In this document: positions 1 through 64,000 of the stretch, piece after piece
Layout of the letters: each line of letters starts with the position of its first letter
How positions within the stretch are numbered: the stretch's first letter is position 1
From: Polynucleobacter sp. HIN5
GTDB taxonomy: Bacteria; Pseudomonadota; Gammaproteobacteria; Burkholderiales; Burkholderiaceae
Assembly: GCF_030297555.1 (NCBI RefSeq)
Contig: NZ_AP028136.1
Span: 1,550,001-1,614,000, forward strand
DNA length: 64,000 bases
Reading direction: 5' to 3'
Position numbers and translations under genes: made by a program
The notes under the pieces: model-generated
What the model was told of the DNA's origin: nothing
The model's database searches: none
Seen by the model: only the letters and a program-made list of their open reading frames with translations

Positions 1-2
1 TA

Positions 3-839
3 TTACTACTGATCAATCTACTGCGCTATGAAATCCCCCTCATTAAGGCACAGCTACCCATTTGGCTTCAAAGTCTACAAACGTGGCTGGGGCCCAAATT
101 ACTCAGCCTCAATATTGAGATCGATTGGCTTGCCTTGCGGGATGCGATTACCCAAAAATTGACCGCCCATTTCTCTGCAAACGCCAACCAAATATTGAGT
201 ACGAGTTTTGAGACCATCTTGGCTTCTGGTAGCTCTGTGCTTGGCGGCCTCGTCAATATTGTGTTGATTCTCTTCGTCCTTTTTTATCTACTGATTGATT
301 GGCAGCACTTCTTTGAATTACTCAAGCAACTACTTCCCATTCGCTATCAAGATACTGCGCTCAGACTGGCACTAGAAACCGACTTGTTACTATCGCAGTA
401 CCTGCGCGGGCAAATGCTGGTGATTTTGATTATGGCGGTTTTCTACAGCGCTGGATTGAGTTTGACGGGCATGCATGGAGCGCTTGGTCTTGGCGTATTT
501 ACTGCTTTGGTGATTGTGATTCCTTATATTGGAATTGCACTAGGTCTGATTCTGGCAGTCCTATCGGTCGTTTTGCAATTCGGGCTTGGGCCTGAACTCG
601 TGATTGTGTTGGTCGTGTTTGGGATCGGCCAAGTGCTCGAGGGGTTTTTCCTAACCCCCCGTTTAGTAGGCGAACGAATTGGGTTACACCCAGTGGCGGT
701 TTTATTTGCCTTACTAATCTTCGCTAAGTTATTTGGATTTTTTGGTGTGTTACTTGCCCTCCCAGCTAGCGCGGTTGTATTGGTATTAATCCGCTTTGCA
801 TGGTCGCAATACGCCCAAAGTAGCTGGTATCAAAAGTAA
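3..839 (+). CDS. AI-2E/PerM family permease, 5' end missing
   Basis: The reading frame is open from the first bases of the window, so the gene starts upstream; 278 residues are visible against roughly 350 for the family. The protein is very hydrophobic, with several membrane segments. The C-terminal half carries family signatures: a stretch beginning PRLVGERIGLHPVAVLFALL, followed by FGFFGVLLALP. PerM/AI-2E transporters are inner-membrane proteins proposed to export small molecules; the substrate cannot be read from sequence. An internal TTG at 135 could serve as a start, but the in-frame sequence before it (YEIP, QLP motifs) reads as genuine family sequence. Its stop overlaps the hda start by one base, so the two are probably co-transcribed. 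Confidence 0.85.
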   Translation, partial: LLLINLLRYEIPLIKAQLPIWLQSLQTWLGPKLLSLNIEIDWLALRDAITQKLTAHFSANANQILSTSFETILASGSSVLGGLVNIVLILFVLFYLLIDWQHFFELLKQLLPIRYQDTALRLALETDLLLSQYLRGQMLVILIMAVFYSAGLSLTGMHGALGLGVFTALVIVIPYIGIALGLILAVLSVVLQFGLGPELVIVLVVFGIGQVLEGFFLTPRLVGERIGLHPVAVLFALLIFAKLFGFFGVLLALPASAVVLVLIRFAWSQYAQSSWYQK

Positions 840-1600
840 TGGCCTCATCCGCACTGCCCCGTCAATTTGCGCTCGATATCAATCAAGCCCCCAAGCCTTC
901 ACTGCACAATTTTTTACCAAATGGTAATGAAGCGCTGATTGATTCACTGAATCAGTCCATCGCTCGTTGGAGCTCATCACCTAAAACCACCTCTCACTCG
1001 ATTGAAGGGCGCTGGTTTTATTGGTGGGGGACCGATGGTGCTGGATGCTCTCATCTATTAAGTGCTATGGCAAACCAAGCTGAGCAACATCAAGTGGGTT
1101 TGATTCAACTATCCCCCAATGAACCGAGTGGCTGGGTTAATGCTGAGCACAAACTTGCTGCTGCTGTGAGCTCCGCACCCATCATCATGACCTTGGATGA
1201 TATAGATCGACTGGATACGCATCAACAAGCGAGTCTTTTTCGCTTACTCAATTTCGTACATGCCTCACCACACTCGTTTGTGTATCTATCTGGGCATGCG
1301 CCCCCTGCACAATTGGAATTACGAGAAGACTTGCGCACCCGTCTTGGCTGGGGACTAATCTTTGAAGTTCATCCGCTATCTGATTCAGAGAAGATCGAGG
1401 CACTGTCGCGCGCTGCAAAAGAGCGGGGTCTGATCTTATCCAACGAGGTTTTGCCTTGGTTAATTCATCATTTCTATCGGGATATGCCAAGTTTGATGGC
1501 ATTACTCGATGCACTCGATGCCTATTCTTTGGAGACCAAGCGCGCCATTACCCTACCCTTGGTTCGTGAGCTCTTACAAATATCCGGACATACACCATGA
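839..1600 (+). CDS. hda: DnaA regulatory inactivator Hda-like AAA protein
   Basis: This 253-residue protein resembles DnaA domain III. Hda works with the DNA-loaded sliding clamp to stimulate ATP hydrolysis by DnaA and prevent re-initiation. A P-loop-like WWGTDGAGCSHLL lies near residue 62 and a Walker-B-like IMTLDDID near residue 117. The N-terminus contains LDINQAPKPSLHNFLP, similar to the clamp-binding and DnaA-like start of Hda. The P-loop lacks the canonical GKT lysine and has CSH there instead, so nucleotide binding may be altered. The gene sits in a tight run: its ATG overlaps the permease stop and its stop overlaps the next start (ATGA), which suggests translational coupling. Confidence 0.85.
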   Translation: MASSALPRQFALDINQAPKPSLHNFLPNGNEALIDSLNQSIARWSSSPKTTSHSIEGRWFYWWGTDGAGCSHLLSAMANQAEQHQVGLIQLSPNEPSGWVNAEHKLAAAVSSAPIIMTLDDIDRLDTHQQASLFRLLNFVHASPHSFVYLSGHAPPAQLELREDLRTRLGWGLIFEVHPLSDSEKIEALSRAAKERGLILSNEVLPWLIHHFYRDMPSLMALLDALDAYSLETKRAITLPLVRELLQISGHTP

Positions 1601-2277
1601 CTCGTTTAGCCCTATTTGATTTGGATCACACCCTCTTACCGTTTGACAGCGATTACGAGTGGGGGCAGTTTCTGGTGCGCTTAGGTGTTGTCGATGGGGA
1701 GCAATACGCTAAAGCCAACGATCAGTTTTATGCCGATTACAAAATTGGTAAGCTCGATATTGATGCATTCTTACGTTTTGCCTTAAGGCCCTTGGCTGAC
1801 AATCCACGTGCGCAATTGGAAGGCTGGCATCGTGCATTTATGCAAGAGAAGATCGATGGACGTCTGCATCCGCAAGCTATTGCCCTTGTACAACGGCATC
1901 TCGAAGCAGGTGATTTGTGTTGCGTAGTAACCGCCACCAATAGTTTTGTTACGCGCCCAATTGTGAACGCCTTTGGAATTGAACATCTGGTTGCTACTGA
2001 ACCGGCGACTGAGAATAATCAACCGGGCGCGAACTTCACGGGTAGCATTGCAGGAATTCCGAGCTTTAAAGAAGGAAAAATTACTCGAGTCAATGATTGG
2101 TTAACTGGCTTGGGATTGCGTTTGGAATCCATTGAGCAAAGCTTCTTTTACTCTGACTCCATGAATGATTTGCCATTATTGGAAAAAGTAACGAATCCAG
2201 TGGCTACCAATCCAGATGCGCGCTTGCGTACAGAAGCCGAGAAGCGGAATTGGCCAATCTTAGAACTATTTGATTAA
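1597..2277 (+). CDS. HAD superfamily subfamily IB phosphatase (SerB-like)
   Basis: The 226-residue protein opens with the HAD catalytic motif FDLDHTLLPFDSDYEW, where the first Asp would be the nucleophile. It has motif II (VVTATNSF) near residue 112 and a C-terminal motif III/IV region (K in EGKITRV, then YSDSMNDLPLL). Spacing fits HAD-IB enzymes related to phosphoserine phosphatase. The substrate is uncertain; this betaproteobacterial type next to hda and pcnB is usually annotated only as a HAD hydrolase. The start overlaps the hda stop by four bases, so it is likely translated with hda. The following pcnB begins 20 bases downstream. Confidence 0.85.
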   Translation: MTRLALFDLDHTLLPFDSDYEWGQFLVRLGVVDGEQYAKANDQFYADYKIGKLDIDAFLRFALRPLADNPRAQLEGWHRAFMQEKIDGRLHPQAIALVQRHLEAGDLCCVVTATNSFVTRPIVNAFGIEHLVATEPATENNQPGANFTGSIAGIPSFKEGKITRVNDWLTGLGLRLESIEQSFFYSDSMNDLPLLEKVTNPVATNPDARLRTEAEKRNWPILELFD

Positions 2278-2297
2278 ATTGATTCTGGCGCATCCTC

Positions 2298-3725
2298 ATG
2301 ATCACTAAATTCATCGATCGCTTATTGCGTCGAGGCCCCCGTCCAAAGTCGGATCAATCTGGGGCCACCCTAGTAGCTCATAAGGTTTCTAAGAAAACCC
2401 ATCGCATCGATCCTGCCTTGCTTTCAAAAAATGCGGTCAAGGTCACTCATACCCTACAGCAGGGAGGCTATAAAGCTTATATCGTGGGTGGGGCAGTTCG
2501 TGATCTTGTTTTGGGGATCGCCCCAAAGGACTTTGATGTGGCAACGAATGCCACCCCCGAACAAGTCCAAAAATTATTTAGGCGCTCACGCTTGATTGGG
2601 CGTCGCTTTCAGATTGTGCATGTCACTTATTTTGGTAAAGAGCGTCCTGAAATCATTGAAGTCTCTACCTTTCGAGCCGTATTAGAAAGCGTGGGCGAGC
2701 ATATTGCCGAGAGCGGTCGCATTCTGCGTGACAACGTTTGGGGCACGCATGCCGAAGACGCTGCCCGCCGTGACTTTACGATCAATGCAATGTATTACGA
2801 CCCCAGCACAGAAACGGTGCTCGATTATCACGGTGGCATGGAGGATATCCGCTCTAAAACGATTCGTATGATCGGAAACCCAACAAAGCGTTACCGTGAA
2901 GATCCGGTCCGTATGTTGCGAGCGATTCGCTTTGCCGCAAAAACAGGCTTCCAGATTGAACCTAAGACTCTCGCACCGATTCATGAGCTTAGCCAATTAA
3001 TCCATGACGTGCCAAGCGCTCGCCTATTCGATGAGATTTTGAAATTACTCATGTCGGGGCATGCTTGGGCTGGAATCCAGGCATTGCGTCATGCAAACTT
3101 GCACCATGGGCTTTTGCCATTTATGGATCGTGCACTGGAAGATGCGCAAGCCGCTCAATTTATTGAACAGGCCCTACGCAATACCGATGAACGAATTCAA
3201 ATGGGCAAATCGGTTTCCCCGGGTTTTCTGTTTGCAGCCCTGCTTTGGCCTGATCTGGAGAAGGAGTGGCAAGTACTTCGAAATACTGGGATGCCAGCGG
3301 TAGCAGCGCTCCATGCTGCAATTGATACGGTTGTTGCCCCATCACATACCGGCATCACCATTCAACGCCGCCATGAGGGTGATATGCGGGATATCTGGAC
3401 CATGCAACCGCGTTTTGAAAAACGAGTGGGGCGCTACCCCGAGCGACTGCTGGAGGTTCCGCGCTTTCGGGCTGGCTACGACTTCATGCTTCTACGCAGC
3501 CAAACAGGGTACTGCAAACCCAGCCTTGGGCAATGGTGGACAGACTTTTATCATGCGGATTTACCCGAACGAGAAGCCTTGCTGGCAAGCGCCAAGCTTG
3601 ACGATTTGGCCTCTGGCAAAACCCCAGCTAACCCAAATAGGAACAGGCGCCGCAGGCCAAAAAAGCCAAAGCTAAACCTGAATGCTCCCCCTGATTCTGG
3701 ACCAAATGACGCCAAGCAAAGTTAA
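2298..3725 (+). CDS. pcnB: Poly(A) polymerase I
   Basis: PcnB adds 3' poly(A) tails to RNA and so promotes decay. The 475-residue protein contains the class II nucleotidyltransferase signature YIVGGAVRDLVLG followed by KDFDVAT, with the metal-binding Asp residues, near residues 60-85. It also has GRRFQIVHV and the RRDFTINAMYYD motif, then the RNA-binding domain around YREDPVRMLRAIRFAAK. The presence of GRRFQ, the length, and a strongly basic tail (NRNRRRRPKKPK) favour poly(A) polymerase over tRNA CCA transferase. It lies between the HAD gene and folK in the order common in Burkholderiaceae. Confidence 0.93.
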   Translation: MITKFIDRLLRRGPRPKSDQSGATLVAHKVSKKTHRIDPALLSKNAVKVTHTLQQGGYKAYIVGGAVRDLVLGIAPKDFDVATNATPEQVQKLFRRSRLIGRRFQIVHVTYFGKERPEIIEVSTFRAVLESVGEHIAESGRILRDNVWGTHAEDAARRDFTINAMYYDPSTETVLDYHGGMEDIRSKTIRMIGNPTKRYREDPVRMLRAIRFAAKTGFQIEPKTLAPIHELSQLIHDVPSARLFDEILKLLMSGHAWAGIQALRHANLHHGLLPFMDRALEDAQAAQFIEQALRNTDERIQMGKSVSPGFLFAALLWPDLEKEWQVLRNTGMPAVAALHAAIDTVVAPSHTGITIQRRHEGDMRDIWTMQPRFEKRVGRYPERLLEVPRFRAGYDFMLLRSQTGYCKPSLGQWWTDFYHADLPEREALLASAKLDDLASGKTPANPNRNRRRRPKKPKLNLNAPPDSGPNDAKQS

Positions 3726-3768
3726 CTAATTTTCAGTAAAGTAAGCGCATATTCTTAGTAGGGAACTC

Positions 3769-4278
3769 ATGGCGCAGGCCTTTATTGGATTTGGTGGCAA
3801 CATTGGCGATGCTCGGCAGAGCATCACCGATGCAATTGTCTGCCTTGCGCAGCATATTCAAATTCATATCGTTAACAAAAGCTGCTTTTATCAAAGTGCG
3901 CCTGTGAATGCTGTAGGTGGTGATTACATCAATGCGGTTGTCGAAATTGATACTGAACTCAATCCCTATGGACTTTTGTATGTCTGCCAATCGATCGAGC
4001 ATCAGTTTGGTCGCGAACGTCCTTATGCGAATGCGCCCCGAACCCTTGATCTCGATATTTTGTTTTATGAAGGCATCGAGCAAAATCACTCTGAGCTCAC
4101 CATTCCCCACCCACGCATTGCCGAACGCTCATTTGTGATCCTTCCTTTACTTGAAATCTGCCCCGATTTTTTCTTACCCAACCACGGCCCCTTAAAAAAT
4201 CTTTTACCGAATATTGCGCACCAACGCATCACCCGCATCACTTGCAAACACTGCGATTGCGACCAACAGCTGCATTAG
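3769..4278 (+). CDS. folK: 2-amino-4-hydroxy-6-hydroxymethyldihydropteridine pyrophosphokinase
   Basis: HPPK transfers pyrophosphate from ATP to hydroxymethyl-dihydropterin, the step before dihydropteroate synthase in folate synthesis. The 169-residue protein has FIGFGGNIGD at the N-terminus, the ATP/Mg signature APRTLDLDILFYEG near residue 90, and IPHPRIAERSFVLPL-like sequence at residues 110-125. Length matches the family (about 160). A 43-base gap with no strong hairpin separates it from pcnB. Only 15 bases separate it from panB, so pcnB, folK and panB may form one transcript linking folate and pantothenate synthesis, as in many proteobacteria. Confidence 0.93.
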   Translation: MAQAFIGFGGNIGDARQSITDAIVCLAQHIQIHIVNKSCFYQSAPVNAVGGDYINAVVEIDTELNPYGLLYVCQSIEHQFGRERPYANAPRTLDLDILFYEGIEQNHSELTIPHPRIAERSFVILPLLEICPDFFLPNHGPLKNLLPNIAHQRITRITCKHCDCDQQLH

Positions 4279-4293
4279 GCTTAAAATTGCTTT

Positions 4294-5109
4294 ATGAGTT
4301 ATTTACAAGGCGATAAGCCAATCACGATCACGAAGTTATTGGCCATGCATGCCGATGGCGAGAAAATTGCGGTTCTTACTGCATACGATTCCACCATGAG
4401 TGCCCTTCTCAATCGCTGTGGAGTTGAAGTGATTCTGATTGGAGACTCGCTTGGCAATGTGATCCAAGGTCACAGCAGCACTACTCCGGTCACCGTTGAG
4501 GAAATGGCCTATCACACGCAATGCGTTGCCCGTGCCAATCACCATGCATTCTTGATTGCCGATCTACCATTTGCAAGCTATGGAGATCCCGTGCAAGCAC
4601 TGGAATCCGCCGCTGAGCTGATGCGCGCTGGCGCTGACATGGTGAAGCTTGAAGGTGGCGGTTGGCAGGTCGATATCATTCAATTTTTAGTCGAGCGCAG
4701 TGTTCCAGTTTGCGCTCACCTGGGGCTATTACCTCAGTCTGTGCACTTGCTGGGTGGTTATAAAGTCCAAGGCAAGTCAAAAGATGCCAGCGCTCTGATG
4801 TTTGAACAAGCCCATGCCTGCCAAGCCGCAGGCGCTCAAATGCTTGTCTTAGAGGCGATCCCATCGGCGCTCGGAGAAAAAATTACCCAATCACTCCACA
4901 TTCCGACGATTGGGATTGGAGCAGGGCCAAATTGCTCCGGACAAGTTTTAGTACTGCCAGATCTACTCGGAATTAGTCCTGGAAAAGCGCCAAAGTTTGT
5001 GAAAGACTTTATGGCCGGCAGCAACTCGATTGAGGCGGCGATTAAAGCCTATGTTCGTGAAGTCAAGTCCGGAAAATTTCCCGGACCTGAGCACTGCTTT
5101 GCCTCTTAA
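4294..5109 (+). CDS. panB: 3-methyl-2-oxobutanoate hydroxymethyltransferase
   Basis: PanB makes ketopantoate from alpha-ketoisovalerate using methylene-tetrahydrofolate, the first committed step of pantothenate and CoA synthesis. The 271-residue protein has the family hallmarks: [25 protein letters not shown] near residues 27-52 with the metal-binding [26 protein letters not shown], and the late [15 protein letters not shown] loop. Length is typical (about 264). Dependence on a folate cofactor fits its position beside folK. It converges on dnaJ, and the two stop codons overlap by four bases, leaving no room for a terminator between them. Confidence 0.95.
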
Positions 5110-6224
5110 TTAAAAAAACTCTTCATTCGATCAAACCAACCCTCTTGCTGGGGGCTGTGTTTTTTACCACCGCTTCGAAGTGACTCATCAAATTGAGAGA
5201 GCAATGATTTTTGTTCCTCCGATAACTTCACTGGGGTTTCAAGCAAGACATGCACATACAAATCGCCCAATAGGGAAGAACGCAACTGTTTAATTCCTTT
5301 GCCGCGCAGACGGAAGGTTTTGCCGGTTTGAGTTCCCTCAGGGATCGTCAGCTCAACTCTGCCACCAAGTGTTGGGACTTCAATATCACCACCCAAGGTG
5401 GCGGTCGCAAATGAAACAGGCATTTGAATATGCAAATCGCTGCCATCGCGCTCAAATACAGGGTGCTCTTTGACATGCACTTCGACGTAGAGATCGCCCG
5501 AAGGACCACCGTTAATCCCAGGCTCGCCATTACCAACGGAGCGCACCCGCATACCGTCATCGATACCGGCCGGGATCTTAATTTCAAGCGTCTTTTGCTC
5601 TTTAAGCTTGCCGCTGCCATGGCAGGTCTTACAAGGCTTCGGTATGTATTGGCCAGTCCCACGACACTTTGGACACGTTTGTTGCATTGAGAAAAAGCCT
5701 TGAGCGATCCGGACTTGACCGCGGCCATCACAGGTTGGGCATTCCTCAATCTTTGAACCTGGCTCAGCACCAGAACCGCTACAGGTTTTGCAATTACTCC
5801 AGCTGGGTACTCGAATTTGGGTGGTGTAACCCTCAGCGGCTTGCTCGAGGGTAATCTCCATGTTGTAGCGCAGGTCGGCGCCCTTATAAACCTGAGGACC
5901 AGAACTTCTTCCTTGACCAAAGATATCGCCAAAGATATCGCCAAAGGCGTCAGCAAAACCCCCTGCAGTGCCTCCAAATCCACCCATGCTAGGGTCAACG
6001 CCAGCATGGCCGTACTGATCGTACGCATTGCGCTTTTGGGGGTCCGCCAGTGTCTCGTAGGCTTCCTTGGCCTCTTTGAACTTTGCCTCGGCAGATGGAT
6101 TATCAGGGTTGCGATCAGGATGGTATTTCATGGCTAATTTGCGATAAGCCTTTTTAAGCTCCTCATCGCTGGCATTTTTACCAACCCCTAGCACTTCATA
6201 AAAATCACGTTTACCAGTTGCCAC
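5106..6224 (-). CDS. dnaJ: Chaperone protein DnaJ (Hsp40)
   Basis: DnaJ delivers unfolded clients to DnaK and stimulates its ATPase. The domain order is complete: a J domain with the essential YHPDRNPDN loop, a Gly/Phe-rich linker around residues 75-105, four CxxCxGxG zinc-binding repeats ([32 protein letters not shown]), and the C-terminal substrate-binding domain. I place the start at GTG 6224 ([13 protein letters not shown]), preceded by AAGGA. Longer in-frame starts up to 6281 would translate through a hairpin in the intergenic region. This gives 372 residues, the usual length. It is last in the order hrcA-hemH-grpE-dnaK-dnaJ. Confidence 0.93.
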
Positions 6225-6256
6225 AACCCATTCCTTATTCTTGGCCCAAAAGGCGA

Positions 6257-6275
6257 AGTCGGCACAAGGCCGACT
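6257..6275 (-). terminator. Hairpin between dnaK and dnaJ
   Basis: Read on the minus strand, a 7-base stem AGTCGGC / GCCGACT with a 5-base loop is followed shortly by CGCCTTTT. It lies 30 bases after the dnaK stop. The T run is short and interrupted, so it is more likely a partial terminator or RNA-stabilising hairpin that lowers dnaJ output relative to dnaK than a full stop. Confidence 0.5.
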
Positions 6276-6304
6276 CACCAATTTGCATCATTCTTTTTTA
6301 AGAA

Positions 6305-8233
6305 TTACTTCTTGTCATCCACTTCCTTAAAGTCAGCGTCGACTACTTCAGCGTCATTATTGGCTTTCGCCTCACCTGCTGGATTAGCAGCGCCTGGGTT
6401 AGCCTTTGCTTGCTCGGCAGCATAGGCTTTCTCGCCAAGCTTCTGACTGGCCTTTGCCAATGCTTCCGTTTTAGACTCAATCGCTGCTTTATCACTTCCC
6501 TTGATGGCTTCTTCTAACTCTTTCAATGCCGCTTCAATTGCACTCTTCTCAGAAGCGTCCAGACTTGCGCCATGTTCATTAAGCGCTTTCTTGGTCGAGT
6601 GCGCTAAGGCATCGGCTGCATTTCGGACGGTGACCAGCTCAAGCAATTTACGATCTTCCTCAGCATTGGCTTCGGCATCCTTCACCATCCGCTGAATCTC
6701 ATCCTCAGAGAGGCCTGAGTTTGCCTTGATGGTGATCTTGTTCTCTTTGCCAGACGCTTTGTCTTTAGCAGTGACGTGCAAGATTCCGTTGGCATCGATA
6801 TCAAAGGTCACCTCAATTTGTGGCAAGCCACGGGGTGATGGCGGAATACCTTCCAAATTAAACTCGCCAAGCAATTTATTAGCACTGGCCATCTCACGCT
6901 CACCCTGGAAGCACTTGATAGTCACCGCTGGCTGATTGTCTTCAGCCGTTGAAAACACTTGGGCGTGCTTGGTCGGAATCGTCGTATTTTTGGGGATCAT
7001 CTTGGTCATCACACCACCCAAGGTCTCAATACCCAACGATAGCGGTGTGACATCAAGTAACAAGACATCCTTACGATCACCGGCCAATACCGATCCCTGA
7101 ATCGCGGCACCAACCGCAACCGCCTCATCGGGATTCACGTCTTTGCGGGGCTCTTTACCAAAGATGGCCTTAACTTGCTCTTGTACCTTCGGCATACGAG
7201 TTTGGCCACCCACTAGGATGACATCATCAATATCTGCTGCAGAAACCCCTGCATCTTTCATCGCCACTTGGCATGGACCCATGGTACGAGTAATCAACTC
7301 TTCAACCAAAGACTCCAATTTAGAGCGAGTCAACTTCAGGTTCAAATGCTTCGGACCACTTGCGTCGGCCGTTACATAAGGCAAGTTGATTTCGGTTTGC
7401 TGGGAGGAAGACAGCTCAATCTTAGCTTTCTCAGCAGCATCTTTTAGGCGCTGCAATGCCAAGACATCTTTACTCAAATCAACGCCCTGTTCTTTCTTGA
7501 ACTCGGCAATGATCCAATCAATGATGCGCTGGTCAAAGTCTTCACCGCCTAAAAAAGTATCCCCATTGGTTGATAACACTTCAAACTGTTTTTCTCCATC
7601 CACATTCGCGATTTCAATAATTGAAACGTCGAAGGTGCCACCGCCCAAGTCATAAACAGCGATCTTGCGATCGGTCTTGTCTTGCTTATCCAATCCAAAT
7701 GCTAGAGCAGCAGCGGTAGGCTCATTAATGATGCGCTTGACTTCCAAACCAGCAATCCGACCAGCATCTTTCGTGGCTTGACGCTGACTATCATTAAAGT
7801 AAGCAGGCACCGTAATCACGGCCTCGGTGACCTCTTCGCCCAAATAATCTTCGGCAGTCTTTTTCATTTTGCGCAAGACTTCGGCTGATACCTGCTGAGG
7901 GGCAATTTTCTTGTCGCGCACCGATACCCATGCATCGCCATTGTCTGCGGCAATGATGCTGTAAGGCATTAGGCCAATATCTTTTTGCACTTCTGCATCA
8001 GTAAATTTGCGTCCTATTAAGCGCTTGACGGCATAGATGGTATTTTTAGGGTTAGTGACTGACTGTCGCTTAGCGGGCGCACCAACCAATACCTCTCCGT
8101 CTTCCATATACGCAATGATGGATGGAGTGGTTCTAGCGCCCTCGGCATTTTCAATGACTTTCGGGGCGTTGTTCTCAATAACTGCGACGCAGGAGTTAGT
8201 TGTTCCTAGGTCAATTCCAATAATTTTTCCCAT
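6305..8233 (-). CDS. dnaK: Chaperone protein DnaK (Hsp70)
   Basis: This is the ATP-dependent Hsp70 chaperone of the cytoplasm. The N-terminal ATPase domain begins [18 protein letters not shown] and carries [15 protein letters not shown] and [14 protein letters not shown]. The substrate-binding domain follows from about residue 390 ([17 protein letters not shown]). The C-terminus ends in an Ala/acidic tail with [15 protein letters not shown], typical of proteobacterial DnaK. At 642 residues it is full length. It lies between grpE and dnaJ and has its own sigma-32-like promoter (8276-8306), as well as possible read-through from the grpE promoter. Confidence 0.97.
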
Positions 8234-8275
8234 AATGGCTCCAAATGATGGTAAGGCGTTGTTTCGAATAATGAC

Positions 8276-8306
8276 TAGATGGGGGCAAGTTCGGTAATTT
8301 CAAGGG
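8276..8306 (-). promoter_or_regulatory. Sigma-32 (heat-shock) promoter for dnaK
   Basis: On the minus strand a -35 element CCCTTGAAA (8298-8306) is followed after exactly 13 bases by a -10 element CCCCATCTA (8276-8284), close to the RpoH consensus (CTTGAAA, then CCCCAT). It sits 43 bases before the dnaK start. The -35 box forms one arm of a 9-base inverted repeat (8297-8305 with 8315-8323, ATTTCAAGG / CCTTGAAAT), which could be a short terminator-like hairpin after grpE or a second protein site. Confidence 0.85.
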
Positions 8307-8336
8307 CTCTAAGTCCTTGAAATGATTGGCCCTAAC

Positions 8337-8864
8337 TTATTTTGCTTGGCTAACAGTGACCAATGCTGGTCTTAATACTCTATCGGCGATCAAAAAGCCT
8401 CTTTGCAAGACCGAGACCACTGTGTTGGGCTCTTGGTCTGATGGGACCATAGAAATTGCTTGATGCTGGTGCGGGTCAAACTTAGCGCCAGGCTCAGGGT
8501 TAATCTCAACCAAGCGGCCTTTTTCGAAGGCGGCAATGAGTTGCTTTAAGGTGATCTCAAGACCCTCCTTAAAGGCTTTTGCATCGCCAGCCTCGGTGGC
8601 TAAAGCGGCATATAAGCTATCGCTGACTGGAATCAAGTGCTCGGCAAAATTTTCTATGGCAAATTTGTGGGCTTTTGCAATGTCTTCAGCAGCGCGACGC
8701 CGAATATTCTCGCCCTCCGCCTTGGCACGCAAGAAGTTATCTTGCATTTCAGCAAGCTTGGTCTTGAGTTCTGCTAGCTCCTCTTCGATGCTCAGGGGAG
8801 GCTGTTCGTTCACTTCGGATGTTGTGTTATCAGCTACTTGCTGCTCAGATTTGTGATCACTCAT
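8337..8864 (-). CDS. grpE: Nucleotide exchange factor GrpE
   Basis: GrpE releases ADP from DnaK so the chaperone can cycle. The protein has a charged, low-complexity N-terminus, a long coiled coil (residues about 25-90, [20 protein letters not shown]), and the C-terminal beta domain with [14 protein letters not shown] and [20 protein letters not shown], the conserved GrpE signature. I choose the ATG at 8864 (MSDHKSEQQ), preceded by AAGGCGG. The longer frame from 8915 would start inside the sigma-32 promoter. This gives 175 residues. Confidence 0.92.
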
Positions 8865-8891
8865 AGTCGTTCCGCCTTGTTTTCTGCATTT

Positions 8892-8924
8892 TATATGGGG
8901 TTCATGATCACCCATTTCAAGGGG
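8892..8924 (-). promoter_or_regulatory. Sigma-32 (heat-shock) promoter for grpE
   Basis: On the minus strand CCCCTTGAAA (8915-8924) and CCCCATATA (8892-8900) are separated by 14 bases, almost exactly the RpoH consensus. The -10 box lies 28 bases before the chosen grpE ATG. It sits just after the hemH stop codon, so grpE is heat-inducible separately from hrcA-hemH. Confidence 0.87.
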
Positions 8925-8930
8925 CTAGCG

Positions 8931-10028
8931 TTATCCAGTAGTAATCGCGGCTTCTGCTACCTGCGCACGCTGATTGCGTACCTCCAAAACTACAGGGGAC
9001 TCAAGCTCTTTTGACCAGCCATGCATATGCTCTAAAGCAATTGTGTGTAAAGCTGAAATGAAATTAGTATCGTCATTCAAACATGGGATGTAACGATACT
9101 CTTCGCCACCATGCTCATGAAAAATCTCCTGACCCTCCATGGCAATTTCTTCCAAAGTCTCTAAACAGTCTGCCGGGAAACCAGGACAAACAATATCCAT
9201 TTGCGGGCAGCCTGCCTTCCCAAGTTCCTCAATGGTTAAAGCGGTGTAAGGCTTTAACCATTCAGCGCGACCAAAGCGGGACTGAAAGGTCACTCGGTAA
9301 TGGGCTGGCTCCAAACCCAGTGCCTCTCCTAGCAAGCGGCCTGATTTCAAACATTCGCAATGATAGGGATCGCCTTGCATCAAATTTCGTTTGGGCAGGC
9401 CATGAAAAGACATAATGAGTTTGGCGCCCTTTGAAAAATCGGGTCGACCATGTTGCGCCCAATACGCCTCAATCTGCTGACGTAGCGACTCAATGTAAGA
9501 GCCGTGATCATGGTAATGCTTCACGATTCGGAGTTCGGGTTGATTGCGCCATGTTTTAAGGACCGAGAACACCTCATCAAAACTAGAGGCGCTCGTGGTC
9601 GCTGAATATTGAGGGTACAAAGGCAGTACCAATAGACGCTCAACATTTGCCTCCTGAAAACGTTTGAGCACTTCAGGAATAGATGGTTTACCGTAACGCA
9701 TCGCCAGATCCACGATCACATTGGAATCCTTGCCCGCGAAGCGATCCCGCAATCCTTGAGCCTGCGCCTGCGAATAAACCAGCAAGGGAGAACCCTCTTT
9801 TAGCCAAATCGAGGCGTATTTCTTGGCCGAGGCGCCGCTGCGAATCGGCAAAATAATTCCATGCAAAATGAACCACCATATCAAGCGCGGAATTTCAACC
9901 ACCCGAGGGTCCGACAAAAATTGCTTTAAGTAGGTTTTCACCGCCGCGCGCGTGGGCGCCTCTGGGGTGCCCAGATTAATCAACAAAACGCCAGTTCGGG
10001 AGGTTCTTAAATGAGGGTTCGTTTTCAA
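8931..10028 (-). CDS. hemH: Ferrochelatase
   Basis: HemH inserts ferrous iron into protoporphyrin IX, the last step of protoheme synthesis, at the inner face of the membrane. The 365-residue protein has the N-terminal VLLINLGTPEAPT motif, the catalytic-His region MSFHGLPKRNL near residue 212, the QSRFGRAEWLKPYT motif, and CPGFPADCLETLEEI with its conserved Glu residues. Length is typical. It lies 14 bases after hrcA and before grpE; this insertion of hemH in the heat-shock group is common in betaproteobacteria. Confidence 0.95.
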   Translation of the reverse strand: MKTNPHLRTSRTGVLLINLGTPEAPTRAAVKTYLKQFLSDPRVVEIPRLIWWFILHGIILPIRSGASAKKYASIWLKEGSPLLVYSQAQAQGLRDRFAGKDSNVIVDLAMRYGKPSIPEVLKRFQEANVERLLVLPLYPQYSATTSASSFDEVFSVLKTWRNQPELRIVKHYHDHGSYIESLRQQIEAYWAQHGRPDFSKGAKLIMSFHGLPKRNLMQGDPYHCECLKSGRLLGEALGLEPAHYRVTFQSRFGRAEWLKPYTALTIEELGKAGCPQMDIVCPGFPADCLETLEEIAMEGQEIFHEHGGEEYRYIPCLNDDTNFISALHTIALEHMHGWSKELESPVVLEVRNQRAQVAEAAITTG

Positions 10029-10041
10029 AGTGATCCAATCA

Positions 10042-11055
10042 TTAAGGGGAGCTCAGGGCCCCGCTTAATAGCTTCGAGGTGATATCCACAATCGGAATCA
10101 CGCGATCATACGCCATTCGAGTGGGCCCAATCACGCCGAGTGTTCCCACTACTTGTCCATCCACACTATACGGAGCACTGATCACCGCCAAATCCTCATA
10201 GGGCAATAGCTCACTTTCGCCACCAATGAAGATCTGAATGCCATCGGCATGGCTTGATACGTCCAATAATTGCATGAGCAGGGATTTTTGCTCCAACATA
10301 TCGAACATTTTGCGCAATTTGCTTAGATTGGAGCTCAGCTCACCCACATCCAATAAGTGGCGCTCTCCAGAAATCACCATATCGGGGTGATTTAAACCTG
10401 TATCGCTCACACCATTCTCGAGGGCAAGTGCCATTAATCCAGCAATGTCGCCACGCAAATGATCCAGCTCTGCTCGTAAGCGACTGCGGACCTCCGAAAA
10501 ACTCTTTCCTGAAAAATGAGCATTAATGAAATTACTTGCCTCGGTCAGCTGTGCGGGACTGTAATCTTGATTGGTCGGCAAGATGCGATTTTGCACATCC
10601 CCTTCGGGGGTCACCAAAATTAACAAAATCTTGCCTTCACCAAGGCGCAAAAACTCAATGTGCTTAAAGATCTGAGAGCGCTTCGGGGTCATGACCACGC
10701 CAGCAAAATGCGTCAGATTAGATAACAGCTGGGCTGCAGAACTTATCACCTTTTGGGGAGCATCGGGATATAGGGATTGCTCAACCTGTTTAGAGGCCAC
10801 CTCCTCTAGAGGCCGAATGGTCAACATTGTGTCGACAAACAAACGGTAGCCCCGAGGGGTTGGAATGCGTCCGGCCGAGGTATGAGGACTGGTCACCAAA
10901 CCAAGGTCCTCAAGATCGGCCATCACATTCCGAATCGTCGCTGCCGAGAGATCCAATCCTGAAAAGCGTGACAGGGTCCGCGAGCCTACTGGCTGGCCTT
11001 CTTCAATATATCTCTCGATTAAGGTTTTAAGCAGAACTTTTGAGCGATCATCCAT
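10042..11055 (-). CDS. hrcA: Heat-inducible transcription repressor HrcA
   Basis: HrcA represses chaperone genes by binding the CIRCE operator and depends on GroEL for folding. The 337-residue protein begins with a winged-helix domain ([22 protein letters not shown], then [18 protein letters not shown], then [16 protein letters not shown]). It continues with the central GAF-like domain and ends with [22 protein letters not shown], the conserved C-terminal motif. No CIRCE sequence (TTAGCACTC and its inverse) was found near any of these genes, so its target, most likely groESL, is elsewhere. Its start overlaps the longest possible nadK frame on the other strand. Confidence 0.95.
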
Positions 11056-11092
11056 GATTGGAGTAATTTTATGCCTATGGTTTAATCGTCAT

Positions 11093-11998
11093 ATGTTAAG
11101 CCCATCAAGCACACCCCTGCAGAAGAAGTTTAGGCGCGTAACCCTCGTGGGTAAGCACCAAGCAGACGGTATTGGGCAGCATTTACACGAATTAGCCCAA
11201 ATCCTCACCAATCATGGCTGCGAGCTCAGCATTGAAGCGTCCACGGCCACCCATTTGCCGAAGACCAATTTGCAGATCATCCAACTCCAGGATTTCCAGA
11301 AATCCACCGATTTGGCGGTTATTTTGGGGGGTGATGGCACCATGCTCGGCATTGGTCGTCAAATTGCCGGGACGGGGGTGCCACTCTTGGGAATCAATAT
11401 GGGGCGCTTGGGTTACATGACCGACATCCCGTTTGAGGATGCCAAAACGGTCCTACCGCCCATCATTGATGGCCATTATGAAATCGATGAACGATCGCTT
11501 CTAGAGGCTACTGTATGGCGTAACGATCAAGAGATTCATCGGGGTTTAGCTTTAAACGATGTTGTCGTGAATCGTTCAGGACTCTCAGGGATGGTGGAGC
11601 TAAAGGTGCATGTCAACGGCTCCTTCATGTACAACCAGCGCTCCGATGGCCTAATTGTGTCCACCCCAACCGGCTCAACCGCATACGCCCTCTCAGCAGG
11701 TGGTCCCATTTTGCATCCCCGAGTTCCAGGCATTGTGCTGGTACCAATCGCTCCCCATGCCCTCTCCAATCGACCCATCGTATTGGCTCAAGAATCTCAA
11801 ATTACCATCGAAGTTGCCGGCGGGCGAGAGGTGATTGTGAACTTTGATATGCAATCATTAACCAAATTACAAATCGGTGATCGGGTTGAGGTAAAGCGCT
11901 CGAACAAATCCATCTCCCTCCTACACCCACTGGGGCACAGTGACTACCAAACCCTAAGAGAAAAGTTGCACTGGAACGAGTATCCTTCCACGTTTTAA
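11093..11998 (+). CDS. nadK: NAD kinase
   Basis: NadK phosphorylates NAD to NADP, the only route to cellular NADP. It contains the kinase signature LGGDGTMLGIGR, the metal/NAD-binding region NDVVVNR, and the glycine-rich TPTGSTAYALSAGGPILHP. From ATG 11093 (MLSPSSTPLQKKFRRVTLVGKH) it has 301 residues, normal for the family. An upstream ATG at 11054 would overlap the hrcA start, so I prefer 11093, although neither has a clear Shine-Dalgarno sequence. It is divergent from hrcA and is followed 15 bases later by recN, a pairing often conserved in proteobacteria. Confidence 0.93.
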   Translation: MLSPSSTPLQKKFRRVTLVGKHQADGIGQHLHELAQILTNHGCELSIEASTATHLPKTNLQIIQLQDFQKSTDLAVILGGDGTMLGIGRQIAGTGVPLLGINMGRLGYMTDIPFEDAKTVLPPIIDGHYEIDERSLLEATVWRNDQEIHRGLALNDVVVNRSGLSGMVELKVHVNGSFMYNQRSDGLIVSTPTGSTAYALSAGGPILHPRVPGIVLVPIAPHALSNRPIVLAQESQITIEVAGGREVIVNFDMQSLTKLQIGDRVEVKRSNKSISLLHPLGHSDYQTLREKLHWNEYPSTF

Positions 11999-12013
11999 TC
12001 TGGGCAAATCAAC

Positions 12014-13678
12014 ATGCTTCAATCATTAGCATTGCGTGATTTTGTGATTGTGGATCACCTCGAACTTGATTTTGGCTCGGGTTTTAGTGTTTTAACTGGC
12101 GAGACTGGCGCAGGTAAATCAATTTTGCTCGATGCCCTCGCCCTCGCCCTGGGCGAGCGTGCCGATACCAGTCAAATTCGTGAGGGCTGCCAACGCGCAG
12201 AGATCGCTGCTATTTTTCAGGTCGAAGAGAGTCTACAGGAGGAAATTGCTGAATGGCTGCGCGCGGCGGACTTCCCGCTTGAGGACGACCATCGCATTGT
12301 GATTAAACGCAGCATGGATCATTCGGGTCGCAGCAAGGCCTACATCAATGGTGGCGCGGCCTCATTAAATCAATTACGCGAACTGGGTGAACGTCTTGTT
12401 GATATTCATGGGCAACACGCCCATCAACTCCTTCTCAAGACCGGTGCACAACGCGAGCTCCTCGATCGACACGCCAATCTTCAAGACCAAGCAGCAATTG
12501 TGGCGCAAACCTATCAATCCATGAATGCCACCGCCAAGCAATTGCAACAAGCCGAAGCAGCGGGCGCTGATTTACAGCGCGAGCAAGAGCGTCTTCAATG
12601 GCAACTTGATGAACTCAATGAAATTGCACCACAAGCAAACGAATGGGGAGAAATCCAAACAGCGCATGCTCGACTGGCCAATGCTGCCAAGATTATTCAA
12701 GGGGTTGAGCTCGCGATTGATGGCCTAAGTGATGCTGAGCATTCCATTGAGTCGCAACTTCATCGGGTGCAGCATGCGATTGATGATTTAGTAAAGCATG
12801 ATCCCAATTTGAATGAGATTAATGAAAGCCTCAGTCACGCTCAAATTCAGATTGACGAGGCGATTCATGGATTAAATCGATACCGACAAAAAATGGATTT
12901 AGATCCAGATCGCCTTGCAGAGCTCGAAGCCCGAATGCAGGCCCTCCATACCGCGGCTCGCAAATACAAAGTTAATCCCGAGCAATTACCAGAACTTTGG
13001 AGCAGCTCTCAAGAAAAATTGGCGGCGTTCACGGCAGCACAAGATATCGATTCTTTGCGTCAAAAATTCAAGGTTCAAGAGGCTGAATTTCTAAAACTTG
13101 CTAAGGAATTATCAAAGCGTCGTCATCAGGCAGCCGCAGAGCTTAGCCAAGCCGTTAGCGATGCGATGCAACACCTCGCAATGGCAGGGGGTCAGCTGCA
13201 GGTCCTTGTCAGCCCAAGCGAAGCCAGTCGTCATGGAATCGATCAAATTGAGTTTCTGATCGCTGCTCATAGCGGCAGCACCCCAAAACCTCTAGCCAAG
13301 GTTGCTTCTGGGGGAGAGTTAGCACGAATTAGCTTAGCCATTAGCGTCATTACCAGTAAGGCGAGCTTTACCCCAACCCTGATCTTTGATGAAGTAGATT
13401 CAGGTATTGGTGGAGCAGTGGCACAGACGGTTGGCGAACTTTTGAGGCAACTGGGTCAGTCCCACCAAATCCTGTGTGTCACCCATCTAGCCCAAGTGGC
13501 CGCTCAAGGCGATCATCATTTCAAGGTTCGCAAAGAAGCATTGGATGGCAAAACCCATTCCGATGTAAAGAGTTTAGGTCGTCAAGAACGCATTGAAGAA
13601 ATCGCTCGGATGCTCGGTGGCACAACGATTACTGACACCACGCGGCGACACGCCAGAGAATTACTAGGACAAACCTAA
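12014..13678 (+). CDS. recN: DNA repair protein RecN
   Basis: RecN is an SMC-like ATPase that acts at double-strand breaks and promotes sister-chromatid cohesion during recombination. The 554-residue protein has the N-terminal Walker A LTGETGAGKSILLDALALAL, long coiled-coil segments rich in Gln, Glu and Ala (residues about 150-390), then an ABC signature KVASGGELARISLAIS and Walker B LIFDEVDSGIGG near residue 465, all in the family order. It follows nadK closely and converges on glnE with only six bases between the stop codons and no terminator visible. Confidence 0.95.
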   Translation: MLQSLALRDFVIVDHLELDFGSGFSVLTGETGAGKSILLDALALALGERADTSQIREGCQRAEIAAIFQVEESLQEEIAEWLRAADFPLEDDHRIVIKRSMDHSGRSKAYINGGAASLNQLRELGERLVDIHGQHAHQLLLKTGAQRELLDRHANLQDQAAIVAQTYQSMNATAKQLQQAEAAGADLQREQERLQWQLDELNEIAPQANEWGEIQTAHARLANAAKIIQGVELAIDGLSDAEHSIESQLHRVQHAIDDLVKHDPNLNEINESLSHAQIQIDEAIHGLNRYRQKMDLDPDRLAELEARMQALHTAARKYKVNPEQLPELWSSSQEKLAAFTAAQDIDSLRQKFKVQEAEFLKLAKELSKRRHQAAAELSQAVSDAMQHLAMAGGQLQVLVSPSEASRHGIDQIEFLIAAHSGSTPKPLAKVASGGELARISLAISVITSKASFTPTLIFDEVDSGIGGAVAQTVGELLRQLGQSHQILCVTHLAQVAAQGDHHFKVRKEALDGKTHSDVKSLGRQERIEEIARMLGGTTITDTTRRHARELLGQT

Positions 13679-13684
13679 AATCAA

Positions 13685-16498
13685 TTAAGCCGGTTGCGAG
13701 GGAGCGCCAAAGACTAGCTCCCAAAGTTTTGTCACACACGCCCTTGCTTTGGCAAAATCAGGGTGCTCATGGATGGATACCCGAATTTTTTCAGCTCCGT
13801 CCAGACGTAATCGATGTTGTTGGGCCCGGAACATACGGTAAGCATTCCCGATTTCAAGCGCATCCATCTCAGAGATCAACTGGTGTTTTGCGGCAATCCC
13901 TAAAAGGGCAATATTGCCTAAGTTGCCCAATAAGTCAGGGTGCCTGCGAGCGTAAGCCAAAACTAAATACTGAACGATGAATTCAATATCCACCATACCA
14001 CCGGGATCGTGCTTGAGATCAAAATCAGTCGATGGATTGGGATGGCCGGCATGGACCTTATGGCGCATCTCAATAATTTCATGTTTGAGATCGGAATGAT
14101 TTCGTTCGTGGGCGAGAACTTCTTTGCGTATCTCTTCAAATTGAGCTCCTACCTTTGGATCGCCCGCAGCAAACCGCGCCCGAGAAATGGCTTGATGCTC
14201 CCAAATCCAGGCAGCATTATCGCCTTCGCGTAATTGATAGCGTCGAAAAGAGTCAAGGCTGGTCACCAAAAATCCTGCGGCTCCATTAGGGCGCAGGCGC
14301 GTATCAATTTCAAATAGAGTGCCGGCAGCAGTTAAGGTCGTTAGCCAATTAATCATGCGCTTACCTAACACCGAATAAATCTCCTGAGCTGCATAGTCCG
14401 TCGGCGATGCGTCATACAAAAAGACTAGGTCGAGATCGGAGGCATAGCCCAACTCTTTTCCTCCCAACTTGCCATAGGCAATCACTGCAAATGGTGGTAG
14501 ATGTTGAGGACTGAGACCAAACTTCTCCGCAACCGCTGGCCAAACGCGTTCATAGGTTGCCTGCAGTATCAAATCGGCCAGCGCGGATAAGCGATCACTC
14601 ACCCGCTCAGTACTCAGACCTTCAGGAGCACCAATTCCTAAATCAGCTAGAAGAATTAAAAAAGTTTCGGTGTGATGCGTTACCCGCAGGATATCCATGG
14701 CATGATCTGGGCTCGCCCCATCCGCAAGGGCGTCATCCAAACGCAGATCAAGATTTGCCTTTACTTTGCACCAATAGCTCTCAGGATCATGAATCAACTC
14801 AGATTGCGCATTGGCCGATAACAGATCGTCCAATAAATGAGGGTGCCTTGCTAAATATTGAGCAGCCCATTGCGAGGCATTGAGGAGCATCAATACTTTT
14901 TGCAAAGCATTGGAGTTCTCAGCCAAAATCGATAGATAGGCGCTGCGACGACAAATCGCTTCCAGGAGATCAAAAAATCGCAAGAGGGTTTGATCCGCAT
15001 CGTCTGGATGGTCAGCCTCGATATCGTTCGCGGCCTTTTTTAATAAACTTCGTATCGTGAGTCGACTTTTCTCTGGCAGTGATTTGGCGCGGGAGCTTTC
15101 CTGCCAGGCACTCCACCGCTCATTGGCCTTCGGAAATAAAGCAGCATTGGGTTGCCAGGTTGCGTCGTTTGCATCAATTTGCAAACGGGCGCTTTCGTCC
15201 AAGGCAAACGCCTTTTCAAAATAACGTGCCACCTGATTTTGATGCTCGGTGAGCGTTTGCATAAACTCTTCGAGACGCCCTTCTTGGTTCGGTCCAGCTA
15301 TGGCTTGCGCCAACTGCGCTCTCGCATCATCCTGCTCAGGTAAATAATGGGTCTGCTGGTCTTCCCAAATCTGGATGCGATGCTCTAAACGCCTCAGAAA
15401 CACATAAGCAGATTTGAGCGCTTCAATTTCTTCTGCGCTCATCAGTCCACCCTCTTGCAGTCGATCTAAGACCTCAAGGGTTGGACGAATTCGTAAGCGC
15501 GGATCGGTACCACCGCGCATTAATTGAAACATCTGGGCTAAAAACTCAATTTCACGGATTCCACCCCGACCTAACTTAATATCGCGTGATCGACCGCTGC
15601 GTTGATTACTCCGCTTATCCGCCTCTCGCTGAATTTGCGCGTGCAACTCCCGAATGGCTGCAATCACACCGTAATCCAAATGGCGACGATAAACAAATGG
15701 CCGAATAATTTGCTCAAGCCCCTTCTCGCATCGAACATAATCAGGGTGCGATATGGGCGGATAAATCATGCGGCCTTTAATCCACGCGTAACGCTCCCAT
15801 TCACGCCCTTGCACAAACAAATACTCTTCGAGCATTTCTAGACTGCAAACCAAGGGCCCAGAATCCCCATTAGGTCGTAAGCGCATATCCACCCGGAACA
15901 CAAATCCATGGGCATCATGCTCAGAAATCATTTTGATGAGGCGCCGGCCTAGCTTCGTAAACCACTCGTGGTTTGAAATCGAGCTTGCCCCATAGTGGGT
16001 CTCGCCTTCTTCCTCGTATAAGAAGATCAGATCAATATCCGAGGAAAGATTGAGTTCTCGACCACCCAATTTCCCCATCCCCACAATTATGAGTGGCAGC
16101 TCGTAGTTTTCGGTCCAAGCCCAAGGTAGGCCAAACCGCTCTTGGAGATCCGTACGAAGATAACGCACGACTAGCCCAAGTACTTGCTCCGCAAAATAGC
16201 TGAGCGCCTGGGTCACCTCTAATAAAGGGGCCAGTCCATTAAGGTCTCGGCAACCAATCCAAAGCATCAACTGTTGACGAACCAGCCGCAGCTCACTCAT
16301 AAGTGCTGCCTCATCCAACTCCTGACGATCGAGAGCCTGGCTGATTGGTAGGAGCAGCTCATCGATTTGCGTGGCATCGACCGGCGTATGTATGCGCTCC
16401 TCTAGCCAAGCGCGCCAATCCGCGTGGGCACTTAGCCAGCGATTTGCATAGACGGAGTTTTTCTCCAGAAAAGAAAGGGCGTCTTGATTGGAAACCAT
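13685..16498 (-). CDS. glnE: Bifunctional glutamine synthetase adenylyltransferase/deadenylase
   Basis: GlnE attaches and removes AMP on glutamine synthetase in response to nitrogen status through PII. The 937-residue protein has the expected two nucleotidyltransferase domains. The N-terminal one, GMGKLGGRELNLSSDIDLIF near residue 145, is the deadenylase. The C-terminal one, AYGKLGGKELGYASDLDLVF near residue 655, is the adenylylase. Both carry the DxD metal motif. PII-responsive helical domains follow each (for example GRGGIREIEFLAQ and HDPGGMVDIEFIVQYL). Length matches the family (about 945). It is divergent from yhdP across a gap of about 57 bases. Confidence 0.95.
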   Translation of the reverse strand: MVSNQDALSFLEKNSVYANRWLSAHADWRAWLEERIHTPVDATQIDELLLPISQALDRQELDEAALMSELRLVRQQLMLWIGCRDLNGLAPLLEVTQALSYFAEQVLGLVVRYLRTDLQERFGLPWAWTENYELPLIIVGMGKLGGRELNLSSDIDLIFLYEEEGETHYGASSISNHEWFTKLGRRLIKMISEHDAHGFVFRVDMRLRPNGDSGPLVCSLEMLEEYLFVQGREWERYAWIKGRMIYPPISHPDYVRCEKGLEQIIRPFVYRRHLDYGVIAAIRELHAQIQREADKRSNQRSGRSRDIKLGRGGIREIEFLAQMFQLMRGGTDPRLRIRPTLEVLDRLQEGGLMSAEEIEALKSAYVFLRRLEHRIQIWEDQQTHYLPEQDDARAQLAQAIAGPNQEGRLEEFMQTLTEHQNQVARYFEKAFALDESARLQIDANDATWQPNAALFPKANERWSAWQESSRAKSLPEKSRLTIRSLLKKAANDIEADHPDDADQTLLRFFDLLEAICRRSAYLSILAENSNALQKVLMLLNASQWAAQYLARHPHLLDDLLSANAQSELIHDPESYWCKVKANLDLRLDDALADGASPDHAMDILRVTHHTETFLILLADLGIGAPEGLSTERVSDRLSALADLILQATYERVWPAVAEKFGLSPQHLPPFAVIAYGKLGGKELGYASDLDLVFLYDASPTDYAAQEIYSVLGKRMINWLTTLTAAGTLFEIDTRLRPNGAAGFLVTSLDSFRRYQLREGDNAAWIWEHQAISRARFAAGDPKVGAQFEEIRKEVLAHERNHSDLKHEIIEMRHKVHAGHPNPSTDFDLKHDPGGMVDIEFIVQYLVLAYARRHPDLLGNLGNIALLGIAAKHQLISEMDALEIGNAYRMFRAQQHRLRLDGAEKIRVSIHEHPDFAKARACVTKLWELVFGAPSQPA

Positions 16499-16555
16499 AC
16501 CTTATCTTAATCGCTACTAGCCCAATCAATTGAGGGTGTCGGATAATGGCTAACA

Positions 16556-19500
16556 ATGACCGAAAAAAAGTATCCGTTACGCCTCAAAGACCTCCTCAGG
16601 ATGCGGCCCGACGCCACCTCATGGTCACGTTGGTCGCGCCGTCTGGCAATTTTGGCTCTCATTACAGTCGGACTCATGATTCTTGGGCATCTGGTGATCC
16701 GATTCATCATTTGGCCGCAACTTGAAACCTCAAAACCGGCTGTCGAAAAGTTACTATCACAGCGCATTGGCGTTGAGGTCAAAATCAATGAACTCAATGT
16801 CTACTGGCAAGGGATCCGTCCAGTCTTTGATATTCGCGACCTAGAATTTGTGGTTGATGCCAAACGTAATCCGTCTGCCATCTCAAATAAACCACATCTG
16901 AAGATTGCTGAGATCCGAGGGGAACTCAGTTGGTCATCGTTTTATCACCTCAAACCCTATTTCACGAAATTACACGCTAGTGATGCAGTAATTCAAGTGA
17001 CACGTGACTCGCAAAAACGTTTGTATGTGGCTGGCATTCTTGCGGGTGATGGCAGCGATGATTTCCATCTCGAAAATTGGCTATTTAAACAAGATGATTT
17101 AAAGATTTCTAATATCAATATTCTTTGGAAGGATTTCTCAAAGTCCAAAGCAGATGCCGCAGATCTACGCATCGAGTCCATGCAACTACGAAATGGAATT
17201 CGGCAGCATGAACTTGATGCCGCTATTGATAGTCCATGGCATCAAGGCACCCTAACTCTCTTCGGAAAATTTTCTCATCGTCTCGGCGGGCAAGCAGGCT
17301 ATTGGCGGGATTGGATTGGTGACTTTCAGTGGAAAGTTGAGCAACTTGATCTTGGGCAATTTAGCCGGGATTTTGAGATTCCCTTTAAACAGCTAAGCGG
17401 AGTTTTGAGCTCCTCGGGATCGATTGCCCTAAATAAGGGCATCCCTGATGGCGGACAGTTCAAACTTGCGATCGAGCAGCCCGTTTTTCAACAATCAAAA
17501 AGCAATCAGGCGCTTGAATTTGGACGCCTAGAAATGGAAGCAAAGCAATTCACATCAGGGAAGTTTATTTCGCTGGGCGTACAACGCTTTGCCTGGTTAA
17601 ATAAGAATCAAAAGCCCGGAACCCCGATGGAATCTCTGGCGCCCATGACGATTGGCTGGCAGGCTCCCAAGCGTGATGGCGAGCTGGAAAAGTTTGCGTT
17701 CTCCTCGGCAAAAATTAGTCTTGAGAACCTCAGTCTGTTTGCGATGAATCTGCCCATTCCCAATCGAATCCGTCAGGTCTTAGAGCAAACCGAACCGCGT
17801 GGTGATCTGATCGATGTCGAAATCACCTGGGCTGAACCAAAATCCAATATTCCCCTGATTGGTGGGCTCTTAAGCGGCCAAGGGCCGAAATTTAGCATTA
17901 CCGGCACCCTTAATCAGGTAGGCATCAAAGCTTACCGGGACACTATCCCAAGCATTGCCAATTTAAGCGGCACGATTACCACCAATCAAAACCAAGGCAG
18001 CATCAAACTGAACTCAAAAAATTTAGGGTTAGTGATTGCTGATTTTTTAGCAGAGCCGCGTTTGCAGTTCGATAGCGCAAGTGGAATACTAAATTGGTCA
18101 TTAAAAAATAAGCAATGGCAAATTGGGTTTGATCAGCTCTCGGTCAACAATCCGGATATCGCATTAATTGCGAATGGCAATTACCTAATTGGCAAAGAGA
18201 AGGCGCCTGATACTTTGGATCTCAATATTCAGTTTCCTAGAGGAAAGGCGCAAACAATCTACCGCTATCTCCCTGCAGAAATGTCAAAAGATGCACGCAG
18301 CTATATTGAAAAAGCATTTATTGCTGGAGACATTAGCAACGGGCGCCTCAGAATGAAGGGGGATCCCAATTTGGCACCTTATGATGTTCCAGGCACCGGC
18401 GAATTCGCATTAAATCTACCGATTTCTCAAACGGTTTTTCGACCAGCCCCTCTATTCCCATCTGCAAAAGGCGCTTGGCCTGAATTCACGGAAGTAAATG
18501 GTGTTGTTTCTATGCAGCAAGCCAAACTGATGGTGGCCATCAAGGATGCTCGCTACCAAGGTCTGCAAATTCAAAATGTCAATGCAGAAATTCCAAATGT
18601 TTCTAGCGCAAAGCCTGTCCTCAATCTCAAAGGAAACATTACGGGCCCGATCAATCAAATGATGGACTATCTTAGAACAACACCGGTTCTTCTCACTCGT
18701 CCAGAATTAGCAAAAAGTCTGAAATTATCGGGGCCCGCAAAACTTGATTTAGAGATGCTTTTGCCTCTTCAAAACACGGATGACCTCAAATTAAACGCTT
18801 TACTGAGCTTAGATAACAATGTCGTCATTTGGTCTGATCTTGCCCCATTTAATCAGGTACGAGGGACTGTTCGCATCACCGAAGACTTGCCCCGCTTTGA
18901 GCAGGTAAGCGCTGAATTCTTTGGAGGCACTGTCAACATTCGACAAAGCACGGTGCAATCTCAAACCAAACAAGATCTCTACGATCTCAATGGCACAATT
19001 GATCTTGACCGCCTTGAACGTCACTACGCCAATCAAGTGGGTCGTCAATCTCTGCAACTCTTGAAAGCATTGGATGGTAAGGCTGGATTTAAAGGGAAGC
19101 TGGGTATTACCAGCAACACAACGGATCTCAATCTCGACTTAGATTTCAATGGTCTAAGCACCACCCTTCCGGAACCTCTAAGCATCAAGAAGGGAAACAA
19201 ACTAAATGGGGTTTTTCGATATCAGTCGAACGCTAGTGAGGGGGCGCCCAAACGAATCGCTCAATGGTCAGCACAAATTGGGAAAACAATCACGCTACAA
19301 GGAAAACAAGGTGCAGACGGCATTGTTGCGCAAGGAATTGGGATGGGGGCTGCGGCCATCATCCCTGAACGTGGTTTGGGTCTCAATGTGCAAGCAAACG
19401 ATCTCAATATTGATGCTTGGCACCGCCTGTTATTTTCAAACGATGGAGTAAATAGCAAACCCGATGCTGCCAACATGGCCGGCTCCACGAATAACGCTGA

Positions 19501-20704
19501 TGGCCTTCAGGTGTTTACAGCGCGCATCAATCAAGCGATTGCCATGAATCGCGCATGGCCCAATCTTGCTGTAAGCGCCAAATTAGGGGGCAATGCATGG
19601 CAGGTCAATTTAAAGTCCCCCAACCTTGAGGGCGATGTTCAGTATCAAGAGAGAGAAAAAGCCGATCTTTTAAAAGGTAAATTGCTTCGTTTGCACATTC
19701 CTCCAAAATTACCAAATCCGGTGAATTCAAGAGCGTCATCTGACAAGGAGATATCGCTCACTGCAATTCCTGAGCTTGATTTAAGTATTGATGACTTTAA
19801 TTTCAATCAATACAAACCGGGTGCGATCGCAATTAAGACACGAAATAGCACAAACCGCATCACGATTGAGAGTCTCAAAATTAACAATCCAAGTTCGTCA
19901 TCTACGGTCACTGGCGAATGGACAAGCGATGCCCAAGGCAATAATGAGCGCGTCATCATCGATACGACATCACAGGTTAAGGATCTGGGAACCGTGGTTG
20001 CCTATTGGGGCAATCCCAAAGCAGTTGAAGGTGGGAAGGGAACAATCAATGCCAAATTGGATTGGAGCGGCCCTCCCTATGATCCTTCCTTTGATACTCT
20101 GGCTGGCAATGTGAAGATCAATCTAGAAAATGGTCGCTTACTTCAGGTGGACTCGGGTTTTGCCAAAATTATTGGGGTGTTTAGTTTGCAAAGCTTATTA
20201 AAATTCGCAACCTTTGACATTCAAGGCAGCCTTGGCAATGTAGTGACCTCGGGAACCGCCTTCAACACTCTTTCCGGTGACTTTATTTTGCGCAACGGTA
20301 TTGCCCGAACGCAGAATTTCACGATGCAACTCAATCAAGCTCGCGTTGCCACCAGTGGTCTCGTGAATATTCCCAAGCAAACCCAAGATTTACGAATTAC
20401 CATCTTCCCAACCATTGATGCAACCGCTGGTGCTCTTGCTCTCTTTGCAGTCAATCCAATCATTGGAGCGAGCGCCCTCATTGGTCAGTACTTAATTAGC
20501 AATCAATTAAATCGCACACTCCAGACCGATTACCTAGTGCAGGGAAGCTGGGATAAGCCTGATGTAATCCCACTGGACCAAAATGGCCAGCCTTTAGATC
20601 CAAAGGTGCTCGAGACCATTCGCTCTCGAAATCTGCTACGCGAGCAAAAGATGCCTCCAACCCAGACAAAACCTGCCCCAAGCACTCCAGCACCTGCCAA
20701 TTAG
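16556..20704 (+). CDS. yhdP: YhdP family AsmA-like phospholipid transport protein
   Basis: At 1382 residues this is the largest gene in the window. One membrane helix lies at about residues 28-50 (LAILALITVGLMILGHLVI), followed by a very long periplasmic region of repeating beta-strand sequence and an AsmA-like C-terminal domain (residues about 1180-1340, including LENGRLLQVDSGFAKIIGVFS and the glycine/alanine-rich end). The E. coli homologue YhdP works with TamB and YdbH in moving phospholipids to the outer membrane. That role is knowledge of the family, not visible here. The Pro-rich tail after residue 1355 is probably disordered. The nitrilase gene follows after 26 bases. Confidence 0.88.
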   Translation: MTEKKYPLRLKDLLRMRPDATSWSRWSRRLAILALITVGLMILGHLVIRFIIWPQLETSKPAVEKLLSQRIGVEVKINELNVYWQGIRPVFDIRDLEFVVDAKRNPSAISNKPHLKIAEIRGELSWSSFYHLKPYFTKLHASDAVIQVTRDSQKRLYVAGILAGDGSDDFHLENWLFKQDDLKISNINILWKDFSKSKADAADLRIESMQLRNGIRQHELDAAIDSPWHQGTLTLFGKFSHRLGGQAGYWRDWIGDFQWKVEQLDLGQFSRDFEIPFKQLSGVLSSSGSIALNKGIPDGGQFKLAIEQPVFQQSKSNQALEFGRLEMEAKQFTSGKFISLGVQRFAWLNKNQKPGTPMESLAPMTIGWQAPKRDGELEKFAFSSAKISLENLSLFAMNLPIPNRIRQVLEQTEPRGDLIDVEITWAEPKSNIPLIGGLLSGQGPKFSITGTLNQVGIKAYRDTIPSIANLSGTITTNQNQGSIKLNSKNLGLVIADFLAEPRLQFDSASGILNWSLKNKQWQIGFDQLSVNNPDIALIANGNYLIGKEKAPDTLDLNIQFPRGKAQTIYRYLPAEMSKDARSYIEKAFIAGDISNGRLRMKGDPNLAPYDVPGTGEFALNLPISQTVFRPAPLFPSAKGAWPEFTEVNGVVSMQQAKLMVAIKDARYQGLQIQNVNAEIPNVSSAKPVLNLKGNITGPINQMMDYLRTTPVLLTRPELAKSLKLSGPAKLDLEMLLPLQNTDDLKLNALLSLDNNVVIWSDLAPFNQVRGTVRITEDLPRFEQVSAEFFGGTVNIRQSTVQSQTKQDLYDLNGTIDLDRLERHYANQVGRQSLQLLKALDGKAGFKGKLGITSNTTDLNLDLDFNGLSTTLPEPLSIKKGNKLNGVFRYQSNASEGAPKRIAQWSAQIGKTITLQGKQGADGIVAQGIGMGAAAIIPERGLGLNVQANDLNIDAWHRLLFSNDGVNSKPDAANMAGSTNNADGLQVFTARINQAIAMNRAWPNLAVSAKLGGNAWQVNLKSPNLEGDVQYQEREKADLLKGKLLRLHIPPKLPNPVNSRASSDKEISLTAIPELDLSIDDFNFNQYKPGAIAIKTRNSTNRITIESLKINNPSSSSTVTGEWTSDAQGNNERVIIDTTSQVKDLGTVVAYWGNPKAVEGGKGTINAKLDWSGPPYDPSFDTLAGNVKINLENGRLLQVDSGFAKIIGVFSLQSLLKFATFDIQGSLGNVVTSGTAFNTLSGDFILRNGIARTQNFTMQLNQARVATSGLVNIPKQTQDLRITIFPTIDATAGALALFAVNPIIGASALIGQYLISNQLNRTLQTDYLVQGSWDKPDVIPLDQNGQPLDPKVLETIRSRNLLREQKMPPTQTKPAPSTPAPAN

Positions 20705-20730
20705 CGACTAAAGCTTTAGTATTCAGTGGT

Positions 20731-21552
20731 ATGGCAAATAAATTAACGGTGGCAGCAATTCAGATGATTTCATCTGCGAATTTGGCAGACAATCTGCGCA
20801 CGGCTGAACGACTAATCAAAAATGCATCTGACCAGGGTGCGGTAGTCATTGCGCTGCCTGAATATTTTTGCCTAATGGGTCTTGCCGATACCGATAAAGT
20901 CAAAGTGCGTGAGCCCTTTGGCCATGGTCCCATTCAAGATGCGCTTCAAGGCTTTGCGCAAAAGTATCACGTCTTTTTGATTGCTGGCACCATCCCGCTC
21001 GAGGCAAGCGATCCACTCAAGGTTCTAAATGCAAGCTTAGTATTTAATCCAGAGGGTCAGTGCATTGCTCGTTATGACAAGATTCATCTATTTGGTTTTC
21101 AGACGTCGCATGAGCGCTACCAAGAATCTGAAACGATTGAAGCGGGTAATCAAACCATAACAGTTCGCATTTTGCATGAGGGTAATGAGTGGGTGTTTGG
21201 TTTAAGCATTTGCTATGACCTTCGTTTCCCAGAGTTATATCGACAGCAAGTCGAGGTTGACTGCCAGGTAATTCCAGCTGCATTTACGCATACGACCGGC
21301 AAGGACCATTGGGAGATTTTGCTGCGCGCCCGGGCCATTGAAAACCAATGCTATTTTCTGGCATCCGCCCAAGGTGGCCTTCATCAAAATCAACGCCGCA
21401 CTTGGGGTCAATCCATGCTGGTCGACCCTTGGGGCAAGATCGTCTCTGAACTTGCCACTGGAGAAGGCTGCGTGCTCGGCGAGCTAGACTTAACTGTACT
21501 CGCGGAGGTGCGCTCTAGGCTGCCCGCCCTAAAACATCGTAAGCTTGTCTGA
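20731..21552 (+). CDS. Carbon-nitrogen hydrolase (Nit1/NIT2-type amidase)
   Basis: A 273-residue nitrilase-superfamily enzyme with the full Glu-Lys-Cys triad: Glu in ALPEYFCLMG, Lys in RYDKIHLFGF, and Cys in LSICYDLRFPELYR. The pattern, size and the RLPALKHRKL end fit the Nit1 branch, whose characterised members hydrolyse deaminated glutathione or other omega-amides. The substrate is inferred from the branch only. It sits between yhdP and tldD with short gaps (26 and 8 bases), and this three-gene string is common in betaproteobacteria. Confidence 0.88.
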   Translation: MANKLTVAAIQMISSANLADNLRTAERLIKNASDQGAVVIALPEYFCLMGLADTDKVKVREPFGHGPIQDALQGFAQKYHVFLIAGTIPLEASDPLKVLNASLVFNPEGQCIARYDKIHLFGFQTSHERYQESETIEAGNQTITVRILHEGNEWVFGLSICYDLRFPELYRQQVEVDCQVIPAAFTHTTGKDHWEILLRARAIENQCYFLASAQGGLHQNQRRTWGQSMLVDPWGKIVSELATGEGCVLGELDLTVLAEVRSRLPALKHRKLV

Positions 21553-21560
21553 AAACTACC

Positions 21561-23048
21561 ATGAACTCACTTGCTATCCCACATATTGCAACATCAGCAA
21601 GCCCGCAAGAGGCTCTCGATATTGCCCATTCTTTTTTACTAAAGCCTAATGGCCTGAGTCCTTCTGACCTTGATCAACTGTTTGGGGTGATGCATGCACA
21701 TCGCTTAGATGATGCGGATTTGTATTTTCAACACACGCGCAGTGAGCAATGGAGTTTAGAAGAAGGGATTGTCAAATCCGGTAGTTTCAATATTGATCAA
21801 GGTGTTGGTATTCGCGCGATCTCAGGCGATAAAACAGCATTTGCCTACTCGGATGTGATTAGCTCTGAGGCTTTATTAAAGGCGGCGCATGCTACTCGAG
21901 TGATTGGCGCCAAGGGTGGCAAAGTCAACGTCCGCGCCCCGCTCTCGGCATCGACGCACACCAACCCAGCTCTATACAGTGCCCTCAACCCTTTGGACTC
22001 ATTAACGCCTCCAGAAAAGATTGCGCTCTTAGAGGGGATTGAGCAGCGCGCGAAGGCCCGTGACCCACGCATCATCCAAGTCATGGCTAGCCTTGCGGGT
22101 GAATTTGATGTTGTCATGGTGGCCCGCTCGAATGGCTTATTAGCCGCCGATATTCGACCGCTCGTGCGCGTCTCCATCCATGTCATTGCTGAGCAAAACG
22201 GTCGCCGAGAGTCGGGCTCTGCCGGCGGTGGAGCACGTGCCGACTACGGTTTTTTTGATACCCAGCGCATCGATCAGTGGGTCGATGAAGCGGTTGATCA
22301 AGCTCTTCTGAATCTTGATTCACGTCCAGCACCTGCTGGTCCAATGACCGTTGTCATGGGCCCGGGCTGGCCTGGCGTACTGCTTCACGAAGCCATTGGT
22401 CACGGCCTCGAAGGGGACTTTAATCGTAAAGGATCCTCTGCGTTTTCTGGACGCATTGGTCAGCGGGTGGCTGCCAAGGGTGTCACGGTGGTTGATGATG
22501 GAACACTCAGTGGACGACGCGGCTCACTCAATATGGATGATGAGGGCACGCCCACGCAGTGCACCACCCTGATTGAAGATGGTGTTTTAAAAGGCTACAT
22601 TCAAGACAGTCTTAATGCGCGCTTGATGGGAATGCCGCTGACAGGCAATGGACGGCGTGAGAGCTTTGCCTCACTGCCCCTACCCCGCATGACGAACACC
22701 TACATGCTATCCGGTCACTATGATCCAGAAGAAATTGTGGCCAGTATTGATCGTGGTCTCTATGCCGTGAACTTTGGGGGTGGACAGGTCGATATCACGA
22801 GTGGCAAATTTGTATTCTCTGCCTCGGTGGCCTATTGGGTGGAAAAGGGCAAGATCCAATACCCTGTCAAAGGGGCGACCATTATTGGTAATGGCCCAGA
22901 ATCCTTAAAGCAAGTGAGCATGATCGGTAATGACCTTCGTCTAGATAGTGGAGTGGGCGTATGTGGCAAAGAGGGACAAAGTGTCCCGGTTGGCGTGGGT
23001 CAGCCAACCTTGCGCATTGATGAAATGACCGTTGGGGGCACAGCTTGA
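21561..23048 (+). CDS. tldD: Metalloprotease TldD
   Basis: TldD pairs with TldE/PmbA to form a zinc protease that degrades unfolded peptides and processes microcins and CcdA antitoxin. The 495-residue protein carries the zinc motif HEAIGHGLEGDF near residue 275, the downstream GTPTQCTTLIEDG strand, and the glycine-rich C-terminal barrel (FGGGQVDITSGKFVFSAS). No tldE/pmbA partner is present in the window. It follows the nitrilase gene by eight bases and is separated from the DAHP synthase gene by 57 bases that may hold that gene's promoter. Confidence 0.94.
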   Translation: MNSLAIPHIATSASPQEALDIAHSFLLKPNGLSPSDLDQLFGVMHAHRLDDADLYFQHTRSEQWSLEEGIVKSGSFNIDQGVGIRAISGDKTAFAYSDVISSEALLKAAHATRVIGAKGGKVNVRAPLSASTHTNPALYSALNPLDSLTPPEKIALLEGIEQRAKARDPRIIQVMASLAGEFDVVMVARSNGLLAADIRPLVRVSIHVIAEQNGRRESGSAGGGARADYGFFDTQRIDQWVDEAVDQALLNLDSRPAPAGPMTVVMGPGWPGVLLHEAIGHGLEGDFNRKGSSAFSGRIGQRVAAKGVTVVDDGTLSGRRGSLNMDDEGTPTQCTTLIEDGVLKGYIQDSLNARLMGMPLTGNGRRESFASLPLPRMTNTYMLSGHYDPEEIVASIDRGLYAVNFGGGQVDITSGKFVFSASVAYWVEKGKIQYPVKGATIIGNGPESLKQVSMIGNDLRLDSGVGVCGKEGQSVPVGVGQPTLRIDEMTVGGTA

Positions 23049-23105
23049 TTTGCATACGCTTCTATTAGAGCGCATTGACTTCTATCAGGCTTTAGAATAG
23101 AGGGT

Positions 23106-24227
23106 ATGAGTACAAAACCCCATACCCCCCAAGAAAACTGGTACGCAAGCTTAGATAAAACCTCTGCGACCGATGATCAACGTGTCGGTAACATTACTGT
23201 TTTACCGCCCCCTGAGCATTTGATTCGGTTTTTTCCAATCGTAGGTACTCCAACTGAAAAATTAATCGGGCGTACTCGGGACAAAATACGGAACCTAATT
23301 CATGGCAAAGATGATCGCCTCTTAGTAATTATTGGCCCTTGCTCAATCCATGATCCTTCCGCAGCATTAGAGTATTGCCAGCGTCTTATGAAAGAGCGCA
23401 CTCGCTTAGCGGATGATCTAGAAATTGTCATGCGCGTCTATTTCGAGAAACCCCGCACGACGGTTGGCTGGAAGGGACTCATCAACGACCCCTATCTCGA
23501 TGAGAGTTTTAAGATTGAAGAAGGTCTGCGTATTGCGCGCCAAGTGCTCATGGAAATTAATCGCTTGGGCATGCCAGCCGGTAGTGAGTTCCTGGATGTG
23601 ATCTCGCCTCAATACATTGCCGATCTAATTTCCTGGGGTGCAATCGGCGCCAGAACGACAGAGAGTCAAGTGCATCGCGAACTGAGTTCTGGACTATCTG
23701 CGCCAATCGGATTTAAAAATGGCACTGATGGCAATATCAAAATTGCGACCGATGCGATTCAAGCAGCGCATCGGCCACATCATTTTTTATCGGTGCATAA
23801 AAATGGTCAGGTTGCAATCGTTGAAACTAAGGGTAATAAAGACTGTCACGTGATTCTGCGCGGTGGCAAAGAACCCAATTACGAAGCAACGTATGTTGAG
23901 GCAGCGTGTGCTGAACTAGAAGCTGCAAAGTTACCAGCCTCTTTGATGGTTGATCTATCGCATGCCAATTCAAGTAAACAGCATCAACGGCAAATCGATG
24001 TTGCTAATAATGTTGCTGAACAAATCGAGCGTGGATCCCGTAAAATTTTTGGGGTGATGATTGAAAGCCATCTAAACGCCGGCGCTCAGAAGTTCACACC
24101 TGGCAAGGATGATCCAAAACAGCTGGAATATGGCAAGAGTATTACCGATGCCTGCATTAACTGGGATGATTCTGTGAAGGTGCTTGAACGTCTTGCCCAA
24201 GCCGTTCGCAAGCGGCGGCGCGCCTAG
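23106..24227 (+). CDS. aroG: 3-deoxy-7-phosphoheptulonate synthase, class I
   Basis: DAHP synthase joins phosphoenolpyruvate and erythrose 4-phosphate, the entry step of the shikimate pathway. The 373-residue protein has IIGPCSIHDPSAALEY, YFEKPRTTVGWKGLINDP, the GARTTESQVHRELSSGLS stretch, and CHVILRGGKEPNYEA, all hallmarks of the AroF/AroG/AroH type. Sequence alone does not tell which aromatic amino acid inhibits it, so the symbol is by similarity. A good intrinsic terminator follows directly, indicating a monocistronic unit. Confidence 0.9.
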   Translation: MSTKPHTPQENWYASLDKTSATDDQRVGNITVLPPPEHLIRFFPIVGTPTEKLIGRTRDKIRNLIHGKDDRLLVIIGPCSIHDPSAALEYCQRLMKERTRLADDLEIVMRVYFEKPRTTVGWKGLINDPYLDESFKIEEGLRIARQVLMEINRLGMPAGSEFLDVISPQYIADLISWGAIGARTTESQVHRELSSGLSAPIGFKNGTDGNIKIATDAIQAAHRPHHFLSVHKNGQVAIVETKGNKDCHVILRGGKEPNYEATYVEAACAELEAAKLPASLMVDLSHANSSKQHQRQIDVANNVAEQIERGSRKIFGVMIESHLNAGAQKFTPGKDDPKQLEYGKSITDACINWDDSVKVLERLAQAVRKRRRA

Positions 24228-24247
24228 TTATGTTTTATTTATTAGGA

Positions 24248-24271
24248 ACGCGGCTTCAAGCCGCGTTTTTT
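24248..24271 (+). terminator. Intrinsic terminator of the DAHP synthase gene
   Basis: A 7-base GC-rich stem ACGCGGC / GCCGCGT with a TTCAA loop is followed by a run of six T, 21 bases after the stop codon. The T run is only on the plus-strand side, so it terminates aroG but not the convergent adenosyltransferase gene. Confidence 0.88.
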
Positions 24272-24275
24272 CTTT

Positions 24276-24848
24276 CTAGTTGTCTTGTGCTTTGTTTTGA
24301 TTCTTCCACAGCACGTCTTGACCACCAGTAGCCTGGTTTAAAACTCGGGCAAGCACAAAGAGAAGATCGGATAAACGATTAACGTATTGACGTGGGGAAT
24401 CAGCTATTGGATCGACCCAACCTAATTTAACAATGGAGCGTTCAGCACGTCGACAAACCGTTCGACAGACATGCGCTTGTGCCGCTGCACGGCTTCCTCC
24501 TGGCAAGATAAATTCTTTTAGCGGAGGCAGATTGGCGTTGTAGTGAGCTAACCAAGTATCGAGCTGTTCGACTTGCTCAATTTTTAATAGGGTGTAATTA
24601 GGAATACAAAGCTCTCCACCCAAATCAAATAAATCATGCTGGACTCGCAGGAGTAATGCCTGAAGATCAGAAGCAATTGATGGAGGGAGATCTTCGGTCA
24701 TCAAAACCCCAATTTGGGAGTTGAGCTCATCCACATCCCCCATCGCACAGATGCGTAAATGATCTTTTTCAACTCGGCTACCGTCACCAAGGCCAGTCAT
24801 ACCGGCATCACCAGTTCGGGTTGCAATTTTTGATAGTCGATTTCCCAT
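24276..24848 (-). CDS. Cob(I)yrinic acid a,c-diamide adenosyltransferase, PduO type
   Basis: This enzyme transfers the adenosyl group of ATP to cob(I)alamin to make coenzyme B12. The 190-residue protein has the PduO-type N-terminal TRTGDAGMTGLGDGSRVEKD ATP-binding loop, the MGDVDELNSQIG motif, and the C-terminal LPGGSRAAAQAHVCRTVCRRAERS helix with its conserved Arg residues. It converges on aroG and is divergent from glcD over 34 bases. No B12 synthesis or riboswitch sequence is visible nearby, so it probably supports salvage. Confidence 0.9.
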   Translation of the reverse strand: MGNRLSKIATRTGDAGMTGLGDGSRVEKDHLRICAMGDVDELNSQIGVLMTEDLPPSIASDLQALLLRVQHDLFDLGGELCIPNYTLLKIEQVEQLDTWLAHYNANLPPLKEFILPGGSRAAAQAHVCRTVCRRAERSIVKLGWVDPIADSPRQYVNRLSDLLFVLARVLNQATGGQDVLWKNQNKAQDN

Positions 24849-24882
24849 GAACAGATTATAGGTAAATGGCTAAAATAGACGA

Positions 24883-26379
24883 ATGAATGCCCCCGCTTCT
24901 TCTGCTGAAATCCAATCTCTGCAAGCTAAACAGGCTATTTTGGTCGATGCCTTACGGCCATTTTTAGGAGAAGATGCCTTGCTTTGGCATCCCGAGGACA
25001 CCATTCCCTATGAATGCGATGGCTTGGCGGCCTATCGCAAAATGCCCCTAGCAGTGGCACTTCCAGAGAATGAGGACCAAGTGGTCAAGATCCTTAAGGC
25101 CTGTAAAACCCTGGGGGTTCCTGTGGTACCCCGCGGCTCGGGCACCGGTCTCTCGGGCGGCGCAATGCCGCTTGAGCAAGGGTTGGTTTTATCCTTAGCC
25201 AAGTTTAAAAAGATCTTGCAGGTCGATCCCTTTACACGCACTGCAGTCGTGCAGCCAGGCGTCCGAAACCTTGCAATCTCAGAAGCGGTTGCAAAGCACG
25301 GCTTGTACTACGCACCCGATCCATCGTCGCAGATTGCTTGTTCGATTGGCGGAAATGTGAATGAGAATTCAGGTGGAGTGCACTGCTTGAAGTATGGTCT
25401 GACGCTTCACAATGTTTTGCGTGTCCGCGCCGTCCTCATGAATGGTGATGTGGTGGAATTTGGCAGCATGGCACCTGATTCACCAGGATTGGATTTACTC
25501 GCTGTATTGATTGGTAGCGAGGGAATGCTTGGCATTGTCACTGAAATTACGGTAAAGCTTGTACCCAAACCAAAATTAGCGCGTGTCATTATGGCCAGCT
25601 TTGATGATATTGAAAAGGGTGGCAATGCAGTCGCCGCCATCATTGCTGCGGGGATTATTCCAGCTGGTTTAGAAATGATGGATAAACCAACGACGCGCGC
25701 CGTTGAAGAATTTGTACACGCCGGCTATGACCTCAACGCAGAAGCAATCTTATTGTGCGAATCGGATGGAACCCCCGAAGAGGTCGAAGAAGAAATTGCA
25801 CGCATGAATGCCGTGCTAGAAAAGCAAGGGGCTAGTCGCATTCAAGTCTCTGAAAGTGAAGCGGAGCGTTTGCGCTTTTGGAGTGGGCGCAAGAATGCCT
25901 TCCCCGCCGCTGGGCGGATTGCAGCGGATTATTACTGCATGGATGGAACCATTCCAAGGCGCCATATTGCAACTCTACTCAAGCGTATCAAAGGCATGGA
26001 GGCCAAATATGGTTTGGGCTGTCTCAATGTCTTTCATGCAGGAGATGGCAATATGCATCCCCTCATTTTGTTTAATGGTGCCGATCCAGATGAATGGCAC
26101 CGGGCGGAAGAATTTGGTACCGAAATCCTTGAGGCCTGCGTTGAACTCGGGGGCACCATTACTGGTGAGCATGGTGTAGGGATCGAGAAAATTAATTCAA
26201 TGTGCGTTCAATTTGGCGAACAGGAGCGTGAGCGTTTTTGGGGTGTTAAAGCAGCATTTGATCCAGATCGTCTTTTAAATCCTGATAAAGCCATTCCAAC
26301 GCTCAATCGCTGTGCCGAATATGGACGGATGCGCGTCAGTGGTGGTGTATTACCCCACCCCGAACTGGAGCGCTTCTAG
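24883..26379 (+). CDS. glcD: Glycolate oxidase FAD-linked subunit GlcD
   Basis: GlcD is the catalytic flavoprotein of the glycolate oxidase complex, which oxidises glycolate to glyoxylate. The 498-residue protein has a PCMH-type FAD-binding domain (VPRGSGTGLSGGA near residue 84, then DPSSQIACSIGGNVNENSGG) and a C-terminal FAD-oxidase domain with the metal/substrate histidines in NVFHAGDGNMHP and the ITGEHGVGIEK motif. glcE and glcF follow with 2-base gaps, so the three subunits are co-transcribed. Glycolate is a common substrate for freshwater bacteria living with algae. Confidence 0.93.
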   Translation: MNAPASSAEIQSLQAKQAILVDALRPFLGEDALLWHPEDTIPYECDGLAAYRKMPLAVALPENEDQVVKILKACKTLGVPVVPRGSGTGLSGGAMPLEQGLVLSLAKFKKILQVDPFTRTAVVQPGVRNLAISEAVAKHGLYYAPDPSSQIACSIGGNVNENSGGVHCLKYGLTLHNVLRVRAVLMNGDVVEFGSMAPDSPGLDLLAVLIGSEGMLGIVTEITVKLVPKPKLARVIMASFDDIEKGGNAVAAIIAAGIIPAGLEMMDKPTTRAVEEFVHAGYDLNAEAILLCESDGTPEEVEEEIARMNAVLEKQGASRIQVSESEAERLRFWSGRKNAFPAAGRIAADYYCMDGTIPRRHIATLLKRIKGMEAKYGLGCLNVFHAGDGNMHPLILFNGADPDEWHRAEEFGTEILEACVELGGTITGEHGVGIEKINSMCVQFGEQERERFWGVKAAFDPDRLLNPDKAIPTLNRCAEYGRMRVSGGVLPHPELERF

Positions 26380-26381
26380 GC

Positions 26382-27515
26382 ATGAACGAAACAGTACTCT
26401 CGCAGTTTCGTGAGCAAATTATTGAGGCTGGTAAACAGAATCAGGTGTTATCGATTCAAGGTGGCAATACAAAATCATGGTACGGCAACCCAAGCCAATC
26501 TCCCATTTTGAGCACGACATCGTATCAGGGAATATTGGACTACCAACCCGAAGAGTTGGTGATCACGGCATGTGCTGGTACACCAATTGCTGAAATCGAG
26601 TCAACCTTGGCCAAAAAGAATCAGATCCTGCCGTTTGAGCCGCCTCACTTTGGTGACGATGCAACCTTTGGGGGGGTGATTGCTGCAGGCCTAGCTGGTC
26701 CTGCTCGTATTAGTGCTGGAAATTTACGGGACTTTGTTTTGGGAACCCGATTGATGGATGGTCGCGGTGAAGACCTTTCCTTTGGCGGCAAGGTCATGAA
26801 AAATGTTGCTGGTTACGATGTCTCGCGCCTTCTGCCTGGCTCACTAGGAACACTTGCTCTACTTTTAGAGGCCTCCGTAAAAGTACTGCCAAAGCCTGCT
26901 GCAACTGCGAGTCTTCGCTGCAGGATGGGTGCTAGTGATGCATTAAAAATACTCAATCAATGGGCAGGGCAACCTTTACCCCTCAATGCCAGCGCTTGGA
27001 TTGGTGATGCACGTGATGAGGGTGAGTTAACCATTCGTTTAGCGGGGGCCATGGCAGCGGTCACCTCTGCCAGTCAAATGATGCAAGATCGACTGGGCGC
27101 TACCGCACTTGATGATTCAGAGGCCGATCTATTTTGGCGCGATCTTCGTGAACAGCGACTTGCTTGGTTTAACCAGATGCCAAATGACCATGCGCTTTGG
27201 CGACTCTCCTTGCCAGCCAACTGCCCAGTTCTTGAGTTGCCTAAGGATTGTTTACCACAAATTATCATGGAGTGGCATGGACAAGAGCGTTGGATCCAAG
27301 GTCCTGCCAATCAATCAACAGCGAACGTGTTACAGAAACTAGCGATCCAGCATGGCGGACATTTAACCTGCTTTCGATCATTAAGTACCCACGCATTCGA
27401 ACGCTTTACTCGGTTCGATTCCAATCCTCTAACCGCTGGTTTAGAGGCCGTACAAAAACGGTTACGGCACTCCTTTGATCCCTTTGGTGTATTTACAACC
27501 GGGCGTTTACCTTAA
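26382..27515 (+). CDS. glcE: Glycolate oxidase FAD-binding subunit GlcE
   Basis: A 377-residue second flavoprotein subunit, shorter than GlcD. The FAD-binding half includes SIQGGNTKSWYGNP (residues about 24-38), EPPHFGDDATFGGVIAAGLAG and FGGKVMKNVAGYDVSRL, a recognisable GlcE signature. The C-terminal oxidase lobe is degenerate compared with GlcD, as in the family. It starts two bases after glcD and two bases before glcF. All three subunits are needed for glycolate oxidase activity in E. coli, so the order here supports a working complex. Confidence 0.92.
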   Translation: MNETVLSQFREQIIEAGKQNQVLSIQGGNTKSWYGNPSQSPILSTTSYQGILDYQPEELVITACAGTPIAEIESTLAKKNQILPFEPPHFGDDATFGGVIAAGLAGPARISAGNLRDFVLGTRLMDGRGEDLSFGGKVMKNVAGYDVSRLLPGSLGTLALLLEASVKVLPKPAATASLRCRMGASDALKILNQWAGQPLPLNASAWIGDARDEGELTIRLAGAMAAVTSASQMMQDRLGATALDDSEADLFWRDLREQRLAWFNQMPNDHALWRLSLPANCPVLELPKDCLPQIIMEWHGQERWIQGPANQSTANVLQKLAIQHGGHLTCFRSLSTHAFERFTRFDSNPLTAGLEAVQKRLRHSFDPFGVFTTGRLP

Positions 27516-27517
27516 GT

Positions 27518-28771
27518 ATGGAAACAAAATTAGCCCCTGAGTTCATCAATACCGCGGACGGTATTGAAGCAAAACGTATATTAGGCAAATGTGTGCACTG
27601 CGGTTTTTGTACCGCAACCTGCCCAACCTATCAACTATTAGGTGACGAGTTAGATGGGCCTCGTGGTCGCATTTATTTGATCAAACAAATGGCTGAGGGT
27701 CAGGCTCCCACGGAAAAGACTAGAACCCATTTGGATCGTTGTTTAACCTGTCGAAATTGCGAAAGTACCTGCCCAAGCGGTGTCGAGTATGGCAAGTTAG
27801 TTGATATTGGCCGCAAGTGGGCTGAAGAAAAGACAGCATCACGCCCGGTTATGCAGAAGTTGACGCGTTGGCTGTTAAAAGAAGGATTAACGAATAAACC
27901 TTTGTTTGATTCAGCGATGCGTATCGGTCGCATCATGCGGCCACTGATGCCAACCTCCCTTGCTCGTAAGGTACCCAATGGCTTGCCAGCAGGTCCAAGA
28001 CCCAATCAACAGCACGCTCGCAAAATGTTAATGCTCGATGGCTGCGTCCAACCTGGCATGCTGCCCAACATCAACTTCGCTACGCTGCGTGTATTTAATG
28101 CTCTAGGTGTTCAGTTAATCAGCGCCCCCAAAGCGGGTTGCTGTGGTGCACTACGGTATCACCTCAACGACCAAGTGGGCGGTCTAGCGGATGCGAAACG
28201 TAATATCGATGCATGGTGGCCATTCATTGAGAATGGCAAGGATTCTGCAGAAGCGATTGTGATAAATGCATCGGGCTGCGGCGTCATGGTCAAAGACTAT
28301 GGTCATTTGTTAGCGAACGATCCTGTCTATGCAAAGAAAGCGGAGCGCGTCTCGCAACTATGTAAAGATATTTCGGAGCTCTTACCTGAGTTTAAAGACG
28401 CATTCATTCATCAAATCGGCTCAAATCCAAAGCCTGGCGTGGTTTACCACCCCCCATGCACATTGCAGCATGGTCAACAAATCCGTGGAAAAGTTGAGGG
28501 CCTTCTCGAGAGCCTAGGAATTTCAGTTCATTTGTGTGCTGATAGTCATCTATGCTGTGGCTCCGCGGGTACATACTCGATTTTGCAAGCCAATCTTTCT
28601 GAGCAATTACGGGCTCAGAAACTACAAAATCTTGAGGCTGCCTGCGCGCAATCAGGAGCGAAGACCATCGTCTCTGGCAATATTGGCTGCATTAGTCATT
28701 TGCATCAAGATGATCTGCCTGTGCGTCATTGGATTGAAATCATCGATCAATTATTGCCAAAAAACCCATGA
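27518..28771 (+). CDS. glcF: Glycolate oxidase iron-sulfur subunit GlcF
   Basis: GlcF carries electrons from the flavin subunits to the quinone pool. The 417-residue protein has two classic 4Fe-4S motifs, CVHCGFCTATCPTYQ near residue 26 and CLTCRNCESTCPSG near residue 76. It also has two cysteine-rich CCG domains (KAGCCGALRYH and LCCGSAGTYS), which are found in glycolate and lactate oxidases and heterodisulfide reductase subunits. Its stop overlaps the yggS start in an ATGA, so the downstream genes are likely translated from the same message. Confidence 0.94.
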   Translation: METKLAPEFINTADGIEAKRILGKCVHCGFCTATCPTYQLLGDELDGPRGRIYLIKQMAEGQAPTEKTRTHLDRCLTCRNCESTCPSGVEYGKLVDIGRKWAEEKTASRPVMQKLTRWLLKEGLTNKPLFDSAMRIGRIMRPLMPTSLARKVPNGLPAGPRPNQQHARKMLMLDGCVQPGMLPNINFATLRVFNALGVQLISAPKAGCCGALRYHLNDQVGGLADAKRNIDAWWPFIENGKDSAEAIVINASGCGVMVKDYGHLLANDPVYAKKAERVSQLCKDISELLPEFKDAFIHQIGSNPKPGVVYHPPCTLQHGQQIRGKVEGLLESLGISVHLCADSHLCCGSAGTYSILQANLSEQLRAQKLQNLEAACAQSGAKTIVSGNIGCISHLHQDDLPVRHWIEIIDQLLPKNP

Positions 28772-29502
28772 GTCGAATTACGGATCGCCTGATGACTGTT
28801 CGGCATCGCATCGATGCGGCTGCTGAACACTACGGTCGCGATCCAGAATCAATTGAATTAATTGCTGTTAGCAAAACGTTTCCGACGAGTGCGATTGAGG
28901 AAGCGATGCACGCCGGTCAAAAAGCCTTTGGTGAAAATTATGTCCAGGAGGCAGTCGAGAAGATTCAACGACTCGAGCAACTGCGTCCATGGCTGGAGTG
29001 GCATTTTATTGGTCCGCTGCAAAGTAATAAAACATCGGATATCGCCGAACACTTTGATTGGATCCATACTATTGATCGCGAGAAAATTGCGCAACGCCTC
29101 TCAGATCAACGACAAGCCCATAGTCGTCTAGGGCCTCTTCAGGCATGCGTTCAAGTCAATATCAGTCAAGAAGAGAGTAAGTCGGGTGTGATGCCAAATG
29201 AAGCCTTACAGCTGTGTAGGGTCGTAGCTTCACTTCCAGGCTTAGTATTGCGGGGATTAATGGCTATCCCAGCTCCGAGTGCCAGCGAGATCGAGCAGCG
29301 TGAAACTTTTGCAGCGATGCGGCACTTGTTTGAGGATATTCGGATGCAAACAGGAAAAGTCGCTGGTTTTGAAGACTTTGATACCCTTTCTATGGGAATG
29401 TCCGATGATCTTGAGGCAGCGATTGCTGAGGGTGCCACGATGGTGCGCGTTGGTAGTGCAATTTTTGGGGAGCGCAAACTAAGCGCTAAGATAGAGTCAT
29501 GA
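28768..29502 (+). CDS. yggS: Pyridoxal phosphate homeostasis protein (YggS family)
   Basis: The YggS/PROSC family binds PLP without known catalysis and keeps vitamin B6 and amino-acid pools balanced. The 244-residue protein has the PLP lysine in IAVSKTFP near residue 37, the FGENYVQE motif, the WHFIGPLQSNK strand, and the LSMGMSDDLEAAIAEGATMVRVGSAIFG end. It overlaps glcF by four bases and proC by four bases (ATGA at both ends). The pairing with proC is conserved in many bacteria. Confidence 0.93.
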   Translation: MSRITDRLMTVRHRIDAAAEHYGRDPESIELIAVSKTFPTSAIEEAMHAGQKAFGENYVQEAVEKIQRLEQLRPWLEWHFIGPLQSNKTSDIAEHFDWIHTIDREKIAQRLSDQRQAHSRLGPLQACVQVNISQEESKSGVMPNEALQLCRVVASLPGLVLRGLMAIPAPSASEIEQRETFAAMRHLFEDIRMQTGKVAGFEDFDTLSMGMSDDLEAAIAEGATMVRVGSAIFGERKLSAKIES

Positions 29503-30347
29503 AGAATATCCAACCGATGAATACCGTATTTATTGGTGGTGGCAATATGGCCAGAGCGATTATTGGTGGCCTCTTGCAGCAAGGCGCCGACCCAAAGTCC
29601 ATCTGCGCAATTGAACCTCAAGCACAAACTGCCAAGCTTCTCGAGAATGATTTTTTGATTCCTACCTATTCAGCTGTGGCTAATGCGCGTCAGAAGATTG
29701 AGTCAGCACACATCATTGTTTTAGCCATCAAGCCCCAAGACTTTAAGACCGCAGCCACTGAACTTAGCAAGCATTTGCAAGCCGTTGCTCATGGTCCTGC
29801 GATCCTCAGCATTGCAGCTGGAATCCAAATTGCTGATATGTCACGCTGGCTTGAATACTCCGCATGCATCCGGGCTATGCCTAATACCCCTGCCCTGATT
29901 AATCAAGGAATTACCGGTTTATTTGCACCCGCTTGCGTCAGTGAGCAGCAACGGCAATCCGCTCAAACGATTGGCTCTGCTGTTGGTAAAGTCATTTGGG
30001 TGCCTAATGAATCCCAAATGGATGCGGTGACCGCCTTATCGGGTAGTGGCCCGGCATATGTATTTGCCTTCTTGGAGGCCCTTCAAGCCGGCGGAGAAAA
30101 AATGGGGCTTACTGCAGAGATCGCTCGTGAATTGGCTTATCAAACGTTAATGGGCTCTACTGCTCTGGCTCTCCAATCTTCAGAATCCCCCATGAGCCTG
30201 CGTCAAAAAGTGACGTCCAAAGGAGGAACCACTGCCGCTGCACTCGAGGTGCTTGATCAGCAGCGGTGGGCAGCGATTTTGCAAGACGCCCTACTTGCCG
30301 CTCAAAAACGTGGAGCGGCCATGGCAAAAGAATTTGGGCAATCCTAG
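29499..30347 (+). CDS. proC: Pyrroline-5-carboxylate reductase
   Basis: ProC reduces pyrroline-5-carboxylate to proline with NAD(P)H. The 282-residue protein has a Rossmann motif VFIGGGNMARAIIGGLL, the conserved AMPNTPALINQGITGL loop near residue 127, and SGSGPAYVFAFLEAL plus a TSKGGTTAAALEVL end. The ATG at 29499 overlaps the yggS stop. A second in-frame ATG at 29517 (MNTVFIGG) is equally plausible and would match the usual family N-terminus better. It is convergent with ubiA with a single base between the stop codons. Confidence 0.94.
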   Translation: MKNIQPMNTVFIGGGNMARAIIGGLLQQGADPKSICAIEPQAQTAKLLENDFLIPTYSAVANARQKIESAHIIVLAIKPQDFKTAATELSKHLQAVAHGPAILSIAAGIQIADMSRWLEYSACIRAMPNTPALINQGITGLFAPACVSEQQRQSAQTIGSAVGKVIWVPNESQMDAVTALSGSGPAYVFAFLEALQAGGEKMGLTAEIARELAYQTLMGSTALALQSSESPMSLRQKVTSKGGTTAAALEVLDQQRWAAILQDALLAAQKRGAAMAKEFGQS

Positions 30348-30348
30348 G

Positions 30349-31239
30349 CTAGGAGCGCAGCGCTAGCCCAAGCACAATTCCAAAAAAGAGCGCGGCCCCC
30401 AACCAGTTGTTATGTAAGAAGGCCTTAAAGCATGCTTCGCGTTGCCGAGTGGCAACCAGTCGCAGTTCATAGATAGCACAACCGAGCGCTAAGAACCAAC
30501 CCACATAGAACCAAGAACTTAGCTTAATCATTTCGGCCACCCAAATTTGAGAGACCAACAAGAGTCCATAGCAAATCGAGATTGCGGTTACATCAAACCG
30601 TCCAAAGGTAATGGCAGACGTTTTTAGTCCCAGGCGTACATCATCATCACGATCGACCATGGCATAGGCAGTATCGTAAGCAATCGCCCAAAAAACATTA
30701 CCAGCAAATAAAATCCAGGCTTCCAGTGGTACGTCATTTTGTACTGCCGCAAACGCCATGGGAATGCCAAAACCAAATGCCAGGCCGAGGATTGCTTGAG
30801 GGATTGAAAAGAAGCGTTTCGTAAAGGGGTAAATAGCTGCCAATAGAACTGCCACAACCGACAGCTGCTTGGTCAAGCCATTGAAAGGCTGAATTAATCC
30901 AAATGAGATCAATGCCAAGATCAGGGCAATTACAACTGCCTCGTACTTGGATATTTTTCCACTGGTGAGTGGGCGATGCTGTGTACGTTCTACGTGCTTA
31001 TCAAAATGACGATCAGCATAGTCATTGATCGCGCAACCGGCGCTTCGCATGAGGATCGTTCCCAAACAAAAGATTAATAAGACGGTTGGATTTGGAAAGC
31101 CATTGCTCGCAATCCAAAGGCCCCAAAGCGTTGGCCACAGGAGTAAAAGAATACCGATGGGCTTATCCAAGCGCACCAGCTGGATATACGACTGCAAGCG
31201 CCCAGAGATCAGAGCAGCCTCGCTCCAGGTAAATCGCAC
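30349..31239 (-). CDS. ubiA: 4-hydroxybenzoate octaprenyltransferase
   Basis: UbiA attaches the polyprenyl tail to 4-hydroxybenzoate in ubiquinone synthesis, in the inner membrane. The 296-residue protein has about eight membrane helices, the N-terminal [20 protein letters not shown], the first Asp-rich motif [16 protein letters not shown], and a second one [13 protein letters not shown]. The start lies inside the end of oxyR (31-base overlap), so expression probably depends on the oxyR transcript. Confidence 0.93.
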
Positions 31240-32135
31240 GCTCGAATGGTCCGAGCAATCGCCTTCATGGCCTCAACCCGAGGATAGCCTTTTCGCCAGA
31301 CCAAACTAACGCGCCGCGTTGGCTCAGGTGATTCAAATGGGATATAGAGGATCAATCCATCGCGATCATTTGGATTGCTGACTGAGGTGCGCGGCAAGAC
31401 CGTGATTCCGATTCCGCCGGCGACCATTTGTCGGATGGTCTCTAACGAGGATCCCTCAAAACTACGATGCTCTCCAAGAGTTAGGCCTGTGCCAAATCGA
31501 TTGAGTTCGGGGCAAACACCCAGCACATGATCCCGAAAGCAGTGCCCGGCACCCAATAGCAAGGTATTTTGTTCTTTCAGTTCTTTTTGGCCAATCGATT
31601 TTCGGTCTGACCATTCATGCCCCTTGGGGATCGCCACTAAGAAGGGTTCTTCATAGAGATCAACAAAATCGAGGCCAGCACTTGGAAATGGATCTGCCAA
31701 AATGGCGCAGTCAAGCTCTCCTTGACGCAACATCTCAATCAAGCGGACCGTAAAGTTTTCTTCTAAAAATAATGGGGCCTTCGGCAAGGTGTCGCGCGCC
31801 ACACGAACGAGACTAGGTAGTAAATAAGGGGCGACGGTATAAATTGCACCCAGTCGCAACGGTCCAGATAGGGGATCCTGCCCATGTTTTGCAAGATGCT
31901 TGAGTGCGTTGGCTTCCTCGAGTACCCGTTGGGCCTGCTGAATAATCACAGCACCAAGGGTTGTGAGAGCCACGTCTGAACTGGTGCGCTCAAATATTTG
32001 GGTTTGCAATTCTTCTTCTAACTTTTTAATGGCAACCGACAAAGTGGGTTGCGATACATGACAGGCTTCGGCGGCCCGTCCAAAATGGCGCTCACGAGCA
32101 ACTGCAACGATGTAACGAAGTTCGGTTAAGGTCAT
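31209..32135 (-). CDS. oxyR: Hydrogen peroxide-sensing regulator OxyR
   Basis: A 308-residue LysR-type regulator. The N-terminal HTH ([27 protein letters not shown]) is followed by an effector domain in which the OxyR redox pair can be recognised: [15 protein letters not shown], with two Cys separated by eight residues as in E. coli C199/C208. That spacing distinguishes OxyR from other LysR proteins. It would activate peroxide-defence genes on disulfide formation. It lies between recG upstream and ubiA downstream on the same strand; in many betaproteobacteria oxyR and recG are neighbours. Confidence 0.9.
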
Positions 32136-32145
32136 GTGCGTATTA

Positions 32146-34254
32146 TCAAGCCTTTAGAAAATCTGTGCGCGAACCTAGCCAGCGTCCCAGATGCGCCTCG
32201 ACTAGCTCCGGGTATGAGCGCAACCAATGCTCGGCGAGCTCTTGTGCAACCTGAATTAACCAGGCATCGCGCTGCAAATCAACAAAGCGCAACATAGCCT
32301 CTCCTGACTGCCTGGCTCCCAAAAGCTCGCCAGGGCCACGCAAAGCAAGATCGCGTTCCGCAATCACAAATCCATCAGAAACCTCACGTAGAGTCTGTAA
32401 ACGCTCTTTGGCGGCCAAGGATAGGGGCTCGGAGTACATTAAGATGCAGGCCGATTGATTGGAGCCCCTACCAACACGACCTCGCAATTGATGGATCTGC
32501 GCATAACCAAAGCGTTCGGCATGTTCAATCACCATCAGTGCGGCATTGGGAACATCCACCCCCACCTCAATCACCGTAGTTGCCACCAATACATCAATCT
32601 GACCCGCTTTAAAGGCAGCCATAATGGTCGCCTTCTCATCTGCCTTCAGACGCCCATGAATTAAAGCCAACTTGTATTCGGATAAATGTTCAGATAACTC
32701 CGCATGACTAGCAACTGCTGTTTGCAATTGCAAGGCTTCTGACTCTTCAATCAGCGGGCAAACCCAATAGGCCTGAAGGCCCTTTTGCAACCACTGTTTC
32801 AAACCCTCAATCACCTCGTGGCGTCTGCCGTCTTTAACTAATTTGGTGGTAATTGCTTGTCGTCCGGGTGGTAACTCGTCAATGACCGAGACATCCAGAT
32901 CGGCGTAATAGGTCATTGCTAAAGTTCGTGGGATCGGGGTGGCAGACATCATCAGTTGGTGACAGTAGTAGGTTTCTGAGCCGATGCGTTGGCTGATCTC
33001 CAGGCGTTGACGAACCCCAAAACGATGTTGCTCATCAATCACCGCCAATCCCAGGGCAGCAAATTGAACAGCGTCCTGAATAAGCGCATGCGTTCCCACA
33101 ATGATTTGAGCCTTGCCCGATGCAATCATTTCCTGTGCGTGTTTTTTTTCTTTCCCTTTCATGCCACCCGATAACCAAACCACACAAACACCAAGCGGCT
33201 CAAACCACTCTTTAAATTTCCAGTAATGTTGTTCTGCCAAAATTTCCGTAGGCGCCATAATGGCCGCCTGAAACGAGCGCTCCACCATTTGCGCACTAGC
33301 GAGAGCTGCGACGATCGTTTTGCCACTCCCAACATCACCTTGCAAAAGACGATTCATGGGAAATGGTTCGGATAGATCATGGGTAATCTCCGACCATACT
33401 CGTTGCTGTGCATTAGTCAGCTCGAATGCCAAGGAGCGCATCAGTTGTAAGGGAAGGTTTTTTAATTCCTTAGGCGAGTTCGATTGTTTTGGCGGTGCGG
33501 GGCGCGCTCTGCGACTGGCATGCGCTTGCTTTAGAGAAATTTGCTGCGCAAGAAGTTCTTCCAGCTGTACCCGACGCCAAGCAGGATGGGTTCGTTCGAT
33601 GATGGATTGCGTATCGGCATCCACTGGTGGCTGGTGTAGATAATGGATGGAATCGCGCAGACTCCAGTGCATCACGCTTTGTGCAGCAGGACTTAAAGCA
33701 CTCTGCGGAATTGTTTTTGCCAACCACACTTCCAAGCCGGGATCCTTCAAGGCATGGAGTACTGCCTTCCGAATTTTGGCCTGACTCACTCCCGCAACCA
33801 CCGAGTACACCGGGGTTAGGCTTTTAGGTAAGGGCGCATCAGGCGATACCACGCGCACCGTCGGGTGCACCATCTCAGGACCGAAATAACCATCCCGGAT
33901 ATCACCCCGAACCCGTACATGCACCCCAACTGCCATTTGCTTTTGTTGACTGGGGTAAAAATTTAACCAACGCAGATTTAAGATACCCGCATCGTCCTCG
34001 ATCGTAACCAACAGTTGCCGACGGGGTCGATAAACCACCTGACTACGAATCACTCGCCCTTGGGTTTGAACGGGACCTTGGAATGAAGATGCACAGGCCT
34101 CGTCAATCGTCCACAGCTTAGTTTCATCCTCGTAACGAATAGGCAGATGAAGAGCCAATGCGGCAGGCGTAGTCAGCCCCATTTTCTCGAGTAAATTAGG
34201 AGACCCCTCACGGCTCGGTGTTTTAGGTGCTTTTGTGTTGGACTTGGCTCTCAT
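32146..34254 (-). CDS. recG: ATP-dependent DNA helicase RecG
   Basis: RecG remodels stalled forks and branched DNA. The protein has an N-terminal wedge/OB domain, then helicase motifs: Walker A LLQGDVGSGKTIVA, Ia PTEILAEQH, DEQH box AVIDEQHRFGVRQR, motif III MSATPIPRTLAM, and motif VI HQLRGRVGRG, followed by the RecG C-terminal end (LALRGPGELLGARQSG). From ATG 34254 (MRAKSNTK) it is 702 residues. A longer frame from 34290 would overlap the queA start on the other strand and is less likely. Confidence 0.94.
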   Translation of the reverse strand: MRAKSNTKAPKTPSREGSPNLLEKMGLTTPAALALHLPIRYEDETKLWTIDEACASSFQGPVQTQGRVIRSQVVYRPRRQLLVTIEDDAGILNLRWLNFYPSQQKQMAVGVHVRVRGDIRDGYFGPEMVHPTVRVVSPDAPLPKSLTPVYSVVAGVSQAKIRKAVLHALKDPGLEVWLAKTIPQSALSPAAQSVMHWSLRDSIHYLHQPPVDADTQSIIERTHPAWRRVQLEELLAQQISLKQAHASRRARPAPPKQSNSPKELKNLPLQLMRSLAFELTNAQQRVWSEITHDLSEPFPMNRLLQGDVGSGKTIVAALASAQMVERSFQAAIMAPTEILAEQHYWKFKEWFEPLGVCVVWLSGGMKGKEKKHAQEMIASGKAQIIVGTHALIQDAVQFAALGLAVIDEQHRFGVRQRLEISQRIGSETYYCHQLMMSATPIPRTLAMTYYADLDVSVIDELPPGRQAITTKLVKDGRRHEVIEGLKQWLQKGLQAYWVCPLIEESEALQLQTAVASHAELSEHLSEYKLALIHGRLKADEKATIMAAFKAGQIDVLVATTVIEVGVDVPNAALMVIEHAERFGYAQIHQLRGRVGRGSNQSACILMYSEPLSLAAKERLQTLREVSDGFVIAERDLALRGPGELLGARQSGEAMLRFVDLQRDAWLIQVAQELAEHWLRSYPELVEAHLGRWLGSRTDFLKA

Positions 34255-34284
34255 GGTTAGAATCCCAACACCGATAGTAATGCC

Positions 34285-35346
34285 ATGCAATTATCCGACT
34301 TCAACTACGACCTCCCGCCTGAGCTGATCGCCCAGCACCCGCTTCCGCAACGGTCGGCCAGCCGGCTTTTAGAACTGGCGCATTCTGCGGATGGAAGACC
34401 TGAGTGCATTGATCGTTCATTTACCGATATTGTCCAATTAATTGGCCCTAATGATCTCCTTATTTTTAATGACACCCGAGTTATTCCGGCCCGCCTGTTT
34501 GGCCAAAAGGAAACCGGTGGACAGGTTGAGGTTTTGATTGAGCGAATCACGGGGCCCAATCAAGCGATTGCTCAGATTCGGGCGTCCAAGGTTCCAAAAC
34601 ATGGAGGCAAAATTAGACTGCGTGCCCATTCCGATTCCATCGCGGCCGATGATGCCCCAACGCTCATAGTGAATGGTCGAGTCAACATTGGTGGTAATAG
34701 TGATTTTTACGAAATCATGTTTCCCGATCATGCGATGGCTATCTTAGAGCGTTATGGCGAGCTTCCCCTGCCCCCATACATCAGCCACACACCCGATGAG
34801 GAAGATGCGAATCGATACCAAACGGTGATGGCTCAAAAACCTGGAGCGGTTGCAGCACCAACTGCCGGCTTACATTTTGATGAGGACTTACTCAATCGTC
34901 TGCGCGATCATGGGGTACAACAAGTAGCAATTACTTTACATGTTGGCGCGGGGACATTTACTCCGGTACGGCATGAAGACTTGACGCTCCATCAAATGCA
35001 CTATGAGTGGTACTCGATCCCGAAAAATACGATCGAGGCAATTGAACGGACTAAACAAAATCAGGGCAAGGTGATTGCTGTGGGCACTACAAGCATTCGA
35101 ACACTTGAAAGTTATGCCATCACCGGTCAACTTGAAGGTGAAACGAATTTATTTATTACGCCTGGCTTTGAGTTCAAAATCGTCGACGCACTCATCACGA
35201 ATTTTCATTTACCAAAGTCAACACTTCTCATGCTTGTTAGTGCCTTTGCTGGAGTCGATGCGATTCGCTACGCCTATGCACATGCTATTCGCGAGCGCTA
35301 CCGTTTCTTTAGCTATGGTGATGCGATGTTCCTGCGGCGAACCTGA
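34285..35346 (+). CDS. queA: S-adenosylmethionine:tRNA ribosyltransferase-isomerase
   Basis: QueA transfers and rearranges the ribosyl part of SAM onto preQ1 in tRNA to form epoxyqueuosine. The 353-residue protein starts [20 protein letters not shown], contains [17 protein letters not shown], the [17 protein letters not shown] motif near residue 190, and [11 protein letters not shown]. It is divergent from recG over about 30 bases. tgt follows 12 bases after its stop, so two consecutive queuosine steps are encoded together. Confidence 0.95.
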
Positions 35347-36513
<1,167 letters not shown>

Positions 36514-36601
36514 GGCTTTAGGGGAAGCCTCAAAATCCCAGTCGACAGCCAGTCGGTTTAGAATTGCGGCTTACGTGTCGTAATTAATTGGAGGCTCCAA
36601 G

Positions 36602-36931
36602 ATGTTGATTAGCAATGCTTTTGCGCAAAGCGCGCCCGCTGCCGGCGGAGATGCTGGTGGATTGATGAGTTTTATTCCCCTAATTCTCATGTTCGTGGTG
36701 CTTTACTTCATCATGATTCGTCCACAGATGAAGCGGCAGAAAGAGACTAAAGCGATGCTCGAGGCACTAGCCGCTGGCGATGAGGTCATTACTGCTGGTG
36801 GTATTTTGGGGAAAGTCACTGCCGTCAAAGATCAGTATGTAACGCTTGAGCTCATACCAGGTACCGAAGTCCAGATGCAAAAGAATGCGGTAACGAGCGT
36901 TCTACCCAAAGGTACGATTAAATCCGTTTAA
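36602..36931 (+). CDS. yajC: Sec translocase accessory protein YajC
   Basis: YajC is a small single-span inner-membrane protein that joins SecDF. The 109-residue protein has a membrane helix at residues about 20-40 (MSFIPLILMFVVLYFIMIRP), the RPQMKRQKE motif right after it, and a small cytoplasmic domain with VITAGGILGKV. A good Shine-Dalgarno (TGGAGG) precedes it. The 88 bases between tgt and yajC contain a weak 6-base hairpin (36513-36530) without a T run. Confidence 0.94.
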   Translation: MLISNAFAQSAPAAGGDAGGLMSFIPLILMFVVLYFIMIRPQMKRQKETKAMLEALAAGDEVITAGGILGKVTAVKDQYVTLELIPGTEVQMQKNAVTSVLPKGTIKSV

Positions 36932-36971
36932 TAAATCAGGGTGCCGTATTGGCGCCCACTAAGCCAGCACT

Positions 36972-38831
36972 ATGAATCGCTACCCCCTTTGGAAATACCT
37001 TGTTATTGGGGTAGCTCTCGTCATTGGTTTTTTGTATGCCTTACCCAATATCTTTGGTGAGGCACCCGCAGTTCAAATCTCCGCAGCCAAACCCACGATA
37101 AAGGTCGATCTCACTACCCAATCTCGGATTGAATCACTGCTGAACGAGTCAAGTATTCAAAACACGGGGATTTTCTTTGAGCGCACTGGGAATGTCGGTA
37201 GCATCAAGATTCGCTTTGAAAATACCGATACACAGCTCAAAGCACGGGATTTAATTAATCAGAAGCTCAATGTGGATCCCAAAGAGCCCAACTATATTGT
37301 GGCGCTCAATCTTCTCTCCAATACACCCAATTGGCTTAGCTCAATTAATGCTCTTCCTATGCCTTTGGGTCTGGACCTTCGTGGTGGCGTGTATTTCTTA
37401 TTGCAAGTCGATATGCAAGGAGCAGTCCAGAAGAAACTGACTTCCTTGGCGACTGATATTCGTGGACAACTGCGTGATAAAGGGATTCGTCATCAAGGCA
37501 TTGAGCGCGCAGGCGACGCCATTACGATTCGCTTTGGATCGACTACAGAAGCAGATGCTGCCCGCGCGGCACTAGCAGGCCCTCAAGCTGATCTAGAGTG
37601 GCTTCTGGAGAAATCAGCCGATGGCGCCAAACTGGTTGGGCGATTTAAGGCTAGTGCACTGAAAGAAGTTCAAGAAAATGCCGTCAAACAAAACATCATT
37701 ACCCTCAATAAACGCGTCAATGAATTAGCGGTCAAAGAGCCGGTGATTCAACAACAAGGGGCCGAGCGCATCGTGGTGCAACTTCCAGGCGTTCAAGATA
37801 CTGCGCGCGCCAAAGATATTATTGGTCGTACCGCAACCCTTGAATCACGCCTAGCCGACCCAGTCGCTTCAACGATTGGTCTCAATGAGACCCCACCACC
37901 AGGTACCGATGTATTTCGTTTTGGTGAAAATCGTCTTGGCGTCTTTAAAAAATCCGTGATTTTCACAGGCGATCGCATTACCGATGCAAGTGCTGGCTTT
38001 GATCAAAACCAACGCCCCTCCGTCAATATCTCGCTGGATGCCGCTGGCGGACGAGTCATGCAAGAAGTAACGCGTGAGAACATTGGTAAACCAATGGGCA
38101 TGATTCTGTTTGAAAAGGGTAAGGGTGAGGTGCTCACCATTGCGACGATTCAAGGTGAGTTTGGCTCGAAGTTCCAAATTACTGGGCAACCCACTACTGA
38201 GAGTGCGAATGATCTTGCTCTATTACTTCGCGCAGGATCTTTGGCTGCCCCAATGGAAATTATTGAAGAACGCACCATTGGCCCGAGCCTAGGTCTTGAG
38301 AATATTGAGAAGGGCTTTACCTCCCTCATTTATGGCTTTGCAGCCATTGCCATTTTCATGATTGCCTATTACATGCTCTTTGGCACATTCTCAGTCATTG
38401 CGCTTGGGGTTAATTTAGTTCTTTTGATTTCCTTGCTGTCTATGCTACAAGCCACACTCACCTTACCAGGTATTGCGGCAATGGCATTAGCAATTGGTAT
38501 GGCAATTGACTCAAACGTTCTCATCAATGAGCGGATCCGTGAAGAGCTTCGGAATGGTGCTGCTCCGCAGACGGCCATTGCGATTGGTTTTGATAAAGCC
38601 TGGGCCACGATCTTGGACTCCAATATCACCACGCTGATTGCTGGTATTGCATTGCTTGCCTTTGGATCTGGCCCTGTTAAAGGTTTTGCAGTTGTCCATT
38701 GCCTCGGTATTCTGACCTCAATGTTTTCAGCAGTCTTCTTTGCGCGCGGCGTGGTCAACTTTTGGTATGGGCGTCAAAAGAAATTGCAGTCTATTTCGAT
38801 TGGCCAAGTCTGGCGGCCACAGGGGAAATAA
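36972..38831 (+). CDS. secD: Protein translocase subunit SecD
   Basis: SecD and SecF use the proton gradient to pull secreted proteins across the membrane late in translocation. The 619-residue protein has an N-terminal helix (YLVIGVALVIGFLYALPNIF), a large periplasmic domain with PLGLDLRGGVYFLLQVD, and five C-terminal helices that include IGMAIDSNVLINERIREELR and GFDKAWATILDSNITTLIAG, the conserved SecD signatures. secF starts three bases after the stop. Confidence 0.96.
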   Translation: MNRYPLWKYLVIGVALVIGFLYALPNIFGEAPAVQISAAKPTIKVDLTTQSRIESLLNESSIQNTGIFFERTGNVGSIKIRFENTDTQLKARDLINQKLNVDPKEPNYIVALNLLSNTPNWLSSINALPMPLGLDLRGGVYFLLQVDMQGAVQKKLTSLATDIRGQLRDKGIRHQGIERAGDAITIRFGSTTEADAARAALAGPQADLEWLLEKSADGAKLVGRFKASALKEVQENAVKQNIITLNKRVNELAVKEPVIQQQGAERIVVQLPGVQDTARAKDIIGRTATLESRLADPVASTIGLNETPPPGTDVFRFGENRLGVFKKSVIFTGDRITDASAGFDQNQRPSVNISLDAAGGRVMQEVTRENIGKPMGMILFEKGKGEVLTIATIQGEFGSKFQITGQPTTESANDLALLLRAGSLAAPMEIIEERTIGPSLGLENIEKGFTSLIYGFAAIAIFMIAYYMLFGTFSVIALGVNLVLLISLLSMLQATLTLPGIAAMALAIGMAIDSNVLINERIREELRNGAAPQTAIAIGFDKAWATILDSNITTLIAGIALLAFGSGPVKGFAVVHCLGILTSMFSAVFFARGVVNFWYGRQKKLQSISIGQVWRPQGK

Positions 38832-38834
38832 GTC

Positions 38835-39786
38835 ATGGAATTTTTCCGAATCCGCAAAGATATTCCCTTCATGCGCCATGCATTGCTGCTCAATGCATTT
38901 TCATTCATTACATTTTTAGCGGCGATCTTTTTTATTTGGCAAAAGGGCTTGCATCTCTCAATTGAGTTTACTGGTGGGACCGTGATGGAGATTACCTATC
39001 CCCAAACTGCCCCACTTGACTCAATCCGTGATCAGATTGCCAAAGTTGGATACACCGATACCCAAGTACAAAACTTTGGTAGCTCACGCGACATCATGAT
39101 TCGTTTGCCTCTGCAACGTGATCAAACCGGTCAAGTTATTCCGTCCGCGCAGCAAAGCAGCGCGGTCATGCAAGTACTCGAAGCGAATAATTCTGGGGCG
39201 AAGCTACAGCGCGTTGAATACGTAGGGCCTCAAGTTGGCAAAGAGCTTGCTGTTGATGGAGTGAAGGCCCTCATCTTTGTGGTGATCGGCATCATGATTT
39301 ACCTTGCATTTCGTTTTGAGTGGAAATTTGCTGTCGCTGGCATTTTGGCGAACCTGCATGATGTGGTGATCATTCTGGGATTCTTTGCCTTCTTTCAGTG
39401 GGAGTTCTCGCTCTCCGTATTGGCTGCAGTGCTAGCTGTTCTGGGTTACTCCGTGAACGAGTCCGTGGTGATCTTTGACCGAATCCGAGAGAACTTTCGT
39501 AAACAGCGCAAAATGAGTCCCCGCGAGATTATTGATAACGCCATCACCAGTACGATTAGCCGTACTGTCATCACCCACGGCAGTACCGAGATGATGGTGG
39601 TCGCGATGCTAATTTTTGGTGGGCCAACTTTATTTTATTTTGCGCTTGCTCTTACGATCGGTATCTTGTTTGGAATCTACTCATCGGTATTTGTCGCTGC
39701 CGCTATTGCGATGTGGCTTGGTATCAAACGCGAAGACCTTATCAAGGCCGATCGTAAGCCGAATGAAAATAATCGCCCCGAGGATC

Positions 39787-39809
<23 letters not shown>
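38835..39809 (+). CDS. secF: Protein translocase subunit SecF
   Basis: SecF is the partner of SecD. The 324-residue protein has the N-terminal FRIRKDIPFMRHALLLNAFS start, the periplasmic SIEFTGGTVMEI motif, and C-terminal helices with VLGYSVNESVVIFDRIRENFR and TSTISRTVITHGSTEMMVV, typical of SecF. Its last 23 bases overlap the end of waaA on the opposite strand, so the two transcripts run into each other with no terminator between them. Confidence 0.96.
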
Positions 39810-42566
<2,757 letters not shown>

Positions 42567-42625
42567 TCAAAACTTGATTTTAATGGGTTTATGGCCGACC
42601 TCATAGATTGCTATACTTCGCCCTT

Positions 42626-43240
42626 ATGAAAATTATTGGATCCCTAACTAGCCCTTTTGTTCGCAAGGTACGCATCGTCATGGCAGAAAAAAAGATTGAT
42701 GCCGAGCTCGTACTTGAAAACGTTTGGGATTCGGACACCTCCATTGCGGAATTCAACCCACTTAGCAAGGTTCCATGCTTACTCATGGACGATGGTGGGG
42801 CTATGTTTGATTCGCGGGTGATTGCTGAATACATTGATACCTTAAGTCCCGTGGGTAGGCTGATTCCTGCGACTGGGCGCGAGCGTGCTGCGGTTAAAAC
42901 CTGGGAAGCGTTAGCCGATGGCGTGATTGATGCCGGTATTTTGGCGCGTCTAGAAAAAACCTTCCGAAATGATGGCGAGCAAAGCGAAAAGTGGCTTGAG
43001 CGACAAATGCATAAAGTGCATCAGGGCATGGAGACCATGTCAAAGAGTTTAGGGCACTCAAAATGGTGCCATGGCAATCAATTTAGCCTTGCCGACATTG
43101 CCTTGGGCTGTGCGCTTGGCTGGTTTGAATTGCGCTTTCCTGAGCTTAACTGGAAAACTCAATACCCAAACCTTGCCGCGCATTTTGCACAACTATCGAA
43201 TCGTACCTCGTTCAAAAAAACTGCACCACCAGCGCAGTAA
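42626..43240 (+). CDS. Glutathione S-transferase family protein
   Basis: A 204-residue protein with a thioredoxin-like N-terminal half (MKIIGSLTSPFVRKVRIVMAEK, then FNPLSKVPCLLMDDG with the conserved cis-Pro, and FDSRVIAEYID) and an all-helical C-terminal half containing SLADIALGCALGWF. This is the GST fold; the branch looks like SspA or YibF-type bacterial GSTs. The substrate is unknown, and a role in stress or detoxification is only family knowledge. I start it at ATG 42626 rather than an upstream TTG. It converges on mnmA with three bases between stops. Confidence 0.85.
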   Translation: MKIIGSLTSPFVRKVRIVMAEKKIDAELVLENVWDSDTSIAEFNPLSKVPCLLMDDGGAMFDSRVIAEYIDTLSPVGRLIPATGRERAAVKTWEALADGVIDAGILARLEKTFRNDGEQSEKWLERQMHKVHQGMETMSKSLGHSKWCHGNQFSLADIALGCALGWFELRFPELNWKTQYPNLAAHFAQLSNRTSFKKTAPPAQ

Positions 43241-43243
43241 TCC

Positions 43244-44353
43244 TTAGCGAACGATAATTCCGCCGCCCAAGCAAACATCGCCCTGATAGAGAACGGCGGA
43301 CTGGCCTGGCGTCACCGCCCACTGAGCTGCCTCGAATTGCAACTCGAAGGAATCCCCTTGTTCGGCAGTGATTGCACAGAGTGCGTCCTCTTGCCGATAA
43401 CGAGTTTTTGCGCTGTATTGACCTAGCGGCGGTTCATGCCCTGAGATCCATGAAGCATCCATCGCAGCCAAGGTTTCACTCAGCAGCCAAGGATGATCGT
43501 GACCTTGTGCAACATAGAGCGTGTTATTGGTAACGTCTTTACGGGCCACGTACCAAGCATCACCGGTTCCGTCTTGGCTCCCACCCAAACCAATTCCTTT
43601 GCGCTGCCCCAATGTAAAGAATGCCAAGCCCATATGCTCGCCCAATTGCTTGCCATCGACACTCAAAATCGGGCCTGGAGCTATGGGTAAATAGCGGTTT
43701 AAAAATTCTCGAAATGGGCGCTCGCCAATAAAACAAATCCCCGTTGAATCTTTCTTACGAGCGTTGGGCAAACCCAAATCTGCAGCAATCTCTCGAACCT
43801 CTTTTTTAGTGATGTCGCCAAGTGGGAACAGCACTTTGGATAATTGGGCTTGCGTTAAACGATGCAAGAAGTAACTCTGATCTTTTGTGAGATCCCGAGC
43901 TTTCAGTAATTGCACACGGTCTGTATGGTGCTCAACTCTGGCGTAGTGCCCAGTAGCAATCAAGTCAGCCCCCAAATGCATCGCGTGATCTAAAAACGCT
44001 TTGAATTTAATCTCAGCATTGCAAAGCACATCGGGATTTGGTGTGCGACCTGCTGCGTACTCTCTCAAAAAATCAGCAAACACACGTTCACGATACTCTT
44101 GGGCAAAGTTCACTGCTTCAACATCGATCCCCAAGAGATCGGCGACAGATACAACATCGATCCAATCTTGTCGTGCGGAACAATACTCATCCTGATCGTC
44201 GTCTTCCCAGTTTTTCATGAAGAGGCCAACCACTTCGTAGCCCTGTTCTTTCAGTAACCAGGCGGCCACCGAGGAATCAACGCCCCCAGACATGCCTACC
44301 ACCACCTTTGGTCTGCCAGAGGGTGTAATTTTTTGGAATTCTGTGGCGATCAT
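43244..44353 (-). CDS. mnmA: tRNA-specific 2-thiouridylase MnmA
   Basis: MnmA puts sulfur on U34 of Lys, Glu and Gln tRNAs, receiving it through the Tus/IscS relay. The 369-residue protein has the PP-loop [25 protein letters not shown], the catalytic Cys pair (first in [16 protein letters not shown], second in [11 protein letters not shown]), and the C-terminal beta barrel with [18 protein letters not shown]. The 200 bases upstream, shared with the divergent pntAA gene, hold no gene. They contain two copies of ATACAGGA and an AT-rich stretch, but I see no clear consensus promoter. Confidence 0.95.
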
Positions 44354-44553
44354 GGATGAAAAATAGAAATATTAGGGGAAACCATTAAAAAGTGCGAAAA
44401 TACAGGAATTGTTTCAAGCTCACATATTGTAAAAGTCTCGGTCAAGCTCTGGCCAAAGGGATATACAGGAGACTGGGCGGGCTAGCTCACAAGGCATGGC
44501 TAATTAATTAAAATGGTTCCTTTTTTAAAAATTCTTGCTTTTGGAGATACGCC

Positions 44554-45690
44554 ATGCGCATTGGAGTGCCGCTGGAAACCAGACCCGGAGAGACCCGGGT
44601 TGCCGCGACCGCTGAGACCGTTAAAAAGCTAATTAGCCAGGGTCATCAAGTCATTATTCAATCAAGTGCAGGGGTTGGCGCCAGCCTTCCCGATAGCGCC
44701 TATGAGGCCGTTGGGGCCAGTATTGGCTCTGCAGCCGACGCATTTGCCTGTGAGATTGTTCTTAAGGTTCGTGCTCCCCAGACCGATGAGCTAAAGCAGA
44801 TCAAGGCGGGATCCGTCCTGATTGGCATGCTCGATCCCTTTGATAATGCAGGAATTTCTGCCATGGCAGCTCAGGGAATCACTGCTTTCGCCCTTGAGGC
44901 CGCACCGCGGACCACTCGTGCCCAGAGTATGGATGTCCTGTCCTCCCAAGCCAATATTGCTGGTTACAAGGCTGTGATGTTGGCCGCAAATGAGTATCAG
45001 CGCTTTATGCCCATGCTGATGACCGCTGCGGGAACCGTAAAAGCTGCCCGCATCCTAATCTTAGGTGCTGGAGTAGCCGGATTACAGGCCATTGCGACCG
45101 CTAAGCGTCTTGGCTCAGTGATTGAGGCCTCTGACGTCCGCCCCGCTGCCAAAGAACAAATTGAATCCCTGGGCGCCAAATTTGTCGATGTGCCCTATGA
45201 AACCGATGAGGAACGCGAGATTGCTCAAGGGGTTGGTGGTTATGCCCGCCCCATGCCAGAGGCATGGATGAAGCGTCAAGCAGCACTCGTGGCTGAGCGT
45301 GCCGCACAAGCTGATATTGTGATTACCACCGCCTTAATTCCTGGACGTAAACCCCCTGTTCTCTTGCATACCGATACCGTTGAGAAGATGAAAGCTGGCT
45401 CTGTGGTGATCGATATTGCCGCTGGGCGCGGTGAGAACGGTTCGGGGAACTGTCCACTGACTCGTGCAGACCAGGTAATCAATCACAACGGCGTAAAGAT
45501 CGTTGGTTATACCAATTTACCAAGCATGGTGGCTGCCGACGCCTCAGCCCTCTATGCCAGAAATTTGCTTGATTTCATGAAGCTCATCATTAACAAGGAA
45601 GGGCAACTTGCCATTCCAGCTGCAGCCGATGACGATATTGTTGCCGCCTGCTTGATGTGCCGTGATGGCCAAGCCATTCGCACTAATTAA
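44554..45690 (+). CDS. pntAA: NAD(P) transhydrogenase subunit alpha, soluble part 1
   Basis: The NAD(H)-binding domain I of proton-translocating transhydrogenase. The 378-residue protein starts [20 protein letters not shown] and has the NAD-binding Rossmann motif [19 protein letters not shown] near residue 170, the [10 protein letters not shown] motif, and [19 protein letters not shown]. It lacks the membrane helices that E. coli PntA carries at its C-terminus; these are encoded by the next gene. That split-alpha layout is common in alpha- and betaproteobacteria. It is the first gene of pntAA-pntAB-pntB. Confidence 0.94.
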
Positions 45691-45707
45691 TTATTGAGGG
45701 AACCAAA

Positions 45708-46043
45708 ATGGATGCTGCTGCTATTCAAAGTCTATTAACCGTCCAAAACATCACAGTTTTTGTGTTGGCTATTTTTGTTGGCTACCACGTGGTGTGGAAT
45801 GTCACACCTGCTTTGCATACCCCGCTGATGTCGGTCACGAATGCCATTTCAGGGATCATCATTGTTGGCGCGATGTTGCAAACGGAAGTCATCAATGGCG
45901 ATGAAATTACTCTAACCAGTGTGATTGGAGCGTTAGCTATTTTCCTAGCGTCTATCAATATCTTTGGTGGTTTTATGGTCACTCGGCGAATGCTTGAGAT
46001 GTTCAAGAAAAAAGCTCCGAAAAACGAATCGGCTGGTCACTAA
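45708..46043 (+). CDS. pntAB: NAD(P) transhydrogenase subunit alpha, membrane part 2
   Basis: A 111-residue protein with three to four hydrophobic helices ([17 protein letters not shown], then [20 protein letters not shown], then [17 protein letters not shown]). [12 protein letters not shown] is the family signature. It supplies the membrane half missing from PntAA. It lies 18 bases after pntAA and 15 bases before pntB, so the three are one operon. Confidence 0.94.
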
Positions 46044-46057
46044 TAAGAGAGCACATC

Positions 46058-47422
46058 ATGTCAAACTTCACAGCCATTTCTTATCTTATTTCGTCCGTGC
46101 TATTTATTTTGGCACTCAAAGGACTCTCGTCCCCAACCACCTCGCGTCAAGGCAATGTCTATGGAATGGTTGGGATGGCACTTGCGGTTGTTACCACCTT
46201 CTTAATTCCAAGCTTTAAGCCGGTTTATTGGTTAATTGGGGGAGCAATCATCGCGGGCGCCATCATTGGCTCGATTGCAGCACAACGCGTGCAAATGACC
46301 AAGATGCCTGAGCTTGTCGCTTTAATGCACTCCTTTGTAGGTTTATCAGCGGTATTGATTGCGATTGCTGCAGTCTTTAATCCTGCCCAAACCCATAGTG
46401 GTGCTCAAAAAATTGAGTTGTTTATTGGTGCATTCATTGGAGCAATTACCTTTACAGCGTCCATCATTGCATTTGGAAAACTCTCCGGCAAGGTCAGCGG
46501 TAAACCAGTGAGCTTTTCAGGGCAGCATTTGCTCAACTTGATCATGGCGATCTTGATGGTCGCTGCTGGCGTTGCATACTTCCTCACCGATAGTCACGCT
46601 GCATTCTTGATCATGTGTGCAATTGCTCTGGTACTCGGTATCACCTTGATTATTCCGATTGGTGGCGCCGATATGCCGGTGGTGGTATCCATGCTCAACA
46701 GCTATTCTGGTTGGGCGGCAGCTGGTATTGGCTTTACCCTCAACAACCCTGTGTTAATCATTGCGGGTGCTTGCGTTGGCTCCTCCGGTGCAATTCTGTC
46801 TTACATCATGTGTAAGGCCATGAATCGCTCAATTACTGCTGTTTTACTCGGCGGTTTTGGTGCTGAAGCCGCTGCTGGGGGTGATGATGGTGGCCCCAAG
46901 AACTACAAAACGGGTTCCGCAGAGGATGCTGCATTCTTGATGACCAATGCCGATACGGTGATCATTGTTCCAGGGTATGGTCTGGCGGTAGCGCGTGCGC
47001 AACATGCGCTTAAAGAGCTCACCGAGAAGTTAATTCATCATGGTGTAACGGTTAAGTACGCGATCCACCCTGTTGCCGGTCGTATGCCAGGCCACATGAA
47101 CGTACTATTAGCCGAGGCCGAAGTTCCTTACGATCAAGTTTTTGAGATGGAAGACATTAACAGCGACTTTGGACAAGCTGACGTGGTTCTCGTTTTGGGT
47201 GCCAATGACGTAGTAAATCCCGCAGCACGCACGCCCGGTAGCCCGATCTTCGGTATGCCCATTTTGGAAGCGTTCAAAGCCAAAACCATCATCGTCAACA
47301 AGCGCTCGATGGCAGCTGGCTACGCCGGCCTCGACAACGAACTCTTCTATATGGACAAAACCATGATGGTCTTTGGTGATGCCAAGAAGGTCGTGGAGGA
47401 CATGGTCAAAGCGGTGGATTAA
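46058..47422 (+). CDS. pntB: NAD(P) transhydrogenase subunit beta
   Basis: PntB holds the rest of the proton channel and the NADP(H)-binding domain III. The 454-residue protein has about nine membrane helices up to residue 265 and then the domain III motifs VIIVPGYGLAVARAQHA, YAIHPVAGRMPGHMNVLLAE and VLVLGANDVVNPAA. The reading frame is complete and normal in length. However, its last ~90 bases are one copy of the integration repeat, and the stop is TAA where the displaced original copy (55417-55506) has TGA. The distal end of the gene was therefore supplied by the integrated element, and its original terminator is now about 8 kb away. Confidence 0.95.
   Translation: MSNFTAISYLISSVLFILALKGLSSPTTSRQGNVYGMVGMALAVVTTFLIPSFKPVYWLIGGAIIAGAIIGSIAAQRVQMTKMPELVALMHSFVGLSAVLIAIAAVFNPAQTHSGAQKIELFIGAFIGAITFTASIIAFGKLSGKVSGKPVSFSGQHLLNLIMAILMVAAGVAYFLTDSHAAFLIMCAIALVLGITLIIPIGGADMPVVVSMLNSYSGWAAAGIGFTLNNPVLIIAGACVGSSGAILSYIMCKAMNRSITAVLLGGFGAEAAAGGDDGGPKNYKTGSAEDAAFLMTNADTVIIVPGYGLAVARAQHALKELTEKLIHHGVTVKYAIHPVAGRMPGHMNVLLAEAEVPYDQVFEMEDINSDFGQADVVLVLGANDVVNPAARTPGSPIFGMPILEAFKAKTIIVNKRSMAAGYAGLDNELFYMDKTMMVFGDAKKVVEDMVKAVD
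47333..47422 (+). repeat. Left attachment repeat (attL), the end of pntB
   Basis: This copy encodes the last 29 residues of PntB plus stop. It matches 55417-55506 at 83 of 90 positions by my count. The longest identical runs are 17 bases (47333-47349) and 32 bases (47351-47382), and strand exchange probably happened in one of them. All six codon differences are synonymous (Tyr, Ala, Val, Val, Asp, Lys), and the seventh changes the stop from TGA to TAA. Confidence 0.93.
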
Positions 47423-47471
47423 GACAGCTAGACCAATAGTTATAAGGCTGTAAGGGAGATTTAAAAGGGCT

Positions 47472-47488
47472 TGTCCAATTCCTGTCCA
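47472..47488 (+). promoter_or_regulatory. Integrase arm-type sites, left end
   Basis: Two direct copies of TGTCCA start at 47472 and 47483, exactly 11 bases apart (one helical turn). They lie between the pntB stop and the integrase start codon. The same motif and spacing recur at the right end. Binding by integrase is inferred; the position, 15 bases before the ATG, would also let integrase repress its own gene. Confidence 0.65.
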
Positions 47489-47502
47489 ACTGGAGAGGAA
47501 AA

Positions 47503-48498
47503 ATGGCATCGATTCGTAACCGTAACGGTAAATGGCAAGCCCGAATCACCCGCAAAGGACAACAAGCAGTCGCTAAGTCCTTCTCAAATAAACAAGATGC
47601 AGAAAAATGGGCAAGGCAGCTCGAATCCGAAATGGATAAGGGTTGCTATACCAATTTAGTTTTGGCTGAGCGTACCCTGTTTAGCGAAGTCATCGAACGA
47701 TACATCCAAGAGGTAACTCTCAAAACTCGCAGCATGCGAGAGGATACATATCGCCTAAAAGCTCTGGCAAGGCATCCAATTGCCAAACAATCGATGGCAA
47801 ATCTAACGCCGATGAAAGTAGCGGAATATCGAGATGAACGACTAAAGATAGTCTGTAATGGTACGGTTATTCGGGAGCTGAGTTACTTCTCTTCCATCAT
47901 TAATCACGCCAGAAGGGAATGGGGCATCAATATTAATAATCCTATCCCGCTAGTAAAAAAGCCGCCCAGCACCAAGGGAAGAAGTCGCATCCTAACGAAT
48001 GAAGAGCTAAGCAGGCTATATGAAGCCCTGAAACCGAGAGTTAAAAATGCAAATCACTGGATTCTCCCAATAGTTAAATTAGCCCTTGCTACTGCGATGA
48101 GGCGTGGGGAACTATTGGCTTTGAAATGGACTGATATTGACCTCAATAAGAAAACTGCATATGTCCCTATAACAAAGAATGGTGATAGCAGAACTGTCCC
48201 GCTGTCTTCCGAAGCAGTTGAAATATTAAAAGATCTCCCAAGAAATATTAATGGGAAAGTCTTTCAAATTACTAACTGCACCCTCTCAGCAGCGATTGAA
48301 AGAGCAAGAACTAAAGCAAATATTAATGACTTTCATTTTCACGACTTACGCCATATGGCAATAACCAGTCTTGCCGAGAAACTACCTAACTTAATTGAGC
48401 TGTCTTCAGTAACGGGTCATCGAAGCCTTGCGATGCTTAAACGCTATTACCATCCAAGAGCTGAGGATATTGCAAGAAAGTTAGATAAGATTGCCTAA
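47503..48498 (+). CDS. Tyrosine site-specific integrase
   Basis: The 331-residue recombinase has an N-terminal arm-binding domain (ASIRNRNGKWQARITRKGQ, like the AP2-type integrase domain), a core-binding SAM-like domain around residues 60-150, and the catalytic domain with the Arg of ATAMRRGELLALKW, the HDLRHMAITSLAE box, the second His in TGHRSLAMLKRYYHP, and the Tyr nucleophile in the same motif. All R-H-R-H-Y elements appear present, so it should be active. It lies directly next to attL and reads inward. A GGAGAGG Shine-Dalgarno precedes it. No promoter was recognised in the 80 bases after pntB, so read-through from pntB may express it. Confidence 0.93.
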   Translation: MASIRNRNGKWQARITRKGQQAVAKSFSNKQDAEKWARQLESEMDKGCYTNLVLAERTLFSEVIERYIQEVTLKTRSMREDTYRLKALARHPIAKQSMANLTPMKVAEYRDERLKIVCNGTVIRELSYFSSIINHARREWGININNPIPLVKKPPSTKGRSRILTNEELSRLYEALKPRVKNANHWILPIVKLALATAMRRGELLALKWTDIDLNKKTAYVPITKNGDSRTVPLSSEAVEILKDLPRNINGKVFQITNCTLSAAIERARTKANINDFHFHDLRHMAITSLAEKLPNLIELSSVTGHRSLAMLKRYYHPRAEDIARKLDKIA

Positions 48499-48503
48499 AT
48501 GAA

Positions 48504-48707
48504 ATGATTACCGTAAAGCATAACTCAGAAATCCACAAGTTTGAAACCCTCGATCAAGCCATGTCTTGGGCGAAAGAATTGGGTGAATTTGTCAGAATTG
48601 AGTTTGATGGAATGGAGGCTGTCGGGAAATTTGGTGCAGATGGCATTCTAGACGGCAAGTTTCCAAATGGTGAAACCTATACATGGAAGAAGCGTAGAAG
48701 GCGGTAG
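48504..48707 (+). CDS. Small hypothetical protein following integrase
   Basis: 67 residues, five bases after the integrase stop, so probably co-transcribed. The sequence begins MITVKHNSEIHKFETLDQAM and ends in a basic tail KKRRRR. A central beta-rich stretch (VRIEFDGMEAVGKFGADGI) suggests a small folded domain. It does not look like a known excisionase, although its position and basic end would allow a DNA-binding or directionality role; that is speculation. Confidence 0.6.
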   Translation: MITVKHNSEIHKFETLDQAMSWAKELGEFVRIEFDGMEAVGKFGADGILDGKFPNGETYTWKKRRRR

Positions 48708-48773
48708 CTTAGCTAATCGCCCTCAACAGTGCTAATCTAGACCATCAACAATAACTAAGTAAAGGATAAATTC

Positions 48774-48881
48774 ATGGAAATTACTAACGTAACGCTTGGA
48801 CTCATATTCTCAGGCGTCGGAATAGCTACATTACTGATCATCATTTTTGGCAGCCGTGGATCAAACGACAAGGATCATTAA
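48774..48881 (+). CDS. 35-residue membrane peptide
   Basis: A short frame with a good Shine-Dalgarno (AAAGGA, seven bases before ATG). It encodes one hydrophobic helix (VTLGLIFSGVGIATLLIIIF) and a polar end GSRGSNDKDH. This is the layout of many single-span micropeptides, but no family is recognised. It is followed five bases later by the next frame. Confidence 0.5.
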   Translation: MEITNVTLGLIFSGVGIATLLIIIFGSRGSNDKDH

Positions 48882-48886
48882 GCTCT

Positions 48887-49063
48887 ATGAGTGATGTTGA
48901 AATTCTTGGAAGACCTCTTTATCGCCCTGTTAAACATAAGCTAAAGGATGATCAAAAGCATTTAGATCAACTCCAATCCAGAGAATCAAAGAAAACTCTA
49001 CTTGACTCCGAAATTGAGTATGTAAGAGACGAAAAGGACTGGTGGTGGTGCGAGGATGTATGA
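48887..49063 (+). CDS. Small hypothetical protein, first of an overlapping pair
   Basis: 58 residues, highly charged (KLKDDQKHLDQLQSRESKK) with an unusual DWWWCEDV end. Its stop overlaps the start of the next frame as ATGA, so the two are probably translated in a fixed ratio. No clear Shine-Dalgarno precedes it. No family recognised. Confidence 0.5.
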   Translation: MSDVEILGRPLYRPVKHKLKDDQKHLDQLQSRESKKTLLDSEIEYVRDEKDWWWCEDV

Positions 49064-49239
49064 GGGAGTTGCAGAAGAAAACCAAGATTCCTAAAAAGAC
49101 CTTGACTGAGCTGCTAAGTGACCAATCAGTGATTACTGGTCGTGAAGTAGTGCAACGCATCAAAGATAAAGAGAGGCTAAGCAAGCAGTTTAAAGAGGCA
49201 GTTGAATTTGAGTTAAGGAACAGTCGGGGCAGGAAATAA
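49060..49239 (+). CDS. Small basic protein, second of an overlapping pair
   Basis: 59 residues starting MRELQKKTKIPKKTLTELLS, rich in Lys and Arg and mostly helical, with a short HTH-like KIPKKTLTELLSDQSVITGREVV. It may bind DNA, but the evidence is slight. The ATG overlaps the previous stop. A longer frame with a start at 49042 exists, but the coupled start is more natural. A TTGACA box for the next gene begins five bases after its stop. Confidence 0.5.
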   Translation: MRELQKKTKIPKKTLTELLSDQSVITGREVVQRIKDKERLSKQFKEAVEFELRNSRGRK

Positions 49240-49298
49240 AGTATTGACATTGCTGTTCTAAATCTGTTACACAGGGATTTTTACTGTACAAAAGACCT

Positions 49299-49688
49299 AT
49301 GAAGGACTATTACTCAATTTTAGGAGTTAGTAAAGAAGCTGATGAGGTCGTAATTCGTGCTGCATATAAGGCTTTGGCTCAGAAATATCATCCCGACAAG
49401 GCATCTCCTGAATTAAAAGCCAAATATACGGAATTAATGAAAGAAATTAATGAGGCTTACTCAATTTTAGGTAGCTCAATCAAAAAAGATGAAAACTATT
49501 TCGAACCAAAAAAGTATGAGAATTATGAATTTGAGAAAGAAAAGGCCACAAAAGAACACGGTCATACACATCAATACTCAAGCCAGCGCAAAAAAGAACT
49601 TCCAGATTGGGTAATTAACCTCATCTTGTTTTCTGTGTCCATATTTTGTTATTACTTAATCTTTAAATTCATCATACTTAAAGACTGA
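49299..49688 (+). CDS. Membrane-anchored J-domain protein
   Basis: 129 residues. The N-terminal 60 residues are a clear J domain (YYSILGVSKEADEVVIRAAY, the essential KYHPDKAS loop, and EINEAYSILGS), which stimulates the ATPase of an Hsp70. The middle is charged, without the Gly/Phe linker or zinc repeats of DnaJ. The C-terminus has one hydrophobic helix (WVINLILFSVSIFCYYLIF). It would tether host DnaK at the inner membrane. A TTGACA box at 49244 may be the -35 element, but the -10 is unclear. J proteins of this small tail-anchored kind occur on mobile DNA; the target is unknown. Confidence 0.8.
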   Translation: MKDYYSILGVSKEADEVVIRAAYKALAQKYHPDKASPELKAKYTELMKEINEAYSILGSSIKKDENYFEPKKYENYEFEKEKATKEHGHTHQYSSQRKKELPDWVINLILFSVSIFCYYLIFKFIILKD

Positions 49689-49693
49689 GGCTA

Positions 49694-49723
49694 TTGACTT
49701 TCCATATTTAAATTTGCTATAGG
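49694..49723 (+). promoter_or_regulatory. Likely sigma-70 promoter
   Basis: TTGACT (49694-49699), an 18-base spacer, and TATAGG (49718-49723) preceded by TGC, an extended -10. The start codon of the next gene is at 49745. The short leader can form a hairpin, TGAACC (49724-49729) with GGTTCA (49738-49743), that pairs part of the AGGAGG Shine-Dalgarno. Confidence 0.55.
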
Positions 49724-49744
49724 TGAACCTAACAGGAGGTTCAT

Positions 49745-50092
49745 ATGTCCGATATACCCAGTCAGTTTGCAATAAATCCAGATAAATCAAATGGTTGCTA
49801 TTCATTCCCCAAGCCTGAGCCTTTAGACCCAATAACGGCTTCCCTTAAAGAATCAGCGTTTTTCCCTGATATTCAAGCCTATGTGACTTTAGACGCAAGA
49901 GTTCGCAAAAGCGGTGACTTCTGGGTTGATATGGGAACTATGTTCGGGTCTAGAAACTCGGGAATGGATATATCAATCGGCAAATATTCAAACATCAACG
50001 AAACGCTTGATTACCTTAGGAAACTCCAAAAAGTAACGGATGATTTGATACGCTTTATTGTCTATAACAACCTTAGGAAATCAGAAGATTAA
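49745..50092 (+). CDS. Hypothetical protein
   Basis: 115 residues, preceded by a strong AGGAGG five bases before the ATG and its own candidate promoter. It is soluble, with a Pro-rich start (FPKPEPLDPITASLKES), a middle with DFWVDMGTMFGSRNSGMDIS and a helical end. No signal peptide or known motif is visible. The strong translation signals suggest it is well expressed; function unknown. Confidence 0.6.
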   Translation: MSDIPSQFAINPDKSNGCYSFPKPEPLDPITASLKESAFFPDIQAYVTLDARVRKSGDFWVDMGTMFGSRNSGMDISIGKYSNINETLDYLRKLQKVTDDLIRFIVYNNLRKSED

Positions 50093-50115
50093 TCAACATA
50101 CTTTAGGAGTGCAGC

Positions 50116-50427
50116 ATGCGTTCAATTCTGCTCAGCTTTCTTATTCTCGGATCAGCCAACCTATTAGCACAGGGATATCCATCATCGAATTTCAATGATT
50201 CACCACTTAATTTCAATAACTCACCGTTGAATTTCGATAATTCTCCGTTGAATTTCAAGAACTCTCCATTGAACTTTGATAATTCCCCGTTGAATTTCAA
50301 CTCGAACAATGGGATTTATGACAATCGAGGAAACCGAATCGGATATGAGACTACCTCTCCCAGCGGGGTAACGAACTTCTTTGACAACAGCGGCAATAGG
50401 ACGGGGTATTCGCCATCAAGAAGATAG
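50116..50427 (+). CDS. Secreted heptapeptide-repeat protein
   Basis: 103 residues. A signal peptide (MRSILLSFLILGSANLLAQG) is followed by five perfectly spaced heptads of the form F-x-(N/D)-S-P-L-N (residues 26-60). Two copies of a second motif, YDNRGNRIGY and FDNSGNRTGY, come at the end. The mature protein is probably periplasmic or external. A clear Shine-Dalgarno (TTAGGAG) precedes it. Similar SPLNF-repeat secreted proteins occur in other betaproteobacteria, but I know of no function. Repeat number is likely to vary between strains because the coding units are 21-base tandem repeats. Confidence 0.7.
   Translation: MRSILLSFLILGSANLLAQGYPSSNFNDSPLNFNNSPLNFDNSPLNFKNSPLNFDNSPLNFNSNNGIYDNRGNRIGYETTSPSGVTNFFDNSGNRTGYSPSRR
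50191..50295 (+). repeat. Five 21-base tandem repeats
   Basis: Units start at 50191, 50212, 50233, 50254 and 50275, each coding one heptad. The protein units differ only at positions 2 and 3. DNA differences are mostly at third positions, so the protein repeat is under selection. Confidence 0.85.
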
Positions 50428-50560
50428 ATTAGTAAATATCTTAAAAGCTATTGGCTTAATTGAAATCTTCTAATAGCTAAATTAGTCATATAAGCTCGTT
50501 CAAAATACTAACTACCGCTTTGTCTACTGTTGTAAAAAGATAACTCATTGCATGAATAAC

Positions 50561-50589
50561 TTGACAAAGTTGAAGATGCCTAATAAATT
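50561..50589 (+). promoter_or_regulatory. Promoter for structured leader and HTH-HNH operon
   Basis: A perfect TTGACA -35 box (50561-50566), a 17-base spacer and TAAATT (50584-50589) as a fair -10 box. Transcription would begin near 50596, exactly where the first leader hairpin starts. The preceding 130 bases (50428-50560), after the repeat-protein gene, hold no gene that I can see. Confidence 0.6.
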
Positions 50590-50595
50590 ATTAAT

Positions 50596-50756
50596 GTGCT
50601 AGAAACTGGCACACACCTGCTGCTACAGGTTGAGGTTATGCAATGCCCTTAAGGGCAACCAACATAGGCGAACACATCAGGGTAATGACCTGACTACAGA
50701 TTCCTAGCGTAGGCCGTTCATAGTTTTCTTTGTGAACCCATTACGACCTAGGAATC
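50596..50756 (+). ncRNA. Unidentified structured leader RNA with five hairpins
   Basis: Successive stems are visible. GTGCTA / TGGCAC lies at 50596-50612 (loop GAAAC). ACCTG / CAGGT lies at 50615-50630. TGCCCTTAAGGGCA is a 14-base palindrome at 50644-50657. TCAGG / CCTGA lies at 50677-50693. A long bulged hairpin with outer arms GATTCCTAG (50699-50707) and CTAGGAATC (50748-50756) also has inner pairs CGTA/TACG, GG/CC and GTTCA/TGAAC. The last stem ends three bases before the ATG of the next gene and buries its only AGGA. I could not match it to a riboswitch, group I or II intron core, or hammerhead. It may be an autoregulatory leader or a free small RNA. Confidence 0.55.
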
Positions 50757-50759
50757 CAA

Positions 50760-51314
50760 ATGACTAATAATCATCCTTATCTATACATCTGTAAGCCATC
50801 ACCCTCTTTCGCATTTTTACATCTTATCGACCTTAGTAAACCTCGAATTAAGAATATTGTTGAAATAATCGATGATGTTCAATACTTTGACGCAATTGGA
50901 ATTCAGAGCAATTACAAGAATCCATTTAAAGCTAATTTCATACGAAATGCTGAAAACAGCTCTGACAGCCTTAGCTCCGGGGCAATCAAATCCCATGATC
51001 GCCCAATTAGATTCTCAAACAAAGAACTTTTGGAATTCTTAGAGCCTAGAAAAGGTAGAGGAAAAGACAATAGACCGAGGAAAATCCACCAAAACAGTCT
51101 GAATAACTTAAAAAAGAATCCTGATTGGACATGCGAATCAAGACCATCCAAACCCAAGAAGATTTCTGATGAATTAGTTGATGAAGCAATTCAATTGAAA
51201 TCTCAAGGCATGTCTTGGAGAAAGATTGGCGACAGATTGCAGCTGAACTTCCAGTCTGTTAGAACTGCGATCAATAGAAGAAATAGCGAATCCGGTATCG
51301 GGAGTCAACAATGA
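50760..51314 (+). CDS. HTH-domain protein upstream of HNH endonuclease
   Basis: 184 residues. The C-terminal 45 residues form a resolvase-like helix-turn-helix (ELVDEAIQLKSQGMSWRKIG followed by DRLQLNFQSVRTAINRR). The N-terminal 100 residues are unrecognised, and the middle is basic (KGRGKDNRPRKIHQ). It probably binds DNA or RNA. The only Shine-Dalgarno-like sequence lies inside the leader hairpin, so translation may be controlled. The stop overlaps the start of the HNH gene (ATGA), so the two are coupled. Confidence 0.7.
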   Translation: MTNNHPYLYICKPSPSFAFLHLIDLSKPRIKNIVEIIDDVQYFDAIGIQSNYKNPFKANFIRNAENSSDSLSSGAIKSHDRPIRFSNKELLEFLEPRKGRGKDNRPRKIHQNSLNNLKKNPDWTCESRPSKPKKISDELVDEAIQLKSQGMSWRKIGDRLQLNFQSVRTAINRRNSESGIGSQQ

Positions 51315-51745
51315 GAGCGCAAATTAAGGAGCTAAATACTCGCATTAATTCCAAACTAATATGCTTTGATGGCTCCGACATACTAGTGATGGAGCATCCA
51401 ATATATCAAGGCTATTATTGCGATCCTCATGGCGAAATATATTCATCCAAGAGACGAATATTTAAGAAGCTAAAACAGTGTAAGCAAAAGTCAGGTTATA
51501 TGAAAACTACGCTTACAGTTAACGGGAAATTAATCTCATGTTGGAGTCACATTTTAATTGCCGACACTTGGCTCGAACCATCAGATTCTGATAGGTATGG
51601 AAATGCCCGTAATCAAGTGAATCATATTAATGGGATTAAATCTGATAATCGGATTTGTAATCTTGAGCGAAACAGCGCAAAAGAGAATGCACTTCATCAC
51701 AAGAATATTGCTCCTCTTTTTTCAAAACTTAGGAAAAGCAAATAG
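51311..51745 (+). CDS. HNH homing-type endonuclease
   Basis: 144 residues. It has an N-terminal NUMOD4-like region (YQGYYCDPHGEIYSSKRR) and an HNH_3-type nuclease motif with the His of CWSHILIADTWL, VNHINGIKSDNRICNLE, and the following NSAKENALHH. This is the layout of phage homing endonucleases. No intron or split gene is visible around it, so it is a free-standing nuclease, coupled by ATGA to the HTH gene. Its target could be the leader hairpin or a site in a competing element; both are guesses. Confidence 0.82.
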   Translation: MRAQIKELNTRINSKLICFDGSDILVMEHPIYQGYYCDPHGEIYSSKRRIFKKLKQCKQKSGYMKTTLTVNGKLISCWSHILIADTWLEPSDSDRYGNARNQVNHINGIKSDNRICNLERNSAKENALHHKNIAPLFSKLRKSK

Positions 51746-51842
51746 GGAAATCTGGGGATGAGTCTTTTCCCCGGAATTTCTTTAGAAAGTCAGGCAAAAA
51801 ACACACCTAAAAACGACTAATTAAGGGGTAAGTATGCAAAGG

Positions 51843-51860
51843 TATGTTCATGTCGAATTG
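51843..51860 (+). repeat. 18-base direct repeat, copy 1
   Basis: TATGTTCATGTCGAATTG is repeated exactly at 52286-52303. This copy continues into TTAATTTCGACAATT, forming an imperfect inverted repeat around it (GTCGAATT with AATTTCGAC). Confidence 0.8.
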
Positions 51861-52035
51861 TGTTTAATTTCGACAATTACCGATGTATGTGACGACAAAG
51901 CACCCTAATGTAAATTAAAGCTACCCTCCCCTATATAGACTATATAGTCTATGAAGATGCTTTTAACTAAGTAGTAATAATTTATATAGAAATCATTCCT
52001 ATATAGACATATACATAGAGATATAACTTAGTATT

Positions 52036-52080
52036 AACTATAAAGACGACATAAACATCAACTATGTTGTCTTTATAGTT
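52036..52080. repeat. 16-base inverted repeat with a third copy nearby
   Basis: Arms AACTATAAAGACGACA (52036-52051) and TGTTGTCTTTATAGTT (52065-52080) are separated by 13 bases and pair with one G-T. A further direct copy of TGTTGTCTTTATAGT lies at 52161-52175. Three copies in 140 bases suggest a protein binding site or iteron-like element. Confidence 0.75.
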
Positions 52081-52285
52081 TTATTCAATGTATAAATAAT
52101 AAGAATAATTACTACTTAGATAACTTAGCCTATAAAGGCTACATAAAACTATAAGATTGATGTTGTCTTTATAGTAGTTGCAAAACTAAGTTTTTACAGC
52201 AAGAGACAAATGTGATGAATTGTCGATAAAAATCAGGCTAAAAACATAGGCATATTTAAGGAGTTAATACCTCAGCATCATCTGC

Positions 52286-52303
52286 TATGTTCATGTCGAA
52301 TTG
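52286..52303 (+). repeat. 18-base direct repeat, copy 2
   Basis: Exact copy of 51843-51860. The preceding ~60 bases resemble those before copy 1 (TCAGGC, A-rich run, TTAAGG). It lies directly next to the stop codon of the minus-strand HNH restriction gene. Confidence 0.8.
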
Positions 52304-52310
52304 CTATTTT

Positions 52311-53420
52311 CTAATCAGTTTCTTCAACCGTTACTTTGTATATTTTTAGTAAGTCACTAAGGGAAATATCAATACCCTTTTTAATTAATAAATCATGTCT
52401 CATAGAATAAACAACTTCAATTAATTTAGACTTTTCGTTAAAAGTTCCATGATGAACTAGACGATGACAGTTGGGACACAGGGCAACGATATTGGCAACA
52501 ATATCCAAACTATTTTCATACTTTCCTTGCTCAGACATTGGGATAAGATGATGAGCCTCTACATACATCTTCCCTGTTAATCCAGAAATGAAACTTTGGT
52601 GTGAAATGTTGTACTCACAATTAAAATTCGAGTTCTTTAGAGCTTTTTTTGACTTTTTAATATCTCTTTTGTATTTGACCCCTACAACCGATGGCAATGG
52701 AGATGGCTTTTTCTCCGGTCCCATACTCTCTTCCTGATTGGTCTCTTCTTCAGTTATCAGCTCTTCTTCTAGCTCTTTTTGAAATTCTGAATCAGTCAAC
52801 GCCTGAAGCGACATCAAGTTTGGTCCTGCCAAATTAAATAATTCTTGATAGGCATTAAGAAGTTTTTTATAGTCCTCTGCGAATTTCTCTTCAGTTGGTA
52901 AAGAGGATGCTGGATAAACGAAACTAGCTATTGCTCCCAACTCATATCCCTTTGAATTTGCTGTTTCTGCTTTTAGATCAATTGGTCCATATGTTGCCCC
53001 CGCAATTGGCTCTAAATATGCTCTTGCCTTTTCAGCAGTCTCTTTAATCTTTTTAAGAGCGAGACTATGTTTTTTAAATTCCTCTGTAAACGCCTTGTAA
53101 CCCTGATTCAAAGAAAGTACACAACTTTGCATGTCTTTCGCAAAAAGGAGAACAATATCAAAACCATTTTGAGCTGATGTTGTGATTCTGGTGTCAAAAG
53201 TAGCAACCCAAGGTGTATGGGTCATTCCAGTATTGCCATATGAGCCTTGAAACTTATATCGGTCAACTGGAAATTGCGAAGATCGTACTATCGACTCAAA
53301 AAAACTTGGAATACCTACTTTTAGAGCAAGTTGTGAGGACGAATTTATATTCTTTGCAACCCTATTATTTAAGTTATAGGTTACTAGGTAATCATCAAAA
53401 ACATCTTTAATTAATTTCAT
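52311..53420 (-). CDS. DUF3578-HNH restriction endonuclease, McrA-like
   Basis: 369 residues in two parts. Residues about 15-190 match the MrcB-like N-terminal domain (DUF3578): FQGSYGNTGMTHTPWVATFD, RITTSAQNGFDIVLLF, SLNQGYKAF. This fold binds modified cytosines in related enzymes. Residues about 270-345 are an HNH nuclease: VEAHHLIPMSEQG, then NIVALCPNCHRLVHHG. The second zinc Cys pair (CPNC) is intact, but the first seems reduced to a single Cys (NCEYNIS). An acidic Glu-rich linker joins the parts. By analogy with type IV enzymes it would cut modified phage DNA. It lies 14 bases after a companion gene on the same strand. Confidence 0.85.
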   Translation of the reverse strand: MKLIKDVFDDYLVTYNLNNRVAKNINSSSQLALKVGIPSFFESIVRSSQFPVDRYKFQGSYGNTGMTHTPWVATFDTRITTSAQNGFDIVLLFAKDMQSCVLSLNQGYKAFTEEFKKHSLALKKIKETAEKARAYLEPIAGATYGPIDLKAETANSKGYELGAIASFVYPASSLPTEEKFAEDYKKLLNAYQELFNLAGPNLMSLQALTDSEFQKELEEELITEEETNQEESMGPEKKPSPLPSVVGVKYKRDIKKSKKALKNSNFNCEYNISHQSFISGLTGKMYVEAHHLIPMSEQGKYENSLDIVANIVALCPNCHRLVHHGTFNEKSKLIEVVYSMRHDLLIKKGIDISLSDLLKIYKVTVEETD

Positions 53421-53434
53421 TCCATGTCCATTTA

Positions 53435-53905
53435 CTAATACCTAAATAGCCTGAGAAATTCCTCGGAATTTTGTAAATGATTCCATGCTTCTTCAGCTTT
53501 TTTAAATCTTTCTTCTTTGTAATTATGAAATTGATCTGCTGGCGCCAATAAGACCTCTTTCATTTCATCATCGTCAAGTATTAAAGACGCCTTGATGTAA
53601 GAAAACTTTGCCATTTCATAAACTAATTCTTTTTGTTCATCTTCGATATCTTTATAAATATTCAAAGAGACAATCGCTGCAACCAAAACATCTAACTTTT
53701 TAATTTCTATTTCAGACTCAATTAATATTCCTAATTCTGCATAAGATGCGCTTTGCTTACACAAGTCAACAAACTCATAACATAATGAAACTGCACCACC
53801 CTTTCTTTTTCTGAGTTGCTTCGCTATGGCTTGCATTCTTTCAATTGATTTCTGCTCGACACTTTTTTTTGAATCATTTGAAAAGATTTGTTTAAGGAAG
53901 TTCAT
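53435..53905 (-). CDS. Hypothetical helical protein, companion of the HNH restriction gene
   Basis: 156 residues, mostly charged helices (KSVEQKSIERMQAIAKQLRK, DDDEMKEVLLAPADQ, KKAEEAWNHLQNSEEFLRLF). There is no signal, membrane helix or known motif. It lies upstream of the DUF3578-HNH gene on the same strand with a 14-base gap, so the two are likely co-transcribed. An accessory or immunity role is conceivable but not shown by sequence. Confidence 0.65.
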   Translation of the reverse strand: MNFLKQIFSNDSKKSVEQKSIERMQAIAKQLRKRKGGAVSLCYEFVDLCKQSASYAELGILIESEIEIKKLDVLVAAIVSLNIYKDIEDEQKELVYEMAKFSYIKASLILDDDEMKEVLLAPADQFHNYKEERFKKAEEAWNHLQNSEEFLRLFRY

Positions 53906-53916
53906 TTAATTATCAA

Positions 53917-54045
53917 TTATCTAATTTGATCAAAAATCCAGCCAATGACAAAAAAGGCTGCTGCAGTCACAACAGTAATTCCTGTAAACGGTGCAAGGAT
54001 TAAAGAAACTATTCCGCAGAAATACATTAGCGTTGCTAAGCTCAT
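53917..54045 (-). CDS. 42-residue two-helix membrane peptide
   Basis: The frame MSLATLMYFCGIVSLILAPF continues as TGITVVTAAAFFVIGWIFDQIR, two hydrophobic segments joined by a short turn. It starts a possible minus-strand operon, 11 bases before the 156-residue gene. The ATG has an AAGGAAG-type Shine-Dalgarno upstream on the minus strand. Small two-helix peptides next to nucleases are sometimes toxins or effectors; here this is only a suggestion. Confidence 0.5.
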   Translation of the reverse strand: MSLATLMYFCGIVSLILAPFTGITVVTAAAFFVIGWIFDQIR

Positions 54046-54083
54046 TTAATACTTCCTTTTTTTCTTATGTTAGCCTAATACTT

Positions 54084-54284
54084 ATGAAATCTAAAGCTAT
54101 AGCCTTTTTCGCTACTATCCTTATATCTACAGGGTTATTTGCTCAGGGGAAACCCGTAAAAATGAGTAATTCTGGCATTTGTCATGCCCCAAATACGACA
54201 TACTATGATCAAACAAAGAATTTCACACCTTACAAGACTTTGGATGAATGTTTAAAGGCTGGCGGGAGGATGCCTAAGAAATGA
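54084..54284 (+). CDS. Small secreted Cys-containing protein
   Basis: 66 residues from ATG 54084. A signal peptide (MKSKAIAFFATILISTGLFAQG) is followed by a compact domain with GICHAPNTTYYDQTKNF and YKTLDECLKAGGRMPKK. The two Cys probably form a disulfide. This domain type (Cys-His, YY-x2-T-x2-F-x2-Y, C-x3-GGR-x-P) recurs in small proteobacterial secreted proteins and at the ends of some nucleases; I do not know its function. The stop overlaps the next start (ATGA). Confidence 0.65.
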   Translation: MKSKAIAFFATILISTGLFAQGKPVKMSNSGICHAPNTTYYDQTKNFTPYKTLDECLKAGGRMPKK

Positions 54285-54529
54285 AGAAATTATATTTACT
54301 GTTGTCATTGCTATTTCTATTAGTTGGTTGTACAACCTCTCAAGAAATTAAAAGGGTTGATGGCGAAAGCGAGTTTTTAATTGGCTGTGGAGCTGCAACT
54401 GGTTGGAATATTTGTTATCAAAAAGCTAATGAAATATGTCCTAATGGCTATAGAACTATTTCCGAAGTTGGAGGTTTTAATCGTAAAGAGCTTAGAGTTT
54501 CATGCCCCAAAAGTAATACAAATAAGTAA
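54281..54529 (+). CDS. Small lipoprotein
   Basis: 82 residues with a lipoprotein signal (MKKLYLLLSLLFLLVGC), where the lipobox LVGC gives the modified Cys. The mature part has FLIGCGAATGWNICYQKANE and EICPNGYRTISE with four more Cys, so it is probably a disulfide-held domain on the periplasmic face. Similar small lipoproteins are found on many islands. It is translationally coupled to the preceding secreted protein. Confidence 0.7.
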   Translation: MKKLYLLLSLLFLLVGCTTSQEIKRVDGESEFLIGCGAATGWNICYQKANEICPNGYRTISEVGGFNRKELRVSCPKSNTNK

Positions 54530-54547
54530 AAGCGATGTACATCAAAG

Positions 54548-54733
54548 ATGACGGGAGTAAAGATCGAGCTACTTATTGAGTTTACTGTCATTCTTCTCGC
54601 CCCGATTATTCATACTTACTATCTGTGGAAATACAAGAAAGTTGAGAAGAAAGAGCTAATTAAGAATGTCAAGATCTTTGCTGGTTTTTATGCTGTATTA
54701 GGATTGGTTGTCTTTATATTAATATTTAAGTAA
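54548..54733 (+). CDS. Small two-helix membrane protein
   Basis: 61 residues with two hydrophobic segments (ELLIEFTVILLAPIIHTYYL and FAGFYAVLGLVVFILIFK) around a Lys-rich cytoplasmic loop (KYKKVEKKELIKNVK). It follows the lipoprotein gene by 18 bases. The start MTGVKIE has a GACGGGAG-like sequence upstream. No family recognised. Confidence 0.55.
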   Translation: MTGVKIELLIEFTVILLAPIIHTYYLWKYKKVEKKELIKNVKIFAGFYAVLGLVVFILIFK

Positions 54734-54770
54734 CCAAATACTCCGAGACTGGCAAAAGGGTGGCAAAGAG

Positions 54771-55205
54771 TTGAAGTCCTTAATTAATTTACTTACCTTT
54801 GCACTGTTTTTTCTAAGCACTAATTTAGGCGCCCAGACAACGCTTAATTGCATTGTTGAATTAACTTCACTTGAGAGTAGAGTTATTCCTCTTTTTGGCT
54901 TTGAAGGAACAAAAACATTTAATGTAAATGTTACAGTACTACAAGACAATCGAATTCAGATATCCGGTCTTGGACAAATTGATGCTGTGTATCCTCCAAC
55001 AAAGATATCCGATAGTGGGATTAACTTTTCGGGATTATTAAAGTTCCCCAACCCAAATACAAGGTCTTACTACGGGGACAAAATTATTTCTGGATCACTA
55101 AATAGATTTAATGGCTCTTTTGATATTTACACACCCGCTGACAATCTGGGATTTATAACTTTTTCCGGAAAGGGATTTTGCTCAAAAGCAAGTAGACTTT
55201 TCTAA
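54771..55205 (+). CDS. Hypothetical secreted protein with TTG start
   Basis: 144 residues from TTG 54771. A signal peptide (MKSLINLLTFALFFLSTNLG) precedes a beta-rich mature domain (residues 24-144) with Cys near each end (LNCIVELTS and GKGFCSKA). The only start that keeps the signal peptide is TTG, which implies weak translation. It is the last gene before the right end. Function unknown. Confidence 0.6.
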   Translation: MKSLINLLTFALFFLSTNLGAQTTLNCIVELTSLESRVIPLFGFEGTKTFNVNVTVLQDNRIQISGLGQIDAVYPPTKISDSGINFSGLLKFPNPNTRSYYGDKIISGSLNRFNGSFDIYTPADNLGFITFSGKGFCSKASRLF

Positions 55206-55416
55206 AGCAGTTTTTGTAAGGGGAAGCGGTATCCATAAATAAGATTTCAACATCTTACCCTACCCCCCCTATCAGGCGAGATAGGACAGGAGTTCTGTCC
55301 ATTTTCTGTCCATTTCTTGTCCAATTAAATCCAAATTAGTGGTTAAATATAGACTTGATAAACAATCTAAGGGAATTGACGAAAACCTATAAATCGCCCT
55401 AGAAGCCTTATAAAAA
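55206..55416. other. Non-coding right end of the element
   Basis: No gene is visible between the last cargo gene and attR. It contains a C run (ACCCTACCCCCCC), the three TGTCCA arm-type repeats, and an inverted copy (GGACAG gagtt CTGTCC) next to them. Confidence 0.6.
55296..55323 (+). promoter_or_regulatory. Integrase arm-type sites, right end
   Basis: Three direct copies of TGTCCA start at 55296, 55307 and 55318, exactly 11 bases apart, matching the two copies at the left end. GGACAG just before adds an inverted half. They lie about 94 bases inside the attR repeat. Confidence 0.7.
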
Positions 55417-55506
55417 GACAACGAACTCTTCTACATGGACAAAACCATGATGGTCTTTGGTGATGCTAAGAAGGTGGTTGAGGATATGGTCAAGGCGGTG
55501 GATTGA
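55417..55506 (+). pseudogene. pntB: Right attachment repeat (attR): stranded 3' end of pntB
   Basis: The fragment would encode NELFYMDKTMMVFGDAKKVV and the remaining PntB end with a TGA stop, but has no start or promoter. It is followed 16 bases later by a strong terminator, as expected for the original end of the pntB operon. It is therefore the host-derived copy, cut off from the gene by integration. Confidence 0.92.
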
Positions 55507-55521
55507 TCATTATTACTTATT

Positions 55522-55549
55522 AAAAACGGGGCATATGCCCCGTTTTTTT
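55522..55549. terminator. Original pntB terminator, bidirectional
   Basis: A 10-base perfect stem AAAACGGGGC / GCCCCGTTTT around ATAT, with seven T after it on the plus side and five or more T when read on the minus strand. It should end transcripts from both directions: the former pntB operon and the tctC operon, whose stop is 16 bases away. Confidence 0.9.
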
Positions 55550-55564
55550 ATTGGAAGATAAAAA

Positions 55565-56539
55565 CTAATTTAATTGAATTTTTGCTTTTTCAATCACAGC
55601 TTTCCAACGTGAAATATCAAAGTTATATAGCTCAGTGAATTGTTGAGTATTCATAGGGGCAATCTGAACTCCGGCCTTGATAAATCGCTCTTTCACCTCC
55701 GGTGTTTCTAACATTTTCAAAATAGTAGAGTTAAGAGTTGATATGACCTCCTTTGGGGTACCTGCAGGTACGAACACGCCTTGCCATAAGGTCATTTCAT
55801 AGCCCTTTACCCCTGCTTCTTGCAATGTCGGTAGCTCGGGAGCACCAGAAAATCGATTCTTACTTGTTACAGCAAGCGCCCTGACTTTGTCACCCTTATA
55901 AAGAGGTAACCCCACGGGCATCCCTGCAAAATAGAAATCAATTTGACCCCCAATTAGATCTGTTACTGCTGGAGATCCTCCCTTATAGGGCACATGGATT
56001 GCACGTAAGCCAGTGCTTGATAAAAATAATTCTCCAGCCATATGATCTGAATTTCCCATGCCGGAGGACGCAAAACTCATTTTTCCAGGATTGGCCTTAA
56101 GCAAATCAATCAAGTCGGCGACACTTTTTGCCTTAGAACTATTGTTAACAATGAGAATATGGGGAGTGGCCGCCACACCCACCACTGGAACTAAATCCTT
56201 CTGCCCATTAAAGGGTAATTTTGGATTTGCTGCAACATTGATAGCTAAACCATTTTGCGCAAATAAGATTGTATATCCGTCAGGCGCACTTTTTGCAACC
56301 ACATCAGCAGCAATTGTTCCCGCCGCCCCGCCACGATTTTCAACAACAACTGGTTGCTTGAGTGCGTTACTTAAATCATTCGCAATAATTCTGCCAACAA
56401 TATCGGTAGCACTACCAGGCGCGAATCCAATCATCATCTTGATTGGCTTATCTGGATAGGCCGCGATGGCTTGCCCAATCACCAACATTGAAATTAATCC
56501 AACAATATTTTGTATACGACCTAATCTAATCCAATTCAC
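55565..56539 (-). CDS. Tripartite tricarboxylate transporter binding protein (TctC/Bug family)
   Basis: 324 residues. A signal peptide ends near AIAAYPDKPIK, and the mature protein has the Bug-family marks: the GFAPGSATDIVGRII loop, VVENRGGAAGTIAADVV, the HVPYKGGSPAVTDLIGGQID segment, and a C-terminal PAGTPKEVISTLN. These periplasmic proteins bind carboxylates with two water-bridged oxygens. No TctA or TctB membrane partner is present in the window, typical of the many orphan Bug proteins in Burkholderiales. It is the last gene of the SMP-30-gntR-ldh operon, so its ligand is probably the pathway substrate. Confidence 0.9.
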   Translation of the reverse strand: MNWIRLGRIQNIVGLISMLVIGQAIAAYPDKPIKMMIGFAPGSATDIVGRIIANDLSNALKQPVVVENRGGAAGTIAADVVAKSAPDGYTILFAQNGLAINVAANPKLPFNGQKDLVPVVGVAATPHILIVNNSSKAKSVADLIDLLKANPGKMSFASSGMGNSDHMAGELFLSSTGLRAIHVPYKGGSPAVTDLIGGQIDFYFAGMPVGLPLYKGDKVRALAVTSKNRFSGAPELPTLQEAGVKGYEMTLWQGVFVPAGTPKEVISTLNSTILKMLETPEVKERFIKAGVQIAPMNTQQFTELYNFDISRWKAVIEKAKIQLN

Positions 56540-56569
56540 TTTTAGTCTCCTTAGCTTATAAACTACTTA

Positions 56570-57625
56570 TTAATTACCATTATTTATTGGTGAAACACCC
56601 ACCTCTGCTGCACAAACATTTAATGCGAGTAATAATTCTTTAGAGATTGGAACTCCGTGCTCCATTCTTTTTTTCATTAATTGACTAGCCCCCTCACCTG
56701 GAATTCGAATTTCATTAACTCCAGGTAATTTGTTTGAACTCTTAATATCCTTAACTACAGTTGATACACGCTGAATAAATTCCTCCCGATTGCCAAATAC
56801 GCTTGGATCAAGAGCTATTAAGGCCTGTCCAGTATTTGTAACCAAATCATGATGTACATTGAAATTAATAGTGTCTTTTCCAACAGCCGCTCCATTAAGT
56901 GATCCTGCGAGAAGGCTAATCATTAAAGCTAGCCCATAACCCTTATGACCACCAATTGGTAAAAGCGATCCATTTTCAGCATCTGCCGGATTGGTTAATG
57001 AATTTCCACCCTTATCAATCATCCAGCCATCTGGAAGCAATTCTCCTTTTTGTGCTGCTAACTTAACCTTACCGTATGCCGCAACTGTTGTGGCGATATC
57101 TAGTAAAACAATAGGGTTTGCCGGCACTGCAATGGCAATTGGATTTGTAGAAAGTAATAAATCTATACCTCCCCAAGGAGCCATGTGGTTGGCATTTCCA
57201 ACTGCCATATAAATTCCAACCAACCCTACTTCAGCCAACATGCGAACATAAACAGATGCTGCGCCCGAATGATTACCATGATGACTTCCGATCCAACAAA
57301 CACCATATTCTTTTGCTTTTTCAATCGCCTTTTCAACTGCTTTTGCCATTACTAAATGCCCCATGGCATTATCACCATTTAACAAACCAGTTGCGCCATG
57401 CTCTCTATCAAAGCGAATTTTTGGATGCAAATTAATTCCACCAGCTTTTATTCGCTTTATATATGAAGGCAATCGAAAAATTCCATGCCCATCTGCGCCA
57501 GCCAAATCAGACTGGATCATGAGTTTGGCAACCAACTCAGCGTCTACCTCAGGCATCCCAACAGCAACGAAATTTTTTTTAATAAATAATTCTGCCTGAG
57601 ATACGGAAATTAAAATACTGGTCAT
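56570..57625 (-). CDS. Ldh_2 family (malate/L-lactate-type) NAD(P)-dependent dehydrogenase
   Basis: 351 residues with the Ldh_2 marks DLAGADGHGIFRLPSYI, GSHHGNHSGAASVY (catalytic-His region), LLSTNPIAIAVP and LPIGGHKGYGLALMI. The family reduces 2-keto acids: malate, ureidoglycolate, sulfolactate and 2,3-diketo-L-gulonate (YiaK) are known cases. Here the catabolic neighbours favour a sugar-acid-derived keto acid. The start overlaps the GntR stop by four bases, and tctC follows after 30 bases. Confidence 0.88.
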   Translation of the reverse strand: MTSILISVSQAELFIKKNFVAVGMPEVDAELVAKLMIQSDLAGADGHGIFRLPSYIKRIKAGGINLHPKIRFDREHGATGLLNGDNAMGHLVMAKAVEKAIEKAKEYGVCWIGSHHGNHSGAASVYVRMLAEVGLVGIYMAVGNANHMAPWGGIDLLLSTNPIAIAVPANPIVLLDIATTVAAYGKVKLAAQKGELLPDGWMIDKGGNSLTNPADAENGSLLPIGGHKGYGLALMISLLAGSLNGAAVGKDTINFNVHHDLVTNTGQALIALDPSVFGNREEFIQRVSTVVKDIKSSNKLPGVNEIRIPGEGASQLMKKRMEHGVPISKELLLALNVCAAEVGVSPINNGN

Positions 57626-58365
57626 GCACTCTCTCCATTTCGACCGCCTTTGAATACCATACTGTAGGTATACAAATTTTGAGGATGGTGAGTAATGGTT
57701 GACTCAAATAATTCATCATCAGCGTTGTAATATCGACGAACAATGACTAGACATGGGTCCCTTGCCTTAATTTTTAAGTGCTTTGCTTTATCGGCTGTAA
57801 CGCTGGTTGCATATACGTCTACCTCGGCTCGATCTATTTTGGTTCCATATTTATTTTCAATCTGCTCAAAAACCATGGAATGTGAGTGATCTGGATCGCT
57901 TGTTAACGATGCAAATTGTGGAAGAATGTAAATATCAGTCCAAGCGATAATCTGATTAGATCCCTTTTGCTTTCTAACTCCGCCAATGTGATACCAGGAT
58001 GAGCCTATTGGAGCTCCCACAAGCTTACTTTGGAATTGATCAAGCTCAATGAATTCCTCAACCAAATTCGTGCGATATGTATCACTAGGGTATCGCAATA
58101 TATCAACAGGAGAATTAAAGCTTTGTGTAAATTTTCTAGGAATATTTCTAGAAATCACTTGAGTTGGCGCACCCTGACGCCTGAGGATTAACCCGCTTGA
58201 CTCTATCGTTTGCAGTGCATGACGCAAAGTATGTCGACTCGCATTAAAAGTCCTACATAAGACAGTTTCGGAGGGTAAGTTTGAGCCAACAGGCCAAATA
58301 CCCTCGCGGATTCGCTGGGATAACAAAGCTGCCAAAGATTGGTATAAAGGCGTGCGACTTTTCAA
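57622..58365 (-). CDS. GntR family (HutC/UTRA) transcriptional regulator
   Basis: 247 residues. The N-terminal winged helix is clear (PLYQSLAALLSQRIREGIWP, then LPSETVLCRTFNASRHTLRH). A UTRA ligand-binding domain covers residues about 90-240 (SSWYHIGGVRKQKGSNQIIA, CLVIVRRYYNADDELFESTI). It lies within the operon it probably controls, one base after the SMP-30 stop and overlapping the ldh start. The paired operator-like sites at 59320-59334 and 59425-59439 are its likely targets. Confidence 0.9.
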   Translation of the reverse strand: MKSRTPLYQSLAALLSQRIREGIWPVGSNLPSETVLCRTFNASRHTLRHALQTIESSGLILRRQGAPTQVISRNIPRKFTQSFNSPVDILRYPSDTYRTNLVEEFIELDQFQSKLVGAPIGSSWYHIGGVRKQKGSNQIIAWTDIYILPQFASLTSDPDHSHSMVFEQIENKYGTKIDRAEVDVYATSVTADKAKHLKIKARDPCLVIVRRYYNADDELFESTITHHPQNLYTYSMVFKGGRNGESA

Positions 58366-58366
58366 A

Positions 58367-59299
58367 TTAGCTTAGGCCAAATAATTTTTTTCCTGCAATA
58401 GGCAATCTAGCTTTCAAAATATCACCGGATAGAGACTCAGTAATATATAAATCTTTACCGTCCTCACCGCCAAAACAAAGGTTTGCCAAATGGTGGTGAT
58501 GGGGATTTTCGGAATAGATTAGGTGTGTTGGCAACATATTGCTATCAAAGCGCCATATTCCAATACCCAGATGACAAACAAGTAATCCATTTTCAGAGTC
58601 CATCTCGATTCCATCCGGCCCAGCAACACCTCCCGTTAACTGAACAGCTACTCCAGTTTTTGAAATGGAACCGTCTGCCATTAATGGTAAGCGCCAAATT
58701 TGCTGCGATCGCGTGGCGGCAACAAATACATGTTTTTCTTGTGTATTTAGAGTAATCCCGTTTGGGCTAGGAATATTAAGTACTAATCGATCTAGTTGCC
58801 CATTTGCACGTAATCGAAATACCCTTCCAGAGGGGTCAGCAATCCCCGTTTGCCCTTGATCGGTAAAGTACAAATCGCCATTAGCAGCAAAATGTAAATC
58901 ATTTAAACCTTTGAATGCCTCACTAAACATTGAGCCTAAGACCGTTTCCAACTGACCGGTTTTGGGATCCATAACCAGAAGGCCTTTTTTATAGTCGCAT
59001 ATGAATGCACGACCATCTTTATGAAACTTCAAACCATTGGGCCATCCATCATATTGCGTAATTAGCTCCCAATCTCCCTTAGGGGTAATTCTAAAAATTC
59101 TGCCAAATGGAATATCCACAAACCATAAATTTCCTTCTCGATCAAAGGATGGCCCTTCAAGAAAACATTCAACTTCAGAATTTTGTCGATTTGGATCAGA
59201 CCAGCTAGTGCGAGATTTCTTGCGAAATTTTGCCGGCATCGACATAAATACTTCGGTTTTTATCTTTTCTACAGGCTGAAATGGGTTGTGCATCGACAT
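58367..59299 (-). CDS. SMP-30/gluconolactonase family lactonase
   Basis: 310 residues forming a six-bladed beta propeller. Family marks are ECFLEGPSFDREGNLWFVDI (first metal Glu), YDGWPNGLKFHKDGRAFICD, KGLNDLHFAANGDLYFTDQG, PSPNGITLN (Asn ligand) and GPDGIEMDSENG (Asp ligand). These enzymes hydrolyse sugar lactones using a divalent metal. No signal peptide, so it acts in the cytoplasm. It is the first gene of the minus-strand operon. A second ATG six bases in (59293) is possible. Confidence 0.9.
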   Translation of the reverse strand: MSMHNPFQPVEKIKTEVFMSMPAKFRKKSRTSWSDPNRQNSEVECFLEGPSFDREGNLWFVDIPFGRIFRITPKGDWELITQYDGWPNGLKFHKDGRAFICDYKKGLLVMDPKTGQLETVLGSMFSEAFKGLNDLHFAANGDLYFTDQGQTGIADPSGRVFRLRANGQLDRLVLNIPSPNGITLNTQEKHVFVAATRSQQIWRLPLMADGSISKTGVAVQLTGGVAGPDGIEMDSENGLLVCHLGIGIWRFDSNMLPTHLIYSENPHHHHLANLCFGGEDGKDLYITESLSGDILKARLPIAGKKLFGLS

Positions 59300-59319
59300 T
59301 TAATTACTCCTAGTCATAG

Positions 59320-59439
59320 TTATACGTACAAGTTTAAATTATAAGATTCACCTTATATGCCATATTTAATCATAATTAATGATAAGCTAATGATAAAGGT
59401 AGGTCATATATAAGAAAGATTTATAACTTGTACGTATAA
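59320..59439. promoter_or_regulatory. Divergent promoter region with two inverted GntR-type operators
   Basis: TTATACGTACAAGTT (59320-59334) and its exact reverse complement AACTTGTACGTATAA (59425-59439) lie 21 bases before the SMP-30 start and 11 bases before the dehydrogenase start. Each contains the near-palindrome TTRTACGTAYAA, the size and symmetry of a GntR dimer site. One site covers each promoter; a loop between them is possible. Confidence 0.8.
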
Positions 59440-59450
59440 GAGGAATTTAA

Positions 59451-60386
59451 ATGAAGTCTGTAGTTGTAATTGGTACCGGCACAATGGCCTCTGGAATCGC
59501 GGCGGGGTTTATCTCGCAAGGCATTCCGATTGTTATTCTTGGCAGAAGCAAAGAAAAGGCCGAATTCTGCCTAAATAAGTCGATGGAGCTTGCTAAAAAA
59601 CTTGGTTTTTGCCGGGAATACGCCAATAAACAATTTGATGAAATTAAAAAGCTTCAGATTGCTCACAATTTCGAAAACTGGGATAACTGGGATGAGGCCC
59701 AATGGATCATTGAAACGATATCTGAAAACCTAATCCTCAAGCAAGAATTGTTTAGAAAACTTGATCAAATAGTGCCGATTGACATTCCAATCGGCAGTAA
59801 TAGCTCTGGATTTCCAATTACCAAAATCAGTGCTGGGCTTACTACAGCAAACAGAATGCTTGGAGCCCACTACTTCATGCCTGCAGAAATTGTTCCTCTG
59901 GTTGAGATTGTGCTCGGAGAAAAATCAGATGAGAAATTCGCGCATCAGATAATGGAGTTATACCGTAGCATTGAAAAAAGACCGGTTCTAGTTAAAAAAG
60001 ATATCCCTGGATTTTTAGCTAATCGCATACAACACGCATTAATGCGTGAAGCCCTCTTTTTAGTAGAAACTGGGATTGCAAGCCCGGCTGATATTGATGA
60101 TGCAGTGCGGTTTAGTTTTGGATTTCGATACGCTGCTGTTGGTCCAATGACACAAAAAGAAATTTCAGGGTGGGATGGGATGGCAAATGCTGCAAAAGAA
60201 ATTTACCCGTCATTAACAAATACCAGCACCCTTTCGAAAAAGTTACAAAAATTAATGGATGAAGGGAAAACGGGAATGAAAGCGGGGGAAGGTTTTAAGA
60301 AATGGACCAAGGAAGAGATTCAGGAAGTTACAGACTCTTATGGGAAGAGGCTTAAAGCTGCATTTGACGTCCTCAACATGAAATGA
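59451..60386 (+). CDS. 3-hydroxyacyl-CoA dehydrogenase family oxidoreductase (L-gulonate 3-dehydrogenase-like)
   Basis: 311 residues. A Rossmann domain (SVVVIGTGTMASGIAAGFIS) is followed by IPIGSNSSGFPITKIS, the catalytic-His segment GAHYFMPAEIVPLVEIV (usually HFFNP in fatty acid enzymes), KDIPGFLANRIQHALMREAL and a helical end. It is a stand-alone dehydrogenase of this superfamily, as are L-gulonate 3-dehydrogenase and carnitine dehydrogenase. The sugar-acid context supports a hydroxy-acid substrate rather than acyl-CoA. It is expressed from the shared divergent region, and its end overlaps the enolase gene by 14 bases. Confidence 0.85.
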   Translation: MKSVVVIGTGTMASGIAAGFISQGIPIVILGRSKEKAEFCLNKSMELAKKLGFCREYANKQFDEIKKLQIAHNFENWDNWDEAQWIIETISENLILKQELFRKLDQIVPIDIPIGSNSSGFPITKISAGLTTANRMLGAHYFMPAEIVPLVEIVLGEKSDEKFAHQIMELYRSIEKRPVLVKKDIPGFLANRIQHALMREALFLVETGIASPADIDDAVRFSFGFRYAAVGPMTQKEISGWDGMANAAKEIYPSLTNTSTLSKKLQKLMDEGKTGMKAGEGFKKWTKEEIQEVTDSYGKRLKAAFDVLNMK

Positions 60387-61518
60387 TTGAATACCCCTTG
60401 ACTAAGGAAGCGCCTAATATCTCGTCCTCAGGAGCAATCCCTATTCCCAGTGGAATTAATTGCTCAATATTAAGAAATCCTTGATTGGCCTTCAATGGTT
60501 GTTCGCACACATCAAACCTGAGATATTGATTTGACATGCTAAAGCCCCAAGGAATATTTCCCATAGCAAAGCCGAGAGCGGCAGTTGCCGCAGCGCTTAT
60601 TGATGTTTCAGCCACTTTGCAGGCTAGATTAACTTTTAACCCATTTTTTTCTAATAATTGTGCACATTCCATGCTCTCAATTAGTCCGCCCGTCTTAATT
60701 AGCTTTAAGCTTGCTCCATCAAAGCTTTTTAGCTCAATAAATCGCTCGATTTCATTAACACCATGGATTGACTCATCTAGCCCAATCGGTATCTTGGATT
60801 GTTTTTTTAGCTCTCGAAATTCACATACTGAAGATTTAGCTGAAATCAGCTGTTCAGCAAATGCAAGCAATTTAGTTTTATCAGATGTACAGAATCTAAC
60901 TGCATTATCTAAATTCATAGCGCCATTAGCGTCGACCGAGACAACATCGCCCTGCAATACTGAGCACAATGCCTCAACCCGGTCAATATCACTTTCTATG
61001 GGAAGAAGCCCGACCTTAATTTTCCAATGTCGATACCCTTCTTTTCGAAGGATTGCGGCATCTGCAAGCTCTTTTTCTGGACTCCCTCCTATCATCCGAA
61101 GAATCGGTAGCATGGGGGGATTTTCTAAACTAGGCTTATCAAATAATTCCCGAAGATATTTCCATAAAGGTATTTCTTTATGTTTTGTATGTAAATCCAG
61201 TAGTGCCATTTGTAAGCACGATTTAACTGATGAGTTTCCATACAAAACGCGATTAAATAATTCGTTGAACTCGCACGGGTTCTTCCAGTCTAAATCTCGC
61301 ACTCTTAACAGTAAATATCGAAGATTACCCAATAAGCTGTCCAAAGTTTCGCCTGTCATAAGAGGCGCGACTGAAGCCTCCCCCCAGCCGATAAAGCCAC
61401 TGTCGTCGATAAGACGCAAGACTACTGTTTTTGCTTCGTTAATTGTCTCCCCAGACATTTTGATAGGGTCAATCAACGGAATTGATAAGGGGTATATCTG
61501 TGCTTGAACAATTTTCAT
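60373..61518 (-). CDS. Enolase superfamily enzyme, muconate-lactonizing subgroup
   Basis: 381 residues with capping domain and barrel. Active-site elements are the WKIKVG Lys-x-Lys motif near residue 165, the metal ligands in VDANGAMNL, EQ in FAEQLISAK, and DES in IPIGLDESIHG, then SLKLIKTGGL with the second Lys. This is the MLE/OSBS/dipeptide-epimerase pattern, not the His-Asp pair of mandelate racemase or sugar acid dehydratases. The substrate cannot be assigned. A cycloisomerase or lactonising step would connect to the SMP-30 lactonase. The start is only 36 bases from the divergent second tctC start. Confidence 0.87.
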   Translation of the reverse strand: MKIVQAQIYPLSIPLIDPIKMSGETINEAKTVVLRLIDDSGFIGWGEASVAPLMTGETLDSLLGNLRYLLLRVRDLDWKNPCEFNELFNRVLYGNSSVKSCLQMALLDLHTKHKEIPLWKYLRELFDKPSLENPPMLPILRMIGGSPEKELADAAILRKEGYRHWKIKVGLLPIESDIDRVEALCSVLQGDVVSVDANGAMNLDNAVRFCTSDKTKLLAFAEQLISAKSSVCEFRELKKQSKIPIGLDESIHGVNEIERFIELKSFDGASLKLIKTGGLIESMECAQLLEKNGLKVNLACKVAETSISAAATAALGFAMGNIPWGFSMSNQYLRFDVCEQPLKANQGFLNIEQLIPLGIGIAPEDEILGASLVKGYSIISC

Positions 61519-61554
61519 CAGTATATTTATTAAATCATAAAAAAAGGAGATGTT

Positions 61555-62517
61555 ATGCGTAAATTTATTCTTGCATTATCTGCGATTGGGGTGTTTTTAT
61601 CACCTATTTCACAAGCTCAAACTTATCCAAATCAACCTATTAAATTAATTATTCCTTTTGCTGCAGGAGGACCATCGGATGTTTTAGCAAGAGGCTTTAG
61701 TCAAAAATTGGGAGAATCGCTTGGTCAGCCAATCATTATTGATAACAAACCAGGAGCAGGAACCAATCTGGCTGCAGACTTTGTAGCAAAGTCAAAAGCA
61801 GATGGCTACACATTATTTTTGATGATGGTTGGCACTCAGGCAATTAATGAATCTCTCTACAAAAAACTTAATTACAATACTATTAAAGATTTTGCACCGA
61901 TATCGTTAGTTGCTTCATCATCACTGATGTTAGTAGCAAATCCTAGTGTGCCAGCTAAAAATGTTACCGAGTTAATTTCTTATGCAAAGGCAAATCCAGG
62001 TAAGGTTAACTTTGGATCCTCTGGTACTGGAACACCTTTACATTTAGGGGGTGAATTATTTAATGTTCAAGCTGGCATTAACCTAGTACATGTCCCTTAT
62101 AAAGGTGCAGCGCCAGCCCTTACAGATGTTCTGGGTGGCCAAATCCAGACGGCAATGGTGGGGACTCCAGCCGCTTTACCTTATGTAAAAAGCGGAAAAC
62201 TTACAGCGATCGGCGTTACCAGCTTGAAGCGGTCATCAAATGCTCCTGAAATTCCAGCAATTTCGGAAACGCTTCCTAAATTTGAAGTTGAACTTGTTTA
62301 TGCCATGGTAGCCCCTGCTGGCACTCCGAAAGATATCGTCAATAAGTTAAATTCAAGTTTGATTTCGGTATTAAACAATCCTGAAATTAAGTCTCAACTT
62401 AACTCAAAAGGATTTGACGTTATTACTAGTACACCAGATCAACTAGGCGATTACATAAAATCTGAAATTGCCAAATGGGCGCCGATTGTTAAGAAGTCTG
62501 GTGCTACAGCTGATTAA
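61555..62517 (+). CDS. Second tripartite tricarboxylate transporter binding protein (TctC/Bug family)
   Basis: 320 residues. A signal peptide ends SPISQAQTYPNQPIK. The mature protein has LIIPFAAGGPSDVLARGF, IIDNKPGAGTNLAADFVAKS, LVHVPYKGAAPALTDVLGG and a PAGTPKDIVNKLNS end. A good Shine-Dalgarno (AAAGGAG) precedes it. It differs from the protein at 55565-56539 throughout, so it is not a recent duplicate. The dehydratase gene follows after 24 bases, so the two are probably one transcript. Confidence 0.9.
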   Translation: MRKFILALSAIGVFLSPISQAQTYPNQPIKLIIPFAAGGPSDVLARGFSQKLGESLGQPIIIDNKPGAGTNLAADFVAKSKADGYTLFLMMVGTQAINESLYKKLNYNTIKDFAPISLVASSSLMLVANPSVPAKNVTELISYAKANPGKVNFGSSGTGTPLHLGGELFNVQAGINLVHVPYKGAAPALTDVLGGQIQTAMVGTPAALPYVKSGKLTAIGVTSLKRSSNAPEIPAISETLPKFEVELVYAMVAPAGTPKDIVNKLNSSLISVLNNPEIKSQLNSKGFDVITSTPDQLGDYIKSEIAKWAPIVKKSGATAD

Positions 62518-62541
62518 TTTAGAGATTATTAGGATTGCACC

Positions 62542-64000
62542 ATGATTGAACTCTCAAATAAAAGGGTGATTGGGCCCGTTATTCGACTTCACCCAAGTGA
62601 CAACGTCGTTGTTGCGAGAATTGATGCCTCAATTGGCATGAGCGTTCCTGATGAACAATTTACTATTCGCAGTCAAGTACCTGCGGGTTATAAAATTGCG
62701 GCTCGTAAGATATCTAAGGGCGAACCTATTCTTAAATACAACGTAATTGTCGGGTTCGCAGCTTCGGATATCGAGGCTGGTTCAATGGTGCACTCACATA
62801 ATACTGAGTTTAAAGAGTTTGATAGAGACTATGCTCATGCAAGTGCATACAAGCCGGTTGACTTTATTCCAGATGGAGAAAGAGCAACTTTTAAAGGAAT
62901 CGTCCGAGAAGATGGAAAAGTTGGTACCCGAAATTACATTGGCATCCTCTCTACAGTAAATTGCTCGGCTACAGTTGTTAAAAAGATTGCAGAGTACTTC
63001 ACCCCGGAGAAGCTGGCCGAATATCCAAATGTAGATGGTGTGGTTGCGTTTTCTCACTCCATTGGATGCGGCATGGAAATGACTGGCGAACCAATGCAAC
63101 TGTTGAGAAGAACCATGGCTGGTTATGCGCGACATCCAAACCTTGCGGCAGCTCTAATCATTGGTCTAGGCTGTGAACGCAATCAACTAAAAGGTCTCTT
63201 GGAGCAAGAAGGTCTAAATCCAAACTCGCGTTTACATACGCTCATCATGCAAGAGACTGGCGGGACTCGAAAAACGATTGAGGCAGGAATCTCAGCGGTC
63301 AAAGATCTACTTCCGGTAGCGAATTTATCTACACGATCAGCCGTTTCAGCAAGTCATTTATGTGTTGGCTTGCAGTGTGGCGGCTCTGATGGATTCTCGT
63401 CCATTACTGCAAATCCTGCTTTGGGCGCTGCAGTTGATATTTTAGTTAGACATGGAGGCACTGGAATTCTTTCAGAAACACCCGAAATATATGGGGTTGA
63501 GCATACGTTAACACGTAGAGCAGTATCAAAAGAAGTTGGTGAAAAACTAATTGAACGTATTCGTTGGTGGAAAGATGAGTACTCAGTTAATCGAGATGTC
63601 CAAATTAATGGCAATGTCAGTCCAGGCAACCAAATTGGTGGGTTAGCTAATATTTTTGAAAAATCTCTTGGATCTTCTATGAAAGGTGGAACGGGCCCGT
63701 TAATGAACGTTTATAAATATGCTGAGCCCGTCATTACCAAAGGTTTTGTTTTTATGGATACACCAGGTTTTGATCCCGTTTCAGCAACAGGTCAAATAGC
63801 TGGCGGGGCAAATCTAATTGCCTTTACAACTGGAAGAGGTTCTATGTTTGGATCCAAGCCAGCGCCTTGCATCAAGTTGGCGACTAACTCACCTATGTTC
63901 AACCGTCTGGAAGAGGATATGGATATCAATTGTGGCGAAATTTTAGATGGCAATATTTCGGTACAAGAAATGGGGCAACAAATTTTCCAGCTATTCCTTA
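62542..64000 (+). CDS. Altronate/galactarate dehydratase family (UxaA-like), 3' end missing
   Basis: The frame stays open from ATG 62542 to the window end (486 codons), close to the usual ~500. It has a complete N-terminal SAF domain (about residues 12-90), the GTRNYIGILSTVNCSATV motif, SIGCGMEMTG, HPNLAAALIIGLGCERNQ, the QETGGTRKT loop, and MFGSKPAPCIKLATNSPMF. The family dehydrates aldonic or aldaric acids with an Fe2+ ion to give 2-keto-3-deoxy acids. The combined SAF and catalytic halves are in one protein here. Which sugar acid is used cannot be told from sequence. Confidence 0.9.
   Translation, partial: MIELSNKRVIGPVIRLHPSDNVVVARIDASIGMSVPDEQFTIRSQVPAGYKIAARKISKGEPILKYNVIVGFAASDIEAGSMVHSHNTEFKEFDRDYAHASAYKPVDFIPDGERATFKGIVREDGKVGTRNYIGILSTVNCSATVVKKIAEYFTPEKLAEYPNVDGVVAFSHSIGCGMEMTGEPMQLLRRTMAGYARHPNLAAALIIGLGCERNQLKGLLEQEGLNPNSRLHTLIMQETGGTRKTIEAGISAVKDLLPVANLSTRSAVSASHLCVGLQCGGSDGFSSITANPALGAAVDILVRHGGTGILSETPEIYGVEHTLTRRAVSKEVGEKLIERIRWWKDEYSVNRDVQINGNVSPGNQIGGLANIFEKSLGSSMKGGTGPLMNVYKYAEPVITKGFVFMDTPGFDPVSATGQIAGGANLIAFTTGRGSMFGSKPAPCIKLATNSPMFNRLEEDMDINCGEILDGNISVQEMGQQIFQLFL

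Follow-up and report, generated by a model that had tools for sequence, protein, structure and literature searches.

The window analysed here, a 64,000-nt stretch of Polynucleobacter sp. HIN5 DNA, very probably (about 0.9) carries a small, site-specific integrative element of 8,084 bp that rebuilds the 3' end of pntB. The pntB gene is a regular site for one group of integrases and not an isolated odd target. The host is a freshwater bacterium and pntB is a core gene of its energy metabolism.

The direct repeat and the rebuilt gene

The target gene is complete (46058-47422, + strand), as shown by its open reading frame and by matches to 16 solved transhydrogenase sequences. A repeat search identified a direct repeat of 88 nt (82/88 identical, 93%), whose copies are placed on the + strand at 47333-47420 (attL) and 55417-55504 (attR), with a spacing of 8084 nt that defines the element. 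The attL copy completes pntB and the attR copy is the displaced tail of the gene. Reading of both copies shows six synonymous codon pairs (TAT/TAC, GCC/GCT, GTC/GTG, GTG/GTT, GAC/GAT and AAA/AAG, attL/attR) and a different stop codon, TAA at attL versus TGA at attR. The TGA is followed by a terminator-like hairpin with a T-run on the + strand at about 55521-55550. The hairpin was read by eye and has no entry in the terminator scan; our own explanation is that an A/T-extended stem swallows the T-run. The features described in the sequence-only reading are confirmed: an integrative element with a bounding repeat of some 90 bases, the pntB 3' end as target rebuilt at attL, the stranded tail with its terminator at attR, and the six synonymous codons plus the stop. 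The bounding direct repeat, the copy that completes the target gene, the terminal integrase and the uninterrupted site in relatives are those of a gene-restoring genomic island.

Thirteen attL/attR pairs of the same layout, from related genomes and contigs, could be aligned in register, and the layout is therefore more than chance. If the pntB end had simply been duplicated, without site-specific recombination, this would explain the repeat itself and nothing else. Such an origin is contradicted by the integrase adjoining attL in several genomes of the genus, by the core common to the 13 pairs, by the empty sites and by the same layout at moaC. Both chance and plain duplication were rejected on the genus-wide site survey and the 13 in-register pairs, and the probability left to the duplication is negligible.

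Empty and occupied sites in Polynucleobacter

Among the 108 genus genomes read, 73 have a terminator hairpin within 150 nt after pntB, and 10 have an integrase 80-161 nt past the pntB stop. An empty site is found in G109, where the gene located behind attR in the window comes immediately after pntB; the joined window flanks align to this genome with 82% and 71% identity. The near species G103 and G100 are also empty. The comparison of pntB 3' regions proposed earlier thus reveals empty sites as well as other insertions, and the uninterrupted pntB-terminator junctions, whose absence had been named as evidence against the element, exist. The other observation named in this sense, two pntB ends in a genome without the integrase, literally occurs once: G077 has two ends, separated by 3.9 kb, and gave no match to the integrase. 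A decayed element explains this case better, because a leader like those of other elements follows the first pntB stop. Relic-like sites are present in the genus.

Integrase, end repeats and cargo

The element encodes a tyrosine integrase of 331 residues (47503-48498, +; Phage_integrase, 3.3e-30; phrog_1 integrase, 1.7e-65). The PF00589 match of 105.5 bits, against a curated cut-off of 27.1, assigns it to the tyrosine recombinase (phage integrase) family. The candidate catalytic residues R, K, H-x-x-R, H and Y were located by eye, in an alignment with the HP1 integrase, in AMRRGE, TKNGDSR, HDLRH, GHRS and RYYH, respectively. The reading frame is intact and begins 80 nt past the rebuilt pntB stop on the same strand; a plus-strand scan of the intervening 47423-47502 for terminators and promoters matched nothing. 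The motif TGTCCAA occurs twice at an 11-nt spacing (starts 47472 and 47483; 47472-47489, +), giving possible arm-type integrase sites, and three TGTCC copies with the same 11-nt spacing (starts 55296, 55307 and 55318; 55296-55324, +) are possible arm sites at the far end.

The cargo on the + strand comprises a DnaJ-domain protein (49299-49688; PF00226, 6.2e-17), two small function-unassigned proteins without Pfam match, the second containing a 21-nt repeat of family D1 (49745-50427), a further protein without Pfam match (50760-51314; phrog_6081, 0.0075), an HNH endonuclease-like protein (51311-51745; HNH_3, 5.8e-05, below the curated cut-off; phrog_959, 5.7e-20) and small proteins without Pfam match (54281-54529 and 54771-55205). 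The - strand encodes a protein with MrcB_N and HNH domains similar to type IV restriction enzymes (52311-53420; PF12102, 7.9e-35; PF01844, 4.3e-06; mREase_IV, 5.3e-10) and another without Pfam match (53435-53905). The scan covered the 10 larger ORFs of the element. Among these 10 there was no excisionase or transfer gene and no relaxase or transfer Pfam match, so the element is not classed as integrative conjugative or mobilizable; nor was there any structural, packaging or replication gene, and consequently it is not classed as a prophage or phage satellite. Primase or AAA genes are present in the relatives L015, L022, L030, L070 and L072.

The putative crossover site

The longest difference-free block across the 13 attL/attR pairs, GTCTTYGGNGATGC, covers the FGDA codons. 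Together with the inverted repeat and the window letters, it places the putative core GTCTTTGGTGATGC at 47369-47382 (+) in attL, as part of an imperfect palindrome (47370-47387); the block and the window letters place its counterpart in attR at 55453-55466 (+). In many genomes the palindrome TCTTCG-GTGATG-CGAAGA spans GTCTTYGGTGATGC, while in the window's own pntB it is imperfect. The last 303 nt of 105 pntB genes were scanned for inverted repeats with perfect 6-nt arms and a 6-8 nt spacer. The repeat at the core was found in 76 of the 105, a count drawn from related and hence non-independent coding sequences; it is the only such repeat present in more than one gene and it coincides with the 13-pair block. 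Inverted repeats with 4-nt arms and a 6-8 nt spacer were absent from two moaC and two ferredoxin pieces, which counts against a palindromic core common to all targets.

The element would supply the last pntB codons, starting at the core and running through the stop. Alternatively, the crossover could occur at the stop codon, attL keeping the host tail and the displaced tail being the element's copy. The four nearest species carry AAA, as attL does, and not the AAG of attR; taken over all six differing positions, the nearest species agree with both copies to about the same extent. In most pairs the two tails are near-identical and thus indistinguishable, and a comparison of 17 elements gave no signal either way on whether the attL tail follows the host or the integrase (partial correlations 0.01 and 0.15). 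However, the core is exactly where element-side similarity sets in for G120 and G058, and for G013 and L011 the onset is no more than 9 nt away from it, as expected if the element need supply only the codons downstream of the crossover. In addition, the attR stop and next bases, TGATCA, equal the native ends of G103 and G100 and the attR of G305. A crossover at the stop is accordingly regarded as improbable and the FGDA core is preferred.

Relatives and target range

In 16 of the 32 loci recovered through integrase similarity, the integrase is immediately preceded by the pntB end. Related integrases target the moaC 3' end, the 5' end of a ferredoxin gene or tRNA genes, and in the integrase tree the pntB users are placed among the moaC users. 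The same attL/attR layout is found at moaC, and one moaC-type relative, L030, assembles as a 6.3-kb circle. The earlier view of pntB as an unusual target is thus modified to that of a habitual site of one integrase group, whose relatives use moaC, ferredoxin and tRNA genes. An automated screen for broken halves of tRNA genes gave hits in 19 of 31, several clearly spurious, and only by-eye reading was used. The 64,000-nt window has no tRNA genes, and Rfam gave no match in 44000-58000. The pntB tail matched 4 phage records and the moaC tail 13, all taken as bacterial contigs or remote matches. A core shared by pntB and moaC (ATGGTCTTCGGTGATGCGAAG versus ATGGTGATGGGTGATGTGAAG, 17/21 by eye, same frame) was considered and dropped, because in 6 of 10 moaC pairs the element-side similarity already starts upstream of it by about 55 nt, inside an 8-nt segment that ends in GCAGTCC.

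A tentative reading, somewhat short of an even chance, is that one integrase lineage moved from tRNA genes to the moaC 3' end and then to pntB, and separately to the ferredoxin 5' end, by way of short symmetric sites in strongly conserved coding sequence, with the arm motifs of the two element ends changing together. The pntB palindrome, which covers the FGDAK codons with 6-nt arms and a 6-nt spacer, would then be comparable to the tRNA anticodon stem (5-nt arms, 7-nt loop), the break site of several tRNA-using relatives, and at the ferredoxin 5' end the element would provide a leader and start codon rather than a stop end.

Movement between hosts

The sequence-only reading also held that the element acquired its pntB end from a different host background, and took this to suggest travel between related species. 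For the relatives, movement between hosts is supported by the sequences: the integrases of L008 and L011 are 91% identical and their host pntB genes 66%. For the window copy, derivation from another species is plausible. Its attL and attR differ, mostly synonymously, at 7 of 84 nt, comparable to the pntB differences of the four nearest species (8.1-9.9%), and the data do not decide which copy is the foreign one.

The window copy might instead be an old resident, kept vertically with swapped cargo and no longer mobile. Between the window and its nearest element, G305, integrase and pntB are equally diverged (92.27% and 92.39% nucleotide identity) and the cargo is wholly different; the relic-like sites in the genus point the same way. 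On the other hand, the intact integrase frame, the third positions, which differ less in the integrase than in pntB (0.166 versus 0.219), the 80-nt leader, 97.5% identical in the two elements, the empty sites of G103 and G100, and the L008/L011 pair argue against it. An immobile resident is therefore considered the less likely reading, with a probability of roughly a quarter.

Proposed mechanism

The tyrosine integrase would join the pntB core GTCTTYGGTGATGC to a matching sequence on the circular element, aided by the 11-nt-spaced repeats at both element ends acting as arm sites. Because the element would bring its own version of the coding stretch between core and stop, integration would swap the pntB tail for an equivalent and push the native tail and terminator to the distal end. 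Read-through from the pnt operon may transcribe the integrase gene, since pntB and this gene share a strand and the 80-nt gap between them holds no listed terminator-like or promoter-like site. The exact crossover, arm binding, read-through and continued mobility of the window copy are proposed from sequence.

Comparison with known systems and significance

Genomic islands that interrupt a gene and supply a substitute for its lost end are described for icd and many tRNA genes in PMC10111431 and the Islander paper (PMC4383910). The present element resembles them in its tyrosine integrase, the long attL/attR identity block, the target kept working and the displaced fragment at the far end; it differs in its target (pntB, or moaC or ferredoxin in relatives) and small size. 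The HE-PICI integrase clade, which repeatedly targets prophage late genes (excerpts of PMC10111431), likewise combines a single clade with several protein-gene targets, whereas here the targets are chromosomal metabolic genes, tRNA users occur among the relatives, and no replication or packaging gene was seen among the 10 ORFs scanned. The dusA-associated integrases are also tied to one protein gene, of which they use the 5' end (excerpts of PMC4482086); in the present group the sites in pntB and moaC are at the 3' end, and a 5' end serves as target only for the ferredoxin relatives. SXT integrates in pntB too, at the 5' end, as a secondary site when prfC is absent (excerpts of PMC2297512), unlike the 3' end used here. 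The kind of element is thus already known, and in the open-licence literature searched (CC0, CC BY, CC BY-SA) no paper was found to describe the pntB 3' end, moaC or this ferredoxin gene as a site in regular use by integrases.

The series of target changes among tRNA genes, moaC, pntB and ferredoxin within one related integrase group, for which identity blocks have been mapped and arm-like repeats and empty sites located, makes the acquisition of targets by integrases directly testable. Near-identical element ends can carry wholly different cargo in related species, and mobile DNA can swap the terminal codons of a core metabolic gene and still preserve the protein.

Layout and cargo of the element

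The host genome consists of a single contig of 1.88 Mb. The ORF search placed pntB at 46058-47422 on the forward strand, followed 80 nt further on by an integrase gene in the same orientation. The repeat search returned a second copy of the pntB end, 88 nt long and 8,084 bp downstream of the first. The near copy, attL (47333-47420), completes pntB, and the far copy, attR (55417-55504), is followed by its stop and by a terminator-like hairpin that was seen by eye and is absent from the automatic terminator scan. Rereading the sequence gave the same differences that the sequence-only reading had listed between the copies, namely six codons, all synonymous, and the stops. The G+C content is about 29-45% across the element (47333-55506), against about 45-55% across the pnt genes.

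The element holds 14 ORFs of 45 aa or more that are not nested in one another. The cargo comprises a DnaJ-domain protein, an HNH protein, an MrcB_N-HNH protein that resembles type IV restriction enzymes in the family search, and small proteins of unknown function. Relaxase, phage structural and replication proteins gave no match among the 10 ORFs included in the family scan. A 21-nt tandem repeat of the FNNSPLN type (50187-50298) lies within a small secreted-looking protein, a 44% relative of which is present in a moaC-type element.

Empty and filled sites in the genus

The pntB gene was detected in 113 of 121 genus genomes and its 3' end was readable in 108. A related integrase starts at position 80-161 past the pntB stop in 10 of these; in 73, a simple terminator hairpin follows the stop at no more than 150 nt, so that the comparison suggested earlier reveals common empty sites. 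Neither was found by those criteria in 23 genomes, and a contig end interrupts another two. Several of the 23 have an imperfect terminator by eye, and four (G015, G077, G093, G117) have the appearance of relics or of other insertions. In genome G109, the relative of the gene that follows attR (7527-9537) lies beside pntB (9720-11081) at an uninterrupted junction, and the joined flanks of the window align there at 82% and 71%. The filled site of G029 is split across two contigs, and in G100 and G103 the sequence runs on past a pntB end without integrase.

Target genes of the related integrases

A contig scan by integrase similarity identified 32 loci, one of which (L038, a weak match) was left out of the target classing. 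The pntB 3' end was upheld as a target, but not as the unusual one it had been taken for, since it lies immediately upstream of the integrase in 16 of the 32 loci; the moaC 3' end holds this position in 8 and a ferredoxin 5' end in 7. For moaC, paired tail copies aligned in register at 10 loci. At L036 (14733) and L037 (16642), a broken ferredoxin start precedes the integrase, and the complete gene start, preceded by a leader with TATAAT, stands at the opposite end. The ferredoxin-type relatives enter the 5' end of the gene and supply a TATAAT-bearing leader and a start codon. Two viral-collection contigs (L090, L091) have the same ferredoxin site upstream of the integrase. Further integrases, that of G305 included, were found in 30 of 398 family genomes and 46 of 399 order genomes searched. 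Betaproteobacterial-type pntB with an element also occurs in MAGs labelled Cryomorphaceae and Thermoflexus (L012, L018), whose contigs are probably misbinned.

Elements that bring a replacement end for the entered gene are already known (PMC10111431). Two other papers mention the 5' part of pntB as a secondary SXT site (PMC2297512) and, in a tabulation for Photorhabdus and Xenorhabdus, pntB beside plasticity regions (PMC3091717). The kind of element is known; the openly licensed literature searched yielded no description of a regular integrase site at the 3' end of pntB, at moaC or at this ferredoxin gene.

The nearest sister element, in G305 (L122, 3314-8120), also lies at pntB. Its ends are similar and its integrase is 95% identical, but none of the cargo is shared: the G305 element carries an autotransporter and a protein of 481 aa (phrog_4756). 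In G058, the element at pntB spans 13.7 kb (L071, 1520-15190) and has cargo that resembles, by eye only, radical-SAM proteins and a cytochrome c peroxidase, and that of G006 carries a carbonic anhydrase gene (L074, 6014-6763). The rebuilt PntB of G006 ends in KSVEI in place of KAVE; those of L016, L017 and L020 are two residues longer and end in ENS, ENT and EAS.

Proposed crossover core and arm-like repeats

Thirteen pntB attL/attR pairs were aligned in register. The longest block free of differences is the 14-nt GTCTTYGGNGATGC (47369-47382 at attL), with shorter common runs after it, and in G120 and G058 the element-side similarity starts exactly at this block. Its codons read V-F-G-D-A, and solved relatives have FGDAK (9l76), YGDAQ (4o9u) and LGDAK (6qti) at this position. 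The last 303 nt of 105 pntB genes were searched independently for perfect 6-nt inverted repeats with a spacer of 6-8 nt. Only TCTTCG-GTGATG-CGAAGA occurs in more than one gene, namely in 76 of the 105, which are related coding sequences and not independent cases. Its first base lies one base inside the 14-nt block, and the window has an imperfect form, TCTTTG-GTGATG-CCAAGA. No comparable inverted repeat was found in those pieces of moaC and ferredoxin genes that were examined, and a palindromic core is thus not supported as a general feature.

In the 60 nt ahead of the integrase, a 7-mer is repeated at a spacing of 9-12 nt (at least 6/7 matching) in 79 of 90 loci, exceeding shuffles at p<0.05 in 59. 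The spacing is 11 in most loci and the motif varies by element (TGTCCAA, GGCCTAA, TGCTCCA, TGCAACT and others). By eye, the far end has at least two copies in all nine pntB-type elements inspected, similar to the near motif in eight; the exception is G006, where the near copy is not clear. In the window, TGTCC copies, putative arm sites, start at 47472 and 47483 at the near end and at 55296, 55307 and 55318 at the far end.

Origin of the pntB tail

The sequence-only reading had derived the tail from a different host background. The attL and attR copies differ at 7 of 84 nt, a divergence comparable to the pntB distance (8.1-9.9%) for the nearest four species. In the 13 pairs taken together, synonymous changes account for 17 of the differing codons and replacements for five, two of these five left of the core. 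Since random changes would give a synonymous share of about 0.2, the copies diverged mainly while coding, a pattern that fits a tail from another lineage. Right of the core, synonymous differences are most numerous in the window (five codons); G006 has four, one replacement and the changed end. On the other hand, the near species agree with attL and attR about equally at the differing positions, and the G305 integrase is as diverged from that of the window as its pntB, both of which count against a simple foreign tail. The proposal therefore stands in part. The tail of G305, like its cargo, differs from that of the window. Most other attL/attR pairs are near-identical and have lineage-specific variants in common, a pattern indicative of gene conversion or of spread within a species.

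Mobility and evolution of target choice

The 6,429-bp contig L030 has a terminal overlap of 141 bp that closes it to 6,288 bp, and may represent a circle of this size or a collapsed tandem. It encodes the integrase, an AAA/PriCT protein and a Na/H exchanger, and has a joined site of the moaC type. The pntB junction of L020 is attP-like. In L071, L072 and L078, a second pntB tail is followed by the apparent start of another element, which suggests tandem insertion. The integrases of L008 and L011 are 91% identical and their host pntB genes 66% identical in DNA, a contrast that favours transfer from one host to a distant one.

Among 90 distinct integrases, the targets were labelled as tRNA (31, 18 of them by eye), moaC (27), pntB (20), ferredoxin (11) and unknown (1). 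Upstream of the integrase in L213, L216, L217, L218, L222, L227 and L234, a broken antisense tRNA 3' half stops, by eye, at the outer end of the anticodon stem or close to it. In an unrooted tree of 86 integrases, the ferredoxin users form a single clade (100/98), as do the pntB users minus L028 (93/87) and the pntB and moaC users minus L029 (100/97). A single moaC clade was rejected (p-AU 0.0005), and a pntB clade including L028 was not (p-AU 0.134); the pntB users consequently lie among the moaC users. At least four target changes are required on the tree. A branch with weak support (91/54) has the users of protein-coding genes on one side, and the spread of the tRNA users would make tRNA the older target.
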